From the NCBI GenBank assembly GCA_943842505.1, contig CALTDI010000008.1, positions 1 to 64,000 of the forward strand: DNA of 64,000 nt, read 5' to 3'. The notes under the pieces were generated by a model that saw nothing but the letters and a program-made list of their open reading frames with translations, did not search any database and had not been told where the DNA came from. The DNA is from an uncultured Pseudomonadales bacterium (lineage in GTDB: Bacteria > Pseudomonadota > Gammaproteobacteria > Pseudomonadales > Pseudohongiellaceae). The position numbers and the translations under genes are program-made. Within the stretch, counting starts at the first letter, position 1. Every line of letters starts with the position of its first letter. Below are positions 1 to 64,000 of this stretch, one piece after another.

Positions 1-452
1 CTTTTCAGATCGTGCAGTCCGAAGGCGTTATTCTGGTCGCCTATGAGTATGCTGAATCGAATCGCATAGTCTATGTCGATCAACCCGAGCTCGAGTCGCA
101 GGTCGACGCATGGATGGGACATTCCAATGCGCATTGGGAAGGCGACACCCTGGTAGTTCGCGTGTCGGGCCAGATGCCTGATACCTGGTTCGATCGTTCC
201 GGTAATCACCACAGCTACGAAATGGTGGTAGAAGAGCGTTGGACGCCAACGGGTGCCGATCATATTCAGTACGAGGCAACAATGACTGATCCAAATACCT
301 TCACAGCCCCTTGGTCAATCAGTTTTCCTTTGTACCGTCACGTGGCTGACAATATGCAGTTACTCGAATTTAAGTGCGCTGAATTTTCAGAAGAATTTCT
401 GTACGGCGAATGGCGTAAGCCAGGCACGCCTAGAGGCAATCCTCCTCAGTAG
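1..452 (+). CDS. Conserved hypothetical protein, C-terminal part (cut by window start)
   Basis: The reading frame is open from the first complete codon at position 3 and stops with TAG at 450-452, so only the last ~149 residues are visible; the GTG at 12 is not the true start. The fragment is soluble, rich in aromatic and acidic residues, with the stretch DTWFDRSGNHHS and a following run typical of beta-rich proteins (VVEERWTP, PWSISFPLYR). I recall similar uncharacterised proteins from marine Gammaproteobacteria and Acidobacteria, but no function is known to me. It is followed by an intrinsic terminator, so it ends its transcription unit. Confidence 0.6.
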   Translation, partial: FQIVQSEGVILVAYEYAESNRIVYVDQPELESQVDAWMGHSNAHWEGDTLVVRVSGQMPDTWFDRSGNHHSYEMVVEERWTPTGADHIQYEATMTDPNTFTAPWSISFPLYRHVADNMQLLEFKCAEFSEEFLYGEWRKPGTPRGNPPQ

Positions 453-475
453 GGGTGGTTGAGTCTGTTTACACG

Positions 476-509
476 AAAGGCCTGTGATTTCGATTGCGGG
501 CCTTTTTTT
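476..509 (+). terminator. Intrinsic terminator after the first gene
   Basis: The arms AAAGGCC (476-482) and GGCCTTT (499-505) pair around a 16-nt loop and run into seven T residues. It lies 24 bp after the stop of the upstream gene. Confidence 0.75.
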
Positions 510-620
510 ATGGCCAACAGCGTGCAAGGTAATCAGCCGGGTTTTCTGTTTCCGCGGAAGCCAGCGGGCAATAAGTAAGAATTTAACAGCGGAATATCGA
601 GACTGGCGCGGGCAGCTATT

Positions 621-1298
621 TCAGTCGCCATGAACGCTGACAATGTCCGTCAGGGGCTTTCTATCGATATCGGGTACTCTGGCACCTTTTTCCGGATAGC
701 CCGTTACAATCACCATCAAAGGCTTCTCGGTGCTGGGTCGCTCTAGAATCTCATTCAGAAACTTCATCGGGCTCGGTGTGTGGGTCAGTGTGGCCAACCC
801 GGCGTTATGGAGCCCGGCAATAAGTAAGCCGGTGGCAATGCTGGCGGACTCTGTCACATAGTAGTTCTTCTGCTTGTTACCCTCGCTATCGAGTTCGAAT
901 TTCTGCGCAAAGACCACAATCAGGTAAGGTGCATGCTCGAGAAACGGTTTCTCCGAGTCGGTGCCCAAGGGTGCTAAGGCATCCAGCCAATCCTGCGGTG
1001 CGCGAGACGTATAGAATTCTTCCTCCTCCACCTGTGCGGCCAATCGAATTTCGCGCTTGATAGCAGGGTCACTGACCAGGGCAAAGTGCCAGGGCTGTCT
1101 ATTGGCTCCACTGGGAGCGCTTCCTGCTGCTGCCAGGCAGTCGTCGATTACGTCTCTGGAAACTGCTCTGGAGGAGAAGTCACGTACCGTTCTGCGTTTC
1201 TGCATGAGGGTATTGAATTCGGACGCACGAGATTTCATTTCTGATTCGGGTAACTCTTCGAACTTTAGATTGATAGTCTTGAGAGGCTGTGAAGTCAT
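621..1298 (-). CDS. Nitroreductase-fold flavoprotein, iodotyrosine deiodinase (IYD)-like
   Basis: Predicted FMN enzyme of the nitroreductase superfamily, about 225 residues. The order of motifs follows vertebrate [11 protein letters not shown] near the N-terminus, RRTVRDFS (FMN phosphate contact), [10 protein letters not shown], then the lid segment VEEEEFY, followed about 20 residues later by a Lys in SEKPFL, and finally [19 protein letters not shown]. In IYD a Glu, a Tyr and a Lys of the lid hold the amino-acid zwitterion of the substrate, and all three have a match here. IYD reductively removes halogen from halotyrosine. The start at 1298 is preferred over an upstream ATG at 1337 because a GGAAAG-type ribosome site precedes it and the family starts here; no signal peptide, so cytoplasmic. 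General nitroreductase activity remains the alternative. Confidence 0.8.
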
Positions 1299-1510
1299 GG
1301 TCTTTCCGGTATGGCTAAAAAATTTGCGAGTATTCATTTATACCTGCTGTATCGGAGTGACACAATACCTGTGTTCCATCGTCGATTGGGCAGATCCTGT
1401 GGCTGGTGTATCAAAAACGCGCTAATCTATTGTTGCACCATGGCAGGCTAGGCAGTTGATTCTCTAGCTATTCATTTCATCTACTTTAAAACATTTCTCA
1501 GAGACGAATA

Positions 1511-4207
1511 ATGCACCCTCGATCAATCTTACTTTCAATTTTAATGGGCCTAACTCTTAGCCTGCCTTTACATGCACAGAATGATTTCGTGTTCTGGCCC
1601 GACACCAACTATGACCCAGCCATCCCAACGATTGAAGAGGTGTTGGGGTATCAACCCGGAGAGCGAATTACTTGGCATCGTGACGTGATTCGTTATTTCC
1701 AGGCTTTGGCAGAAGCGGCACCGGATCGGGTTGAACTTATAGAGTATGCCCGCAGCTGGCAGGGGCGGGAGCTAATCTACGTTGTCATCTCCAGCGCACA
1801 GAACAGCGCGGATCTGATCGAGGCCAAGGCCAATATGCAGGCGCTTGCTGACCCCCGAATTACTAGCGAGTCTGTAGCCCAGAGAATAATCGAGGAGCAG
1901 CCAGCAGTTACCTGGCTGTCCTATGGTGTGCATGGTAACGAGATTTCCTCGACCGATGCGGCGATGTTAACCGCTTATCACCTGCTCGCGTCACGCTCCG
2001 ATGAGCGCATAGATTCAATAATGGAAAATACGATTGTCGTCATAGACCCAATGCAAAATCCAGACGGTCGCGATCGCTTCATTCACAACTATGTTACCGC
2101 CGAGGGGCTAGTTCCGGATTCGGATCGGCTATCGGCGGAGCATGATGAACCTTGGCCGGGTGGCAGAACGAATCATTATCTCTTCGATATGAATCGAGAT
2201 TGGTTCATCCAGACACAGCCCGAGACGCAAGGTAGAACCAAAGCGATGCTGGAGTGGTACCCAGTCGCCTATGTGGATGCACATGAGATGGGTTCGGATG
2301 GGACATACTTCTTTGCACCCGAAGCCATTCCCTATAACCCGCACCTTGCCGAGGCGCAGCGTTCTAGCCTGCAGTTGTTCGGGCGCAATAATGCGCGCTA
2401 CTTTGATCAATTTGGCTTCGATTATTTCACCCGTGAGGTGTATGACGCTTTCTATCCCGGCTACGGTGCTAGCTGGCCATCCTATTTTGGCAGCATTGCG
2501 ATGACCTATGAGCAGGCGTCCGCTCGTGGCCTTGTGGTTAGGCAATACGACGGTAACGAGCTGCATTATCGATACACGGTAAGGAACCATTTCGTTACCT
2601 CACTGGCGACCGCAGAAACAGTAGCCGAAAATAGAGAGAAATTTCTACAGGATTTTTATGACTATCGAGTAAGCGCTATCGAAGAAGGAGAAGATGAGGG
2701 TGTCAGAGCCTATATTCTGCCCGTGCAATCGGATCAGGCTGCTGCAAACAAACTCGCCGGTTTGTTGAGCAGGCAGGATGTGGAAGTACACCGCGCTTTG
2801 TCCTCGTTCAGCGCCTGTGGTGCGTCATATCAGGCAGGGTCCTATCTCATCCGAACCGATCAGCCGGCTAAGCGCTTCATTCGAACGCTGATGGATGTAG
2901 AAGTGGGCATGGAAACCGACTTTCTCGCTGAGCAGGAGAGGCGCCGCGCACGCAATCTCCCCGATGAGATCTACGATGTGACTGCCTGGTCTTTGCCGCT
3001 CATGATGAATGTGGACACGCACACCTGCGGGCGCATTCCCAGCGGTGACTTTGAGATCGTAGGAACCGACCTGGTTCAACCGGGTAGTGTGACCGGTGGG
3101 ACTGCGAGCGTATCTTATCTCGTGCCCTGGGGTTCGGCGCCTGCAGTTAGATTTCTAGCGCGCGCGTTACGTGAGGGCTTGACGGTAAAGAGCAATGATA
3201 AGGCATTTATTAATATTGGTAATGCGTATCCTGCAGGAACGCTAATACTCGATATCGCAGATAATCCAGCATCAATTCATGCCACCGTTAAGCGAATATC
3301 CGAAGAGACAGGTGCTAACGTAGTCGCCGTAAATGATAGCTGGGTAACAGATGGGCCAAGTTTTGGCAGTGCGAATGTGGTGCGCTTTAACGAGCCGAAA
3401 ATCGCGATGGCGTGGGACCAGCCCACGGCGGCATACAGTGCAGGGAATACCCGTTTCGTTATCGAGAGGCAATTCGACTTTCCGGTTACTCCGATTAGAG
3501 TAGACAACTTGCGCTCGGCAAACCTGAGTCGTTATCAAGTGCTTATATTGCCCCTAATGAATGGTGCAGGTTATAAATCTGTTCTAGGCGAGTCTGGAAT
3601 AGAGAATATAAAGACGTGGGTAAGACAGGGCGGAGTTATTATTAGCTTAGGCAATGCCACGCGCTTTCTTGCGGATCCAGATGTTGACCTGCTTTCCATT
3701 AGGCGAGAAAGAGCCGTTCTCGATGAGAATGTTGAGGCAACAGAGAATGTAGAGGATGAGGAAGAGGCGTCAGTCGACGGGCAATACCTAACGTCCTTCG
3801 AGCAATATGACGCGCAAATTCATGCCTTAGAAAATTATCCGGACCCAGTCGCCGGTGTGTTAGTGCGGGCCGATGTGGATCAGGAGCACTGGCTCAGTGC
3901 CGGTGTAGCGCCGGTGCTCAATGTTTTGGTCAGAGGAAGTGATGTGTATACGCCGGTGAGACTGAGCGATGGCTTCAATGTGGCGCGTTTTCAGGGGCCA
4001 GACGACTTACTTGCCAGCGGCTATATCTGGGATGAGAATCGCAGACAGCTTGCCTACAAGCCATTCGTGGTGTCAGAGTCTTTTGGTGCGGGCGAAGTTA
4101 TTGCCTTTACCCAAGATCCGACGGTTCGAGCTTATCTCGATGGTTTAAATGTCATGCTGATGAACGCGATTTTTCGAGGTTCGGCGCACGCCCGGCCAGT
4201 ACGGTAG
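1511..4207 (+). CDS. Exported M14-family zinc carboxypeptidase
   Basis: An 898-residue protein with a signal peptide (about residues 1-22, cut after LHAQ). The peptidase domain covers roughly 50-370. Zinc ligands are seen as H141 and E144 in VHGNEISS and H258 in VDAHEMG, and the probable general base is E334 in MTYEQASARG; NPDGRDR and DMNRDWF are further family motifs. M14 enzymes remove C-terminal residues from peptides or split amide bonds in periplasm or medium. The remaining ~500 residues form a long C-terminal region that may include an amidotransferase-like fold (residues ~640-720) but carries no motif I can name; an acidic, low-complexity insertion lies near 740-755. It is a single gene flanked by divergent and convergent neighbours. 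Confidence 0.85.
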   Translation: MHPRSILLSILMGLTLSLPLHAQNDFVFWPDTNYDPAIPTIEEVLGYQPGERITWHRDVIRYFQALAEAAPDRVELIEYARSWQGRELIYVVISSAQNSADLIEAKANMQALADPRITSESVAQRIIEEQPAVTWLSYGVHGNEISSTDAAMLTAYHLLASRSDERIDSIMENTIVVIDPMQNPDGRDRFIHNYVTAEGLVPDSDRLSAEHDEPWPGGRTNHYLFDMNRDWFIQTQPETQGRTKAMLEWYPVAYVDAHEMGSDGTYFFAPEAIPYNPHLAEAQRSSLQLFGRNNARYFDQFGFDYFTREVYDAFYPGYGASWPSYFGSIAMTYEQASARGLVVRQYDGNELHYRYTVRNHFVTSLATAETVAENREKFLQDFYDYRVSAIEEGEDEGVRAYILPVQSDQAAANKLAGLLSRQDVEVHRALSSFSACGASYQAGSYLIRTDQPAKRFIRTLMDVEVGMETDFLAEQERRRARNLPDEIYDVTAWSLPLMMNVDTHTCGRIPSGDFEIVGTDLVQPGSVTGGTASVSYLVPWGSAPAVRFLARALREGLTVKSNDKAFINIGNAYPAGTLILDIADNPASIHATVKRISEETGANVVAVNDSWVTDGPSFGSANVVRFNEPKIAMAWDQPTAAYSAGNTRFVIERQFDFPVTPIRVDNLRSANLSRYQVLILPLMNGAGYKSVLGESGIENIKTWVRQGGVIISLGNATRFLADPDVDLLSIRRERAVLDENVEATENVEDEEEASVDGQYLTSFEQYDAQIHALENYPDPVAGVLVRADVDQEHWLSAGVAPVLNVLVRGSDVYTPVRLSDGFNVARFQGPDDLLASGYIWDENRRQLAYKPFVVSESFGAGEVIAFTQDPTVRAYLDGLNVMLMNAIFRGSAHARPVR

Positions 4208-4242
4208 CACTCTATAAAATGGTAATGAGTGAGAAAGAAGCA

Positions 4243-4280
4243 AAGAGTGGGTAGGGCGCAATGCCACTACCCGCTTTCTT
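4243..4280. terminator. Bidirectional terminator between convergent genes
   Basis: GGGTAG (4249-4254) pairs with CTACCC (4267-4272), with A-rich sequence on the left and CTTTCTT on the right. It sits between the stop of the M14 gene and the stop of the minus-strand fragment at 4284, so it can serve both strands. Confidence 0.55.
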
Positions 4281-4283
4281 GAT

Positions 4284-4841
4284 TTAGCGCTCTATGGTGT
4301 AGAGGCCGTTTACCGTATTGAAGGAATTGATCTCATCGATCAGGTCGAAGCCGCCGACAAAGGCATCGCCGGTATCCCCAGTGAAAACCCCGCCTAGATT
4401 TGCGTCTATTGAATTGCTAATTAAGCCAGAGTTATCGAATAGCTGACCGTTTACCGCGTTCAGATCGACTATGCCGTGTCGGACTGAACCATCGAATTCA
4501 ATGGCCCAGGATTGATCATTCACCAGAATGTCTAAACTACCCTGGCTAATCGCTCCCGAGTCGAAATCGACCTGCATGCCGGCGATGACGTCCGAAATAT
4601 CACCTGCGCTACCACTACCAATAAATGATGAGATGACGGTCGTGGAATAGTTGTGGCTGCCGGACAAGTTTGCGATTGATGTCGGATTAACCTGCGCTAA
4701 ATAATCGCTAGTAGCAACCAGAACCAGTTCGTCGTCTACTCGAGTTACTAGCACAAAGTTGTCGTCGACCTGGTTGTCCCATCTACCCCAATCTACATTG
4801 TGGGTGTCGAAGTAGTATCTATTATCACGAGAAGCTCGTTG
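4284..4841 (-). pseudogene. C-terminal remnant of a FecR-type / beta-barrel-domain protein
   Basis: The frame is open on the minus strand from 4841 (a stop lies at 4842-4844) to the TAG/TAA end at 4284, about 185 residues, but offers no convincing start; the GTG at 4754 falls in the middle of conserved sequence, because the upstream in-frame residues (for example NVDWGRWDN) continue the same domain. The composition (many G, N, S, D; SFIGSGSAGD; GGVFTGDTGDAFVGGFDL; final YTIER) resembles the C-terminal domain I know from exported FecR-domain proteins of marine Gammaproteobacteria. The N-terminal portion is missing, so I read it as a decayed gene. A short functional protein from the GTG is less likely. 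Confidence 0.5.
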
Positions 4842-4844
4842 CTA

Positions 4845-5107
4845 CAGCCATTTCGATATGAGGAGTTCCTAGGAGTCATCTAGCTAATAAGTCCGATAAT
4901 GGCGGGCAGGCAGTCGGAAGCACCTGTTTTAGAAAGAAGCTCTTAAAACTCTTTATATATCTAGTAGCAAGTATTAGTGAGAATCAAAAGAAGTGGGTGC
5001 GATACTAGCGAATTGCAAAACTAGAGATTAGCACCTAAGTCTCCAGACTTTTGCTGTTGGTTATGGCTGCTTGTAAATAGAAGTAATTTGTAGGATTCGA
5101 AAAGTTT
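4845..5107. other. Non-coding stretch with no recognisable gene
   Basis: All frames on both strands are broken by stops, and I see no tRNA, promoter pair or repeat. It probably contains erased sequence belonging to the fragment at 4284-4841. Confidence 0.5.
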
Positions 5108-5132
5108 AAAAAGGATGTCGCCATCCTTTTTT
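5108..5132 (-). terminator. Terminator of the cupin gene
   Basis: AAAAAGGATG (5108-5117) and CATCCTTTTT (5122-5131) form a 10-bp stem with a 4-nt loop, with T runs on both sides; it lies just downstream of the minus-strand stop at 5150. Confidence 0.75.
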
Positions 5133-5149
5133 CATTATCTTGCAAACTA

Positions 5150-5698
5150 TTATTCTGCAGTAGTTTTTATGTCCATCACCTTATCGGGGTCGCCGCGGAA
5201 GATGATGTAGCTAATAGTGTCCGTCGTCATCTCATGCCAGCCATGTGGCATGCCCTTGGGGATGATGGCGATATCACCCGGCTTAACTTTCTGTAACACG
5301 CCGCCGCGAATCTCGCCGCGCTCCATCGGTCCTAGCAGTGAGCTATTGCTAGTCTGCTTATCGACAAATTCTCCGCCGGTTACCATCGTGCCTTCTCCCG
5401 CTACGATGTAGTAGATCTCATCGAGAGTAACATGAGCGATGCCGGTCTCCATGCCGTTGGCTTCGACCTTGCTACGCTGAACTACAGAGACTCCCATGTT
5501 CTCTTCGCCTACACCGATATGGCGCATGACGATATCGCTCACGGTTCTGCCTTCGGCCAGGTTCGCCAATCCCTGCGTCAGAGTCGCATCGACTTCCTCT
5601 TTGCTCATTATTGTCGAGCCGCCATCGTCGGCGGCACTGGTCACAAGATAGCAACAACTTACTGCCAGGGTGATTAGTAGCTTGGTATATTTATTCAT
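5150..5698 (-). CDS. Exported cupin-domain protein
   Basis: A 182-residue protein starting with a signal peptide (MNKYTKLLITLAVSCCYLVTSA). The start at 5698 is preceded by GGAG at the right distance; an upstream ATG at 5716 lacks this. The body is a single cupin barrel: an E-rich first motif around HVTLDEIYYIVAGEGTMV and a second motif ending PKGMPHGWHEM, where H, E and H residues may hold a metal. Substrate unknown; cupins of this size include small-molecule isomerases, dioxygenases and binding proteins. It begins 36 bp after the M19 dipeptidase and is probably co-transcribed with it, which suggests a role in peptide or amino-acid breakdown. Confidence 0.75.
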   Translation of the reverse strand: MNKYTKLLITLAVSCCYLVTSAADDGGSTIMSKEEVDATLTQGLANLAEGRTVSDIVMRHIGVGEENMGVSVVQRSKVEANGMETGIAHVTLDEIYYIVAGEGTMVTGGEFVDKQTSNSSLLGPMERGEIRGGVLQKVKPGDIAIIPKGMPHGWHEMTTDTISYIIFRGDPDKVMDIKTTAE

Positions 5699-5734
5699 AT
5701 GAACTCCGGTGCCCATCGACTAGTTGCATTCGTT

Positions 5735-7102
5735 CTATTCGGCTTGAATTTCTGCTGCAATGCGCTGTACATCGTCCAGCACTCTGAGTAGGTTGCCGCT
5801 CCAAAGCATACCGATCTGTTCTTCGGTATAGCCTCTACGCACAAGCTCAATCGTGACGTTTGATGTCTCAGAGGCATCGTTCCAGCCGCTAATGCCGCCG
5901 CCACCATCGAAGTCGGAACTGATACCCACGTGTTCTAGCCCGATCAGATCTACCATGTAATCGATATGGTCGACTAAGTCGCTGACCCCAACCGGCGGTG
6001 CAATCGAGTCAACTTCCGCCTGAATACGCGGCTCTGCCAGCGCATTGATTTCATCCATGCGACTGCGATAGATCATTCGTTCTGTCTCGCTGAGGGCATT
6101 GATTTCAGGGAAGCTCAATACCTCCACACCTAGACTGGCAGCGATAGTTCCAATCAGATTGTCTAGCGCCTCTCTATGCGCTGTGTTCTTGTCTGCATTC
6201 AGATAGCTGCCGAACGCGACAGTTTGTACCACGCCACCATTTTCTTTAATGCGTAGTAACTGCTCATCATCAAGATTGCGGCTGTGTTCGCTGAGTGCGC
6301 GTGCGGAGGAATGGGAGGCAATAAGAGGCGCGCGGGTTAGATCCAGCATCTGCATGATGGCTTCTTTAGACGGGTGAGAGACATCGATCATGATCCCCCA
6401 CCTGTTCATCTCGGCTATGGCTTCCTTGCCCATCCCGCTCAAGCCATTATGCAGCCAAACCTGATCTCGCTCGCCTGTATTGGAATCTGAAAATTGGCTA
6501 TGTCCATTGTGCGCCAATGACATATAGCGGCCACCTCGCTCCTGAAAGTCTTTGATATTGGACATGTCCAGACCAACCGGATAGGCGTTTTCTACTCCTA
6601 TCATGGCGACCTTCTTGCCGCCAGCTGTAATTCTTCTCACGTCATCGGAGTTGTAGGCAATCTCGATTTGATCTGGTGCTATTTCTTCGGCGAGTCGATG
6701 AATAGCATCAAACTTGTCGATGGCATTCGCGTAGGCAGCTGCATAGCCTTCGGAATCGAGCGTTGATTGCCCGGTGTAGACTATAAACCAGGCTACATCC
6801 AGTCCACCCTGTTCCATCTTCGGCAAATTTACTTGGGTATCTAGGTCAGATGTGTAGTTATTGTCTGGAGTGAAGTTGCTGGTATTGATGTCGGCATGGG
6901 TATCCAGTGTGATCACTCTCTCGTGTATACCCAGAGCGCGCTCAATCAATTGCTGCTCGGTCTCCATCGCAACAGCGGCAGGAGGCTGGGTGGATTGAGT
7001 GACGCTCTGGCTTGGGGCTGCCTCTTCGCTGCAGGCGGCTAATAACGCCGTAAGTAGAGATATCGCTGTGATTAACTTTAGTGACCTAAGTGGGGGAAGC
7101 AT
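5735..7102 (-). CDS. Membrane dipeptidase, peptidase M19 family, lipoprotein
   Basis: A 455-residue protein with a lipoprotein signal (LLAAC, lipidated Cys24), so it is expected to be membrane-anchored outside the cytoplasm. The binuclear zinc site of the renal-dipeptidase family is complete: H69 and D71 in DTHAD, bridging E171 in GVENAYP, H243 in DVSHPS and H264 in ASHSS; a late HVGISSDFDGG motif closes the barrel. The family cleaves dipeptides, including those with D- or dehydro-amino acids at the C-terminal side. It heads a two-gene minus-strand unit with the cupin and is divergent from the gamma-glutamyltransferase gene. Confidence 0.92.
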   Translation of the reverse strand: MLPPLRSLKLITAISLLTALLAACSEEAAPSQSVTQSTQPPAAVAMETEQQLIERALGIHERVITLDTHADINTSNFTPDNNYTSDLDTQVNLPKMEQGGLDVAWFIVYTGQSTLDSEGYAAAYANAIDKFDAIHRLAEEIAPDQIEIAYNSDDVRRITAGGKKVAMIGVENAYPVGLDMSNIKDFQERGGRYMSLAHNGHSQFSDSNTGERDQVWLHNGLSGMGKEAIAEMNRWGIMIDVSHPSKEAIMQMLDLTRAPLIASHSSARALSEHSRNLDDEQLLRIKENGGVVQTVAFGSYLNADKNTAHREALDNLIGTIAASLGVEVLSFPEINALSETERMIYRSRMDEINALAEPRIQAEVDSIAPPVGVSDLVDHIDYMVDLIGLEHVGISSDFDGGGGISGWNDASETSNVTIELVRRGYTEEQIGMLWSGNLLRVLDDVQRIAAEIQAE

Positions 7103-7496
7103 AGTTGTCGTGTCTCGTTGTGATTTGAATAGTGAACTACTTTTTGTGCGTCAGACCATGATGGGGCAAAGTGAAAGTCGGGCGATGATCTAGGCGCGGT
7201 CGTTGTTGCTGGCTTGCGTCTGTAAAACTAGCACTTAGAATCGCTCGATGACAACGGATTCACTAAAAATTGATTCAATCAAAGAGTTTCTCAGTACGAT
7301 TTCCTTGTTTCTGGTGTATTTGGGAGGCAAAGCAGGGGGTTTTGCTCGCCAAAGCGATGTTTTCTAGCTTTGAGGCGCGGTATCATGCTGTGAATACAGG
7401 GTGGCTATGCATTAACATGGGCGCCTAGAGAGATCCTGAAACTACTTAAATGCTAGAGGGCGAATCTGCCCAGTGCAACTATTTGAGAGCAATGTA
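7103..7496. other. Divergent intergenic region, dipeptidase / gamma-glutamyltransferase
   Basis: About 390 bp between two genes read outward, so it should hold both promoters. I find no pair of boxes near consensus and no clear hairpin; the short frames here are broken or lack a ribosome site. Confidence 0.4.
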
Positions 7497-9215
7497 ATGA
7501 GTCATCAACCGTTAGTGAGTAAGACTTTTAAGAGCCTGGTATTTTTCCTCAGCTTGATACTGGTTTCCACGTCCTTTGCTGAAGGCGGCAGAACACCGCT
7601 GCGCGTCAAGAATGGCATTGTAACCAGTGCATCGAAGATAGCTTCGGAAGCAGGAGTGGCTGCGCTCAAGCAGGGCGGGAATGCCGTTGATGCAGCCGTT
7701 GCTACGGCCTTTGCGCTGGCAGTAACGTGGCCTAGCGCCGGTAACATCGGTGGCGGCGGATTCCTGGTTTACCACGGTGATGATGGTCACGCGACTACCT
7801 TCGATTTCCGAGAGAAGGCGCCTCTTGCCGCTACTGAGCGCATGTATCTGGGCCTCGATGGCAACGTAATAGATAATTCCAATCACATCGGGCCACTGGC
7901 AGTAGGCGTACCCGGCACTGTTGCCGGTCTGTGGAAGGCGCATCAGGAGCTGGGCAGTCTGCCTTGGGCCGATCTTGTCGCCCCGGCGGTTCGACTGGCG
8001 CGTGACGGTATTCCTGTTAGTTATTCTCTGTATACAGGCTTTGCGAGAAGTAAGGCACGTTTCGATCAGTACCCTTCTTCAGCTGCCAAATTTTTCAAGG
8101 CAGATGGTTCTCTCTACGAGCTTGGTGAAACCTGGCGTCAGCCAGATTTAGCCCATACTCTGGAACTCATTCAGAACAATGGTGCCGATGGATTCTATAA
8201 AGGAGAGAACGCCGAGCGGCTTGCAGGTTTTATGGCTGACATTGGCGGCATCATCACAGAACAAGATTTACTGAAGTATGAAGCTCAAGAGCGTGAGCCG
8301 ATTCGTGGCACCTACAGAGGCTATGACATAGTCAGTATGCCACCTCCGAGTTCTGGCGGTGTAGCCTTGGTAGAGATGCTTAATATTCTAGAGGGGTTCG
8401 ATCTGGCGGATATGGGGCACAACTCCGCGGATTATCTGCATGTTCTTACCGAAGCTATGCGTCGCGCCTATGCCGACCGCGCGCAGCATCTCGGCGATCC
8501 TGACTTCAACGAGGGAATGCCGCTGCAGCGATTAATGGATAAAGACTATGCCGAGACGCTGCGTGCTTCTATCGATATGGGTAAGGCTTCTGAGAGCAGC
8601 CCTGAAGATTTTGCGCAGATGTATGAGAGCGAAGAAACGACGCACTTCTCAGTCGTTGATAAAGACGGGAATATGGTCAGCATGACCTACACGCTGGAGT
8701 TCGGCTACGGCTCGGCGATTGTAGTTGAGGGCGGTGGATATCTGCTCAACAACGAACTTGGCGATTTTAATGCAGTGCCAGGTGTCACCAATTCGCGCGG
8801 CCTAATCGGTACGCCTCCGAACCTGATTGCTCCGGAGAAGCGTCCTCTGTCTAGTATGACGCCGACGATTGTAGCTAAGGACGGTAAGCCTGTGTTCACT
8901 GCGGGTAGTCCGGGCGGCAAAACAATTATCAATACGACTATGCAATTGATACTCAATGTCATCGATCATGAAATGAATATTGCGCAGTCTGTAGAGGCGG
9001 GGCGCATACACCATCAATGGCTGCCCGACGTAACCAGTATGGAAGCGGGTGCATTATCGCCAGATACGATACGCCTGTATGAAGAGAAGGGGCATCGACT
9101 AACCGAACGCGGCGGGCAGGGAGCGGCAATGGCTGTGTATCACGATCGCGCGAACGGATTGTTTGAGGGTGCGGCAGATTCACGTCGCGGTGACGGCGGT
9201 GCAGCAGGCTACTAA
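7497..9215 (+). CDS. ggt: Gamma-glutamyltransferase
   Basis: A 572-residue exported precursor with a signal peptide (SLVFFLSLILVSTSFA). The family precursor cuts itself into two chains before a Thr; the matching TTHFSVVDKDGN stretch is present at about residue 381 of this product, followed by the substrate-pocket segment GYLLNNELGDF and SPGGKTIINTTMQ. N-terminal motifs NAVDAAVATAFALAV and NIGGGGF are typical. It hydrolyses or transfers the gamma-glutamyl group of glutathione and related peptides in the periplasm. I chose the ATG at 7497, since the GTG at 7473 would put eight extra residues before the signal peptide. A strong terminator follows. Confidence 0.93.
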   Translation: MSHQPLVSKTFKSLVFFLSLILVSTSFAEGGRTPLRVKNGIVTSASKIASEAGVAALKQGGNAVDAAVATAFALAVTWPSAGNIGGGGFLVYHGDDGHATTFDFREKAPLAATERMYLGLDGNVIDNSNHIGPLAVGVPGTVAGLWKAHQELGSLPWADLVAPAVRLARDGIPVSYSLYTGFARSKARFDQYPSSAAKFFKADGSLYELGETWRQPDLAHTLELIQNNGADGFYKGENAERLAGFMADIGGIITEQDLLKYEAQEREPIRGTYRGYDIVSMPPPSSGGVALVEMLNILEGFDLADMGHNSADYLHVLTEAMRRAYADRAQHLGDPDFNEGMPLQRLMDKDYAETLRASIDMGKASESSPEDFAQMYESEETTHFSVVDKDGNMVSMTYTLEFGYGSAIVVEGGGYLLNNELGDFNAVPGVTNSRGLIGTPPNLIAPEKRPLSSMTPTIVAKDGKPVFTAGSPGGKTIINTTMQLILNVIDHEMNIAQSVEAGRIHHQWLPDVTSMEAGALSPDTIRLYEEKGHRLTERGGQGAAMAVYHDRANGLFEGAADSRRGDGGAAGY

Positions 9216-9248
9216 GCTCAGCCATCAATAACTAGCTTGGACTTTTCT

Positions 9249-9281
9249 AAAATGCCTCGACTCTTGTCGGGGCATTTTTTT
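9249..9281 (+). terminator. Terminator of gamma-glutamyltransferase
   Basis: AAAATGCC and GGCATTTT form the outer stem, with GAC/GTC inside, followed by a run of T. It lies 34 bp after the stop. Confidence 0.85.
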
Positions 9282-9330
9282 GGGATGGTGTTTCTGACAT
9301 TTTTTGGGATTGAACGGTCTTGGGGTTTTT

Positions 9331-9598
9331 CTGAGTTCACTTAATTCCCGGGAATGGTTTCTTGTTCCTCCAGATAGGCTGGTGTATTCGGTTGATCCTC
9401 AGATATTTCTGAGTTTTCTTAATTCCCGGGAGTATATTCTGGTTCCTCCAGATAGGCTGGTGTATCTGGGGGGCTAGAGTTTTTTTTGAGTTAACTCAAT
9501 TCCCGGGAGTGTATTCTGGTTCCTCCAGATAGGCTGGTGTATTCGGTTGATCCTCAGATATTTCTGAGTTTTATTAATTCCCGGGAGTGTATTCTCGA
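9331..9598. repeat. 78-bp tandem repeat (about 3.4 copies) overlapping the acylase 3' end
   Basis: A TTCCCGGGA box recurs at 9345, 9423, 9500 and 9578 (steps of 78, 77, 78 bp), and the surrounding sequence (GTTCCTCCAGATAGGCTGG, CTCAGATATTTCTGAG) repeats with it. The copy nearest the gene contains the end of the acylase reading frame and its stop. Read on the minus strand, the other copies can be translated into a similar tail ending EYTPGN or a variant plus a stop, so the array looks like tandem duplication of the coding 3' end. The second unit differs in its inner part (CTGGGGGGCTAGAG). Confidence 0.9.
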
Positions 9599-11802
9599 TC
9601 CAGATTCGCTTCTATGTCTTCTCTGTAGAACAGCACGTCTCTGAATAAACCCTTGGTATACATCTCGGCCTGGTCATCGAAATGAGGTGAGTTGGGGTCG
9701 TTGTTGAGGCCGCCAACAGTTATTGCCTTGGCCGAAACCCTATCGCCGAATTCCACGGCTGCAACGAAGCTATTGCCGCTAGTGCCGTACATCTTTCTGG
9801 TGCCCGGGTAGGTTCTGCTGCCAAACGATGCCAGCGATCCCCAGCGAGACGAGGCAAACGCTACCGGCAGGCTCTCTGCCTCATCGTCAAAATCCTGCAC
9901 GATATCGCCATTCAGCCGTTGATAGCGATTCACTTCTTCCCAGGGCACACGCCAGTCGCCGAAATCGGCTTGAAGTTGTTCTGCGGCGCTACGTAGCGAT
10001 CTTAGTTTTTCGGCGCTACTCGTATTGTCCGCCATGTACTCGTAGATATTAATTCCAGCGGCAGCCGCATCGCCAGCTACCTCTGTCATCAGGGCCTGCC
10101 CCCAATAGACGGCGAGGGTGGTAGCGGTTGAGTCTAGTGAATAGGTGTAATCCCAGTCGCGCAGCAGGTCGATATATTCCAGAGTATTGGACTGTATCGA
10201 AACGGGAAGGTCGCCCTGTCCGTCGACGGCGGTAGTGAGCAGCAGTTTCGGTATCAGGTCTTCGAATGCGGTCAGCGTAGGGTCATAGGCCGCCTCGATC
10301 AGCCTGTCTAGTGTAAAGTCGTTGCGGTCTTCGAGCACGCGAACGGCATGCACGCCGCGCGGGTTCTCTGGGTTGTTGGCCATGTAGGAAGGGTAGTCTT
10401 CTGCCTTGGGGCTAAAGTCTCCCGCCGCAGTGAACGGCCAATTATTCGTATTCTGAATCCAGCCATTGGCAGGGTTCAACAGGTGGATAATCTCATCGAC
10501 GCTGTGCAGGCCCTGCCACTCAGTCGCCGGGTTGCTGCCATCCAGCGGGCTATTCCAGTCGAATGAGGTGTCGCGTATCGGAATAAAATTGCCATGATAA
10601 TAGGCAATGTTTCCGTCGGAGTCGGCGTAGACTGTGTTATTCGAAGAGTTCGTTCTCAGCTCCATGCTCGCGTAGAACTGTTCGTGGTTCTGCGCCTTGG
10701 TGCGCGTATAGGATTGAGTGAGTGCCTTTATAGGTTCCTGCATGAGCTTGATGCTCACCCATTTTCCGTCTTGCTCGCGGATTATCGGTCCATGATGACT
10801 GTGGTACACAGTGAAACTCTGTAGCGCCATATCATCACCGTTTTTATATGGCAGACTGAGTTCTGTCTCGGTTAATTTACGCTCCTCATCACCAAAGAGG
10901 TAATAGTAGCCATCATCTTTCTGGATGATAGTTTCCAGATACTCATCGATCGCATCGGCACGACTGGAAGTGTGCATCCAGCCGGTGTTTTCATTGAAGC
11001 CCTGATAGACAAAAAATTGCCCCCAGGTAACGGCGCCGTAGGCATTCAATCCTTCCTCGCTGACCATATGTAATTCGGATCGAAAGAAGAATGAGGTGTG
11101 GGGATTGATAAGCAAAAGCGCCTCACCATTCTCGGTATTCATTGGGGCTATCGCGAATCCATTGGAGCCCCGTGGTTCGTTGTCGGAGATGGCCTCGGCC
11201 TGCGCCACTAGCTCGCCATCGCCATAGAATCGTTGCAACTCGCGAAGATTCACTCGTTCGATATCGCCGCCAATGCTGCCTTCGGAGAAGGACAGCGCCA
11301 TCCAGGGTTCAAATCTGTCGATGACACGGGGCGTGACCTCGGGATGCATGTGAAGATAGTAATTGAGGCCGTCGGCGAAGGCATCCATCAGGGCCTGCAG
11401 CCACTCGGGGCTTTCCTCGTACTGAGTCTGCATGTCGATCGGATCGATGAACAGCTTCATGCGCAGGTCGCGAAACAGCTCCGCCTCACCCTCTGCCTCT
11501 GCCAGGCGACCCATCGCGTTAATATAGTTTGTCTCGACGCGGTTAAAATCGTCCTCAGCCTGGGCGTACAGTGTACCGAATACCGTATCGGCATCGGTCT
11601 TCCCATAGATGTGTGCAATGCCCCATTTGTCTCTGCTGATGGTGACGTTGCTCGCCCGTTGTTCCCAGCGGGCTAACTCGCTGGGAACAATCTGAGGGGC
11701 AGCGGCGACCGTCTGGCTCGCAGGGTCTGTCTGATCTGGCTGTGGTGAGCAGCCGGCAAGAAAGATCACCAACAGCAATGCTGAAAAGGGAGTTTTACTC
11801 AT
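9574..11802 (-). CDS. Penicillin-acylase-family (N-terminal nucleophile) amidase, lipoprotein
   Basis: A 742-residue precursor with a lipoprotein signal (SALLLVIFLAGC). Family members cut themselves and use the newly exposed Ser of the beta chain as nucleophile; the matching site is EPRGSNGFAIAP, with the Ser at about residue 213. Upstream the alpha chain has the usual RDKWGIAHIYGKTDADTVFG, and downstream INPHTSFF and FYQGFNENTGWMHTSS. Relatives hydrolyse acyl-homoserine lactones, aculeacin, penicillins or other N-acyl compounds; the substrate cannot be told here. The start at 11802 gives a clean signal peptide, better than the GTG at 11823. The last codons lie inside a tandem repeat. Confidence 0.9.
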   Translation of the reverse strand: MSKTPFSALLLVIFLAGCSPQPDQTDPASQTVAAAPQIVPSELARWEQRASNVTISRDKWGIAHIYGKTDADTVFGTLYAQAEDDFNRVETNYINAMGRLAEAEGEAELFRDLRMKLFIDPIDMQTQYEESPEWLQALMDAFADGLNYYLHMHPEVTPRVIDRFEPWMALSFSEGSIGGDIERVNLRELQRFYGDGELVAQAEAISDNEPRGSNGFAIAPMNTENGEALLLINPHTSFFFRSELHMVSEEGLNAYGAVTWGQFFVYQGFNENTGWMHTSSRADAIDEYLETIIQKDDGYYYLFGDEERKLTETELSLPYKNGDDMALQSFTVYHSHHGPIIREQDGKWVSIKLMQEPIKALTQSYTRTKAQNHEQFYASMELRTNSSNNTVYADSDGNIAYYHGNFIPIRDTSFDWNSPLDGSNPATEWQGLHSVDEIIHLLNPANGWIQNTNNWPFTAAGDFSPKAEDYPSYMANNPENPRGVHAVRVLEDRNDFTLDRLIEAAYDPTLTAFEDLIPKLLLTTAVDGQGDLPVSIQSNTLEYIDLLRDWDYTYSLDSTATTLAVYWGQALMTEVAGDAAAAGINIYEYMADNTSSAEKLRSLRSAAEQLQADFGDWRVPWEEVNRYQRLNGDIVQDFDDEAESLPVAFASSRWGSLASFGSRTYPGTRKMYGTSGNSFVAAVEFGDRVSAKAITVGGLNNDPNSPHFDDQAEMYTKGLFRDVLFYREDIEANLDREYTPGN

Positions 11803-11877
11803 AGTGGTTTCGCCTGTGCACAATCGCGTTAGTAGTGAACTTCTTGTTAGTTGTTAGTTGTTAGCTGCTACCAATGT

Positions 11878-13533
11878 CTAGTCAGTAACACGCTGTCCGT
11901 TAACCCATGTCTGTTTAACTTCTATCTGCCAAATCTCACTCTCATCGATTGCGAACATATCTCTATCGATGATGATGAAGTCTGCCTTCTTGCCCCTCTC
12001 GAGAGTGCCGAGTAAGTCTTCCTGATGACCGGAATAGGCTGCATCGATAGTAAAGCTGGCGAAGGCCTCGATCGCAGTCATCTTCTCTTCGGGAAACCAT
12101 CCTCCCGGCGGTTCGTTGTTCTTGTCCTGTCTGGTGATGGCGGCATGCAAACCGAAGAAGGGGTTCGGTGACTCTACCGGAAAATCAGAGCCATTTGCGA
12201 TCAAGGCTCCGGCGTCGATTAGTTTGCGCCAGGCATAGGCACCCTGAATGCGTGCATCGCCGATTCTATCCACAGCCATGTTCTTGTCGCTGGTGGCATG
12301 GGTTGCCTGCATGGAGGGTATGACTCCGAGTTCGGCAAAGCGAAGTATGTCTTCATAGCGCAGAATCTGCGCGTGTTCCACTCGATGTCGCAAACCTCCT
12401 GAATTTGTTTCAGCGATGAGTTGTTCGTAGTTGTCCAATACGACCTTGTTCGCGTTGTCGCCTATCGCGTGGGTGTTTACCTGAAAGCCCGCATTCATCG
12501 CAGCGCGCATGAAATATTCGAGACGCTCGGGGTTGTGCAGTAACAGGCCAGTGTGTCCCGCGAGGTCTGAATAGTCGTCTATCATTGCAGCGCCGCGGCT
12601 GCCCAGTGCGCCATCGGCTGCGATTTTCACACTGTTCATGGTGAGGGTGTCATCATTACTGCGGTAGTGTCCTTCGGCGAGGCGCTGCTCGTAGTAACTG
12701 TCTCCCGCCGACAGCATCACATTCACGCGAATAGGCAGAGGGCCGTCTAGGAGAAGCTGCTTATAGGCTTCTATCACACTACTGCCCGCTCCTGCATCGT
12801 GGACGCTGGTGAGGCCTTGCTTGGCTAGCTCCAGCATCGCCGTGTTCAAGGCGAATTTCTGTTCCTCCATGCTGGTGGCTGGTATCTGCGAGCTAACTAG
12901 AGCCATGGCATTGTCTACGAATACACCGGTTGGATTGCCATCCTCATCGCGAATAATCTGTCCGCCATCCGGGTCCTCGCTGCGCCGGTCTATTCCGGCT
13001 AGTTCCATAGCAAGGCTATTCGCCCATGCTGCGTGACCATCAACCCGGCGCAGCCATACCGGCTTGTTAGCGATAAGAACATCCAGACTAGAGGCCGATG
13101 GAAATTCGTTACTATCCCATAGTACCTGGTTCCAGCCGCGACCCTGGACCCACTGTAGCTGTTCATTATTTTCAGCGAAGTCGGCAACACGTTGCACCGC
13201 CTCTTGCTCGGTCTCGGTTCCCACCAGATCCGCACGCAGCAGGCTGAGGCCGTAGCTGAGTATGTGTCCATGGGCGTCAATCAGCCCGGGTAATAGCGTC
13301 TGGCCTTCACCATCGATAACCGTGTCTACTTCATCAGGAAGCTCCTCGTCTTCTGGAAAGACTCTGTCTACACTATCGTCTGTGAACTGAATTGCCGTGA
13401 AATGTTGTAGTTCACGACTCGAGTCCAGGGTATAGCCATTTACATTGGTGATGAGAGTGGTATCAGCATAGACAGATACATTAATCAGTATGCCTAAGGA
13501 TAGGGCTTGGGTGGATAGAAGTAGCTTGTTCAT
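11878..13533 (-). CDS. Exported amidohydrolase, YtcJ-like (Amidohydro_3)
   Basis: A 551-residue metal-dependent hydrolase with an N-terminal signal peptide (about 1-23). It shows the amidohydrolase order: GQTLLPGLIDAHGH (H88, H90), a middle stretch LGSRGAAM, NTHAIGDNANK, HRVEHAQIL and late GSDFPVESPNPF with the catalytic Asp. Relatives act on formamides, hydantoin-like or other amides; the substrate is not evident. It is upstream of and in the same direction as the acylase (75 bp gap), suggesting a two-gene amide-degrading unit. Confidence 0.87.
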   Translation of the reverse strand: MNKLLLSTQALSLGILINVSVYADTTLITNVNGYTLDSSRELQHFTAIQFTDDSVDRVFPEDEELPDEVDTVIDGEGQTLLPGLIDAHGHILSYGLSLLRADLVGTETEQEAVQRVADFAENNEQLQWVQGRGWNQVLWDSNEFPSASSLDVLIANKPVWLRRVDGHAAWANSLAMELAGIDRRSEDPDGGQIIRDEDGNPTGVFVDNAMALVSSQIPATSMEEQKFALNTAMLELAKQGLTSVHDAGAGSSVIEAYKQLLLDGPLPIRVNVMLSAGDSYYEQRLAEGHYRSNDDTLTMNSVKIAADGALGSRGAAMIDDYSDLAGHTGLLLHNPERLEYFMRAAMNAGFQVNTHAIGDNANKVVLDNYEQLIAETNSGGLRHRVEHAQILRYEDILRFAELGVIPSMQATHATSDKNMAVDRIGDARIQGAYAWRKLIDAGALIANGSDFPVESPNPFFGLHAAITRQDKNNEPPGGWFPEEKMTAIEAFASFTIDAAYSGHQEDLLGTLERGKKADFIIIDRDMFAIDESEIWQIEVKQTWVNGQRVTD

Positions 13534-13675
13534 GGTCTTAATTTCTTATCTGATGAATTGACGAGGGTAAATACTAGCAACTTCCTCTAAAGCTGTCATG
13601 ACAGCGAGCGTATCGAGACGCGAATCGCTTTCAGGCAAGGTAACACACTGCGCCGGTTTCTATAAGAAAGTCTCG

Positions 13676-13716
13676 GCGAAAAAAAACCCGGTCACTTCGC
13701 AGTGGCCGGGTTTTTT
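13676..13716 (-). terminator. Bidirectional terminator downstream of the first redoxin-heme-PHM gene
   Basis: AAAAAACCCGG (13681-13691) pairs with CCGGGTTTTTT (13706-13716), with an additional CAC/GTG pairing inside the loop. A-tract and T-tract make it usable on both strands; it lies 20 bp past the minus-strand stop at 13736. Confidence 0.9.
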
Positions 13717-13735
13717 ACAAACCTCTAGCTAAGAC

Positions 13736-15481
13736 CTATTCACCTTCGCCAGCTTCTGCTTCGACATATCTGAAGAAGCCGAAGAACATCTCTTGCCAGG
13801 TTTGTTCCCCCCACGAGATCGTTGAAGACGGGTCAGGGTTAAAAGGGTTATTCGCCGAATTGTCGAATGTAGCCCTGAATACCATCTCTGTGCCGGCTGG
13901 CAAGAACTTAGGTTCTTTGAAGTCATAAGTCTTCTGCCAGTTAAATTGATAGTTAGGTACGTTAAGAATTTCCTCTACCTCACCATCAGGATAGACGAGT
14001 TTGAAATTCGCATCAGAGCCGCGGTAATGCATGTGCGGTCCAACCATAGTCAGTAGTGAGTCTTTGCGGAATTTCTTGGTTGCTACCATCTCGTGATCGG
14101 CTTCGAATGGCTCGATAGAGATATCGAGATCTGAAGCTGAGCCGCCAAGGATAGGACGATCAGGCTCTTCATCCCACAGGTAGATACCAATCTCTGAAGC
14201 ATCTACGGCTTCTTTACCTGAAGTGGTGTAATGCATCTGCAGCATCAATCCGCCACCAACTTCAAGAGGATAGCCCGCACCTTCAGGGTAGGTGTTGAGT
14301 GAATTACCCGGCGCATAGGCACCAAGACCTATGCCCTGATTTAGAATTTCAAACTCATTCAAGCCATTGGCGCCGTAGGAGAAGGCGATAATGTGATGCA
14401 GAACTGTAGTATCACCCGGCGTAAACTCAACTGCTTTTACCCAGATGTCTTCTTCAAGATCCAGAGGAATCATAAGATTTCGATAGTCTTGAACACCGGT
14501 TGCAGGAATACGCTGTTCCGGAATAGGAATGATGATGTCTGGCGTACCGTTAGCCCACTTAACCGCTTCGGGGCGGTATTCTGCAAGAGGGTCGGAATCG
14601 TCATTGTTAGGTGAGCCAGCATTGATCCAGCTAACCAGCTTCTGAGTTTCGTCAATAGTAATGTGGTTCACGCCGTGGAAGCTTTCCACATATTCGCTAT
14701 CGATCTGCCCCGGCGGCATACGCTTGGTATAAAGCGTTTCGCGGATCATTGGCGACCAACCTTGAACCATCTGATGGCTGCTCATTGCGAAAGGGGCTAT
14801 GCCGCCTTCCATGTGACAGCTAACGCAGCGTTCTTTAAGAATTGGTGCGATATCGTTGGCATAGGACAGTGCCTCAGCATGTGCTGCATCGACGGTGAAT
14901 TCTATCACATCTCCCTTGCTCGCTAGTTGCTCCACAGTGATTTCTTGATCACTAAGAATCGCTGTCAGTGCGTCTGCAACATAATGCTCTTTCGCGCGTC
15001 TTGCACGGCTACCTTCGGAGAAACGATCGTTAAGCGCGCCGCGGTAAATAACTTCTTTGGCTGAGGGGTCAAGAATGACCACTTCCGCTGTGCGACTAAT
15101 GCCCAGCTCCTCTGCTACCAGTTGTGTGTCATCCATCAATACGCGAAGAGTAATATCTTCTTTCTCTGCGGCTTCTCGCATGGCGAGCTTGTCTGTGGAG
15201 CCGGTTGAGTTGATCATCAGGAACTCGACCTTCTGTCCTTCGAACTGCTCTGCGACGTCCGCAAGATCAGAGGCAGCGCGTCGCGCATCTCTATTAGCCG
15301 GGTCGTAGGAAAAAAGCACAATCGCCTGCTCATCGCCGTGGCGGCTGAGTTGGAAAAATCGACCATCGGCATCGACTAGTGAGAAGTCACTAATACGTTC
15401 AGCGGCATTTGCTGACATACCAACAAATACTGTCATCAAAGATGCAGTGGCGATCTTGGCAATCATTGAAAATCTAAGCAT
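13736..15481 (-). CDS. Redoxin-heme-PHM fusion: type II copper monooxygenase, paralogue 1
   Basis: An exported 581-residue protein (signal peptide ~1-26). Domains: redoxin-like fold ~30-180; one c-type heme motif CVSCH at 219-223 followed by KRMPP at 253-257; then a two-lobed copper monooxygenase domain ~315-575. The metal ligands known in animal PHM all have counterparts: H362/H363 and H417 (first copper), H483/H485 and M565 (second copper). PHM-type enzymes hydroxylate a carbon next to nitrogen or on a side chain with O2 and reductant. Unlike its two paralogues, the redoxin active-site loop (FSYDPANRDAR) has no Cys, so it cannot be a thiol peroxidase. A GAGGAG ribosome site precedes the start. 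Two paralogues lie at 20673 and 22712. Confidence 0.85.
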   Translation of the reverse strand: MLRFSMIAKIATASLMTVFVGMSANAAERISDFSLVDADGRFFQLSRHGDEQAIVLFSYDPANRDARRAASDLADVAEQFEGQKVEFLMINSTGSTDKLAMREAAEKEDITLRVLMDDTQLVAEELGISRTAEVVILDPSAKEVIYRGALNDRFSEGSRARRAKEHYVADALTAILSDQEITVEQLASKGDVIEFTVDAAHAEALSYANDIAPILKERCVSCHMEGGIAPFAMSSHQMVQGWSPMIRETLYTKRMPPGQIDSEYVESFHGVNHITIDETQKLVSWINAGSPNNDDSDPLAEYRPEAVKWANGTPDIIIPIPEQRIPATGVQDYRNLMIPLDLEEDIWVKAVEFTPGDTTVLHHIIAFSYGANGLNEFEILNQGIGLGAYAPGNSLNTYPEGAGYPLEVGGGLMLQMHYTTSGKEAVDASEIGIYLWDEEPDRPILGGSASDLDISIEPFEADHEMVATKKFRKDSLLTMVGPHMHYRGSDANFKLVYPDGEVEEILNVPNYQFNWQKTYDFKEPKFLPAGTEMVFRATFDNSANNPFNPDPSSTISWGEQTWQEMFFGFFRYVEAEAGEGE

Positions 15482-15834
15482 TTCGCTCTCCTCAAACTAC
15501 AAAAAATAGTGGGTACTACTTTACAAACTAGGCATGCATAGTAGGGTGCATGTTCCGGGAATACTTCCCGAATATTGAAAAAACAGAGAATTTGAATAAT
15601 CGAATAGCTGTTTTTAGCTAAAACTGCCCGTAGTTCCCCGTTTATACGTGATCTATGTATTTCTGGTTCACTGTTAGATGGCTTGTATTCTCAGAATCAG
15701 GGGCTCAACTACTGACTTTTCGAGCACTGTTTGCTCGCGTGCAACCTCTGGAATAGGACGTGAGGCGGGCGGGTCTGGAGTAGCAATGGATGCTGGTACT
15801 TAAGGGGTAGCAAAAGGTAGAATTTAGCTCCATT
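15482..15834. other. Divergent intergenic region upstream of paralogue 1
   Basis: Contains an imperfect palindrome TTCCGGGAA-tac-TTCCCGAA at 15553-15572 that could bind a regulator, and a small inverted repeat TAGCT/AGCTA near 15605-15620. No convincing -35/-10 pair was found. Confidence 0.35.
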
Positions 15835-16689
15835 ATGGTGCGCAGTGAGGCAAGAAAATTGTTCTTTAGAAGCACGGGGCAGACCCTAGTTGCTAAACAC
15901 CTAGCTTGCTTGGCCCGATCCAATGGGTGCGAGGCTTTCTATAGAGTTGTAGCGATATCCTTACTGCTGGTCATTTCAGCCCAGTCTCACTCCGCCGAGC
16001 TGCGCATTGCCCATTGCCTGTATGGATGCCCCCAAGGTGGCAGCGTCGAGAATCATCTGGTTCTCAGACCTATCTATGCGCTGTCTTACAATACGCAGAA
16101 CAAGGTGGCGGACTGGGCCGCCTACCGAGTGACGGCGGGTTCAATTGGTATCGCCTCTAGCCTGTCGCGTCAGAGCGTGAAAGACGACTTTATTGAAGAG
16201 ACGCTGACGGAACTCGATTTTTTAGGTTCCCAAGAGCTTGGGCTCACCCGTGCGCAATTGGTGCCATTGGTTAATTTCGCTGGAACGCCGTATTGGAATG
16301 ACGTGAACTTCCTGAGCAACACGGTAGCGCGCAGCCAGAATTTAAGCCAGGGGGCCTGGTACGGTCTGGAATGGTCAATAAGAAATCTGGTTAATAGAAA
16401 GAACGAGGTCTATATTCTAGCTGGGCCCATATTTAGAGAGCAGCCGTCGGTTGCGAGTTTGGAAACAGAAACACCGCATAGAGTACCAGATGCATTTTTC
16501 AAAATAATTGTCTCCACCGATGATCAGGCGACTGCATTCATTTTCGATCAGGATCTTGCGGTTCACGTCCATCACTGTGACAACAGGGCCAGCATTGAAG
16601 AGATCGAAACAGCGACAGGCTTGGATCTGTTTCCCCAGAACTCCAGACTGGTTGCGGGATCGCTTGATGCCAGTCTGGGTTGTTTCTAG
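15835..16689 (+). CDS. NUC1-fold (DNA/RNA non-specific endonuclease) protein lacking the catalytic motif
   Basis: A 284-residue protein with a hydrophobic export segment at about 36-54 after a long, doubtful N-terminus (a start downstream is possible, but no good ribosome site is seen). The mature part begins like NUC1 nucleases: HCLYGCPQGG, PIYALSYNTQNKVADWAAYRVT, and later FLSNTVARSQNLSQGAWYGLE, which matches the conserved Asn/Gln/Glu face. The catalytic DRGH box should occur in between, but reads T138-R139-A140-Q141, so the general-base His and the Asp are both lost. Probably an inactive nuclease fold with a binding role. It stands alone between two minus-strand genes. Confidence 0.7.
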   Translation: MVRSEARKLFFRSTGQTLVAKHLACLARSNGCEAFYRVVAISLLLVISAQSHSAELRIAHCLYGCPQGGSVENHLVLRPIYALSYNTQNKVADWAAYRVTAGSIGIASSLSRQSVKDDFIEETLTELDFLGSQELGLTRAQLVPLVNFAGTPYWNDVNFLSNTVARSQNLSQGAWYGLEWSIRNLVNRKNEVYILAGPIFREQPSVASLETETPHRVPDAFFKIIVSTDDQATAFIFDQDLAVHVHHCDNRASIEEIETATGLDLFPQNSRLVAGSLDASLGCF

Positions 16690-16754
16690 CTGCGTTACTT
16701 TAGCGCTAGTGTTAAAGCCTGAATTGATTGAGGTTTAAATGAAACCTGCCTCGA

Positions 16755-17327
16755 CTAGCGGATCTCGGCTAGGAAATAGTCATCGCCAATAAGCTCATTG
16801 ATAAGCCTGTCCAGAGCGGCGCGAACGGTAACGGTCATACCTTCACTGGTGGGTGTTCTGCCTCTGCCAAATAGCGTGGTTTGCCACACGGTGCGGCTCC
16901 CGCTCATTAGCTGTACCGACGTTCGCAGGGTTAGTTCTAGTGTCTCTACACCGCCGCGATCGATAATCTTTGCTTCACTGGAAAGCAGGTTACCTTGTAG
17001 AAACATATCCCCATCGGCATCAACCAGCTTGGCATTGGCATTGGCAAAGCCGCTGGTCATAGCATCCTGAATTATTTCGGAGATCGCCTTCTCGGCTTGA
17101 AAGCCATCGGCTCCTAAAAGAGCAGCGTCTGTAATCAGGCGAGGATTATCAAACGAGCGGCCATCGGTAAACTCGGCAATGCGCAGGCTGACCTTCATAT
17201 TGCTAAGATCGCTGCGAGCAGCGCCCTCCATTTTATAGTTGATGACAAGGTCTTCAGCGGCAATTACAGAGGCGGAAAAAAATCCAAGGCATGCAGCGCA
17301 AATTGAAATCAAAAATCGAATTTTCAT
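16755..17327 (-). CDS. Exported hypothetical protein (weakly YajG-like)
   Basis: 190 residues with a clear signal peptide (MKIRFLISICAACLGFFSASVIA). The mature protein alternates short beta strands, with AEFTDGRSFDNPRLI near the start and a region of repeated strand pattern (LELTLRTSVQLMSG, TVWQTTLFGRGRTP), a layout reminiscent of YajG/LPS-export-type small periplasmic proteins. No conserved catalytic residue is visible and I cannot name a function. It is convergent with the NUC1-like gene. Confidence 0.6.
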   Translation of the reverse strand: MKIRFLISICAACLGFFSASVIAAEDLVINYKMEGAARSDLSNMKVSLRIAEFTDGRSFDNPRLITDAALLGADGFQAEKAISEIIQDAMTSGFANANAKLVDADGDMFLQGNLLSSEAKIIDRGGVETLELTLRTSVQLMSGSRTVWQTTLFGRGRTPTSEGMTVTVRAALDRLINELIGDDYFLAEIR

Positions 17328-17504
17328 GGAACTAAGTCTCTCGTTGTTTAGCGATTCATTATTGTTTGGAAGAGCTATTTAAATATTTCGAATAGCGTCG
17401 TTTGCTCTCAGGCCGAGCATAATTGACATGTTGGGTATGATCAAGCATGGAGCCTGAATAGAGACTTAACGCTGCCTAGTTACCGGAGTTCGGTATATCC
17501 AAGT

Positions 17505-17541
17505 ACAAAAAAAGCCGCGTCGAATTGCTTCGACGCGGCTT
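17505..17541 (-). terminator. Terminator of the NHL propeller gene
   Basis: A perfect 13-bp stem: AAGCCGCGTCGAA (17512-17524) with TTCGACGCGGCTT (17529-17541) and a 4-nt loop. On the minus strand it is followed by a run of T. Confidence 0.93.
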
Positions 17542-17565
17542 CGTTTAAAACGCTCTAGAGAGTTT

Positions 17566-18759
17566 TTACAACTCGTCTGCAGGCCAAGTTGGCGCGCGGT
17601 CTCGAACTGTTACCGGGCGAACTCCTTGGTATAGGAACTTCTGTACACGGCTGCCCTCATAAGTCTCAGTAGTGTAGATGTTGTTCTGAGAATCAGTGGC
17701 AATACTGTGTGGTGCGTAGAATGTACCTGGCTGACGACCACCTTGGCCGAAAGTGTAAAGTACTTCCATTGACTCACGATCGATTACAGAGATCTTGAAG
17801 TTCTGACCGTCTGCAAGATAGATAAACTCTTGCTCTGGGTCGCGTGAGAAAGCGATATCCCAAGTTGAACCTTGGTTCAATGTAGCTGGGTTATAGACAA
17901 CTTCTCTTACGTAAGTACCGTCTTTACGGAAGACCTGAACTCGGTCAGCGCCACGGTCACATACATAGACGAGTCCGTCATTTGAAGGCTCTGCACAGTG
18001 AACCGGTCCGCGAAATTGCTGAGGACCAGGCTGGCCAGGTGTATAAGTTACGTCAGCAGTATCGTCTGGACGATTACCGTAAGCACCCCAGTAGCGCTTG
18101 AAGGCGCCAGTAGACACGTCAACAACCGCTACACGCTTGTTCTGGTATCCATCTGCAAAGTAAGCTTCGTTTGCTTCAACGTCGATGGCGATCTCTGCAA
18201 CTCGGCCGTAGTGTGTCTGGCTGTTGCTGTCGCGATCTTCGCCCTGCATACCGATAGTGCGAATGTACTCGCCGTCACGTGTGAACACTAGAACGTGTGA
18301 GTCACCGCCACCGTTGCCGCCGATCCAAACGTCACCGTTAGGTGCAATTTCGATACCGTGGTTAGATGCAGGCCATGTGTATGGTGCGCCCTCTACAGGA
18401 CCGCCCCATGCATTGATGATGTTGCCTTCTATATCAATTTCGATGATTGGTGGTGCAGGAGTACAGCATTCTGCAACACCGCCCTGAAGACCAATTTCAG
18501 TGTTGCCACCGAATTGTGAGGCGTCATTTCTGTGAACGATGAAGATATGATCTCTCTCGTCTACGTCAACACCGATAGTGTTACCCATAGCCCAATGATT
18601 TGGGAGTGGCTTAGGCCAGAATGGGTCTACTAGAAAGTGTGGTGCCATTACATCATTTGAAGCAGCGATGCTTGGCTCTTGTAATTTTGATTGTCCTACT
18701 CCAAGGACAACCAGTGCAACGACGAGTGTTGCACCTATGAATAGCTTCATCTTTGTCAT
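17566..18759 (-). CDS. NHL-repeat beta-propeller, PAL (peptidyl-hydroxyglycine lyase)-like
   Basis: A 397-residue exported or membrane-anchored protein (hydrophobic segment ~5-22) predicted as a six-bladed propeller; NHL-type blades are seen around 131-160, 184-215, 250-278, 299-328 and 348-376. In PAL, the lyase half of peptide-amidating enzymes, three His bind zinc and a Tyr and an Arg act in catalysis. Here three His sit at the same blade positions (H134 in ASNHGIEIAP, H254 in GPVHCAEPS, H351 in APHSIATDS), Tyr205 lies in ADGYQNKRV (PAL: SDGYxNSRI) and R269 in CDRGADRV. PAL splits alpha-hydroxyglycine peptides into amide and glyoxylate. The nearby PHM-like genes support this reading; a non-enzymatic NHL propeller is the alternative. 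The start is preceded by AGAGGA. Confidence 0.75.
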   Translation of the reverse strand: MTKMKLFIGATLVVALVVLGVGQSKLQEPSIAASNDVMAPHFLVDPFWPKPLPNHWAMGNTIGVDVDERDHIFIVHRNDASQFGGNTEIGLQGGVAECCTPAPPIIEIDIEGNIINAWGGPVEGAPYTWPASNHGIEIAPNGDVWIGGNGGGDSHVLVFTRDGEYIRTIGMQGEDRDSNSQTHYGRVAEIAIDVEANEAYFADGYQNKRVAVVDVSTGAFKRYWGAYGNRPDDTADVTYTPGQPGPQQFRGPVHCAEPSNDGLVYVCDRGADRVQVFRKDGTYVREVVYNPATLNQGSTWDIAFSRDPEQEFIYLADGQNFKISVIDRESMEVLYTFGQGGRQPGTFYAPHSIATDSQNNIYTTETYEGSRVQKFLYQGVRPVTVRDRAPTWPADEL

Positions 18760-18816
18760 TCTTATTTTCCTCTCAATGCCCGAATTGCGGGGGATTTAAA
18801 CTCTCAGAGCAAGGCC

Positions 18817-18850
18817 GAGTATACTCATTTCTTTGGAGACAGTATACTCA
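18817..18850. promoter_or_regulatory. Pair of palindromic operator-like sites
   Basis: GAGTATACTC (18817-18826, perfect palindrome) and AGTATACTCA (18841-18850, palindromic core AGTATACT) lie 23 bp apart centre to centre, about two helix turns, in the divergent region between the propeller gene and the HupE-type gene. This is the usual geometry of a two-dimer regulator site; the regulator is unknown. Confidence 0.45.
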
Positions 18851-19002
18851 CAGGCCAAATTTTCCGGAGACTGCATGTAAGTATTTGTAACAGCCCGATG
18901 ATGGTCGAGAATGTAGCGCTATTGATGCATTTTTAGTGTACCTTTCGACCTTCGTAGCATATGCCCTATCTAATTGAAATTAATAATAAATTAAAAGAAA
19001 CC

Positions 19003-20382
19003 ATGAAACTATTTAGCACAAAAATATCCTCTATTTCGGTTAAGAAATTAGCGACGGCATGCCTGTTCTTGATGGCGACTTTGTTCCCAACTCTTAGCAC
19101 CGCTCACGATATCCCGAGCCGTGTCACTGTATATGCATTCGTCAAACCCGAAGGAAATCAGCTGACGGCACTGCTGCGCGTGCCAATGGAGGCATTCAGC
19201 GAGATCAGCTTTCCGTTGCGAGGCCCGGGTTATATTCAGATCTCAGAGGCGGATTTCGCGCTCAACGATGCCGCTCGCGTCTATATCACAGAATCCATGC
19301 ACTTCTATGAGAACGGAGAGGAGCTCACCGAGAAGCAGCTGGAAACAGTGCGTGTCTCGCTGCCTTCAGATCGTTCATTTACTACCTACGACGATGCCTT
19401 GGAGAATATCCTCAGTCCACCGCTTGATGACTCCGTCGATCTATTCTGGCGTCAGGGTGTTCTGGATGTCATGGTGACCTATCCCATAACATCTGAAGAG
19501 TCTCAGTTTTCTGTAAATCCCGAGATAGGCACCCTGTCTAATCAGACAACAACAGTGCTGCGCTTCCTGGTGCCTACTGGAGCGGAGAGAATATTTAATT
19601 ATCTTGGTAATCCTGGCATCGTCCAGTTAGATCCGCGCTGGCATCAGGCGGCATTCCGCTTCGTAAAGATGGGCTTCGAGCATATCCTGGAAGGGCTTGA
19701 CCATCTTCTATTTCTATTCTGCCTGGTTATTCCCCTGCGCAGCGTGCGTGCGCTGATACCGGTAATAACGTCATTTACTATTGCTCACTCGCTTACACTC
19801 ATCAGCTCGGCGTTCGGCATGGCACCTAATGCGCTCTGGTTTCCTCCCTTAATCGAGACACTAATAGCGCTCTCGATTGTGTATATGGCCTTTGAGAATA
19901 TCATTGGAGCGAAGCTGGAGCACCGTTGGGTAGCGGCGTTCGGATTTGGTCTGGTGCACGGCTTTGGTTTCTCCTTCCTCTTTAGCGACACCCTACAATT
20001 TGCTGGTGGGCACCTATTCTCCTCGCTGTTGGCTTTTAATGTAGGCGTGGAACTGGGTCAGATCCTGGTATTGATTCTTGTCATTCCGATACTGAATATA
20101 CTGTTTCGCAACTTCATCAAAGAGCGTATCGGTACTATTTTACTCTCGGCATTGCTAGCCCACAGCGCCTGGCACTGGATGCTGGATCGTGGCAATTCTC
20201 TTGGGCAATTCCAGTTGCAGATGCCAATCATCGATTCGATATTTTTTGTTGGGCTGATGCGCTGGGGCATGATGCTGATTCTCATCGCGTTTGTGCTCTG
20301 GGGAATGTATGAATTATTCCGCCGCTTCTCTCTGGTAGAGAAGGTGTCTAGCTATGGCGTGAGCCGAGACGCCAAGAGCTAG
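19003..20382 (+). CDS. HupE/UreJ-family membrane protein with periplasmic N-terminal domain
   Basis: About 459 residues. A signal peptide ends at TLSTAHD; a ~190-residue extracytoplasmic domain follows, then six or seven membrane helices. The first helix carries GFEHILEGLDHLLF, the metal-binding signature of the HupE/UreJ group (HxxxGxDH). Members are thought to move nickel or cobalt or to assist metalloenzymes. Located between PHM-type copper enzyme genes, a role in metal supply to them is possible but not shown. The ATG at 19003 is chosen because the signal peptide begins there; the ATG at 18961 has no ribosome site. Confidence 0.78.
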   Translation: MKLFSTKISSISVKKLATACLFLMATLFPTLSTAHDIPSRVTVYAFVKPEGNQLTALLRVPMEAFSEISFPLRGPGYIQISEADFALNDAARVYITESMHFYENGEELTEKQLETVRVSLPSDRSFTTYDDALENILSPPLDDSVDLFWRQGVLDVMVTYPITSEESQFSVNPEIGTLSNQTTTVLRFLVPTGAERIFNYLGNPGIVQLDPRWHQAAFRFVKMGFEHILEGLDHLLFLFCLVIPLRSVRALIPVITSFTIAHSLTLISSAFGMAPNALWFPPLIETLIALSIVYMAFENIIGAKLEHRWVAAFGFGLVHGFGFSFLFSDTLQFAGGHLFSSLLAFNVGVELGQILVLILVIPILNILFRNFIKERIGTILLSALLAHSAWHWMLDRGNSLGQFQLQMPIIDSIFFVGLMRWGMMLILIAFVLWGMYELFRRFSLVEKVSSYGVSRDAKS

Positions 20383-20672
20383 TTTCACTGCATTTTCGTC
20401 CGCTTGAGCTGGCTCAGATCTATCAGGCTGTGCCGGCTCCATGCCTCTCCAAGTAATTGAATTATATGATATATTTTAATTCCTGCAGCTCGTCTAGTTT
20501 CAATTTGTCACAAAGCCTTACAGTCTACCGGTATCTGCCTGTTGTCGGATTGGGCTAAGCTTGTGCTCTAGAAAGATTTCTTAGTGAGCAGGTTCAGATA
20601 CTGCTCGAGAGTTGCTGTGAAAATGAGTATTGCAGGACTTCCGCAACGACCTTCTACAGAAAGGTTATCCCC

Positions 20673-22460
20673 ATGAAAAAGAACAACAGAATGAATAAAA
20701 AGTTAAGCGCACTACTGCTCCTAACATTAAGCTGTGTGTTTGCGATTCAGTCACATGCTAGCGCAGAACGGGTTGGAAATTTTGCCCTAATCGATCACGA
20801 GGGTGTCTACCACCAGTTACAGAAATATGGTGATAGTAAAGCGGTAGTAATTATTTCGACCGCGGCCAGCTGCGAGGAGAATATCGAGCGCTTACACAAG
20901 TACCGTTTGTTACGAACTACATGGGAGCGTCAGGGCGTTAGTTTTCTGGCAATCAACTCTAGCGCTGAAGACAGCCTGGGTCAGGTTCGCCTAATGGATC
21001 AACTCCATAATTTCGATATTCCAATTCTACTGGATGACAGTCAGCTGGTTGCCGAGAGTCTCGGTCTTAGCAAGGCTGGCGAGATTGTTGTTTTGGAACC
21101 GACGCGCAGTCAGGTTTTATATCGTGGCGGTTTGGACATCGATCCAGTCCGGGCACGTCCCGGGCTCAGTATAGAAGCGGTGGAAGGAACTACTGTTTTT
21201 GCCGACGTGCTAGCGAAGGCGGTTGCCGGTGAGGCTGCGGCCATAGAACAAACCATTACTAGCGAGTCTGCCGGTTGCGCACTAAAATTTCGGGCAAGAG
21301 ACCACCATGCCAGCGCGGCACCTGATTATGCAACTGAGGTTGCTCCTATACTGCAAGAGAAATGCGTCAGCTGTCATATCGAGGGTGGGATAGCACCCTT
21401 TGCCATGGATTCTCATATGATGGTTCAGGGTTGGTCGCCCATGATGAAAGAAGTCATGATGACGAAGCGTATGCCTCCAGCGCAGGTGGACCCCAATGTA
21501 AATCATTTCACTAACGCACGTTATATGGCTTCCGATGAGCTGCAAACTTTAGTACATTGGATTGATGCAGGGTCGCCGCGCGGAGTCAGCGAGGTGGATC
21601 CCTTGACGCTAATCCAGCCGCCAGAATCCGTGTGGGAACTGGGAGAGCCTGATTATATCGTCGAAGTTCCGGCATTTACGGTACCCGCCACCGGTGTTCT
21701 CGACTATGAAAATGTCACCATCAATCTACCCTTTGAAGATGATGTCTGGGTGAAGTCTGTCCAACATCTGCCAGGTGACCGTCGCGTTCTTCATCACCTG
21801 CTAAGCTATATTGTTCCAGCAGACTATGCCGAAGAAATCGTTGAGGGTGAGAATGATAACTACAGAGAGTTTCTGGAAGGCTATGCGCCGGGCAAGGATG
21901 AAGCGGTAACCTATCCGGAGAACACTGGCATGTTTGTACCCCAGGGTTCCGCGGTGCAGATGTCTCTGCACTACACGACATTTGGCAAGGAAACGACGGA
22001 TAGCACAAAGCTTGGCCTGTATTTCGCCGATGAGAAACCCGAGTTTCAATACTCTACCTACTCTCTGAGCCATGGTGGCCGTAATATCGAGATTCCGCCG
22101 GGTGCTGTCGATCACCAGATGAGCGCATCCTATGCCTTCGAGGACGAAGTGATGCTGCATGGTTTGCGTCCGCATATGCACTATCGCGGCAAGCGCATGC
22201 GCTTCAGTGTCGTCTATCCCGATGGAAGCAAGGATCAGATCATCAATGTCCCTGACTATAACTTCGCCTGGCAGCCAACCTATAGACTCTCCGAGCCCAT
22301 GCTGCTGCCAGCTGGCTCGAGGGTGATGATCGAGGGTGCTTTCGATAACTCCCAATACAACCTGGGCAATCCAGATCCTGCCGCGGTAGTCAGAGGAGGC
22401 GCTCAAAGCTGGGACGAGATGTTTATTGGCTACCTCTCTTATAATAAGACTGGCAAATAG
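20673..22460 (+). CDS. Redoxin-heme-PHM fusion: type II copper monooxygenase, paralogue 2
   Basis: 595 residues, signal peptide ~1-30. The redoxin-like domain (~33-190) keeps one Cys at the peroxidatic position (C67, STAASCEEN). The heme c motif CVSCH is at 231-235, with KRMPP shortly after. Copper ligand candidates: H374/H375, H433, H501/H503 and M583. The tail DEMFIGYLSY matches that of the third paralogue. An AAAGG ribosome site lies 8 bp upstream of the ATG. It is transcribed in the same direction as paralogue 3, but a terminator-like hairpin separates them, so the two are probably regulated separately. Confidence 0.85.
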   Translation: MKKNNRMNKKLSALLLLTLSCVFAIQSHASAERVGNFALIDHEGVYHQLQKYGDSKAVVIISTAASCEENIERLHKYRLLRTTWERQGVSFLAINSSAEDSLGQVRLMDQLHNFDIPILLDDSQLVAESLGLSKAGEIVVLEPTRSQVLYRGGLDIDPVRARPGLSIEAVEGTTVFADVLAKAVAGEAAAIEQTITSESAGCALKFRARDHHASAAPDYATEVAPILQEKCVSCHIEGGIAPFAMDSHMMVQGWSPMMKEVMMTKRMPPAQVDPNVNHFTNARYMASDELQTLVHWIDAGSPRGVSEVDPLTLIQPPESVWELGEPDYIVEVPAFTVPATGVLDYENVTINLPFEDDVWVKSVQHLPGDRRVLHHLLSYIVPADYAEEIVEGENDNYREFLEGYAPGKDEAVTYPENTGMFVPQGSAVQMSLHYTTFGKETTDSTKLGLYFADEKPEFQYSTYSLSHGGRNIEIPPGAVDHQMSASYAFEDEVMLHGLRPHMHYRGKRMRFSVVYPDGSKDQIINVPDYNFAWQPTYRLSEPMLLPAGSRVMIEGAFDNSQYNLGNPDPAAVVRGGAQSWDEMFIGYLSYNKTGK

Positions 22461-22490
22461 CTAATGTTTCGCTAATTGAGCGTCTTCACT

Positions 22491-22517
22491 AAAAAAGGGC
22501 CGGCAGGCTCTTTTTTA
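22491..22517 (+). terminator. Terminator after paralogue 2
   Basis: AAAAAAGGGCC pairs with GGCTCTTTTTT with one mismatch and a 4-nt loop; T-run follows directly. Confidence 0.75.
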
Positions 22518-22711
22518 TTGTATGTTGACGCTAGACGCCTGGCGATAAGGCTTTAAACAAAGAGTTTTGCTCCTCACGCTGCTCGAAAACCTCGTTAAAC
22601 AGCCTGGTAGCTGCGACGTTCTGTTACAAAAAGTAATCTTTCCGAGTGCATTTTTAACTCTGTTTGGGCTACACTGCTAGGGTTAATAAAAAGCTTCTTG
22701 GAGCCTTGAAA

Positions 22712-24415
22712 ATGAAGAGAATTTTAGGAATCGGTACAGCTGTAATCGCGTCAGTTTTGACCGCGTCAGCCTTTGCCCTGCCAGATAGAGTGGGCGATTT
22801 CGGTCTATTGGACAGTGATGGTGATTTTCACCAGTTGAGTCGTTACCGTAATAAAGAGGCATTGGTACTAATGTCTTTCGATAGCAGCTGCGCTGCGATC
22901 AACTCCTCAGTTTCCAATCTTGAGGCTATGGCCTCTGAATGGAATGAGCAGGGCATAGCCTTCGCGCTGATCAATTCTTCATCAGAATCCAATATCGAGA
23001 CTATTCGAGCCGCTAAGTCTGCACTAGGTTCCGATCTGCCCTTGTTGCTCGACGACGGACAGATAGTTTCTGAAACCCTGTCCCTGAGTAAAGCCGGCGA
23101 AATCGTTGTGCTTGACCCCGAGCGACTGACTATTCTCTATCGCGGACCGGCTGCTAATGCTGTATCGACGCTATCCAGCGAACTAGCTGGCACTGTCGAT
23201 AGCACAATGATTGTTGATGCCGTTGGATGTGATCTGCAATATCCAGTGAAAGAGACTCATGCTAGTGCCACGCCCGATTACGCAACAGAAGTAGCTCCAA
23301 TCGTCGTTGAGCAGTGTGCTACTTGTCATCGCGAAGGTGGAATTGGACCTTTCGCAATGGACAGTCACCTGATGCTGCAAGGCTGGTCACCGATGATTCG
23401 TGAGGTGCTGCTTACCAAGCGTATGCCGCCTACACAGGTTGATCCAAATATTGGTCATTTCAGCAACGCGCGTTACATGAGTGACGCCGATCTGCAGACT
23501 CTTGTTCATTGGATAGATGCAGGGGCACCACGTGGTGCCTCGGCGATCGATCCATTGACCGAAGTCGAAATGCCTAACTGGAAAGAATGGAGCCTTGGTG
23601 AGCCAGACTTTATTATTAAGGCACCGAAGATGGAGATTCCGGCAACGGGCGTACTGGATTACATCGATGTCGATGTTGAGCTACCTTTCGACGAAGACAA
23701 GTGGGTAAAAGCGGTACAGTTTATCCCTGGCGATGAATCAGTTCTTCACCATCTTCTAACCTATGTAACAGCACCTGCCGAAAATTTCGATGGCGGTGAA
23801 GGCAATACTACTTCTGTTGCGCGCCGATTCCTTGAGGGCTATGCCCCGGGTAAAGTGGACGCCATGACTTTCCGTCAGGATACGGGTGTGTACATTCCCA
23901 AGGATCACAAATTGTCCATGCAGTTCCACTTTACAACTAACGGTAAAGCGACAACTGATGAAACACTTATTGGTCTTTACATGTACGACGAACCACCGAA
24001 GTATGAGAACTTCACTCGTTCGGTAGCCTCGCAGTTCCGCATCCCGGCCTACGATCAGGATTACGAATCACATGCTCAGTATGTGTTCGATGAAGACGTG
24101 GTAGTAACCGGTCTGCGTGCGCACATGCACTTTCGCGGCAAGGACATGAAGTTCGCCATGGAAAATGACGATGGCTCGATGACCGATCTGCTTAGCGTTC
24201 CAAACTACAGCTATGCATGGCAGCCTACTTACGAACTGGAAGAGCCGGTTCAGATTAAGGCAGGCACTAAAGTACATGTAACCGGAGCCTTCGATAACTC
24301 GCAGTACAATCCGGCGAATCCTGATCCTTCTCAGGAGCTAACTTTCGGCTTACAAAGCTGGGATGAGATGTTCATTGGTTACTGGACATACCATTCGGCG
24401 ACACCTTCAAACTAA
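22712..24415 (+). CDS. Redoxin-heme-PHM fusion: type II copper monooxygenase, paralogue 3
   Basis: 567 residues from the ATG at 22712, which has TTGGAGCC before it and starts a clean signal peptide (MKRILGIGTAVIASVLTASAFA); the GTG/ATG frame further upstream adds 16 unneeded residues. Redoxin-like domain with one Cys (FDSSCAAIN), heme motif CATCH at about 202-206, copper ligands at about H346/H347, H406, H471/H473 and M553. It is closer to paralogue 2 than to paralogue 1 (shared THASATPDYATEVAPI-type linker and ending), so 2 and 3 look like a later tandem duplication. Confidence 0.85.
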   Translation: MKRILGIGTAVIASVLTASAFALPDRVGDFGLLDSDGDFHQLSRYRNKEALVLMSFDSSCAAINSSVSNLEAMASEWNEQGIAFALINSSSESNIETIRAAKSALGSDLPLLLDDGQIVSETLSLSKAGEIVVLDPERLTILYRGPAANAVSTLSSELAGTVDSTMIVDAVGCDLQYPVKETHASATPDYATEVAPIVVEQCATCHREGGIGPFAMDSHLMLQGWSPMIREVLLTKRMPPTQVDPNIGHFSNARYMSDADLQTLVHWIDAGAPRGASAIDPLTEVEMPNWKEWSLGEPDFIIKAPKMEIPATGVLDYIDVDVELPFDEDKWVKAVQFIPGDESVLHHLLTYVTAPAENFDGGEGNTTSVARRFLEGYAPGKVDAMTFRQDTGVYIPKDHKLSMQFHFTTNGKATTDETLIGLYMYDEPPKYENFTRSVASQFRIPAYDQDYESHAQYVFDEDVVVTGLRAHMHFRGKDMKFAMENDDGSMTDLLSVPNYSYAWQPTYELEEPVQIKAGTKVHVTGAFDNSQYNPANPDPSQELTFGLQSWDEMFIGYWTYHSATPSN

Positions 24416-24431
24416 GCGTCGCATAGCTTGG

Positions 24432-24466
24432 AAAAACCCGGTCATATTGTGACCGGGTTTTTTTTG
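24432..24466 (+). terminator. Terminator after paralogue 3
   Basis: ACCCGGTCA (24436-24444) and TGACCGGGT (24450-24458) form a perfect 9-bp stem with a 5-nt loop, with A-run before and eight or more T after. Confidence 0.95.
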
Positions 24467-24786
24467 CCTTGAAAAAAGTTGGATGAGCTTGTCCCAGGCA
24501 TGGCAACATGCTCCGCTCGCAGCGGCGGCGTAATTCCCGCTTCACGAGCCTGCGGCTCTGATCGTTCAGCTGAAATCACCCCGCCGCTGCGGGCTCGCTT
24601 CAGGGATGTCTGCGAATATTGTGAATAAAGCTTTAAGCCGCGCGTTTTCGAGTTGGGCTGTGGGGTGCTAGCGCGCAAGCGAATAAGGTCTTAAATATAG
24701 ATTGCCAAGTAGGATAAATAGGGAGAAATCAAGCGGATACCAGAATTCAGAATTCCCAAACAAAGCCAGTAATTACGCGACTTTAC
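24467..24786. other. Intergenic region with a GC-rich palindromic repeat
   Basis: About 320 bp without a believable gene. Its first half contains the inverted repeat listed at 24518-24591; the second half is AT-rich and has GAATTC repeats (ACCAGAATTCAGAATTC near 24740). The 78-codon minus-strand frame here is a translation of the repeat. Confidence 0.5.
24518..24591. repeat. GC-rich inverted repeat, possible dispersed element
   Basis: CGCAGCGGCGG (24518-24528) is repeated in reverse complement as CCGCCGCTGCG (24581-24591), with a shorter hairpin AGCCTGCGGCT in between (about 24547-24557). Its base composition differs strongly from the AT-rich flanks, which suggests an inserted REP-like element. 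Confidence 0.55.
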
Positions 24787-24787
24787 G

Positions 24788-24817
24788 TTGTATCGCTGGT
24801 CGCTAACTTGCTATGAT
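24788..24817 (+). promoter_or_regulatory. Candidate sigma-70 promoter of the cstA-family gene
   Basis: TTGTAT (24788-24793), an 18-bp spacer and TATGAT (24812-24817) preceded by TG-C (extended -10). It lies 42 bp before the chosen start codon. Confidence 0.6.
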
Positions 24818-24859
24818 GCCGAACTCAGAATTCATAATAATAATCCTGGAGAACGCTTT

Positions 24860-26572
24860 ATGTCCTCGATCTTTATCGTCATCTTCGGGCTAGTCGGTTT
24901 TTCTTTTGGCTGGTTCGTCTACTCCAAGTTCATCGCTGGGAAAATCTACCAGTTAGATCCTGACTATGTGACACCGGCCCATCGTGTGAATGATGGTGTC
25001 GATTATGTGCCTACCAATAAGTTCGTGCTTTGGGGTGCGCACTTTACGGCTGTCGCTGGTGCGGCACCCATTGTCGGCCCGGCTATCGCTGTCTACTGGG
25101 GTTGGGTTCCGGCTCTATTATGGGTGACTTTAGGTTCTATATTTTTTGCCGGTGTTCACGACATGGGAGCCCTGTGGGCGAGTACGCGGCATGGCGCGAA
25201 ATCGATCGGGGCGCTTTCCTCTGATGTGATCGGCAAGCGTGCCTCGGCATTGTTCATGGTTATCATCTTCTTGCTGCTGGTGCTGGTAAATGCGATGTTT
25301 GCGACCATCATTGCGACAGACATGGTTATCTTTCCTTCATCTGTGTTCCCAGCCTGGGCCGCCATTCCGGTAGCGATTGCCATCGGCATATTGATTCGTA
25401 AGAACTTCAATCTGTTGCTGATCTCGGTCATCGGTGTAGCTATCCTCTACTTCACTATCTATGTTGGTAGTGTGATGCCATTAGAATTGCCAGGAGATAT
25501 CTTCGGTCTTGGCGCTAACGGCAACTGGATTATCTTGTTGTTTGTCTATGCGGGCATTGCCTCCATGCTGCCGGTCTGGTTATTACTACAGCCGCGCGAC
25601 TATATTAATGGCGCACAATTGGTCTTAGGTTTGTTTGTGCTATACAGCGCCGTATTCATCGCCATGCCTAATGTGTCTGCTCCTGCATTCAATCCAAACC
25701 TGGCGGTTGATACTCCGCCATTGTGGCCAATTCTTTTTGTAACCATTGCCTGTGGTGCCTTGTCTGGATTCCACGGCATCGTGTCTTCCGGCACTAGCTC
25801 CAAGCAATTAAGCAACGAGAAAGACGCGCGTTTTGTGGGCTATCTCGGTGCCCTCGGCGAAGGCTCGCTGGCTTTGATTACAATCGTGGCGGTGACAGGT
25901 TCTCTGTACGCGGCTACGGGCGCAGACTGGGATGCGATCTATTCTGGCTATGCCAGCGGCCCGGGCCAGAAAGGCTTCATCGACGGCGGCGCCATATTGA
26001 TCTCTACCGGCTGGGGCATTCCCATAGCTTTCTCTCAGACAATGCTTGCCGTGATGGTAGTGCTGTTCGCAGGGACAACGATGGATGCAGGTCTGCGTCT
26101 GCAGCGTTACATCATTCAAGAATGGGGCAGCATCTATAACATCAAGCCATTGAAGAACAATATCATCTCTACGCTGGTTGCGATCGCAGCCTGCCTGATG
26201 TTGGCGTTCGGTGTTTCTGCAGGAGGCTATCCAGGTGACGGCGGCGCGCTAATCTGGCCTGTATTCGGCGGAACCAATCAGATATTGGCTTCAATGACCC
26301 TGCTATTGATTGCCGTTTACCTCATGCGCCTAGGGCGCTCGCCAAAATTTATCTTGGCGCCGATGATATTTATCTTCGTCATGGCATTCTGGGCTTCGTG
26401 CTGGTACATCGTCCAGCACTATCAGAACGCCCAATGGGCCTTGGTGATTATCGAGGTGCTGGTAATGATTACCAGCATCATGGTTATGTTGGAAGCGCTT
26501 GGTGTGATCTCTAAACTCAGAAGCGGCGAGATCGCTGTTGAATCGGCGGATGCTGCAAGCACTGGGGAGTAG
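24860..26572 (+). CDS. Carbon starvation CstA-family transporter
   Basis: 570 residues, many hydrophobic helices, inner membrane. N-terminal signature: GKIYQLDPDYVTPAHRVNDG, then YVPTNKFVLWGAHF and AGAAPIVGPAIAVYWGW, all typical of CstA/BtsT carriers, which take up pyruvate or peptides under carbon limitation. Later FHGIVSSGTSSKQL is also conserved. It is shorter than E. coli CstA (about 700 residues), lacking part of the C-terminus, as in the short branch of the family. The start at 24860 has CTGGAG before it and begins the first helix; the frame upstream is not needed. Confidence 0.88.
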   Translation: MSSIFIVIFGLVGFSFGWFVYSKFIAGKIYQLDPDYVTPAHRVNDGVDYVPTNKFVLWGAHFTAVAGAAPIVGPAIAVYWGWVPALLWVTLGSIFFAGVHDMGALWASTRHGAKSIGALSSDVIGKRASALFMVIIFLLLVLVNAMFATIIATDMVIFPSSVFPAWAAIPVAIAIGILIRKNFNLLLISVIGVAILYFTIYVGSVMPLELPGDIFGLGANGNWIILLFVYAGIASMLPVWLLLQPRDYINGAQLVLGLFVLYSAVFIAMPNVSAPAFNPNLAVDTPPLWPILFVTIACGALSGFHGIVSSGTSSKQLSNEKDARFVGYLGALGEGSLALITIVAVTGSLYAATGADWDAIYSGYASGPGQKGFIDGGAILISTGWGIPIAFSQTMLAVMVVLFAGTTMDAGLRLQRYIIQEWGSIYNIKPLKNNIISTLVAIAACLMLAFGVSAGGYPGDGGALIWPVFGGTNQILASMTLLLIAVYLMRLGRSPKFILAPMIFIFVMAFWASCWYIVQHYQNAQWALVIIEVLVMITSIMVMLEALGVISKLRSGEIAVESADAASTGE

Positions 26573-26606
26573 TAGCGCTGGGTCTATCCAGTAACCCCCG
26601 GAATAA

Positions 26607-26658
26607 AGAAGGAGCGATAGGATGCTGTGTTAAGCAATGTCCGCGCTCCTTTTTTTAT
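26607..26658 (+). terminator. Terminator after the CstA-family gene
   Basis: AAGGAGCG (26609-26616) pairs with CGCTCCTT (26644-26651); a T-run follows. The loop is long (27 nt). Confidence 0.7.
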
Positions 26659-26705
26659 GCTAGGTGTTTTTTTTGATCTTTGCCAGGCCTTGTCAGATAG
26701 GAGCC

Positions 26706-26733
26706 TTGTCAAATAAAAGTCTCCACGTATAAA
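26706..26733 (+). promoter_or_regulatory. Candidate sigma-70 promoter of birA-coaX
   Basis: TTGTCA (26706-26711), 16-bp spacer, TATAAA (26728-26733). GCCTTGTCA also occurs 16 bp earlier (26687), so the -35 region is doubled. It lies about 65 bp before birA. Confidence 0.6.
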
Positions 26734-26799
26734 AGGCCCGCTGTAACTATGCATGCCTGTTCAAACAATATTGTAGAGTGCTGAAGAGTTATCAATTTC

Positions 26800-27591
26800 A
26801 TGAACGAACAAATGCTTAGAGGCCTGCTAAATGTAGAGGCCGAGCAATCCATAAGTACAGTTCAGATTTTTGACGAAATAGATTCTACGAATTCAGAATC
26901 ATTGCGGCAGATTCAATCGGGTGCCACAGAGAATCGTCTTGTGGTTGCCAGCTCGCAAACTGCCGGCAGGGGGCGCCGAGGTCGTCAATGGATTAGTCCG
27001 AAAAACGCAGGCATGTATTTTTCTCTGACTCGTAGTTTCTCTCTTGAGGCAAGTGCCTTGCAGAGCCTTAGTCTGGTTACAGCGATTAGCGTGGTTGAAG
27101 CTCTGCATGAGCTGGGTGCGGCGAAGCTAACACTGAAATGGCCCAACGATGTGCTGTATGAAAAGAGGAAGCTAGGGGGCATTCTGCTCGAGTTGCAACA
27201 GAAAGCGGCGACACGCTTTCTTGTATTTGGTATCGGAGTCAATATCGATCTGCCAGCAGATTCGATCGCTAGTATAGATAGGCCCGTAGTCGATCTGCAG
27301 AGTATCGTCACCGAACTGCCGGCCCCGGAGGCGCTGCTCGCCGCGCTCTTGAATCAGCTATGTAGAAACTTGAATGACTACGAAAGAAACGGTTTCTCAA
27401 ACTTTTCCCGGCGTTGGAATGAGTTGGACTGCTACCGTTTAAGCGATATCGTGATTCAAAACGGTGAAAGTCGTATCATTGGCAAATCCCTGGGTGTGGG
27501 CGCGGATGGGTCGCTGCTGCTGCAGACGAGTAGTGGGACACAGTCAATCACCTCGGGGGAGATATTTCCTTCATTGCATCCACTTTCTTAA
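26800..27591 (+). CDS. birA: Biotin-[acetyl-CoA-carboxylase] ligase, single-domain BirA
   Basis: 263 residues. Attaches biotin via biotinyl-AMP to the carboxyl carrier protein of acetyl-CoA carboxylase. The catalytic loop GRGRRGR, KWPNDVLY, the biotin-side KLGGILLE and GIGVNI are present, and a C-terminal SH3-like cap ends the protein (SGEIFPSL). E. coli BirA has about 321 residues with an N-terminal helix-turn-helix; here the protein begins just before the ligase domain (FDEIDSTNSE), so it cannot act as the biotin-operon repressor. It is followed by coaX after 15 bp. Confidence 0.95.
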   Translation: MNEQMLRGLLNVEAEQSISTVQIFDEIDSTNSESLRQIQSGATENRLVVASSQTAGRGRRGRQWISPKNAGMYFSLTRSFSLEASALQSLSLVTAISVVEALHELGAAKLTLKWPNDVLYEKRKLGGILLELQQKAATRFLVFGIGVNIDLPADSIASIDRPVVDLQSIVTELPAPEALLAALLNQLCRNLNDYERNGFSNFSRRWNELDCYRLSDIVIQNGESRIIGKSLGVGADGSLLLQTSSGTQSITSGEIFPSLHPLS

Positions 27592-27606
27592 CTACTAGAC
27601 TAGACA

Positions 27607-28365
27607 ATGATATTAGAGCTCGATGTAGGCAACTCACGAATAAAATGGCGATTGGTAGAGGCCGACACCCTGGCTCCTATCAAGGAGGGCCATGTCCCAG
27701 GCTTTGAGGACTTGCAGCAACTGCCAGAGTTAGAAACTGAAATTTCGATGGCGCGTATGTGCAGTGTGCGCAGCGGTGACGTGAATGCGAAGCTTGAAGA
27801 TTGGATTGAATCACACTATCGGGTGGAGTTGTTACGTGCACAAGTGAGCCGCAGCTGCGGTGGCGTAACTAATCAGTACGCAGATGTGAGTAGGCTAGGT
27901 ATCGATAGGTGGCTGGCCATGCTGGCCGCCTTTCGAAGGGCTGGGGGCGCCTGTATGGTTGTCGATAGCGGAACCGCGTTCACTATCGATGTCGTGGATG
28001 CTCAGGGTCTGCATCAGGGAGGCTATATCATTCCGGGTCTGCACCTTATGCGCAGTAGCCTGGAATCGACTACCTCTATCCGGCTAAGCAAGGATTATTC
28101 TGCGTATGCTGAAGATCTGGGCCATTCGACAGATGAGGCTGTGTTTAATGGCACGGTGACTGCGCTGCTGGCAACAATCCGGCAGCAATTCAAATCGCTG
28201 AGACTTGGTGGGGCTGTAAAAACCTACTTTGCCGGTGGAGATGCACAGCTGCTGCACAGGCTTGCGGGACTTGATGACAGTGAGATTGTGACATCGCTGG
28301 TATTCGATGGGCTCGATGTTGCCTGCCCGCAACCTGGCCCTAAAATTGAAGGAATTCAGGATTAG
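27607..28365 (+). CDS. coaX: Type III pantothenate kinase
   Basis: 252 residues. First step of coenzyme A synthesis: ATP-dependent phosphorylation of pantothenate, cytoplasmic. ASKHA-fold motifs: ELDVGNSRIKW near the start (phosphate loop), LGIDRWLAMLAA, VVDSGTAFTIDVVD and GGYIIPGL; near the end a late YFAGGDAQLL. The gap of 15 bp to birA and of 3 bp to the next gene indicates one operon birA-coaX-SPOR gene. Confidence 0.95.
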   Translation: MILELDVGNSRIKWRLVEADTLAPIKEGHVPGFEDLQQLPELETEISMARMCSVRSGDVNAKLEDWIESHYRVELLRAQVSRSCGGVTNQYADVSRLGIDRWLAMLAAFRRAGGACMVVDSGTAFTIDVVDAQGLHQGGYIIPGLHLMRSSLESTTSIRLSKDYSAYAEDLGHSTDEAVFNGTVTALLATIRQQFKSLRLGGAVKTYFAGGDAQLLHRLAGLDDSEIVTSLVFDGLDVACPQPGPKIEGIQD

Positions 28366-28368
28366 TCC

Positions 28369-29046
28369 ATGCGCTATATAGCGATATTCCTCTTGTTGGC
28401 CAATATTGCCTATTTCGCCTGGCTGCGCGTAGCTGCGCCGCCGGTTGTTGTTTCTGCGCCGACTCCAGCGAGGCCTCTGCTCAATAGTGGGTTAACCCTG
28501 GTCAGTGAGTATGAGCAGCAACTCGCGCAGCGGCCCGCACTGAGTTGTTTCACCGTGTCTAGCTTCATCTCTGTTGACGACGCATCAAGCTTCATCGCCG
28601 AGATTGGCGGTATTGCCTCTGATGCTAGCGTGAGCTTGAGCGGTGATCCCCTTAGTCCTCAGTACCGTGTCTTCCTGGCGCCAGCCTCCTCGCGCGGCAT
28701 AGCGACAATCACACTCGATAGCCTGAGCGAGAGCATTGCTGCAGCCCAAATGGAGATCGAGACCTATCTCATCACCCGCGGGCCGCTTGAAAATGGAATA
28801 GCCCTAGGTGTGTTCTCGGAACAGGCTAGCGCCCAGGACACCCAGAGTAGGGTGCTACAGCTAGGATACCCCGCCGAGATCGAAGAAATCCCTCGCTCTA
28901 CGGGTGAAATACGCGTTCAGTTACAGGTCTTGGAGCAGGATGTACAAGAAAACCCCGCATGGCTAGGATTGACGGTAGATAGAACAGACTTAAGCATTGT
29001 AGAAAATCTCTGTGAAACGATTGCACAAGGGACTCAATTCCCATAA
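28369..29046 (+). CDS. Membrane-anchored SPOR-type protein
   Basis: 225 residues: one N-terminal membrane helix (MRYIAIFLLLANIAYFAWL), a Pro/Ala linker, and a mostly beta-alpha periplasmic region with two similar halves (residues ~60-105 and 125-175, the latter LENGIALGVFSEQASAQDTQ), as in SPOR domains that bind denuded peptidoglycan. Proteins like this are often found behind coaX in Gammaproteobacteria. Its last codons contain the promoter of the tRNA-tuf operon. Confidence 0.7.
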   Translation: MRYIAIFLLLANIAYFAWLRVAAPPVVVSAPTPARPLLNSGLTLVSEYEQQLAQRPALSCFTVSSFISVDDASSFIAEIGGIASDASVSLSGDPLSPQYRVFLAPASSRGIATITLDSLSESIAAAQMEIETYLITRGPLENGIALGVFSEQASAQDTQSRVLQLGYPAEIEEIPRSTGEIRVQLQVLEQDVQENPAWLGLTVDRTDLSIVENLCETIAQGTQFP

Positions 29047-29049
29047 AAT
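29021..29049 (+). promoter_or_regulatory. Sigma-70 promoter of the tRNA-tuf operon
   Basis: TTGCAC (29021-29026), 17-bp spacer, TAAAAT (29044-29049), followed by the GC-rich start-proximal sequence GCCGCTCC typical of stringently controlled stable-RNA promoters. It overlaps the stop codon of the SPOR-type gene and lies about 50 bp before tRNA-Tyr. Confidence 0.8.
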
Positions 29050-29100
29050 GCCGCTCCTGAGTGAGAGTGCCAGGGATTTTGACCCTTGGAAGTTCACGTG

Positions 29101-29184
29101 GGAGGGGTTCCCGAGTGGCCAAAGGGATCAGACTGTAAATCTGACGCGCAAGCTTCGGTGGTTCAAATCCACCCCCCTCCACCA
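29101..29184 (+). tRNA. tRNA-Tyr (anticodon GTA)
   Basis: 84 nt with encoded CCA. Acceptor GGAGGGG pairs with CCCCTCC; anticodon GTA at 29135-29137; a long variable arm as expected for a class II tRNA; T arm GGTGG/CCACC. Confidence 0.97.
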
Positions 29185-29217
29185 TCTTATTTGTAGTAAG
29201 GGGAGTTGATTTTGCAG

Positions 29218-29291
29218 GCGGGTATAGTTCAGCGGTAGAACCCCAGCCTTCCAAGCTGGTTGCGCGGGTTCGATTCCCGCTACCCGCTCCA
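29218..29291 (+). tRNA. tRNA-Gly (anticodon TCC)
   Basis: 74 nt with CCA. Acceptor GCGGGTA pairs with TACCCGC; anticodon stem CCAGC/GCTGG with loop CTTCCAA; anticodon at 29250-29252. 33 bp after tRNA-Tyr. Confidence 0.97.
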
Positions 29292-29413
29292 ATTTAGCTA
29301 AAAAATTGGAACTTTTAAGAATGCAATCAGGCTACCTGAGTAGTCTGTAAAACGTGTTCAAAGGCCGACTTCAGTGTCGGTTGCAGTACAGGGGCTGAGA
29401 TTACTAGTGTGCG

Positions 29414-29489
29414 GCTCGCATAGCTCAGGCGGTAGAGCACTTCATTGGTAATGAAGAGGTCCCCGGTTCAACTCCGGGTGTGAGCACCA
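29414..29489 (+). tRNA. tRNA-Thr (anticodon GGT)
   Basis: 76 nt with CCA. Acceptor GCTCGCA pairs with TGTGAGC (one G-T pair); anticodon loop TTGGTAA with GGT at 29447-29449. The set Tyr-Gly-Thr followed by tuf is the same as in E. coli upstream of tufB. Confidence 0.97.
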
Positions 29490-29623
29490 TTTGTTTGGCC
29501 GGTAGTCAGTTTAGATAGATCGGAAGCAGGTCTTCGTTCTTTATATAGGAAGAGGATTTTAATCAACATTAATTGATGACGCTTAGAATAGCTAAGAACA
29601 GAAATAGATAGGGGCAGTCGAAA

Positions 29624-30817
29624 ATGGCGAAGGAAAAATTCGAAAGAAATAAACTACACGTAAACGTAGGTACTATTGGTCACGTTGACCATGGTAAGAC
29701 GACGTTAACAGCGGCCTTGACCAAGGTTTGTAATGAAGTATACGGCACAGGTGAAGTACGTGATTTCGCCCAGATCGATAATGCGCCGGAAGAGAGAGAG
29801 CGTGGTATCACTATCGCGACGTCTCACGTTGAATACGATTCTCCTAACCGTCACTACGCGCACGTTGACTGTCCAGGTCACGCTGACTACGTAAAGAACA
29901 TGATTACAGGTGCTGCGCAGATGGACGGCGCTATCCTGGTTTGTTCGGCAGCAGACGGCCCTATGCCACAGACGCGTGAGCACATCCTGCTGTCTTTGCA
30001 GGTTGGCGTACCTTACATCGTTGTGTTCATGAACAAAGCGGACATGGTTGATGACGAAGAATTGCTTGAATTGGTAGAGATGGAGATCCGTGAGTTATTG
30101 GATCAATACGAATTCCCAGGTGACGACACACCCATCATCATCGGTTCTGCGCTTAAGGCGTTGGAAGGCGATACGTCTGATATCGGCGTGCCCTCTGTAC
30201 AGAAGCTTGTTGAGACACTGGACAGCTACATCCCGGATCCGGTTCGTGACGTTGAGAAGCCATTCTTGATGCCAATCGAAGACGTATTCTCAATCTCCGG
30301 TCGCGGTACTGTTGTAACAGGCCGTATTGAGCGCGGAATTGTAAACGTGGGTGATGAACTGGACATCGTTGGTATCAAAGACACCCAGAAGACAGTATGT
30401 ACTGGTGTTGAGATGTTCCGTAAGTTGCTGGACGAAGGCCGTGCTGGTGAGAACGTTGGTGTTCTGCTGCGTGGTACTAAGCGTGAAGACGTTGAACGTG
30501 GCCAGGTATTGGGTAAGCCGGGTTCAGTAACACCCCATACGAAGTTTGAGGCTGAAGTGTATATCCTGAACAAGGATGAAGGCGGACGCCACACACCATT
30601 CTTCAAGGGCTACAGACCACAATTTTACTTCCGGACGACGGACGTGACAGGTGCTTGTGAGCTGCCAGAAGGCGTTGAGATGGTAATGCCAGGTGACAAC
30701 GTGAACATGGTTGTGACCTTGATAGCGCCAATCGCGATGGATGAAGGTCTACGTTTTGCTATCCGTGAGGGTGGACGTACAGTAGGCGCGGGCGTTGTAG
30801 CCAAGATCTTCGAATAA
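29624..30817 (+). CDS. tuf: Elongation factor Tu, copy 1
   Basis: 397 residues; carries aminoacyl-tRNA to the ribosome as a GTP complex. GTPase motifs [16 protein letters not shown] and NKADMVDD are intact, followed by the two beta-barrel domains. It starts with ATG, whereas the second copy at 46820 starts with GTG. The two genes differ at only five positions: the start codon and four synonymous third or first bases. Upstream and downstream sequences are unrelated, so the identity is kept by gene conversion. Co-transcribed with the three tRNAs. Confidence 0.98.
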
Positions 30818-30834
30818 ATTCGAAAGACTATTTG

Positions 30835-30870
30835 CTTAGCCGGAGCACCCAAAAGGGTGTTCCGGCTAAG
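30835..30870 (+). terminator. Long hairpin after tuf copy 1
   Basis: CTTAGCCGGAGCACCC (30835-30850) pairs with GGGTGTTCCGGCTAAG (30855-30870): 16 bp with one G-T pair and an AAAA loop. The T-run after it is weak (TCGTCTTTAG), so it may be a terminator or a processing and stability hairpin. Confidence 0.6.
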
Positions 30871-30990
30871 TCGTCTTTAGTGTTTCTAAGTTATTTCACT
30901 AGATACAGCGAAGCTCAAGGGCCTGAAGCTTAAGCCCCTTAATTATCATCAACGAGAATTTACGGTACCGATGACCTTTAGAGAAATAGT

Positions 30991-31066
<76 letters not shown>

Positions 31067-31176
31067 ACTAAAGGCAGGAATTCTTCCGCGCAGCCATTCG
31101 GAAGAGAACAGATAGCGAGGGTCGCTGTCGGTAGTCGTTAATTAGATGTCTAGAATAAAGAGATAAAGAAAATTGT

Positions 31177-31545
31177 ATGTCCGAGAAAATAGAAAGCGAA
31201 GACGGTAAGTTAGATTTGATCAAGTGGGCAGTCGTGATAGCGATTGTGGTCGCTGCTATCTACGCTAATTCTTATTTCGCTACGGAATCATTATTGTTTA
31301 GAACGCTAGGCTTGCTTGTTACAGCCGGCGTGGCTGGATGGATTGGCGCCCAGACAATTAGAGGGCGGGCCTTTGTCAACTTGTGCCTAGATGCGAGAGT
31401 TGAGATCAGAAAAGTTGTTTGGCCAACAAGACAAGAAACAACGCAGACTACTATCGTAGTCCTAATCGTCATATTCATTGTAGCTTTTATTCTTTGGCTA
31501 CTGGATTGGGGATTGAATGGCGTTATTTCATCGATGATTGGCTAG
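31177..31545 (+). CDS. secE: Protein translocase subunit SecE
   Basis: 122 residues with three predicted membrane helices (about 15-32, 38-58 and 93-115), the long gammaproteobacterial form. The conserved amphipathic part [18 protein letters not shown] precedes the last helix, the segment that clamps SecY. The SecYEG channel exports unfolded proteins. nusG starts 8 bp downstream. Confidence 0.95.
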
Positions 31546-31553
31546 AGGTAAAA

Positions 31554-32087
31554 ATGGCAAAACGCTGGTACGTAGTTCATGCCTATTCAGGCTATGAGAA
31601 AAAAGTAATGCTTGCTCTGAAGGAGCGGGTAGCGCTTTCAGGCATGGATGATTACTTCGAAGAAGTGTTGGTGCCTACCGAAGAAGTTGTAGAGATGCGC
31701 GCTGGTCAGAAGCGAAAGAGTGAGCGTAAATTCTTTCCAGGCTATGTCTTAGTTCATATGGAGCTTAATGACGATACCTGGCATTTAGTAAAAGACACAC
31801 CCCGAGTGATGGGGTTTATTGGTGGTACGGCAGAGAAGCCAGCCCCAATTACAGATAAAGAAGCGAACAAGATTCTCCAAAGAATGGAGGATAGCGAGGA
31901 AGCTCCAACACATAAGACTATCTACGAGCCGGGCGAAATGGTTCGGGTTACAGATGGTCCATTTAATGACTTCACGGGTACCGTTGAAGAAGTTAATTAT
32001 GAGAAGAGCAGATTACGTGTCGCTGTACTAATTTTCGGTCGTTCGACTCCTGTAGAGCTTGAGTTCGGACAGGTCGAGAAGAGTTGA
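31554..32087 (+). CDS. nusG: Transcription termination/antitermination protein NusG
   Basis: 177 residues. N-terminal NGN domain ([27 protein letters not shown]) binds RNA polymerase; the C-terminal KOW domain ([20 protein letters not shown]) binds Rho or ribosomal S10. The frame is open further upstream through secE, but the ATG at 31554 with GAGGT before it is the right start. A palindromic element begins 7 bp after the stop. Confidence 0.97.
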
Positions 32088-32093
32088 TTGGTA

Positions 32094-32167
32094 GGGGTCA
32101 GAGTAAAATTTCCGGCTTGGTTATACAGAAATCTAACTAAATTCGACGGAAATTTTACTCTGACCCC
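32094..32167. repeat. Palindromic element E1 (GGGGTCAGAGTAAAA family)
   Basis: 74 bp bounded by a perfect 21-bp inverted repeat: 32094-32114 and 32147-32167. The outer 15 bases are identical in the elements at 59404 and 60032, the inner six (TTTCCG) are not. It lies between nusG and rplK and would form a long hairpin in RNA. The size and ends resemble REP/REPIN-type units moved by REP-associated Y1 transposases (inferred from memory; no such gene in the window). Confidence 0.85.
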
Positions 32168-32292
32168 TTTGAACGGGGAAGGGGAATAATCTCTTCCAAA
32201 ACAAAGCCGCTTCATTAACATTGTTAGGGAGCGCCGGGGAGTTTGCTTAGCTGCGAGGCTAAAGCGGACGTTCGAACCCAAAGGAGAAAGAC

Positions 32293-32728
32293 ATGGCTAA
32301 GAAAGTACTGGCTTATATCAAGCTACAAGTTGGCGCGGGCAAAGCTAACCCAAGTCCACCTGTTGGCCCGGCACTCGGTCAACACGGCGTGAATATCATG
32401 GAATTCTGTAAGGCATTCAATGCCCAGACTCAAGCACTTGAGCCGGGCTTGCCGATTCCTGTGGTTATTACCGTTTATTCAGATCGCAGTTTTACCTTTA
32501 TTACAAAGACGCCTCCTGCATCCGTGCTGCTTCGCAAAGCTGCCGGGCTTCAAGAAAGGTAGTGGACGTCCAAATACAGAGAAAGTGGGTAAAGTAAATC
32601 GTGCCCAGCTCGAAGAAATAGCAACTCAGAAAATGCCTGATCTCACCGCCGCCGATATGGATGCTGCGGTTCGCACTCTTGCAGGCAGCGCGCGTAGCGC
32701 CGGTATAGAAGTCGAGGGAGTGGAATAA
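32293..32728 (+). CDS. rplK: 50S ribosomal protein L11, reading frame broken by one extra base
   Basis: Without the defect the product has 144 residues (usual 142). The N-terminal part runs to KAAG; then the frame as given ends after LQER. Removing one base from the GGGC at 32545-32548 joins it to [13 protein letters not shown] and the normal C-terminal RNA-binding domain ending in [12 protein letters not shown]11 forms the GTPase-associated centre together with 23S rRNA. An essential, highly expressed gene in intact context makes a sequencing or assembly error the likeliest cause. Starts with a ribosome site AAGGAG. Confidence 0.9.
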
Positions 32729-32729
32729 G

Positions 32730-33426
32730 ATGGCTAAATTATCCAAAAAACAAAAGCAGCTAGCGGAAAAAGTTGAAGCGGGTAAGGCTTACTCGGTTGA
32801 AGAAGCTGTTGCGATCATTAGTGAATTCGCATCGAAGAAATTCAGTGAGTCTTTTGATGTCAGCGTAAACCTTGGCATCGACGCGCGTAAATCCGATCAG
32901 GCTGTGCGTGGCTCTACTATTCTACCTAACGGCACAGGCAAAGACGTGCGCGTGGCGGTATTCGCTCAGGGCGAAAACGCTGAGAAGGCAAAAGCCGCAG
33001 GCGCTGACGTTGTAGGCTTCGATGACCTGGCAGAATCCATTCAGGCAGGAAACCTGGACTTCGACGTAGTAATAGCAACACCAGACGCCATGCGTGTGGT
33101 TGGCAAGCTAGGTACGGTTCTTGGTCCACGTGGTTTGATGCCTAATCCTAAAGTTGGGAACAGTTACACCAGACGTTGAGACTGCAGTGAAAAACGCTAA
33201 ATCCGGTCAGGTTCGTTACAGAACCGACAAGAACGGTATTGTTCATGGCGGCATCGGTAAAGTGGGATTTGATGCCCCTGCAGTTAAGGCAAACCTGGAA
33301 GCTTTATTGGCAGACCTAAAGAAAGCCAAGCCGGCTTCATCCAAGGGTGTCTATATAAAGAAGGTTGTCCTTTCTTCGACTATGGGCCCTGGATTGCAGA
33401 TAGACCAGTCTTCGCTAGTTCTTTAA
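32730..33426 (+). CDS. rplA: 50S ribosomal protein L1, reading frame broken by one extra base
   Basis: 231 residues when repaired, the normal length. The first frame runs to [12 protein letters not shown] and then ends at NSYTRR; deleting one G of the GGG at 33156-33158 restores [20 protein letters not shown] and the remaining domain. L1 forms the ribosomal stalk at the E site and represses its own operon in E. coli. The ATG overlaps the tail of rplK by spacing of one base (stop at 32726-32728, start 32730), so the two are translationally coupled. Confidence 0.9.
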
Positions 33427-33707
33427 ACAAGAGCTTTAAGACTAATCGAACTAATTAAGCAGTAAAAGATTCGAAGAGCGGCGTAGCCCTCTTCAACAGA
33501 CTTTGGGGTTTCGCGAAAGCGAAGCTGTCAAAGACCGTAGGTGCGACCGCCTTATTTAGGTACGGTCACTTAATTTCCTACGCAGATGGTGAAGCCCAAT
33601 TTAGTGTAACGCTAAATTTTAATCACCGAATAGCAAAGGTATGAAGAGAGTAATCGATTCATGCTAAATCGCGACCGAGAAATCGGTCAACCTAAGGAGT
33701 TTAGCTA
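33427..33707 (+). promoter_or_regulatory. Probable L10 leader between rplA and rplJ
   Basis: A 281-nt gene-free stretch directly ahead of rplJ, the position of the L10-L12 binding leader in E. coli. It holds several hairpin arms (for example GTTTCGCGAAAGCGAAGC near 33509-33526 and GACCGAGAAATCGGTC at 33673-33688, just before the AAGGAG of rplJ). The last hairpin lies 8 bp before the ribosome site and could control its access. Identification by position and hairpins only. Confidence 0.5.
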
Positions 33708-34238
33708 GTGGCTATTAGACTAGAAGATAAGAAACAAATCGTTTCGGAAGTCAATACGGCTGCTACCAGTGCTTTGTCAGCGGTACTCGCCGATTATCGG
33801 GGTGTAACCGTTAGTGATATGACTGAGCTTCGAAAGACTGCAAGAGAAAACAATGTCTACCTTCGTGTTGTTAGAAACACGCTGCTTAAGAAAGCAGTTG
33901 AAGGCACTGATTTCGAATGTATTCAAGAAGTTTTGGTCGGTCCTACTATTCTTGCGTTCTCAGAAGAAGATCCCGGCGCCGCAGCGCGTGTGCTTAAGGA
34001 TTTTGCTAAAGAGAAAGAGAATTTTGACATCAAAGCACTCTCTATTGGTGGCAAGTTATTGGATGCGGGTCAGATCGACGTGTTGGCGAAGTTGCCGACT
34101 CACGACCAGGCGCTATCCATTCTTATGAGCGTTATGTTAGCGCCTGTAACGAAGCTGGCCAGAACCATGATTGAGGTTCCCTCGAAAGCAACACGAGCTG
34201 TTGCAGCTGTTCGAGACCAGAAGCAGGAAGCAGCCTAG
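33708..34238 (+). CDS. rplJ: 50S ribosomal protein L10
   Basis: 176 residues with a GTG start preceded by AAGGAG. Residues 1-100 form the RNA-binding domain ([35 protein letters not shown]), followed by a C-terminal helix that carries L7/L12 dimers. Slightly longer than E. coli L10 (165) through an Ala/Lys tail. With rplL it forms the stalk module. Confidence 0.96.
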
Positions 34239-34314
34239 TTCCTTGTGTGAATGATTGGAAAAAATTAGTAACAACTTAACTTAATTAAATAATTGAAAGT
34301 AGGAGACAAGAGTC

Positions 34315-34692
34315 ATGGCTCTTTCCAAAGAAGATGTATTAGAAGCAATTGCAGACATGTCAGTAATGGACGTAGTTCAGCTGGTAGAAGCAATGGAAGA
34401 AAAATTCGGCGTTTCAGCAGCTGCAGCAGTTGCAGCAGCTCCAGCGGCAGCAGCGGGTGACGCAGCTCCTGCAGAAGAGCAGACTGAGTTTGATATCGTT
34501 CTGGCAGCTGTAGGCGAGAAGAAAGTAAACGTCATTAAAGCTGTACGCGGTATCACTGGCCTGGGTCTTAAAGAGGCTAAGGAATTGGTTGATGGTGCTC
34601 CATCAACTCTTAAGGAAGCTGCTCCTAAAGCAGAAGCGGATGAAGCCAAGAAAGCTTTGGAAGAAGCTGGCGCAACCGTTGAGCTTAAGTAG
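34315..34692 (+). CDS. rplL: 50S ribosomal protein L7/L12
   Basis: 125 residues: an N-terminal dimerisation helix pair, an Ala-rich hinge (residues ~37-52) and the globular factor-binding domain ([35 protein letters not shown]). It recruits translation GTPases. 76 bp after rplJ. Confidence 0.97.
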
Positions 34693-34715
34693 TAAGCAAT
34701 TGCTACAAAACGACA

Positions 34716-34748
34716 AGCGCCGGGTGCCTAAAACGCACCTGGCGTTAG
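34716..34748 (+). terminator. Attenuator-like hairpin between rplL and rpoB
   Basis: CGCCGGGTGC (34718-34727) pairs with GCACCTGGCG (34735-34744) with one G-T pair. Weak T-rich tail (TTAGTTCGTTG). In E. coli a partial terminator and an RNase III site lie here and reduce rpoB expression relative to rplL; the same role is inferred. Confidence 0.6.
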
Positions 34749-34901
34749 TTCGTTGTATTTTCGAGTAAGGAAGACCGGCTTCATCGCCGTGCCTTGTTCA
34801 GTCGTTAAAGCGCAAGTCGCGCAGAGCGAAAGAACAAGCAAAACGCAGAAAGATTCTGCCAGTAGTTAATGCCAATAGAACACAACGCTAGGAACACATC
34901 A

Positions 34902-37900
34902 ATGGCCTATTCGTATACAGAGAAAAAACGTATCCGCAAGAACTTCGGCAAATTGCCAAGTGCGATGGATATCCCTTACCTCTTGTCTATACAAGTCGAT
35001 TCCTATAAACAGTTTACTCAGGTTGACGTGCCTGTCGAAGAGCGTCTTGAGCAAGGCTTACATGCCGCGTTCAAATCTGTATTCCCTATCGTCAGCTATT
35101 CCGGCAAAGCAGTTCTGGAATATGTTAGCTACAACCTTGGAAAGCCCGCGTTTGACGTTAAAGAATGTCAGCTACGTGGTTCTACCTATTCTGTTTCGTT
35201 AAGGGTTAAGGTTCGGTTGATTCTTTATGATAAGGAATCAACAGTACAAACTATCAAGGACATCAAAGAGCAAGAAGTCTACATGGGCGAGATCCCGTTG
35301 ATGACGGATTCCGGTACCTTTGTAATCAATGGTACTGAGCGCGTAGTGGTTTCACAGCTACATAGATCGCCAGGTGTGTTCTTTGACCATGACCGTGGTA
35401 AGACACACAGCTCTGGAAAACTACTCTATTCTGCGCGGGTTATTCCCTACCGTGGTTCTTGGCTCGACTTCGAATTCGATCCTAAGGATATGGTCTATGT
35501 TCGTATTGACCGTCGTCGCAAGTTGCCAGCATCGGTATTGCTGCGCGCTCTAGGCTACGGCTCGCAAGAAATTCTGGAGATGTTCTACGAGAACAATGGC
35601 TTCAAGATTACAACGAAGGGCAAAGACAAAGAGCGCGTTGTTTCCTTGGAATTGATTCCCGCTCGACTGCGTGGTGAAGTTTTAACTTTCCCGATCCTGG
35701 ATAAGAAAGGTAAGGAAATTGTAGAAGCTGGCCGTCGCATCACTTCGCGTCATGTACGTGAAATGGAGACAGCGAAGCTCACTAATCTGATTGTAGAGAA
35801 TGAGTACCTTATTGGTGCCGCGCTCGCAGCGGATGTGATCAACGAAGAAACAGGTGAGGTGTTGGTTCCCTGTAATACCGAGATTACGGAAGAAGTGATA
35901 GAGCAGTTTTTTGAGGCAGGCGTTAAGCAGTTTCAAACTATCTATACTAACGATCTGGATTGCGGGCCTTTTATCTCCCATACGCTGCGTATCGACGGCA
36001 CTACTTCGAAGTTGGAAGCTATGGTCGAGATCTATCGCATGATGCGTCCAGGTGAGCCGCCTACGAAGGAATCTGCAGAGAACTTGTTCTCTAACCTATT
36101 CTTCTCTCCAGAGCGTTACGATCTATCTGCCGTTGGCCGTATGAAGTTCAACCGCCGCCTTGGTCGACCCGAGTCGGAAGGTATGATGGTTCTTAGCCAA
36201 GAAGACATCGTTGACGTATTGAAGACACTAGTCGGAATTCGTAATGGCTTCGGTTCGGTTGATGATATCGATCATCTGGGTAACCGTCGCATTCGCTCCG
36301 TAGGTGAGATGGCAGAGAATCAATTCCGTGTCGGTCTAGTACGTGTTGAGCGTGCAGTTAAAGAACGACTCAGCATGGCTGACTCTGAAGGTCTAATGCC
36401 ACAGGACATGATCAACGCGAAGCCAGTAGCCGCAGCGATCAAGGAGTTCTTTGGTTCCAGTCAGCTTTCGCAGTTTATGGATCAGAACAATCCTCTTTCC
36501 GAAGTGACGCATAAGCGACGCGTATCGGCTCTAGGGCCGGGCGGTCTGACGCGAGAGCGAGCAGGTTTTGAAGTGCGCGACGTGCATCCGACTCATTATG
36601 GTCGAGTATGCCCAATTGAGACCCCAGAAGGTCCAAATATTGGTCTGATCAATTCGCTTGCGACCTATGCGCGCACAAACCACTACGGCTTTCTAGAAAG
36701 CCCCTACAGAAAAGTAGTTAACAACAAAGTAACAGATGAGATCGATTACCTGTCAGCAATCGACGAGAGTGATTTCGTTATTGCCCAGGCTAGTGCGGCC
36801 ATCGACAAGAAGAAGGGCTTTGTCGATAACCTCGTCACCGTGCGTTATAAGGGTGAGACTCTCTTAAAGCCACGCGAAGAAGTTGATTATATGGATGTCG
36901 CTCCACAGCAGATGGTGTCTGTGGCGGCGGCATTGATTCCTTTCCTCGAGCACGACGATGCTAACAGAGCCCTGATGGGTTCAAACATGCAGCGCCAGGC
37001 AGTGCCCACGCTGAAGACTGAGAAGCCATTGGTTGGTACTGGAATGGAGCGCAATGTGGCGCGTGATTCAGGCGTGTGTGTTGTTGCATTCCGCGGCGGT
37101 GTCATCGAGAGCGTAGATGCGGCTCGTATTATCGTCCGTGTAAGAGACGAAGAGACCGATGCGGGTGAGGCGGGTGTTGATATCTACAACCTGACTAAAT
37201 ACACCCGTTCGAATCAGAATACCTGTATTAGCCAGCGACCATTAGTTAAAGATGGCGACACGATTGCCAGAGGCGACATTCTGGCAGACGGTCCTTCCAT
37301 CGATATGGGTGAACTGGCCCTGGGGCAGAATATGCGTATCGCATTTATGCCTTGGAACGGGTACAACTTCGAAGATTCGATCTTGATATCAGAGCGCGTA
37401 GTTAAGGAAGATCGCTTCACTACGATTCACATACAGGAACTGACCTGTGTGGCTCGCGATACCAAGTTAGGTTCTGAAGAGATTACAGCTGACATTCCTA
37501 ACGTTGGCGAAGGTGCGCTGAGCAAGCTGGACGAGTCCGGTATTGTTTACATAGGCGCTGAAGTCGGCGCTGGCGACATATTAGTCGGCAAGGTGACACC
37601 TAAGGGTGAAACCCAGCTAACGCCAGAAGAAAAACTACTGCGTGCAATTTTCGGTGAGAAAGCGTCTGACGTAAAAGATACTTCGCTAAGAGTGCCTACT
37701 AGCGTTAAGGGTACGGTTATCGATGTGCAGGTCTTCACTCGTGACGGTCTCGAGAAGGATCAGCGTGCCGTCGAGATTGAAGAGACGCAGCTATCGAAGG
37801 TTCGCAAAGATATCGATGATGAATATCGCATCGTCGAAGGCGCTACATTTGAAAGATTGCAGCAAGCATTAGTAGGTAAAGTTGTAGCCGGCGGTCCAAA

Positions 37901-38996
37901 GTTGAAGAAGGGCCAAAAAGTTACAGCGGACTATCTTGAAGGTCTTCCTAGAGAAGATTGGTTCAAGCTGCGCATGTCCAACGATGCAGTCAACTCGCAG
38001 TTAGAGCGGGCTGAAGAGCAGCTTAAGGAACGACTTGCCGAGCTAGACGAGCGATTCGAAGACAAGAGAAAGAAACTCACCCAAGGTGATGATCTGGCTC
38101 CTGGTGTTTTGAAGATCGTTAAGGTTTACCTGGCAATTAAGCGTCGCATTCAGCCGGGCGACAAGATGGCTGGTCGTCACGGAAACAAGGGCGTTATCTC
38201 GGTAATTATGCCGGTAGAGGACATGCCTTATGACGAGAAGGGCGAGCCGATAGATATCGTTTTGAATCCTCTTGGTGTGCCATCACGCATGAACGTTGGT
38301 CAGGTTCTCGAGACGCACCTTGGTGCGGCGGCGAAGGGGCTTGGCAACCGAATCGGTGAAATGCTGGATGCCAAGAAGAAGGCCTCTGAAGTCAGAAAGC
38401 TAGTTACCGATGTGTACAACAAGATAGGTCAGCGCCAGGAAGACATCAAAGGCTTAACTGACGATGAGGTAATGGAGCTCGCTGGAAATCTTCGAGGCGG
38501 TGTCCCTATGGCGACGCCTGTATTCGACGGGGCCGCCGAGAAAGAGATCAAAGACATGCTCGAACTTGCCGGCATCGATGAAAGTGGTCAGGTCACACTT
38601 TTTGATGGTCGTACCGGTGAATCTTTCGATCGACAGGTAACTGTAGGCATTATGTACATGCTGAAGTTGAACCACCTGGTAGATGACAAGATGCATGCTA
38701 GATCGACTGGCTCGTACAGCTTGGTTACGCAGCAACCGCTCGGTGGTAAGGCTCAATTCGGTGGTCAGCGCTTCGGAGAGATGGAAGTGTGGGCACTCGA
38801 AGCCTACGGTGCAGCTTATACCTTGCAAGAAATGTTAACCGTTAAGTCGGACGACGTCGCCGGCCGTACGAAGATGTATAAGAACATCGTCGATGGCGAC
38901 CATAGAATGGAACCGGGGATGCCGGAATCATTTAATGTGCTAGTGAAGGAAATTAGATCGCTCGCGATCGATATGGAATTGGATGTCAGTAAGTAA
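34902..38996 (+). CDS. rpoB: DNA-directed RNA polymerase subunit beta
   Basis: 1364 residues. The start [16 protein letters not shown] at 34902 matches the family; the frame is open 11 codons further but without need. The rifampicin-binding region ([30 protein letters not shown]) has the residues of the sensitive form. [11 protein letters not shown] and the C-terminal clamp ([19 protein letters not shown]) are intact. Slightly longer than E. coli (1342). rpoC follows after 85 bp. Confidence 0.98.
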
Positions 38997-39081
38997 GCCG
39001 ATCCACGCTAGCTAGTACTACAAATGAAGACTTAGTGATTATTAAAGCCTGTTCGCGAAAGCGACAGGTGGAGGAGTTAGA

Positions 39082-42000
39082 ATGAAAGACCTATTAGGGT
39101 TGCTTAAATCTCAATCACAATCAGATGAGTTCGATTCCATTCGAATTGGATTGGCCTCGCCGGAGATGATTCGTGCTTGGTCGTTCGGTGAAGTTAAGAA
39201 GCCAGAGACGATCAACTATCGTACGTTTAAGCCCGAGCGTGATGGTCTGTTCTGCGCCAAGATTTTTGGCCCGGTAAAGGACTATGAGTGTCTCTGCGGC
39301 AAGTACAAGCGTCTTAAGCATCGCGGAGTTATCTGTGAGAAGTGTGGCGTAGAAGTTGCTCTTTCCAAGGTCCGTCGCGATCGCATGGGCCATATCGAGC
39401 TTGCTAGCCCAGTTGCGCATATCTGGTTTCTTAAGTCGTTGCCGTCACGCATCGGCTTATTGCTGGACATGACCCTGCGTGATATCGAGCGAATTTTGTA
39501 CTTCGAATCTTTCGTAGTAACCGACCCTGGTATGACTACCCTTGAGAAAGGGCAGCTTCTAACCGACGAGCAATACTATGAGGCGATGGAAGAGTTCAGT
39601 GATGAGTTCGATGCCAAGATGGGTGCGGAAGCGGTTCAGGCGTTGATGAAGGATCTGGATGTTGACGCAGAAGTTGCGCGCCTTCGTGAAGAAATTCCGG
39701 CTACAAACTCCGAGACCAAACTGAAGAAACTGTCCAAGCGCCTGAAGCTCTTGGAGGCGTTTAACGAGTCAGGCAATAAGCCAGAATGGATGGTAATGAC
39801 AGTCCTACCTGTGCTGCCACCCGATCTTCGTCCTCTCGTTCCTCTGGACGGTGGCCGATTCGCGACTTCCGATCTTAACGATCTCTACCGTCGTGTAATC
39901 AACAGAAACAATCGTCTGAAGCGTCTTCTCGATTTGAACGCGCCAGACATTATCGTGCGTAACGAAAAGCGTATGCTGCAGGAAGCGGTGGATGCGCTTC
40001 TCGACAACGGTCGTCGTGGCCGCGCGATTACAGGTTCTAACAAACGACCTCTTAAATCACTTGCCGACATGATCAAAGGCAAGCAGGGTCGATTCAGACA
40101 GAATCTTCTTGGTAAGCGTGTGGATTATTCTGGCCGTTCTGTAATTGTGGTTGGTCCTACACTTAGACTGCATCAGTGTGGCCTGCCTAAGAAGATGGCT
40201 CTGGAACTATTTAAGCCTTTCATATTCGGTAAGCTTGAGCGCCGTGGTCTGGCTACTACCATCAAGGCAGCGAAGAAGATGGTAGAGCGCGAGACAGCCG
40301 AGGTTTGGGATATTCTCGCCGACGTGATTCGTGAGCATCCGGTTCTGTTGAACCGAGCGCCAACTCTGCACAGACTCGGTATTCAGGCGTTCGAGCCAGT
40401 ACTGATCGAAGGTAAGGCCATTCAGCTGCACCCATTGGTTTGTGCGGCCTACAACGCCGACTTCGATGGTGACCAGATGGCGGTGCACGTGCCGCTTACG
40501 CTGGAAGCGCAACTAGAAGCGCGTACGCTGATGATGTCGACTAACAATATTTTGGCGCCGGCAAATGGCGAGCCGATTATTGTTCCATCACAGGACGTTG
40601 TATTGGGTCTGTACTACATGACGCGCTCGCGCGTTAATGCGAAAGGCGAAGGGATGATCTTTGCTGACGCGAAAGAAGTGCAGCGTGCTTACGAAACAGG
40701 CAACGTGCATCTGCAGGCGCGCATCAAGGTGCGTATTAAAGATGTTTACAATAACGAAGAAGGCGAGCGTATTAGCGAGACCAGTGTTGTAGATACGACA
40801 GTTGGGCGGGTGTTGTTATTCAACATCGTTCCAGAGGGTCTGCCTTTCTCCATGGTCAATCAGAAGATGGCGAAGAAGCCCATTTCGCAGATACTCAATG
40901 CCTGCTACCGCGATGTCGGCCTGAAGGAAACGGTTATCTTTGCTGACCAGTTGATGTACACGGGTTATAAGTACTCTACTCGTTCGGGTTCTTCAATCGG
41001 CGTGAATGATTTTGTGATTCCCGATGAGAAGGCGACGATCATTGGTCAGGCTAACTCTGAAGTGGAAGAGATCGAAGCGCAATTTGCTTCCGGCCTCGTA
41101 ACCCAGGGTGAGAAATACAATAAGGTTATCGACATCTGGTCACGCGCAAACGATTTGGTTGCGAAGGCGATGATGGAAGGCCTGTCTACCGAAGCGGTAA
41201 TCAACAAGGAAGGCAAGGAAGAGCAACAGGAATCATTTAATTCAGTCTATGTTTATGCCGATTCCGGTGCTCGTGGCTCCCCCGCACAGATTCGTCAGCT
41301 CGCTGGAATGCGTGGATTGATGGCACGTCCGGACGGCTCGATCATCGAGACTCCTATTACAGCGAACTTCCGCGAAGGTCTGAGCGTGTCGCAGTACTTC
41401 ACCTCGACTCACGGAGCACGAAAAGGTTTGGCAGATACGGCCTTGAAGACAGCCAACTCTGGTTATCTGACGCGACGTCTGGTTGATATTTCGCAAGATT
41501 TGGTTATCACCGAACACGATTGTGGTACCGAGCAGGGCTTGACTATGTCCCCTGTAATCGAGGGCGGCGACATTATCGCGCCTCTAGGTGATCGAGTATT
41601 GGGTCGAGTGCTAGCCTCCGACGTAATATCAGAGTCTAACGGCGAAACCATTGCCGAAGCTGGAACTATGATCAACGAGCGCATGGTAGAGAGACTAGAG
41701 ACCGGCGGCGTGGATCAGGTTCATGTGCGTTCACCAATTACCTGTGAGACTCGATACGGTATCTGTAGCAGTTGTTACGGCCGCGATCTGGCCCGTGGTC
41801 ACATTGCAAAAGTTGGCGAGGCAGTTGGTGTAATCGCTGCTCAGTCAATCGGTGAGCCGGGTACCCAGCTTACGATGCGTACCTTCCACATCGGTGGTGC
41901 GGCATCTCGAGCCACTGCATCTGACAGCGTACAGGTTAAGAATACCGGTACTATCCATTTACATAATATGAAGACGGTTGAGAACATTAAGGGCGAGTTG

Positions 42001-43305
42001 GTAGTTGTATCTCGCTCGGGTGAGCTCATCGTAGACGACGTCAATGGCCGCGAGCGCGAGCGTTACAAGCTTCCTTATGGCGCATTAATTACTGTCGGCA
42101 AGAAGACAGACGTTGAAGCTGGACAGATCGTTGCAACCTGGGATCCGCACACACACCCGATCGTATCGGAAGTGGCGGGTAGGGTAGCGTTTGCGGCGAT
42201 GGAAGAGGGAATTACGGTTCGCGAACAAACGGATGAGATCACCGGTCTGAGCAGTATTTCCGTAATCGATCCGAACGAGCGTTCCGCCTCTGCGAAAGAA
42301 TTGCGACCAGGTATTACGGTTGTGGACAAGAAGGGCAAGGAAATTTGTCTGCCTGGCACTAACCACCCTGCGCACTACTTCTTGCCAGCCAATGCAATCG
42401 TGAGCCTCAACGATGGTGTCGATCTAAATATCGGTGACGTTGTGGCACGTATTCCTCAGGAAGGTTCGAAGACTCGTGACATTACCGGTGGTCTGCCGCG
42501 TGTTGCTGATCTGTTCGAAGCGCGTAGGCCGAAGGAGCCAGCTATCTTGGCTGAAATTTCGGGCACCGTAAGCTTCGGCAAGGAAACCAAAGGAAAGCGC
42601 AGATTGGTTATTACGCCTAAGGATGGTGTAAACCCAATCGATGGCTCTGATCACTACGAAGTGCTGATTCCAAAGTGGCGCACCATGACTGTGTTCGAAG
42701 GTGAATACATCGAAAAGGGTGAAGTAGTATCAGAGGGCCCACCAGCGCCTCACGATATCTTGCGCTTGAAGGGTGTTGAGGCCTTAGCCCAATACATCGT
42801 CAACGAAGTGCAGGAAGTTTACCGATTGCAGGGTGTACGAATTAACGACAAGCACATTGAGGTTATCGTCCGGCAGATGCTCAGAAAGACCGAAGTCACG
42901 CATACTGGCGACTCGGCGCTTATTAAGGGCGAGCAGCTAATGTATACGCAGATTCTTGAAGCGAACGACAAGCTGCGAGAAGAAGATAAGCAGGAAGTGC
43001 GTTTCGAGCGCATGCTACTCGGTATTACCAAGGCATCGCTGGCGACTGAGTCCTTTATCTCGGCGGCTTCATTCCAGGAGACCACGCGAGTTCTTACGGA
43101 AGCGGCGGTTACTGGAAAGCGTGATTTCCTCAGAGGCTTGAAGGAAAACGTGGTTGTTGGACGGCTTATCCCGGCAGGAACGGGTCTGGCGTATCACGCA
43201 GCCCGCAAGAAGGCCTATGCGGACAAGCTTAGTTCAGATTCCGTAAGCGCGAGTGATGTAGAAGCGGCATTGAGTGAGGCCCTGAATATCGAGGCTGACG
43301 GCTAG
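39082..43305 (+). CDS. rpoC: DNA-directed RNA polymerase subunit beta'
   Basis: 1407 residues. N-terminal zinc ribbon [20 protein letters not shown], catalytic magnesium site [14 protein letters not shown], trigger-loop region [16 protein letters not shown] and the second zinc cluster ([19 protein letters not shown]) are all present. A GGAGGAG-like ribosome site lies before the ATG. Carries no insertion or break compared with E. coli (1407). Confidence 0.98.
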
Positions 43306-43342
43306 AGAGCCGGTTCAGACAGGCAGCAATGCCTTGAAATAG

Positions 43343-43371
43343 TTGACTAGAGGACGCGGGATCATTAAACT
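43343..43371 (+). promoter_or_regulatory. Candidate sigma-70 promoter of the str operon
   Basis: TTGACT (43343-43348), 17-bp spacer, TAAACT (43366-43371), about 180 bp before rpsL. The same bases form part of an imperfect hairpin (AGGACGCGGGA with TCTCGCATCCT, 43351-43381) followed by TTTATT, which could be a weak terminator for rpoC; the two readings compete. Confidence 0.5.
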
Positions 43372-43549
43372 CTCGCATCCTTTATTCCGCTCACGATAAG
43401 TGAAGTTTTAGTTGGGAATAAGCAAAGGCAGGGGAAACCATTTTCCTATGTGCAGAGCTCTACCAGCCGACCATGAAGATGGTTTGGACTAGTGAGCCAG
43501 AGATGTCAGAACGTGGGTTAACCCAAAAATTAGAGGTTTTAAGGAAAAC

Positions 43550-43921
43550 ATGGCAACAATTAACCAATTAGTACGCAAGCCCCGACGCAGCAAAATCGTC
43601 AAAAGCGGTGTACCGGCGCTACAAGGTTCACCCCAGAAGCGTGGAGTGTGCACAAGGGTCTACACAACTACACCAAAGAAGCCTAATTCGGCTTTGAGAA
43701 AGGTTTGTCGTGTGCGTCTGGTTAATGGTTTTGAAGTGTCTTCCTATATTGGTGGTGAAGGCCACAACCTGCAGGAACACTCCGTTGTTCTGATCAGAGG
43801 CGGTCGTGTTAAGGATCTTCCAGGTGTTCGCTACCACACGGTTCGTGGCAGTCTGGATACTTCAGGTGTTGCCGATCGCAAGCAGAGCCGCTCCAAGTAC
43901 GGCACCAAGCGTCCTAAGTAA
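43550..43921 (+). CDS. rpsL: 30S ribosomal protein S12
   Basis: 123 residues. Part of the decoding centre. K43 in [12 protein letters not shown] and K88 in [12 protein letters not shown] are the wild-type residues whose change gives streptomycin resistance, so a sensitive form. First gene of the str operon. Confidence 0.98.
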
Positions 43922-44138
43922 GAAGTCGGTTTTAGAAGTTGCAGTAAGCTTCAATACAAGAATTTAGAGTCATAGCTTTGTCTGGTTAATCCCCTTGGCA
44001 AGGCTTTTACAAGCGTAAGGATACGCGCCTCATCGAGACTCTTTAATAAAGCGATGAGTGAGAGTAAGGCCAGGTATTATTCGTTGTTCGAGACGAATAA
44101 GAGTCCTGGATCAACCTGAATAAACATAGAGGTCTCAA

Positions 44139-44609
44139 ATGCCAAGAAGAAGAGTAGTTGCAAAACGTGAAATCCTGCCGGATCCAAAATTCGGAAGCTT
44201 AACCCTCGCAAAATTCATGAACCACGTAATGGTCGACGGCAAGAAGTCAGTTGCTGAGCGTATCGTCTATGGTGCATTAGATACAGTGTCAGAGAGAACT
44301 CCTGGCGATCCCCTGGAAACATTCGAGAAGGCACTCGATGCTATTGCTCCTATGGTGGAAGTTAAATCTCGCCGTGTCGGTGGTGCAACCTATCAGGTGC
44401 CAGTCGAAGTCCGCGCAGAACGACGCCATGCGCTAGCCATGCGTTGGTTGGTTGAGCATTCCCGTAAGCGTGGTGAAAAATCTATGGCCTTGCGTCTTGC
44501 TGGTGAGATCTCCGATGCCGCTGAAGGCAAGGGTAGCGCCGTTAAGAAGCGTGAAGACGTACACCGTATGGCAGAAGCCAACCGAGCATTCTCACACTAT
44601 CGCTTCTAA
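44139..44609 (+). CDS. rpsG: 30S ribosomal protein S7
   Basis: 156 residues, the normal length. Organises the 3' major domain of 16S rRNA and contacts the E-site tRNA; in E. coli it represses the str operon. Typical [20 protein letters not shown] and the arm [21 protein letters not shown] broken here for brevity. 217 bp separate it from rpsL, longer than in E. coli. Confidence 0.97.
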
Positions 44610-44670
44610 TCGATGGGTTTGTAGAGAAGCCTGTTCCAGACCGGATTAATTTGTAGTTAAGGCATAAGCT

Positions 44671-46764
44671 GTGGCCAGAAAACATCCATTAGATCGCTAT
44701 CGCAATATCGGAATTGTTGCCCACGTAGATGCGGGCAAGACGACGACTACCGAGCGCGTTCTATTTTATACGGGTATTTCACATAAGATTGGTGAGGTAC
44801 ACGATGGCGCTGCCACTATGGATTGGATGGAACAGGAACAGGAGCGTGGTATTACTATTACCTCTGCTGCCACTACCTGTTTCTGGAGTGGCATGGGCTC
44901 TCAATATGATGAGCACCGCATCAACATTATCGACACGCCGGGTCACGTTGACTTTACGATTGAAGTAGAGCGTTCACTGCGTGTGCTGGATGGCGCGGTC
45001 GTGGTTCTATGTGGTTCCTCAGGCGTTCAGCCGCAGACTGAAACAGTATGGCGTCAGGCGAACCGCTATGAAGTTCCCCGCATGGTATTCGTCAATAAGA
45101 TGGATCGCGCAGGCGCTGACTTCTTAATGGTCGTGAAGCAGATGAAAGAGCGTTTAGGTGCTAACCCTATCCCCCTTCAGCTAGCTATCGGTGCCGAGGA
45201 TGAATTCAAGGGTGTTATCGATCTTGTGAAGATGAAAGCGATTCGCTGGAATGAAGACGACCAGGGAGCGACTTTTAACTACGAAGACATTCCGGCCGAC
45301 ATGCAGGATCTAGCTGACGAGTGGCGTGAAACCTTGCTCGAAGCTGCGGCGGAAGCCAACGAAGAAGTCATGGACAAGTATCTGAATACCGGCGACCTGT
45401 CTGAAGAAGAAATCATGATCGCTATTCGAGAGCGCACACTGGCGAGCGAGATCGTTCCTACACTGTGTGGCTCAGCGTTCAAGAATAAGGGTGTTCAAGC
45501 TGTGCTTGATGCCGTAATCGACTATATGCCGGCGCCTACTGAAGTGAAGGCTATCGAGGGGTTGCTGGAAGACGGCACTACCACTCTGTGTGAGGCCGAT
45601 GATAAAGCGCCTTTCGCTGCATTGGCATTCAAGATTGCTACGGACCCGTTTGTGGGAACACTTACTTTCTTCCGCGTCTATTCCGGTGCCCTGAATTCAG
45701 GGGATTCGGTATATAACCCGATCAAGAGTAAGAAAGAGCGAGTGGGTCGTATGGTGCAGATGCATGCGAACTCCCGTGAAGAGATTAAAGAAGTACTTGC
45801 GGGCGATATCGCAGCGGCCATTGGCCTGAAGGACGTAACAACGGGTGAGACGCTTTGCGCGATAGATCGTGTGATCACACTGGAGAAGATGGAATTCCCC
45901 GAGCCGGTAATCTCTGTGGCAGTTGAGCCAAGGAGTAAGGCGGATCAGGAAAAAATGGGTATCGCTCTGGGCAAGCTCGCTCAGGAAGATCCCTCATTCC
46001 GTGTTGAGACCGACGAAGAGTCTGGCCAGACAATCATCTCGGGCATGGGTGAGTTACACCTAGACGTGCTCGTAGACAGAATGCGTCGTGAATTCTCAGT
46101 CGAGGCAAACATCGGTAAGCCGCAGGTTGCCTATCGTGAAACGATTAGAAAGTCTGTTGAGGTCGAAGGTAAGCACGTTAAGCAATCAGGTGGTCGTGGT
46201 CAGTACGGGCACGTAGTGCTTAGGCTTGAGCCTCTTGACCCCGATTCAGAATACGAATTTGTTAACGAGATCGTGGGTGGAACAATTCCGAGAGAATATA
46301 TCCCAGCCGTAGATAAGGGTGTGCAGGAGCAAATGAAGAACGGCTGTCTTGCCGGTTACCCTCTGCTCGCAATGAAGGTAACTCTTTTCGATGGATCATT
46401 CCATGATGTGGATTCCAGTGAGATGGCGTTTAAGATTGCCGGCTCTATGGCATTGAAGAAGGGCGCGTTAGAGGCCGATGCAGCCCTGCTCGAGCCGATG
46501 ATGAAGGTAGAAGTTGTATCCCCCGAAGAGTATATGGGTGATGTGATGGGTGACTTGAACCGTCGTCGTGGCATGGTACAAGGCATGGAAGACAGTGCGG
46601 CAGGCAAAGTAATCAATGCTGAGGTTCCACTGGCTGAAATGTTTGGCTATTCGACTGACCTCCGTTCTGCGACACAGGGGCGTGCTACTTATACGATGGA
46701 ATTCGACAAGTATGCGGTTGTGCCGAATAATATCGCTGACGGGATTATTAACCAGACGTCTTAA
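44671..46764 (+). CDS. fusA: Elongation factor G
   Basis: 697 residues, GTG start 61 bp after rpsG. The GTPase drives translocation on the ribosome. Motifs [39 protein letters not shown] and [10 protein letters not shown] are intact, as are the domain IV segments with [10 protein letters not shown]. Single copy within the window. Confidence 0.98.
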
Positions 46765-46819
46765 TATCGAGACGAATTATCATTGAATTTAGAAATTAAG
46801 TATTGAGTGAGGTGCTATT

Positions 46820-48013
46820 GTGGCGAAGGAAAAATTCGAAAGAAATAAACTACACGTAAACGTAGGTACTATTGGTCACGTTGACCATGGTAAGACGACG
46901 TTAACAGCGGCCTTGACCAAGGTTTGTAATGAAGTATACGGCACAGGTGAAGTACGTGATTTCGCCCAGATCGATAATGCGCCGGAAGAGAGAGAGCGTG
47001 GTATCACTATCGCGACGTCTCACGTTGAATACGATTCTCCTAACCGTCACTACGCGCACGTTGACTGTCCAGGTCACGCTGACTACGTAAAGAACATGAT
47101 TACAGGTGCTGCGCAGATGGACGGCGCTATCCTGGTTTGTTCGGCAGCAGACGGCCCTATGCCACAGACGCGTGAGCACATCCTGCTGTCTTTGCAGGTT
47201 GGCGTACCTTACATCGTTGTGTTCATGAACAAAGCGGACATGGTTGATGACGAAGAATTGCTTGAATTGGTAGAGATGGAGATCCGTGAGTTATTGGATC
47301 AATACGAATTCCCAGGTGACGACACACCCATCATCATCGGTTCTGCGCTTAAGGCGTTGGAAGGCGATACGTCTGATATCGGCGTGCCCTCTGTACAGAA
47401 GCTTGTTGAGACACTGGACAGCTACATCCCGGATCCGGTTCGTGACGTTGAGAAGCCATTCTTGATGCCAATCGAAGACGTATTCTCAATCTCCGGTCGC
47501 GGTACTGTTGTAACAGGCCGTATTGAGCGCGGAATTGTAAACGTGGGTGATGAATTGGACATCGTTGGTATCAAAGACACCCAGAAGACAGTATGTACTG
47601 GTGTTGAGATGTTCCGTAAGTTGCTGGACGAAGGCCGTGCTGGTGAGAACGTTGGTGTTCTGCTGCGTGGTACTAAGCGTGAAGACGTTGAACGTGGCCA
47701 GGTATTGGGTAAGCCGGGTTCAGTAACACCCCATACGAAGTTTGAGGCTGAAGTGTATATCCTGAACAAGGATGAAGGCGGACGCCACACACCATTCTTC
47801 AAGGGCTACAGACCACAGTTTTACTTCCGGACGACGGACGTGACAGGTGCTTGTGAGCTGCCAGAAGGCGTTGAGATGGTAATGCCAGGTGACAACGTGA
47901 ACATGGTTGTGACCTTGATAGCGCCAATCGCGATGGATGAAGGTCTACGTTTTGCTATCCGCGAGGGTGGACGTACAGTAGGCGCGGGCGTTGTAGCCAA
48001 GATCTTCGAGTAA
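46820..48013 (+). CDS. tuf: Elongation factor Tu, copy 2
   Basis: 397 residues, identical in protein sequence to copy 1. It uses a GTG start, preceded by GAGGTG, whereas copy 1 uses ATG. Other DNA differences are synonymous: CTG/TTG, CAA/CAG, CGT/CGC and the final GAA/GAG. Last gene of the str operon, as in E. coli tufA; a hairpin follows 20 bp after the stop. Confidence 0.98.
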
Positions 48014-48032
48014 ATCGATAATCGGCTCTATG

Positions 48033-48066
48033 AAGCCAGCTCTCCGTAAGGGGTGCTGGCTTTGTC
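48033..48066 (+). terminator. Terminator of the str operon
   Basis: AAGCCAGC (48033-48040) pairs with GCTGGCTT (48055-48062), 14-nt loop, short T tail. Confidence 0.65.
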
Positions 48067-48297
48067 GTATGGTAAAGAGTTTTCAGCATTGTTGTTCACT
48101 GCAGGCCCCAGAATACGGGGCCGTTCTAAGCTAGAGCTGAGTTGTTCTCCAGGGTTTCTTTAAAGTGCTGGCTAGCCATTGTTCCTAAATGGGGGATGTG
48201 AGACCGGCCGTACATCAGAATTCTGGAGCTTAGGTTTTGGCTAAAGGCTCATTCTGCCCTAAAGTCAGAGAAAAAGGGGCTTTCAGGCGGTTATTCC
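48067..48297. other. Intergenic region between str and S10 operons
   Basis: No gene, tRNA or repeat is seen in about 230 bp before the S10 promoter. The overall gap from the tuf stop to rpsJ is 404 bp. Confidence 0.5.
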
Positions 48298-48326
48298 TTG
48301 ACAGGATTGGGTCAAAACCTTAAGAT
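48298..48326 (+). promoter_or_regulatory. Strong sigma-70 promoter of the S10 operon
   Basis: A consensus TTGACA (48298-48303), an optimal 17-bp spacer and TAAGAT (48321-48326). The expected transcript start near 48333 leaves a leader of only about 85 nt, too short for an E. coli-type S10 leader (172 nt) that responds to L4. Confidence 0.88.
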
Positions 48327-48341
48327 TCGCATCCCTTATTT

Positions 48342-48359
48342 AGCTATTAATTAATAGCT
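48342..48359. promoter_or_regulatory. 18-bp perfect palindrome in the rpsJ leader
   Basis: AGCTATTAATTAATAGCT is fully self-complementary. It lies just after the predicted transcript start and 58 bp before rpsJ; it could be a regulator site or a leader hairpin. Confidence 0.5.
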
Positions 48360-48417
48360 GAAAGAGAAACGTTCAGTAACTTATTAATTTTTAAGAATTT
48401 TTTGGAGCTCGAAGTAG

Positions 48418-48729
48418 ATGCAAAATCAGCGAATCAGAATCCGCCTTAAGGCCTTCGATCACCGTCTGATTGATCAATCTACCCAAGAAATTGTTGATAC
48501 TGCCCGTCGCACTGGCGCTCAGGTCCGCGGACCTATACCACTGCCAACGAATAAGGAACGATTTACTATATTGGTTTCACCGCATGTGAACAAAGATGCG
48601 CGAGACCAATATGAAATTCGCACCCATAAGCGATTGCTAGACATCGTGGAGCCAACCGAGAAGACGGTTGATGCCTTGATGAAACTAGATCTTGCGGCAG
48701 GTGTCGAAGTACAAATTAGTCTAGGTTAA
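48418..48729 (+). CDS. rpsJ: 30S ribosomal protein S10
   Basis: 103 residues. Contains [15 protein letters not shown] and the loop with [20 protein letters not shown]. It also partners NusB in antitermination and NusG. Unusually, an intrinsic terminator lies between it and rplC, so it may be expressed partly alone. Confidence 0.98.
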
Positions 48730-48779
48730 TCGCCTCCTCGAAAGGATCCGGTTTAATCAGATTAAGTTAAACATAACCA

Positions 48780-48816
48780 GGCAAAGAGCAATTCAGTCCT
48801 CTTTGCCCTTTTTTTT
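48780..48816 (+). terminator. Strong intrinsic terminator between rpsJ and rplC
   Basis: GGCAAAGAG (48780-48788) pairs perfectly with CTCTTTGCC (48799-48807), 10-nt loop, then C and eight T. It is as strong as the terminators at real operon ends in this window, yet it is inside the S10 operon. Confidence 0.85.
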
Positions 48817-48923
48817 AAAGATTTGGCGCACTGATATATCTGCTACCCCTGCGGTGGCGAACATAGTGTAACGCGTCAGCGGCCATAGCGGGTTTAGCCC
48901 CTTGCACGATGAGGTCTAATATA

Positions 48924-49574
48924 ATGTCGATTGGTTTAGTCGGTAGAAAAAGCGGTATGACCCGCGTTTTCACTGAAGAGGGTACATCTGTCCCCGTTAC
49001 GGTTGTGGAAGTCCAACCTAACCGGGTCACGCAAGTTAAAACTCCCGATGTTGACGGCTATAGCGCTATTCAGGTTACTACTGGATCGCGTCGTGCTTCG
49101 CGTGTGACAAAGGGTATGGCTGGTCATTTCGCCAAGGCAAGCACTGAAGCCGGTTCTGGTCTTTGGGAGTTACGTACAGACGAAACTGCCGAGATCGAAA
49201 TGGGTAGCGAGATCAAGGTTGATCAGTTCGAAGTTGGCCAGATGGTAGACGTAACTGGCACTTCGAAAGGTAAAGGTTTTCAGGGCGGCGTTAAGCGACA
49301 TAATTTCCAAATGCAGGACGCCACCCACGGTAACTCTCTATCTCACCGTGCGCCTGGCTCTATTGGCCAGTGTCAGACACCAGGTCGAGTATGGAAGGGA
49401 AAGAAAATGGCAGGTCAGATGGGTAATGTTAGACATACTACCCAGTCTCTAGAAATCATAAGAGTCGATATGGAAAACAATCTTCTTCTTATTAAAGGTG
49501 CACTGCCAGGTGCTACCGGTTCAGATGTAATCGTTCGTCCAGCCGTCAAGACTAAAACTAAGGCTAAGGGGTAA
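48924..49574 (+). CDS. rplC: 50S ribosomal protein L3
   Basis: 216 residues, start [16 protein letters not shown] preceded by GAGGT; an ATG five codons upstream is less suitable. Glutamine target of PrmB in the stretch [19 protein letters not shown] is present. The Lys-rich tail (KTKTKAKG) extends it slightly over the E. coli length (209). rplD begins 3 bp later. Confidence 0.97.
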
Positions 49575-49577
49575 GCA

Positions 49578-50198
49578 ATGGAATTAAATCTTGCATTGCC
49601 CGGCAAGAAGACGGGCAAAGAAACAGTTTCACTCTCAGATGAGTCCTTCGGTAAGGAATATAACGAGCCTCTAGTCCATCAGAGCGTTGTGACTTATATG
49701 GCTGGCGCCAGACAGGGTTCTGTAAAGCAGAAAACTCGCTCTGAGGTTCGCGGAGGCGGTCGTAAGCCTTGGCGTCAAAAGGGTACTGGCCGAGCTCGAG
49801 CTGGAACCATCCGATCCCCAATCTGGCGCGGCGGCGGTGTTACATTTGCTGCGCGTCCTGCAGATCACACGAAAAAACTAAATAAGAAAATGTATCGCGG
49901 CGCGATGCAATGCATTCTGTCTGAGCTTATTCGTCAAGACAGACTGTTTGCGGTTAACGAATTTGCACTGGATTCACATAAGACTGCTGCACTCGTTACT
50001 AAGCTAAAAGAATTTGAATTAGATAACGTTCTCATTATTTCCGATCAAGTGGAAAAGAATTTGTATCTTGCGGCTCGCAACCTACACAAGGTTGATGTGC
50101 TGGATGTTACAGGTATCGATCCTGTTAGCCTGATCGGATTCGATAATGTGATTATTACTGTCTCCGCGTTAAAGAAAGTAGAGGAGATGTTGTCATGA
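49578..50198 (+). CDS. rplD: 50S ribosomal protein L4
   Basis: 206 residues. The long tunnel loop with [19 protein letters not shown] is typical. In E. coli L4 represses the S10 operon; the leader it acts on is not recognisable here. Overlaps rplW by 4 bases (ATGA). Confidence 0.97.
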
Positions 50199-50494
50199 AC
50201 GTTGAAAGAATCTACTCAGTAATCCTTGGGCCACACGTATCTGAAAAGACCACCATTATGGGTGAGCTTAACAATCAGTACGCGTTCAAGGTTTCTACTG
50301 ATGCAACAAAATCAGAGATCAAGACAGCCGTAGAGACAATATTTAATGTTGTCGTTGCTGACTTGCAAGTGCTAGTGGTTAAAGGAAAGACCAAGCGCAC
50401 TCCTAAGGGAAAAATTAGACGTCGTTCAGATTGGAAGAAGGCGTATGTCAGACTTGAAGCGGGTCATGAAATTGACTTCGCGGACATAGGCTAA
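50195..50494 (+). CDS. rplW: 50S ribosomal protein L23
   Basis: 99 residues. Docking site for trigger factor and SRP at the tunnel exit. Family pattern [12 protein letters not shown] and [20 protein letters not shown]. Overlaps rplD by 4 bases, so translation is coupled. Confidence 0.97.
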
Positions 50495-50513
50495 AGGGAT
50501 AAAGGGGTAAGTC

Positions 50514-51344
50514 ATGCCAGTAGTTAAGTGTAAACCTACTTCACCAGGGCGTCGTTTCGTCGTCAAGGTTGTTCATCCCGATCTGCATAAGGGCGAGCCT
50601 TATGCGCCTCTGACTGCGGCAAAATCTAAGTCAGGCGGCAGAAATAATAGAGGTCGAATCACCACGCGTCACATTGGTGGTGGGCACAAACAGAAGTATC
50701 GCATCATCGATTTCAAGCGCAACAAAGATGCAATCGAAGCGAAAGTTGAGCGTTTGGAATACGATCCAAACAGATCTGCAAATATTGCTCTGTTGCTTTA
50801 CGCAGACGGCGAGCGTCGTTACATCATCGCTCCTGGCAAGGTAAAAGCTGGCGACGCGGTAATGTCTGGCGAAGAAGCAGCGATCAAAGTTGGTAACTGC
50901 TTGCCGCTAAGAAATATACCACTAGGTAGCACGGTACATTGCTGCGAATTGAAGCCTGGCAAGGGTGCGCAAATCGCGCGCAGTGCCGGTACTTCCTTGC
51001 AGTTGGTTGCACGTGAAGGTAACTACGCAACTCTTAGGCTTCGCTCTGGCGAAATGCGTAAGGTGTTGAGTGATTGTCGTGCAACGCTAGGTGAAGTGTC
51101 TAACTCGGAGCACTCACTACGCTCACTCGGTAAAGCGGGCGCCAAGCGATGGAGAGGAGTAAGACCTACAGTTCGTGGTGTTGCCATGAACCCGGTAGAT
51201 CACCCGCACGGCGGTGGTGAAGGAAGAACATCAGGTGGTCGTCACCCTGTATCACCTTGGGGTACGAAGACTAAAGGTTTTAAAACCAGAACTAACAAGC
51301 GTACGAATAACATGATTGTTCGTCGCAGAAATTCAAGCCGCTAA
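50514..51344 (+). CDS. rplB: 50S ribosomal protein L2
   Basis: 276 residues. Near the peptidyl transferase centre; the conserved His in [13 protein letters not shown] is present. [18 protein letters not shown] is also typical. 23 bp before rpsS. Confidence 0.98.
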
Positions 51345-51367
51345 GGCTTCAGTAGAGGTATTCACTA

Positions 51368-51640
51368 GTGCCACGTTCGTTAAAAAAAGGTCCATTCATC
51401 GATCTTCATCTTATGAAGAAAGTGCAGGCCGCATCAGATTGCAACGACAAGCGTCCAATTAAAACTTGGTCACGACGTTCAATGGTTTCTCCGGACATGA
51501 TTGGTCTGACTATCGCTGTCCATAATGGGCGTCAGCACATACCAGTCTTCGTGAATGAGGATATGGTTGGTCATAAGCTGGGTGAGTTCTCAGTAACTCG
51601 CACTTATCGCGGTCATACTGCTGATAAGAAGGCTAAGTAA
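51368..51640 (+). CDS. rpsS: 30S ribosomal protein S19
   Basis: 90 residues with a GTG start. [17 protein letters not shown] and [15 protein letters not shown] are conserved. Slots next to S13 in the head of the 30S subunit. Confidence 0.97.
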
Positions 51641-51653
51641 CTAGGGGGCTGCA

Positions 51654-51986
51654 ATGGAAGTTTTAGCAAGATTAAAAGGTGCACGTCTCTCCGCTCAAAA
51701 AGCGAGACTTGTAGCTGATCAAATTCGCGGCAAGGCAGTAGAAGAAGCCCTGTTGGTGCTGTCGTACAGCCCAAAGAAAGGCGCCGCAATTATTAAGAAA
51801 GTGTTGAATTCGGCAATTGCCAATGCGGAGCACAACGAAGGTGCTGACGTAGATGAATTGAAAGTATCAACGATTATGGTTGATGAAGGCATGACAATGA
51901 AACGCATTATGCCAAGAGCAAAGGGTCGCGCTGATCGAATTCTTAAGCGTTCATGTCACATAACAATCACAGTCGCAGATAGCTAG
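51654..51986 (+). CDS. rplV: 50S ribosomal protein L22
   Basis: 110 residues. Beta-hairpin tip [18 protein letters not shown] lines the exit tunnel, wild-type for macrolide sensitivity in length. Gap to rpsS 13 bp, to rpsC 9 bp. Confidence 0.97.
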
Positions 51987-51995
51987 GAGTATCGG

Positions 51996-52673
51996 ATGGG
52001 TCAAAAAGTACATCCAACTGGAATTCGACTTGGCATAGTCAAGAAGCACACTTCTGTGTGGTATGCCGAGGGTAGAGAATACGCAGAAAACTTATTCGTT
52101 GATCTTCAGGTTAGAGATTTCATCAAGAAGAAGTTGGCGAGCGCGTCTGTTTCCAGAGTTGAAATAGAGCGTCCTGCACAAACAGCAAAGATCACGATCT
52201 ACACTGCGCGACCAGGTATCGTGATTGGCAAGAAAGGTGAAGATGTAGAATCTCTTCGCAATTTATTGACTGCAAAAATGGGTATACCAGTGCAGATCAA
52301 TATTGAAGAAATTCGCAAGCCTGACCTAGATGCACAATTGGTAGCAGATGGTGTTGCTTCTCAGTTAGAGCGTCGCGTCATGTTTCGTCGAGCGATGAAG
52401 CGTGCTGTACAGAATGCAATGCGTCAGGGTGCTGAAGGCATTAAGATTCAAGTCGGTGGTCGTTTAGGTGGTGCAGAGATCGCGCGATCTGAGTGGTACC
52501 GAGAAGGCCGGGTGCCTCTGCATACATTGAGAGCAGACATCGATTACGCAACGTGTGAAGCAAGTACAACATATGGCTTGATCGGCGTTAAAGTTTGGAT
52601 ATTTAAAGGTGAGGTTTTGGATCTGGACGAGGCGATTGTGCCTGCTGCTCCTGCTAAATCCAACCAGGGGTAA
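51996..52673 (+). CDS. rpsC: 30S ribosomal protein S3
   Basis: 225 residues. KH domain with [13 protein letters not shown] and mRNA-entry region [20 protein letters not shown]. Ends slightly earlier than the E. coli protein (233). Confidence 0.97.
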
Positions 52674-52679
52674 AGAGAC

Positions 52680-53093
52680 GTGTTACAACCAAAGCGTACA
52701 AAATTTCGCAAAATGATGAAGGGACGCAATCGTGGTCTCTCGCATAGAGGTAGCAACGTAGATTTTGGTGAATACGGTTTGAAAGCTGTATCACGTGGAA
52801 GATTGACTGCTCGCCAAATCGAAGCTGCTCGTAGAGCAATGACTAGACACGTAAAACGTGGCGGAAAGATTTGGATTCGAGTGTTTCCTGACAAGCCTAT
52901 TACGCAGAAGCCTCTAGAAGTAAGACAGGGTAAAGGTAAGGGTAATGTTGAGTACTGGGTAGCCCAGATTCAGCCAGGACGAATTATGTTTGAAATGGAA
53001 GGTGTAGAGGAAAGCATGGCTAGAGAAGCCTTCGATTTGGCGGCTGCCAAATTGCCTTTCGAAACAGTCTTCGTAAAGCGGACGGTAATGTAA
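52680..53093 (+). CDS. rplP: 50S ribosomal protein L16
   Basis: 137 residues, GTG start. [18 protein letters not shown] and the [18 protein letters not shown] hydroxylation and tRNA-contact region are present. Its stop overlaps the rpmC start (taATG). Confidence 0.97.
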
Positions 53094-53290
53094 TGAAGGC
53101 CAGTGAATTGAGAGACAAGTCGGTAGAAGAGCTGCAATCGCAATTGCAGGATCTTTATAAAGATCAATTTAACTACCGTATGCAAAATGGTACTGGGCAG
53201 TTAGCCCAAGTTCACTTGATTGGTGCGGTTCGCAGGGATATTTCCCGTGTGAAAACGATTATTACCGAAAAACAGAGAAGTGGATCATAG
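53093..53290 (+). CDS. rpmC: 50S ribosomal protein L29
   Basis: 65 residues, two long helices, [12 protein letters not shown] and [11 protein letters not shown]. Located at the tunnel exit beside L23. Confidence 0.95.
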
Positions 53291-53292
53291 AT

Positions 53293-53568
53293 ATGTCGGC
53301 TACTGAAAACATTGAGAAAACTGCTAGGACGACCTCCGGTAAGGTAATCAGCAACAAGATGGATAAGTCTATCGTTGTGCTCGTAGAGCGTCGGGTTACA
53401 CACCCGGTATATGGGAAGATCATCAAGCGATCTACCAAGATTCATGCGCATGACGCAAACAATGAGTGTTTGCCGGGCGATGAAGTAACGATTCAAGAAG
53501 TGCGTCCTCTGTCCAAGACTAAGTCTTGGTCTTTGGTGTCAATAGACGAGCGGGCAGCGCAAGTTTAA
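53293..53568 (+). CDS. rpsQ: 30S ribosomal protein S17
   Basis: 91 residues: [38 protein letters not shown]. Ends the S10 operon in the E. coli scheme; 57 bp to rplN. Confidence 0.96.
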
Positions 53569-53625
53569 ATTAGATTTAGATTAAGAGTTTGCATTCGATA
53601 AGCGGATGCACGGTGGAGCGAATCG

Positions 53626-53994
53626 ATGATTCAAGTGCAGTCTTACTTAGATGTCGCGGATAACAGCGGCGCTAGACGCGTAATGTGTATCAAGGTGTTG
53701 GGCGGTTCCCATCGTCGTTACGCTCGCATTGGCGACATAATCAAAGTTACCGTTAAGGAAGCGATTCCGCGCGGTAAAGTGAAGAAGGGCCAGGTATTGA
53801 CGGCGTTGGTAGTACGCACCAAGAAAGGTGTTCGTCGCGGTGATGGTTCACAAATTCGTTTCGACGACAATGCCGCCATTCTATTGAATGCGCAGCAAGC
53901 GCCTATCGGTACCCGTGTTTTCGGTCCGGTTACTAGAGAGCTGCGAAACGAAAAATTTATGCGAATTATTTCATTGGCGCCAGAAGTACTTTAG
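53626..53994 (+). CDS. rplN: 50S ribosomal protein L14
   Basis: 122 residues. [18 protein letters not shown] and [20 protein letters not shown] are conserved. First gene of the spc operon; part of an intersubunit bridge and RsfS silencing site. Confidence 0.97.
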
Positions 53995-54074
53995 GCGCTG
54001 ATAGATTCGATTTTTTGCGGCAACCCAATAGAGTTAACGTAAACAAGATAGAGTTATAGAGGCAAGGGCAGGAA

Positions 54075-54389
54075 ATGCGCAAACTTAAACGTGATGATGA
54101 AGTGATAGTAATCACTGGCAAAGACAAGGGTAAACGCGGAACTATTTCCCGTCTCGTTGGCGCTGATCGAGTTATGGTTCATGGTGTGAATATGGTTAAG
54201 CGTCACACTAAGCCGAATCCTAACGCTGGTCAGCCAGGTGGAATTGTTGAGAAAGAGGCAGCGCTTAGTATTTCGAACGTTGCTATTTTTAATCCTGAGA
54301 CTAACAAGGCAGACCGCGTTGGTATTCAGGTGCTTGAAGACGGTGCTAAGAAGCGTGTCTTTAAGTCAAACGGTCAGGATATAGATTAA
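54075..54389 (+). CDS. rplX: 50S ribosomal protein L24
   Basis: 104 residues; KOW motif [18 protein letters not shown]. Assembly initiator of the large subunit. 11-20 bp to rplE. Confidence 0.96.
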
Positions 54390-54408
54390 TAACGGTAGGT
54401 TGCCAAGC

Positions 54409-55056
54409 ATGGCTCAGTTAAGAGAGTTTTACAGAAAAGAAGTGGTACCAGTTCTAACCGAGAAATTCGGTTATGACAATCCAATGCGCGTGCCTAAGAT
54501 TACTAAGGTTGTGCTGAATATGGGTGTTGGTGAGGCATTGACAGACAAGAAGATTCTTGAAAATGCTGCCGGCGATTTGACTCAGATCAGTGGCCAGAAA
54601 GTAGTGATCACCAAGGCAAGAAAATCAATCGCTGGATTTAAGGTTCGTGAAGGCTGGCCAGTAGGTTGTAAGGTTACTCTTCGTGGCGAGCGTATGTATG
54701 ACTTCCTGGAAAGGCTGGTTGATATCGCTATCCCGCGTATTAGGGATTTTCGCGGCTTGAACCCTAAGTCTTTCGACGGTCGTGGCAACTATGCCATGGG
54801 CGTTACCGAACAGATTATCTTTCCAGAGATCGACTACGACAAGATCGATACTTTGCGTGGACTGGATATTGCTATTACTACAACTGCAGCGAGTGATGAC
54901 GAAGGTCGTGCACTGCTGGCAGCGATGCGCTTTCCGTTCAGAGGCTCCGTGCCTGCCGCGGAAAGTGTTAAGGCAGCGGCGCCAGCTGAAGAAGTAGTTG
55001 AAGAAACACCTGCAGCGGAAGACGCGCCTGCAACTAATGAGGAAAAGGACTCTTAA
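54409..55056 (+). CDS. rplE: 50S ribosomal protein L5 with acidic C-terminal tail
   Basis: 215 residues from the ATG at 54409 (preceded by GTAGGTTGCC). Residues 1-179 are a normal L5 ([40 protein letters not shown]), ending at the family's usual length with AAMRFPFR. An additional ~34-residue tail rich in Ala, Glu, Pro and Val follows, an acidic, probably disordered extension absent from E. coli L5. No frameshift is needed to explain it, since rpsN begins 2 bp after the stop. Confidence 0.96.
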
Positions 55057-55058
55057 TA

Positions 55059-55364
55059 ATGGCTAAGACTTCAATGATAGCTAGAGAGAACAAGCGCACT
55101 AAGATGGTAGAGCGATTTGCTGCCAAGCGTGCTGCAATTAAAGCTGTTCTCAAAGATGACAATGCTAGTGATGATGAAAAATGGGAAGCCCAGGTCAAGT
55201 TGCAGAAGATGCCTCGTGATGCGAGCCCTTCTCGTCAGCGTCGTAGATGTCGAATTACAGGCCGGCCTCACGGTGTGTATCGTAAATTTGGTTTGTGCCG
55301 TAATAAGTTGCGCGAAGCAGCGATGCGCGGTGATGTGCCTGGTTTAACCAAGGCCAGCTGGTAG
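55059..55364 (+). CDS. rpsN: 30S ribosomal protein S14
   Basis: 101 residues, the long zinc-free form (no CxxC pairs). [19 protein letters not shown] and [20 protein letters not shown] are typical. Confidence 0.97.
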
Positions 55365-55377
55365 TCGGAGAAGAAAC

Positions 55378-55773
55378 ATGAGCATGTCAGATCCAATAGC
55401 AGATCTATTAACTCGTATTCGTAATGCGCAGATGGCGAAATTGCCAACGGTTGTAATGCCTTCTTCGAAGATTAAGGTTGCGATCGCAAAAGTATTACAG
55501 GACGAAGGTTATATCACCGGTTATAGCGTTAATGAAAACGATGGAAAGCCAACACTCGATATCGAGCTGAAATATTTTCAGGGCAAAGCTGTAATCGAAG
55601 AAATTAAGCGAGCAAGCCGTCCAGGCCTGCGAAGCTATAAGGGTAAAGAAGATTTACCTAAAGTTAGAGCCGGTTTGGGCATCTCAATCTTGTCCACTAA
55701 CAAAGGCCTTATGACTGAAACGCAAGCACGAGCTGCCGGACTTGGTGGTGAGGTTCTTTGCACAGTTTTCTAA
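55378..55773 (+). CDS. rpsH: 30S ribosomal protein S8
   Basis: 131 residues. [17 protein letters not shown] and [20 protein letters not shown]. Binds the central domain of 16S rRNA and in E. coli represses the spc operon at rplE. Confidence 0.97.
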
Positions 55774-55838
55774 TTGGTGTTGATACTCGATCTGAAGTCT
55801 CGTTAAGAGAAAGCTAAGGTCGTCAATAGAGCAATATT

Positions 55839-56372
55839 ATGTCCAGAGTAGCGAATAGCCCGGTAGAGATACCTAAAGGCGTAGAAACAAACCTTAGCGA
55901 TACCGAGATATCGGTAAAAGGCAGCAAGGGAAACCTGAACCTGGTCTTGCACAGCTCAGTAGCTGTTGCACAGGACGGAGAGACTCTTAACATCTCCGCT
56001 AAAGACGGTTCACGGCAGGCAAATGCCATGGCTGGTACTTTTCGCTCGCTAATCAACAACATGTGCGTTGGTGTTAGCCAGGGCTTTGAAAAAAAACTAG
56101 AGCTTCAGGGCGTTGGTTATAGAGCCAAGGCCGAGGGTAAGAAAATAAATATCACTGTTGGATATTCTCACCCGATTAACTATGAGCTACCAGAAGGCGT
56201 AACAGCTGACACTCCTTCGCAAACAGAAATCGTGATCACCGGTGCTGACAAGCAGCTCGTGGGTCAAGTCGCTGCGGAAATCAGAGATTTTCGTCCACCT
56301 GAGCCTTATAAGGGTAAGGGAATTCGCTACGTTGATGAACGTGTATTTAGAAAAGAAGCGAAGAAGAAATAG
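55839..56372 (+). CDS. rplF: 50S ribosomal protein L6
   Basis: 177 residues. Two repeated domains; ends with [20 protein letters not shown]. 66 bp after rpsH. Confidence 0.97.
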
Positions 56373-56383
56373 GGCACAAAGAT

Positions 56384-56735
56384 ATGAACGTTAAAAAAGT
56401 CGCTCGTATTAGACGAGCAAAGAGAGCCAGAGCAAAGATTAGCGAATTACGCATGAACAGATTGTGTGTATATCGCTCGCCTAGACATATCTATGCGCAA
56501 GTAATCGCGCCTACTGGTGACGTAATTTTGGCCTCGGCATCTACTGTTGAAAAAGATGCGCGTGGCGGAAAGACTGGCAATGTCGATGCAGCTGGCAAAG
56601 TCGGAAAATTAATCGCTGAACGAGCTAAAGCAGCTGGCATTGAGAAAAGTCGCTTTTGATCGTTCAGGTTATGCCTATCACGGCCGCATAAAGGCATTAG
56701 CCGAAGCAGCTCGTGAAGGCGGATTAGAATTTTAA
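56384..56735 (+). CDS. rplR: 50S ribosomal protein L18, reading frame broken by one extra base
   Basis: 116 residues when repaired (usual 117). The frame as given stops after GIEKSRF; deleting one A from AAAA at 56645-56648 restores [20 protein letters not shown] to the end at 56735. L18 carries 5S rRNA to the central protuberance. As with rplK and rplA, an extra base in a homopolymer in an essential gene is best taken as a sequence error. Confidence 0.9.
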
Positions 56736-56747
56736 GGGTTTTGAACT

Positions 56748-57257
56748 ATGGCATATAGAGACCAGCCTGATAAGAACGAAGAGGGCATGCAGGAAAAACT
56801 GATCCAGGTTAACCGCGTAGCAAAAGTGGTTAAGGGTGGTCGGATCTTTGGTTTTACAGCGCTCACTGCAGTTGGTGACGGCAATGGCCGTATCGGCTTT
56901 GGTCGCGGTAAGGCAAGAGAAGTCCCTTTGGCGATTCAGAAGGCGATGGAAGCAGCACGCCGCAACATGATTACCGTTAATCTTGACGGCCACACTTTGC
57001 AATATCCAATTAAAGCAAAGCACGGTGCCTCCAAGGTTTATATGCAGCCAGCCTCTGAAGGTACAGGCGTAATTGCCGGTGGTGCAATGCGCGCCATCCT
57101 GGAATTAGCGGGTGTGCAGAATGTATTGGCTAAATGTTATGGCTCAACTAATCCAGTTAACGTAGTGCGAGCTACGTTTAACGGTCTACGAGACATGCGT
57201 TCGCCTGAGGATATTGCCAATAAGCGCGGCAAGTCAGTCGAAGAGATAGTGGGTTAA
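56748..57257 (+). CDS. rpsE: 30S ribosomal protein S5
   Basis: 169 residues. [20 protein letters not shown] and [20 protein letters not shown] are typical; the spectinomycin loop is unchanged in length. 12 bp after rplR. Confidence 0.97.
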
Positions 57258-57291
57258 GAACTAACTGGGTTTAGTAATAGTAGGTTTGAAA

Positions 57292-57474
57292 ATGGCGAAG
57301 AAAAATACAGTCAAAGTGACTTTAGTACGTAGCCCAATCGGCACACTTCCGAAGCACAAGCTGTGCTTGAAGGGTCTTGGCCTGCGTCGCATGAACCAAT
57401 CCGTAGAGGTGGAAGATACACCATCGGTTCGCGGGATGATTAACAAAGTTAGCTACATGGTCGCCGTAGACTAA
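57292..57474 (+). CDS. rpmD: 50S ribosomal protein L30
   Basis: 60 residues; start [17 protein letters not shown] at 57292 chosen over an ATG two codons upstream. [20 protein letters not shown] is conserved. Confidence 0.95.
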
Positions 57475-57484
57475 GGATATTGTG

Positions 57485-58039
57485 ATGGAACTAAATACAT
57501 TAAGCCCAGCTCCTGGCAGCCATAAAGCGAAGAAACGCGTAGGTCGTGGTGTCGGCAGTGGCTCTGGTAAGACTAGTGGCAGCGGTCACAAAGGTCAGAA
57601 GTCTCGCACCGGCGGTACAGTACGACCAGGTTTTGAAGGCGGTCAAATGCCTTTGCAAATGCGACTGCCTAAGTATGGCTTCAGCTCTCGCATAGCCCGT
57701 GTTTCGGCTGAGATTCGCACATCAGAATTAAACAAGCTTGATGCAGATGTTATCACTTTAGAGGTTTTGCGTAAGGCGAACCTAATTACAGCCGGCATTA
57801 AGCGCGCGAAAGTGATGCTCTCCGGTGAGGTAACCAAGGCAGTTACTCTTGAAGGCATTGGCGCAACTAAGGGTGCACGCACAGCTATCGAAGCTGCCGG
57901 TGGCAAGGTCATCGATGTCGAGGCCCCTGTTAAAGTTAAGAAGTTAGCGAAAAAAGCTGATAAGCCTGCCAAGGCAGAAAAGAAGAAGCCTGCTAAAGCT
58001 GCAGCGGCTGCGGATGACGTGCCGGCAGCAGAAGAATAG
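57485..58039 (+). CDS. rplO: 50S ribosomal protein L15 with Lys/Ala-rich C-terminal tail
   Basis: 184 residues against about 144 in E. coli. The first 144 are a normal L15 ([35 protein letters not shown], ending [11 protein letters not shown]). The additional ~35 residues are mostly Lys, Ala and Pro and end in acidic [10 protein letters not shown]. The tail resembles histone-like or linker sequence and is likely disordered. ATG at 57485 is used; a GTG one codon earlier is not. Confidence 0.96.
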
Positions 58040-58069
58040 AGCCGATAAGCGGACTAACAAAGAAAAGTA

Positions 58070-59395
58070 ATGGCAAATAAACCAAACATAAATCCAGAAA
58101 ACATAGGCGCGGGACTCGGCGAGCTCAAGTCACGCCTGCTGTTTCTATTGTTTGCCATATTCGTCTATCGAGTTGGTACACATATACCTGTGCCTGGAAT
58201 AGATCCATTACAGTTGGCTTCCTTCTTTTCAGCACAGGAAGGCACCTTCACTGACATGATCAATATGTTCGGTGGCGGGGCGTTAGAGCGAATGAGCATC
58301 CTGGCTCTGGGTATCATGCCTTATATTTCTGCCTCGATTATAATGCAGCTGCTTTCTGCCGTGAGCCCACAGCTGGATCAGTTGAAGAAAGAGGGCGAGT
58401 CGGGTCGCCGCAAGATTTCACAATACACGCGTTATGGTGCTTTGGTTCTGGCAACAGTGCAGGGCACTGGTATGACAGTCGGGTTGCTAGCTCCTATGGC
58501 TTACGCCCCCGGTCTGGCATTCAATATTACAGCGATCGTATCCCTGGTTACAGGCGCGATGTTCCTAATGTGGCTAGGTGAACAGATTACAGAGAAAGGA
58601 ATCGGTAACGGTATATCCATGCTGATTTTCGCCGGAATTGTTGCGGGTTTTCCTGCCGCGATCGGCACCTCGCTGACGCAGGCCTATGAAGGCCAGATCA
58701 ATGGCGTTCTTCTGCTAGTCGTTGGCTTGATAGCGATCGGCGTTATCGCCTGCATCGTCTACATCGAGCGAGCACAGCGACGTATAACGGTTAACTATGC
58801 GAAGCGCCAGCAAGGCAGGAAGATGTATCAGGCTCAAGCCAGTCATCTTCCCCTTAAGATTAATATGGCGGGCGTTATACCGGCAATTTTTGCCAGCAGT
58901 ATCTTATTATTCCCTGCCAGTATCGCTAACTGGTTTGGGCAGGCTGAGGGTTCGGAATGGTTACAGGAGTTAGCCTTCCTGATCGGTCCTGGGCAGCCTC
59001 TGTACATCATTATATTTAGCGCGATGATTATATTCTTCTGCTTTTTCTATACGGCATTGGTTTTTAATCCTCGTGATGTTGCCGAGAATTTGAAGCGCTC
59101 GAGTGCTTTTATTCCAGGTATTCGGCCAGGCGAGCAAACCGCGAAGTATATCGACGGTGTAATCACCAGGCTCACTATGTTCGGTGCTGTATACATCACT
59201 CTTGTGTGTTTGTTACCGAATTTTATGCAAATGTTTGCCAATGTGCCGTTTAACTTAGGTGGCACGGCGCTGTTGATTTCGGTCGTTGTAACCATGGACT
59301 TCTGGTCCCAAGTACAGTCGCACCTAATGTCTCATCAATATGATTCACTGATGAAGAAGTCGAAGCTTGGCAATTACGGACGTAGCGGTATTTAG
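58070..59395 (+). CDS. secY: Protein translocase subunit SecY
   Basis: 441 residues, ten membrane helices. Channel core of SecYEG. Conserved [14 protein letters not shown]-type start (here [13 protein letters not shown]), [14 protein letters not shown] and the cytoplasmic loop [22 protein letters not shown]. An inverted-repeat element begins 9 bp after the stop. Confidence 0.97.
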
Positions 59396-59403
59396 GAATA
59401 CGT

Positions 59404-59475
59404 GGGGTCAGAGTAAAAATTCATTGATGGAATGCCAGCATCACTGAATGGTGAGTGAATTTTTACTCTGACCCC
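59404..59475. repeat. Palindromic element E2 (GGGGTCAGAGTAAAA family)
   Basis: 72 bp with a perfect 20-bp inverted repeat (59404-59423 and 59456-59475). Outer 15 bases as in the element at 32094, inner five (ATTCA) different but still self-complementary. It fills the gap between secY and rpmJ and leaves the rpmJ ribosome site (GGAG) intact. Confidence 0.87.
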
Positions 59476-59495
59476 GAGAACAACGGAGAACGAAA

Positions 59496-59612
59496 ATGAA
59501 AGTTAGAGCATCTGTTAAGAAAATTTGCCGAAACTGCAAAGTAATTAAGCGTAATGGCTCTGTGCGAGTAATTTGCAAGGCCGAACCAAGACACAAACAA
59601 CGTCAGGGATAG
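59496..59612 (+). CDS. rpmJ: 50S ribosomal protein L36
   Basis: 38 residues, too short for many gene finders. Zinc-binding form: C11, C14, C27 and H33 ([32 protein letters not shown]). ATG preceded by ACGGAGAACG. Normal spc-operon end gene. Confidence 0.95.
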
Positions 59613-59665
59613 TCCTGATTTAGACTGAATTCGTAGTTAAGAATAGTAGAGAACGGAGCACCTTT

Positions 59666-60022
59666 ATGGCACGTATTGCCGGAGTCAACATACCCGATAA
59701 CAAGCATATCGTTATTTCTTTGCGTTATGTTTTTGGAGTCGGTCCAACTACCGCAAGTGCGATTTGTGATAAGACTGGGATCACGCCTTCTACGAAGACT
59801 AGTGATCTTAGCCCTGAGCAACTAGACACTATTCGCGCGGAAGTAGCGAACCTCACAACTGAGGGTGACCTGCGACGCGAAGTTTCGATGAATATTAAGC
59901 GTCTGATGGATCTAGGTTGTAACCGTGGTATTCGTCATCGTCGTTCCCTACCTGTTCGTGGGCAGCGTACCAAAACAAATGCAAGAACCAGAAAAGGTCC
60001 ACGTAAGCCTATTCGCAAGTAA
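59666..60022 (+). CDS. rpsM: 30S ribosomal protein S13
   Basis: 118 residues. [18 protein letters not shown] and [20 protein letters not shown] are typical. Starts the alpha operon; element E3 lies 10 bp after the stop. Confidence 0.97.
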
Positions 60023-60031
60023 TTGCTAAAT

Positions 60032-60103
60032 GGGGTCAGAGTAAAAACTCATTTAAAGTTCAGTGGATATTATAAGTCAGGCGATGAGTTTTACTCTGAC
60101 CCC
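60032..60103. repeat. Palindromic element E3 (GGGGTCAGAGTAAAA family)
   Basis: 72 bp. Left arm GGGGTCAGAGTAAAAACTCAT (60032-60052; written in part) and right arm ending TACTCTGACCCC at 60103. The arms pair over 20 bp with a single extra A on the left. Inner bases (ACTCAT) again differ from E1 and E2 while still pairing. Between rpsM and rpsK. Confidence 0.85.
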
Positions 60104-60139
60104 GAATCGAGCGAAATTTAGAGTTAGATGGAATAATTT

Positions 60140-60535
60140 ATGGCTAAGCCAGCAGAGAAGTCGACTAAGAAGAAAACCCGCAACGCCGTTATCGATGGTC
60201 TTGCTTTTATTCATGCATCTTTTAACAACACGATCATCACTATTACCGATCGTCAGGGAAATGCATTGAGCTGGGCGACGGCCGGCGGTTCCGGTTTTCG
60301 TGGCTCTAGAAAGAGCACGCCCTTCGCGGCACAGGTTGCAGCGGAGAAAGCAGGAAAAGCGGCAATCGAACTTTATGGATTACAGACTTTGGACGTAAAG
60401 GTTAATGGACCTGGTCCTGGTCGTGAATCGGCTGTTAGAGCGCTGAATAATTGCGGTCTTCGAGTCGGAAATATTACAGACGTCACGCCAATTCCACACA
60501 ATGGTTGTCGACCGCCTAAGAAGCGACGCGTTTAA
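60140..60535 (+). CDS. rpsK: 30S ribosomal protein S11
   Basis: 131 residues. [20 protein letters not shown] and the C-terminal [18 protein letters not shown] are typical. On the platform near the E site. Confidence 0.97.
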
Positions 60536-60589
60536 ACGATAAGTAAGCAGAAGCTCTTCTGATACGTGCAAGAGCACAGGAGATAGACT

Positions 60590-61210
60590 ATGGCCCGTTA
60601 TTTAGGCCCAAAATGTAAGTTGTCCCGCCGCGAAGGAACTGATTTGTTTCTTAAGAGCGGTGTTCGCCCTCTCGATAGCAAGTGCAAGGCTGATACGATT
60701 CCAGGCCAGCACGGTGCTCGTCGTGGTCGCTTATCGGATTACGGTGTTCAGCTGCGCGAGAAACAGAAAGTTCGCAGAACTTATGGTGTCTTGGAGAAGC
60801 AGTTCCGTGGATACTATAAAGAAGCGGCACGATTAAAGGGAGCTACGGGTGAGAACCTTTTGCAGCTCTTGGAATGCCGACTGGATAACGTCGTATATCG
60901 TATGGGTTTCGGTTCGACTCGTGCCGAAGCACGTCAGCTCGTTGCGCATAAATCTATTACAGTGAACGGTGAAGTGGTTAATATTGCTTCTTATCGTGTA
61001 GCCGAAGGCGACTCTGTAGCGATTCGTCAGAAAGCCAAAGAACAACTACGTATTAAATCAGCATTGGAATTAGCTTCGCAGCGTAACCCAATCGATTGGA
61101 TTTCAGTAGATCAGAGCAAACTTGAAGGTCAGTTCACGCGTAAGCCTGAACGCGAAGATCTGCCTGCTGAGATCAATGAGAACCTTATCGTCGAGCTATA
61201 TTCCAAGTAG
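60590..61210 (+). CDS. rpsD: 30S ribosomal protein S4
   Basis: 206 residues. S4 domain around [20 protein letters not shown]. In E. coli it represses the alpha operon. AGGAG precedes the ATG. Confidence 0.97.
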
Positions 61211-61236
61211 TGACAATCACACAAAGGGTGTATTTC

Positions 61237-62235
61237 ATGCAAATTTCATTATCAGATTTTCTAACACCGCAAGTGATACAGGTCGACGAATTCGATTCCT
61301 GTCACTCGAAGGTTGTGCTTGAGCCTCTAGAGCGTGGCTTTGGTCATACTCTAGGTAATGCGCTAAGAAGAATCTTGCTTTCTTCTATGCCTGGCTGTGC
61401 GGTTGAAGAAGTCGAGATCGATGGTGTCGTACATGAGTACAGCACTATCGAAGGCGTACGCGAAGATGTGATTGAGATTCTTCTCAATCTGAAAGGTGTA
61501 GCCATAGTATTAAATAACAACGATGAGGCAGTTCTCACCCTGAACAAGAAAGGGTCAGGTACTGTTACAGCGGGTGACATTGCCGTAGATCACGATGTTG
61601 AGATCATTAACCCTGATCATGTTATCGCTAACCTGAATGGGAATGGTGAGTTGAATATGCGCCTGACTGTTCGCAAGGGCAGAGGTTATTCTCCAGCAGA
61701 TAGCCGTACATCTGACGACGACGAGACTCGCAGTGTAGGCAAGCTAGTACTAGATGCCTCGTACACACCTGTTATTCGCGTATCGTACTCAGTAGAGAAC
61801 GCACGTGTAGAACAGCGAACAGACCTCGATAAGCTGGTTATAGATTTAGAAACTAACGGTACTATCGATCCGGAAGAAGCGATTCGTCGCGCTGCTACAA
61901 TTCTTCAGCATCAACTGGCTGTATTTGTTGATCTACAGAGTGAGATTGTCGCCGAGCCAGAAGAGCACGAAGATGAGATCGATCCGATCTTGCTTCGCCC
62001 GGTCGACGATCTTGAGCTTACAGTTCGTTCTGCGAACTGCTTAAAAGCGGAAGACATCTATTACATTGGCGATCTTATTCAGCGCACAGAAGTTGAGTTG
62101 TTGAAGACACCAAACCTAGGTAAGAAGTCTCTAACAGAGATTAAAGACGTATTGGCTACGCGTGGACTATCACTTGGTCTGCGTCTTGAAAACTGGCCTC
62201 CGTCTAGTCTTAAATCTGACGATCGGGCGGCTTAG
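61237..62235 (+). CDS. rpoA: DNA-directed RNA polymerase subunit alpha
   Basis: 332 residues from [16 protein letters not shown] at 61237. The N-terminal domain ([19 protein letters not shown]) assembles polymerase; the C-terminal domain ([33 protein letters not shown]) contacts UP elements and activators. The frame is open back to 61210, overlapping the rpsD stop, but the family start is at 61237. Confidence 0.97.
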
Positions 62236-62270
62236 AATTAATCTAGCCCTTAAGAATAAGGTAACGAGTT

Positions 62271-62678
62271 ATGCGTCATCGACAAAGCGGTCGCCAGCTA
62301 AATAGAAATAGTTCGCACCGACAAGCCATGTTCAGAAATATGACCATTTCATTAGTTGAACATGAAATCATTAAGACCACCTTGATCAAGGCGAAAGAGC
62401 TGAGATCTGTTGCGGAGCCTTTAATTACTCTGGCAAAGAATGACAGTGTGGCTAATCGCCGCTTGGCATTTAGTCGTACCCGTAGCAAGGCTACGGTGGG
62501 TAAATTGTTTACCGAGCTCGGTCCACGTTACACGGACCGACCTGGCGGCTACATCCGCATTCTCAAGTGCGGCGAGCGTGCAGGCGATAAAGCAACTATG
62601 GCTTATGTTGAGCTAGTAGGTCGCCCAAATGCGGAAGCTGGCGACACTGAATCAGCGGCGGGAACTGCAGAGGATTAG
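62271..62678 (+). CDS. rplQ: 50S ribosomal protein L17
   Basis: 135 residues. [20 protein letters not shown] and [19 protein letters not shown]; a short acidic tail ([11 protein letters not shown]) follows. Last gene of the alpha operon. Confidence 0.97.
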
Positions 62679-62703
62679 CCTGTTAGGTTTTCATCGTATT
62701 AAG

Positions 62704-62730
62704 AAAAGCCGAGTTTTGCTCGGCTTTTTT
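62704..62730 (+). terminator. Terminator of the alpha operon
   Basis: AAAAGCCGAG (62704-62713) pairs with CTCGGCTTTT (62719-62728), 5-nt loop, T-run. Confidence 0.95.
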
Positions 62731-62773
62731 ATTGGTTCCAATCTTTAAAAGACTTTATAGAGGTCAGCAATCA

Positions 62774-63949
62774 ATGAAATCTTTCCACCCTCCAGTACGT
62801 ACTCTAATGGGGCCTGGTCCCTCCGATGTAAACCCACGCATCCTAGAGGCGCTTTCACGCCCTACTATCGGTCATCTCGATCCAGCCTTCATCCAGATGA
62901 TGGATGAGACGAAGCTGTTATTGCAACAGGCATTCAAGACTGACAACGAACTTACGATGCCGGTATCTGCACCGGGTTCGGCGGGAATGGAAACTGTGTT
63001 CACGAACCTGCTCGAGCGTGGAGACAAGGTGATAATCTGTCAGAACGGGGTGTTCGGCGGACGCATGAAAGAAAACGTCGAGCGCTGTGGCGCCGAGGCG
63101 ATTATGGTGGAAGATGCCTGGGGCAGCACTATCGATATCGATAAGGCGGAGCAGGCCTTAACTGATACCCCCGATGCTAAGGCCATTGCCTTCGTTCATG
63201 CTGAGACTTCTACGGGAGTGCGCTCCGATGTTCAGGCCCTATGTGGCTTAGCGGCGAAGTATGATTGCCTCTCTATCGTCGATGCGGTGACGTCATTAGG
63301 CGGGATCGAGCTAGAGGTAGATGAGTGGGGGATCGATGCTATCTATTCTGGCACGCAGAAATGTCTGTCGTGTGTGCCCGGTTTGTCTCCCGTATCCTTT
63401 TCCGAGCGTGCGGCGCGGGTAATCCGAGAGCGCAAGTCCAAGGTTCAGAGTTGGTTCCTCGATCTGAATTTGGTCATGGGCTACTGGGGCAGCGACGCGA
63501 AGCGCTCTTACCATCATACGGCGCCAGTAAATTCTCTCTATGCATTGCACGAGTCCTTGCTCATCCTTCAGGAGGAGGGTTTGCAGAATGCGTGGAACCG
63601 TCATGCATTGAACCATGAGGCTCTCCTTGCAGGCTTGGAGACTCTGGGCTTGAAGTTTATCGTCGACAAGGAATTCCGACTACCACAATTGAACGCCGTC
63701 TCCTTTCCTGACTCTATCGACGATGCAACCGTGCGATCGGCTCTGTTGAATGATTACAACTTGGAAATTGGCGCCGGTCTGGGAGCCTTGGCAGGTTCCG
63801 TATGGCGTATCGGTCTGATGGGTTTTGCCAGCAATAAGAGCAATGTGCTTCTGTGTGTTTCGGTGCTTGGTAATGTATTAGCTGCCCAGGGCATGCCGGT
63901 GGATGTGAGTAAGGCGGTGGCTGCGGTCGGAGCTGTCTACGCAGCCTAG
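62774..63949 (+). CDS. Class V aminotransferase (alanine-glyoxylate / serine-pyruvate type)
   Basis: 391 residues, cytoplasmic PLP enzyme. MGPGPSDVNPRILEA near the start, SAPGSAGMETVFTNL (phosphate contact), HAETSTGVRSD, the pyridine-ring Asp in SIVDAVTSLGG, and the Schiff-base Lys in YSGTQKCLSCVPG; a late GLGALAGSVWRIGLMG. Relatives move the amino group from alanine or serine to glyoxylate. Glyoxylate is also the by-product of PAL-type amidation, a possible but unproven link to the genes near 17-24 kb. The ATG at 62774 is chosen, with AGAGGTC upstream, over the frame opening at 62732. Confidence 0.87.
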   Translation: MKSFHPPVRTLMGPGPSDVNPRILEALSRPTIGHLDPAFIQMMDETKLLLQQAFKTDNELTMPVSAPGSAGMETVFTNLLERGDKVIICQNGVFGGRMKENVERCGAEAIMVEDAWGSTIDIDKAEQALTDTPDAKAIAFVHAETSTGVRSDVQALCGLAAKYDCLSIVDAVTSLGGIELEVDEWGIDAIYSGTQKCLSCVPGLSPVSFSERAARVIRERKSKVQSWFLDLNLVMGYWGSDAKRSYHHTAPVNSLYALHESLLILQEEGLQNAWNRHALNHEALLAGLETLGLKFIVDKEFRLPQLNAVSFPDSIDDATVRSALLNDYNLEIGAGLGALAGSVWRIGLMGFASNKSNVLLCVSVLGNVLAAQGMPVDVSKAVAAVGAVYAA

Positions 63950-64000
63950 CCCAACTTGATTGTTGGTCAATTAACTACAGCTCAGACTTTCCTCTGAGTA

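Follow-up and report, generated by a model that had tools for sequence, protein, structure and literature searches.

A possible heme-fed, gene-split PHM/PAL-type hydroxylase and lyase system in an uncultured Pseudohongiellaceae bacterium

Do three PHM-like copper proteins and the PAL-like propeller that lies among them carry out a bacterial version of the two-step chemistry of PAM, or do their genes adjoin by accident? The original prediction, made from the window (the whole 64,000-nt stretch of DNA that was analyzed), held that the locus hydroxylates and then splits glycine-extended peptides or N-acylglycines outside the cytoplasm. The open reading frames of the three copper proteins and the propeller were found where it had placed them. 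The features of the locus and its surroundings are as follows.

1511-4207, M14 protein.
5735-7102, M19 protein.
7473-9215, GGT protein.
9574..11823, minus strand, penicillin-amidase/PvdQ-like acylase.
11878..13533, minus strand, Amidohydrolase_3 family protein, adjoining the cluster.
13736..15481, minus strand, PHM-like protein A: redoxin, cytochrome c (CxxCH), and dicopper monooxygenase domains; pocket Gly/Phe instead of Arg/Tyr.
16755..17327, minus strand, exported-looking protein of 190 aa with no Pfam family above the cut-off.
17511..17542, minus strand, terminator-like hairpin of 14 pairs, a consensus match only, directly downstream of the PAL-like gene.
17566..18759, minus strand, PAL-type NHL propeller with R77, H134, Y205, H254, R269, and H351.
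18961..20382, plus strand, HupE/UreJ_2 membrane protein; it and the PAL-like gene are divergent, with a gap of 201 bp.
20673..22460, plus strand, PHM-like protein B: redoxin, cytochrome c, and dicopper domains; Arg499/Tyr587.
22664..24415, plus strand, PHM-like protein C: architecture and Arg/Tyr pocket as in B. The TTG start as listed is possibly too early.
24788..26572, plus strand, CstA-family transporter.

Judged from its sequence, the NHL propeller is a homologue of PAL, the agreement being far above chance. A profile of 20 propeller sequences aligned rat PAL (3fvz) end to end in one stretch (E = 2.8e-42) and placed R77, H134, Y205, H254, R269, and H351 opposite the R, H, Y, H, R, and H of PAL. 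We take the zinc histidines of rat PAL to be His585, His690, and His786 and its second Arg to be Arg533. An excerpt of PMC10303134 gives the catalytic dyad of PAL as Tyr651 and Arg703 in human PAM, the Arg being Arg706 in rat. The catalytic Tyr and Arg and the second Arg were all matched (Y205, R269, and R77); the His, Tyr, and Arg that had been predicted to lie at PAL places do so, and R77 is an addition to them. The AF2 model of the propeller (pLDDT 85.9, pTM 0.83) is six-bladed, with six inner strands, and H134, H254, and H351 are each residue 2 of the innermost strand, in blades 2, 4, and 6. Because these are equivalent positions on alternate blades and align with the PAL His, the three His are predicted to converge, as had been proposed, on a putative zinc site, a geometry that was judged from secondary structure and alignment.

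When the model was compared with the PDB by Foldseek, the first match was rat PAL (3fvz; E = 8.9e-16), with TRIM-type NHL proteins close behind. TRIM-type propellers outscored PAL in several searches, and Thin did so in the search with the 20-sequence profile as well. Nonetheless, a generic TRIM-like NHL protein was judged unlikely: the TRIM-type proteins align by repeats in several registers, and among the matches listed, five per search, only PAL spans the whole propeller in one stretch with all catalytic residues. The best NCBIfam match was no PAL model but ScyF (E = 3.6e-20; 72 bits, cut-off 350), and phmmer with a PAL fragment found no PAL. Two PAL residues are absent, which is a difference from PAM: the Asp after the third His (Asp787, a calcium ligand) and the Cys of DGYC (which forms a disulfide) are replaced by Ser352 and Gln206. 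Both are structural features outside the PAL catalytic set.

The RHYHRH pattern was present in 101 of 136 aligned propeller sequences, a set that includes 8 Nitrospirota NHL proteins (∼980 aa) and 5 weak matches, all non-PAL-like at the six positions, plus 3 near-PAL sequences with one residue changed. All 22 sequences that lie outside the family, a subset taken from strong matches, had the pattern. A plasmid relative in Priestia megaterium (23.5% identity) has the full RHYHRH set, with no PHM-like gene annotated in the region examined, and a Bradyrhizobium relative (25.6% identity) carries the same annotated name. Closer plasmid relatives (Methylobacterium, Skermanella, and Indioceanicola) are annotated as "hypothetical protein" or have no annotated feature; a search for PHM-like genes on plasmids gave no match.

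The copper proteins were said to carry all six PHM copper ligands, and HH, H, HxH, and M are indeed invariant in an alignment of A, B, and C. In a set of 106 distinct aligned sequences, of which close relatives supplied many, all had HH, H, and M, and 104 had HxH and so the full set. The CuH (HH and H) and CuM (HxH and M) ligands lie in two beta domains. DBH was the best-scoring match (E = 1.1e-8) of a copper-domain profile trimmed from 24 sequences, which also aligned rat PHM (1opm; positions 4 to 252 of the model against 33 to 280; E = 6.4e-6); the six ligands were in register with both. This trimmed profile alone reached metazoan PHM; a single-protein search and a full-length profile did not, and phmmer with one C-terminal copper domain found no PHM. 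The Pfam family Cu2_monoox_C was above its cut-off for B and C and below it for A, and it was matched at an E value of 0.01 by 14 of the 24 trimmed members. The predicted model of B matched DBH and PHM structures with a Foldseek probability of 1.00, DBH again ranking first. DBH differs from B, C, and PHM in having Gln where these have Arg, and to our knowledge it has neither a heme domain nor a lyase partner.

Each of A, B, and C is a fusion of a degenerate redoxin part, a cytochrome c part, and the copper domains, an architecture that the original prediction overlooked. The redoxin part has no Cys in A and one each in B and C, and it is missing from 11 of the 18 PHM-like paralogues in the source genome. 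CxxCH is conserved in all 106 sequences. The fused domain, which would bind heme, suggests an electron donor other than ascorbate. From N-terminal hydrophobic stretches only, we infer that the locus proteins are exported; the enzymes apparently act outside the cytoplasm.

PHM binds the carboxylate of its substrate through Arg and Tyr, which we take to be numbered Arg240 and Tyr318. In the register of the trimmed profile, Arg499 and Tyr587 of B occupy these places. The residue two before HxH was Arg, and that four after the Met ligand was Tyr, in 17/17 orthologues of B and 27/27 of C, so that the PHM-type pair is kept in all 44; A orthologues had Gly/Phe at the two positions (25/25) in place of the PHM pair. 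Where the PAL-like gene is only 65 to 70% identical to that of the window, as in 12 family loci, an adjoining PHM-like protein had Ala/Trp in place of Arg/Tyr in every case, and a C-type protein was also present in only two of these loci (L048 and L049).

It is improbable, in our estimation, that the copper proteins are redox or copper-handling proteins that have retained their ligands and are not hydroxylases. The fusion to redoxin and cytochrome c and the loss of HxH in 2 of the 106 sequences would fit such a role, and no characterized bacterial relative surfaced among the matches listed in the open-licence literature. Against it, the redoxin part is degenerate and often missing, and the six ligands in 104/106 sequences, together with pocket residues fixed by clade, point to catalysis.

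The locus resembles animal and algal PAM (PHM plus PAL) in its six copper ligands, in the PHM Arg and Tyr of B and C, in a PAL propeller with three His, a Tyr, and two Arg, and in being probably extracytoplasmic. Unlike PAM, it has separate genes and not one chain, the PAL-like gene being on the strand opposite to B and C; its copper part is fused to cytochrome c and redoxin; there are several PHM-like paralogues; and the sequences are distant. Separate PHM and PAL genes also occur in some animals, according to excerpts of PMC6123673 and PMC5461114.

The pairing of the two families would be accidental if they did not co-occur elsewhere. Within the family, the fetched flanks (up to 10 kb) of the PAL-like gene contained a PHM-like gene in 31 of 35 named loci; the 35 are non-independent, all being of one family, and several are shortened by contig ends. 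In the source genome, for which gene positions were compiled by hand, 4 of 12 PAL/NHL genes lay within 5 kb of a PHM-like gene (P = 0.0034; P = 0.021 without the window locus). In L150 and L152, PAL and PHM are same-strand neighbors 39 and 68 bp apart. This family linkage, the proximity among paralogues, and the operon-like pairs make mere accident less likely.

Outside the family, the co-occurrence that had been anticipated failed. No PHM-like gene was found in 16 PAL-like loci from other families; in 3 of these (L166, L173, and L174) the PAL gene was masked by the open reading frame filter but is present in a separate sequence set. Among 398 genomes of the phylum, in each of which the best 3 PHM and best 5 PAL candidates were scored, PAL-like genes were present in 62, of which about 25 had nearly full-length matches and the others partial NHL matches, and PHM-like genes in 3: the window's own genome, G361, and G517, the latter two not among the 62. 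In a second family of 119 genomes, 17 had PAL-like and 20 had PHM-like genes, and 4 had both versus 2.9 expected (P = 0.31). Obligate partnership everywhere was rejected on these grounds, PAL-like genes occurring without PHM-like genes outside the family and no excess being present in the second one.

These distributions bear on a reading in which the propeller partners HupE/UreJ in a role unrelated to the copper enzymes (lyase or hydrolase acting on a different compound, or metal handling), the PHM-like genes being a lineage-specific addition. HupE/UreJ was the steadier neighbor of the PAL-like gene (34/35 loci versus 31/35 for PHM), and PAL-like genes far outnumber PHM-like genes in the phylum sample. 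PAL-HupE neighbors without PHM occurred in L181, L183, L184, and L174, and such neighbors, with no PHM-like gene found, are present in Alphaproteobacteria. However, among the places listed for the phylum sample, PAL-like genes lay beside HupE/UreJ only in the window and in G409, so HupE is not a partner everywhere either; in L122, L150, L152, and L157, PAL and PHM are paired and no HupE was detected; and the propeller retains the complete six-residue catalytic set of a carbinolamide lyase. We consider this reading quite unlikely.

Another set of neighbors points in a different direction. Four-gene operons with the order X-PHM-PQQ dehydrogenase-PAL, with gaps of −1 to 35 bp, were found in the source genome (L122) and in G198 (L157), and in L147 a PQQ gene lay 21 bp from PAL. 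The place of the PQQ dehydrogenase between the PHM and PAL genes of both four-gene operons is a hint of general oxidative dealkylation more than of hormone-like amidation; the enzyme is superfluous for simple amidation and counts against the preferred explanation given below. The locus may accordingly belong to a wider periplasmic dealkylation or catabolism, in which the copper enzyme would hydroxylate next to O or N in varied substrates, glycine amides being at most one of them, the PAL-type lyase would split the hemiacetal or carbinolamide, and the PQQ dehydrogenase would oxidize the alcohol or aldehyde. This view fits a single genome that has 12 PAL/NHL genes and 18 PHM-like genes of several different pocket types, 3 of the latter having a PQQ gene at most 1 kb away (P = 0.043). 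Nevertheless, the 64,000 nt of the window yielded no PQQ gene, the PAL copy of the L122 operon has Glu where Tyr is expected, and the source genome has about 30 PQQ genes (43 matches, fragments merged by eye, with positions compiled by hand), whose other closeness was within chance (PHM at 5 kb, P = 0.36; PAL at 1 kb, P = 0.42, and at 5 kb, P = 0.16). With P values in the source genome from 0.04 to 0.42, the PQQ link is a lead and not proof, and we hold the wider dealkylation to be unlikely, though a serious contender.

The remaining neighbors were compared in 15 family loci that we picked from longer lists. The CstA-family gene was found in all 15, and a homologue of the 190-aa protein (28 to 95% identity) lay near the PAL-like gene in 14, L045 being the exception. 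The Amidohydrolase_3 gene was present in 9/9 loci of the window's genus and 0/6 of two other genera; the acylase was present in 6/9 (the remaining three loci stop short of it) and 0/6. The M14, M19, GGT, and acylase genes had been cited as fitting a peptide or N-acyl amide substrate; all are present, but the acylase does not extend to the other genera. Amide-hydrolyzing neighbors count in favor of the explanation that we prefer. The genes are not a single operon: B and C run divergently to PAL, and there are weak terminator-like matches after both PAL and B; the scan total was 9 versus 10.0 in shuffled sequence, which is no excess.

Our preferred explanation, held tentatively and at somewhat less than even chances, is an extracytoplasmic heme-fed hydroxylase and zinc lyase that cleave carboxylate-bearing amides by two-step oxidative dealkylation. 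B and C would hydroxylate the carbon next to the amide N of a carboxylate-bearing substrate (an N-acylglycine or Gly-ended peptide), with electrons reaching the dicopper site via the fused c-type heme, which would replace ascorbate. The PAL-type zinc propeller would then cleave the hydroxylated product, releasing the amide together with glyoxylate or the corresponding aldehyde acid. With its different pocket, protein A may act on another substrate, and the HupE/UreJ protein, whose relatives move metal, may supply metal. The Ala/Trp pockets beside the 65 to 70% identical PAL-like genes count against this explanation, as do the PAL-like genes that lack PHM-like genes outside the family, the steadier link to HupE/UreJ, the division of the locus into more than one operon, the higher scores of TRIM-type propellers in several searches, and the ScyF match. 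As for the original prediction, its catalytic anatomy was borne out; the linkage evidence was divided, and peptide amidation is no more than a possible purpose.

Methylguanidine demethylation by MdgH/MdgL is similar in that hydroxylation is followed by lyase cleavage of a hemiaminal, and different in that a 2-oxoglutarate dioxygenase stands in place of the dicopper enzyme; according to its authors, there is no sequence homology between MdgL and PAL (excerpt of PMC12508155). Among the matches listed from the open-licence literature (titles and abstract starts), neither a PHM/PAL locus of bacteria nor a fusion of cytochrome c with PHM was the subject of any paper, which is weak evidence of novelty.

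If the preferred explanation is true, the copper/zinc chemistry of neuropeptide amidation also exists in bacteria in a gene-split, heme-fed version, which would bear on the origin of PAM and provide a tractable model for ascorbate-free electron supply to a PHM-type enzyme. It would also name an enzyme system for the marine turnover of acylated glycine or similar compounds, and the clade-fixed pocket residues would allow direct substrate tests. More broadly, it is possible, if doubtful, that Pseudohongiellaceae use PHM/PAL chemistry, with PQQ dehydrogenases, as a general periplasmic means of cutting C-N and C-O bonds in marine organic matter; in that equally doubtful picture, the source genome may encode 18 heme-c-fed hydroxylases and up to 12 zinc PAL-type lyases, of which half have an active site with co-varying His/Glu.

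The assembly containing the window spans 3.25 Mb in 26 contigs, and the window's near relatives are mainly metagenome records labeled Pseudohongiella, OM182, 'SAR86 cluster', Pseudomonadales, or Gammaproteobacteria. The genes between 13.7 and 26.6 kb are as follows.

Gene order of the PHM/PAL cluster
13736-15481, minus strand: PHM-like protein A
next in order, plus strand: DNA/RNA non-specific endonuclease
16755-17327, minus strand: 190-aa protein with no Pfam family above the cutoff
17566-18759, minus strand: PAL-like propeller
18961-20382, plus strand: HupE/UreJ_2 membrane protein
20673-22460, plus strand: PHM-like protein B
22664-24415, plus strand: PHM-like protein C
24788-26572, plus strand: CstA-family transporter

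A, B, and C share one layout, with a hydrophobic stretch at the N-terminus, a redoxin domain of the AhpC/TSA type, a CxxCH segment, and copper domains; we infer that they are exported and hold the corresponding cofactors. The redoxin domain is degenerate: A has no cysteines beyond the CxxCH pair, and B and C have one Cys inside the domain. A profile built from 24 trimmed copper domains matched dopamine beta-hydroxylase (DBH; 1.1e-8) and rat PHM (6.4e-6), spanning both domains; the full-length copper-protein profile matched no PHM and gave redoxins and a few short cytochrome c matches instead. The predicted model of B (pLDDT 89.2, pTM 0.86) retrieved DBH (E 8e-15), PHM (E 2e-14), and then redoxins in a fold search, with a target-normalised TM of up to 0.67 against PHM. 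PHM binds its coppers through H107, H108, and H172 plus H242, H244, and M314 (PMC6123673). The original observation that all six are present was confirmed, and 104 of the 106 distinct relatives compared have equivalents; HxH is missing in the other two. Every one of the 106 has CxxCH. In PHM, ascorbate supplies one electron to each copper (PMC6123673); here the fused heme, not ascorbate, would be the electron source.

The PAL-like gene had been read as encoding an NHL propeller with PAL residues. When the query was the sequence alone, a fragment of it, or a narrow profile, TRIM-type NHL domains outranked PAL. With a broader profile of 20 relatives, rat PAL aligned in a single segment along its full length (E 2.8e-42), and R77, H134, Y205, H254, R269, and H351 of the propeller stood opposite the PAL residues; Thin outscored PAL with this profile, but in three stretches. 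The catalytic dyad of PAL is a Tyr and an Arg (PMC10303134). Pfam matches above the cutoff were NHL repeats only, and the best NCBIfam match, ScyF, fell far below it. PAL was the top match in a PDB fold search with the propeller model. Convergence of the three His on one center had been proposed as a check: the model is six-bladed, the three His are residue 2 of the inner strand in blades 2, 4, and 6, and in such a fold they should lie round one axis. All six residues (RHYHRH) were kept in 101 of 136 aligned sequences, including 22 of the 22 from outside the family.

In 19 of the 136 sequences (e.g., L123:7006-8058, L130:6234-7295, and L046:12793-13917), Tyr205 is replaced by His and His351 by Glu together; none of the 136 has Glu351 without His205. 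This variant, confined to the family among these sequences and found in 6 of the 12 PAL/NHL genes of the window's genome, reads in the alignment as a concerted exchange of the catalytic Tyr and a metal ligand. Another PAL-like propeller (L122:8846-10636) has an N-terminal metallo-beta-lactamase-type domain and Glu in place of Tyr.

PHM-like genes were found in 116 of 137 family genomes (threshold, 1e-20), and PAL-like genes in 128 at a loose threshold (1e-10), which lets in generic NHL proteins as well. Of 47 loci fetched, 35 were of the family type, the rest being two fragments and ten Nitrospirota loci. Within flanks of up to 10 kb as fetched, 31 of the 35 had a PHM-like gene (absent from L074, L077, L088, and L090) and 34 had HupE/UreJ (absent from L074); the cluster was retained, with rearrangements, in 15 hand-picked family loci. 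The window's genome has 18 PHM-like and 12 PAL/NHL genes; a PHM-like gene lies within 5 kb of 4 of the 12 (P = 0.0034; 0.021 without the window locus) and within 2 kb of 2 (P = 0.055). At second PAL loci of other family genomes, a PHM-like gene was present in 5 of 20. The cluster adjoins putative housekeeping genes, and such a position alone may hold it in place. Two ORFs of 397 aa each (29624-30817 and 46820-48013) are putative EF-Tu candidates from their size and conservation, the first showing 85-91% identity in those of the 15 compared family loci that extend to it; ORFs of 1375 and 1407 aa (34869-43305) have the size of RpoB/RpoC. In another genus, two DUF6644-type membrane proteins (L046:9889-10999), one with weak CopD/UPF0093 similarity, adjoin the cluster and are a possible electron or copper route.

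The co-occurrence proposed as a check was seen inside the family; outside it, the PHM-PAL link vanishes. None of 16 PAL-like loci outside the family had a PHM-like gene. Among 398 genomes of the phylum, 62 had PAL-like genes (about 25 near full length) and 3 had PHM-like genes, one of these being the window's own genome; the other two PHM-like genomes are not among the 62. In a second family (119 genomes, including G517), 17 and 20 genomes had the two gene types and 4 had both, versus 2.9 expected (P = 0.31); among the places listed, these 4 had no PHM/PAL pair within 10 kb. PAL-like genes lie next to HupE/UreJ on three Azospirillaceae plasmids (two Skermanella, one Indioceanicola) and at L174, and no PHM-like gene was annotated or detected at these loci. 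The plasmid pairs adjoin type II secretion genes (L181:7791-10739, L183:4791-7738, and L184:4791-7792). On a Methylobacterium radiotolerans plasmid (L180:6641-10243), a PAL-like gene lies in a cluster of catabolic appearance, with genes for thiamine-pyrophosphate enzymes on one side and an amidohydrolase gene on the other.

Two positions, two before HxH and four after the Met ligand, distinguish the copper paralogues: Arg/Tyr in B (17/17) and C (27/27) types, Gly/Phe in A types (25/25), and Ala/Trp in a fourth type adjoining more distant family PAL genes (12/12); the other 25 of 106 have mixed residues. In the trimmed-profile alignment, the first is Arg in rat PHM and Gln in DBH, and the second is Tyr in both. 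In PHM, this Arg and Tyr bind the substrate carboxylate; judged by these residues, B and C therefore appear suited to a substrate that bears a carboxylate, unlike A. No C-type protein was seen in 10 of 12 Ala/Trp loci (L048 and L049 have one), so not every family PAL has the Arg/Tyr pocket beside it. Two PHM-like paralogues (L124:17063-18916 and L138:7303-8991) have RxN for HxH, losing the CuM ligands and retaining Arg/Tyr, and are possibly non-catalytic.

Four same-direction genes spaced -1 to 35 bp apart encode, in order, protein X, a short PHM-like protein, a PQQ dehydrogenase, and PAL at L122 (contig C13 of the window's genome) and L157 (G198). There, X is exported-looking (280-289 aa), the short PHM-like protein has cytochrome c and copper domains and no redoxin, and the dehydrogenase has its own cytochrome c. 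PAL and PHM-like genes adjoin on one strand at L150 (39 bp) and L152 (68 bp), and 21 bp separates the PQQ gene and PAL at L147. Of the 11 short PHM-like genes in the window's genome, 8 have an X homologue no more than 300 bp away (L122:4426-5268, L132:7565-8491, L134:8532-9506, L135:7985-8974, L136:7745-8761, L137:7841-9910, L053:17113-18096, and L124:15863-16816); three examples scanned gave no clear Pfam family, and X is possibly a partner subunit. The PQQ link is statistically weak because that genome has about 30 PQQ genes.

The analysis establishes homology, residues, predicted folds, the fusion, and synteny; the split amidation system originally proposed is partly supported, and its sequential action and substrate we infer. 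The operons of the L122/L157 type make a hydroxylase-lyase relation more likely but suggest that products pass on into oxidation. Our reading is therefore dealkylation, and the splitting of glycine-ended compounds would be a single instance of it. As far as searches of open-license papers (titles and starts of abstracts) show, a PAL with the full set of residues next to a dicopper enzyme with fused heme is a new arrangement. On separate evidence, a survey of North Sea bacteria suggests possible use of large non-polysaccharide biopolymers, mainly protein, by this group and its sister family (PMC8371827); without being proof, such protein use would fit peptide-derived substrates here.
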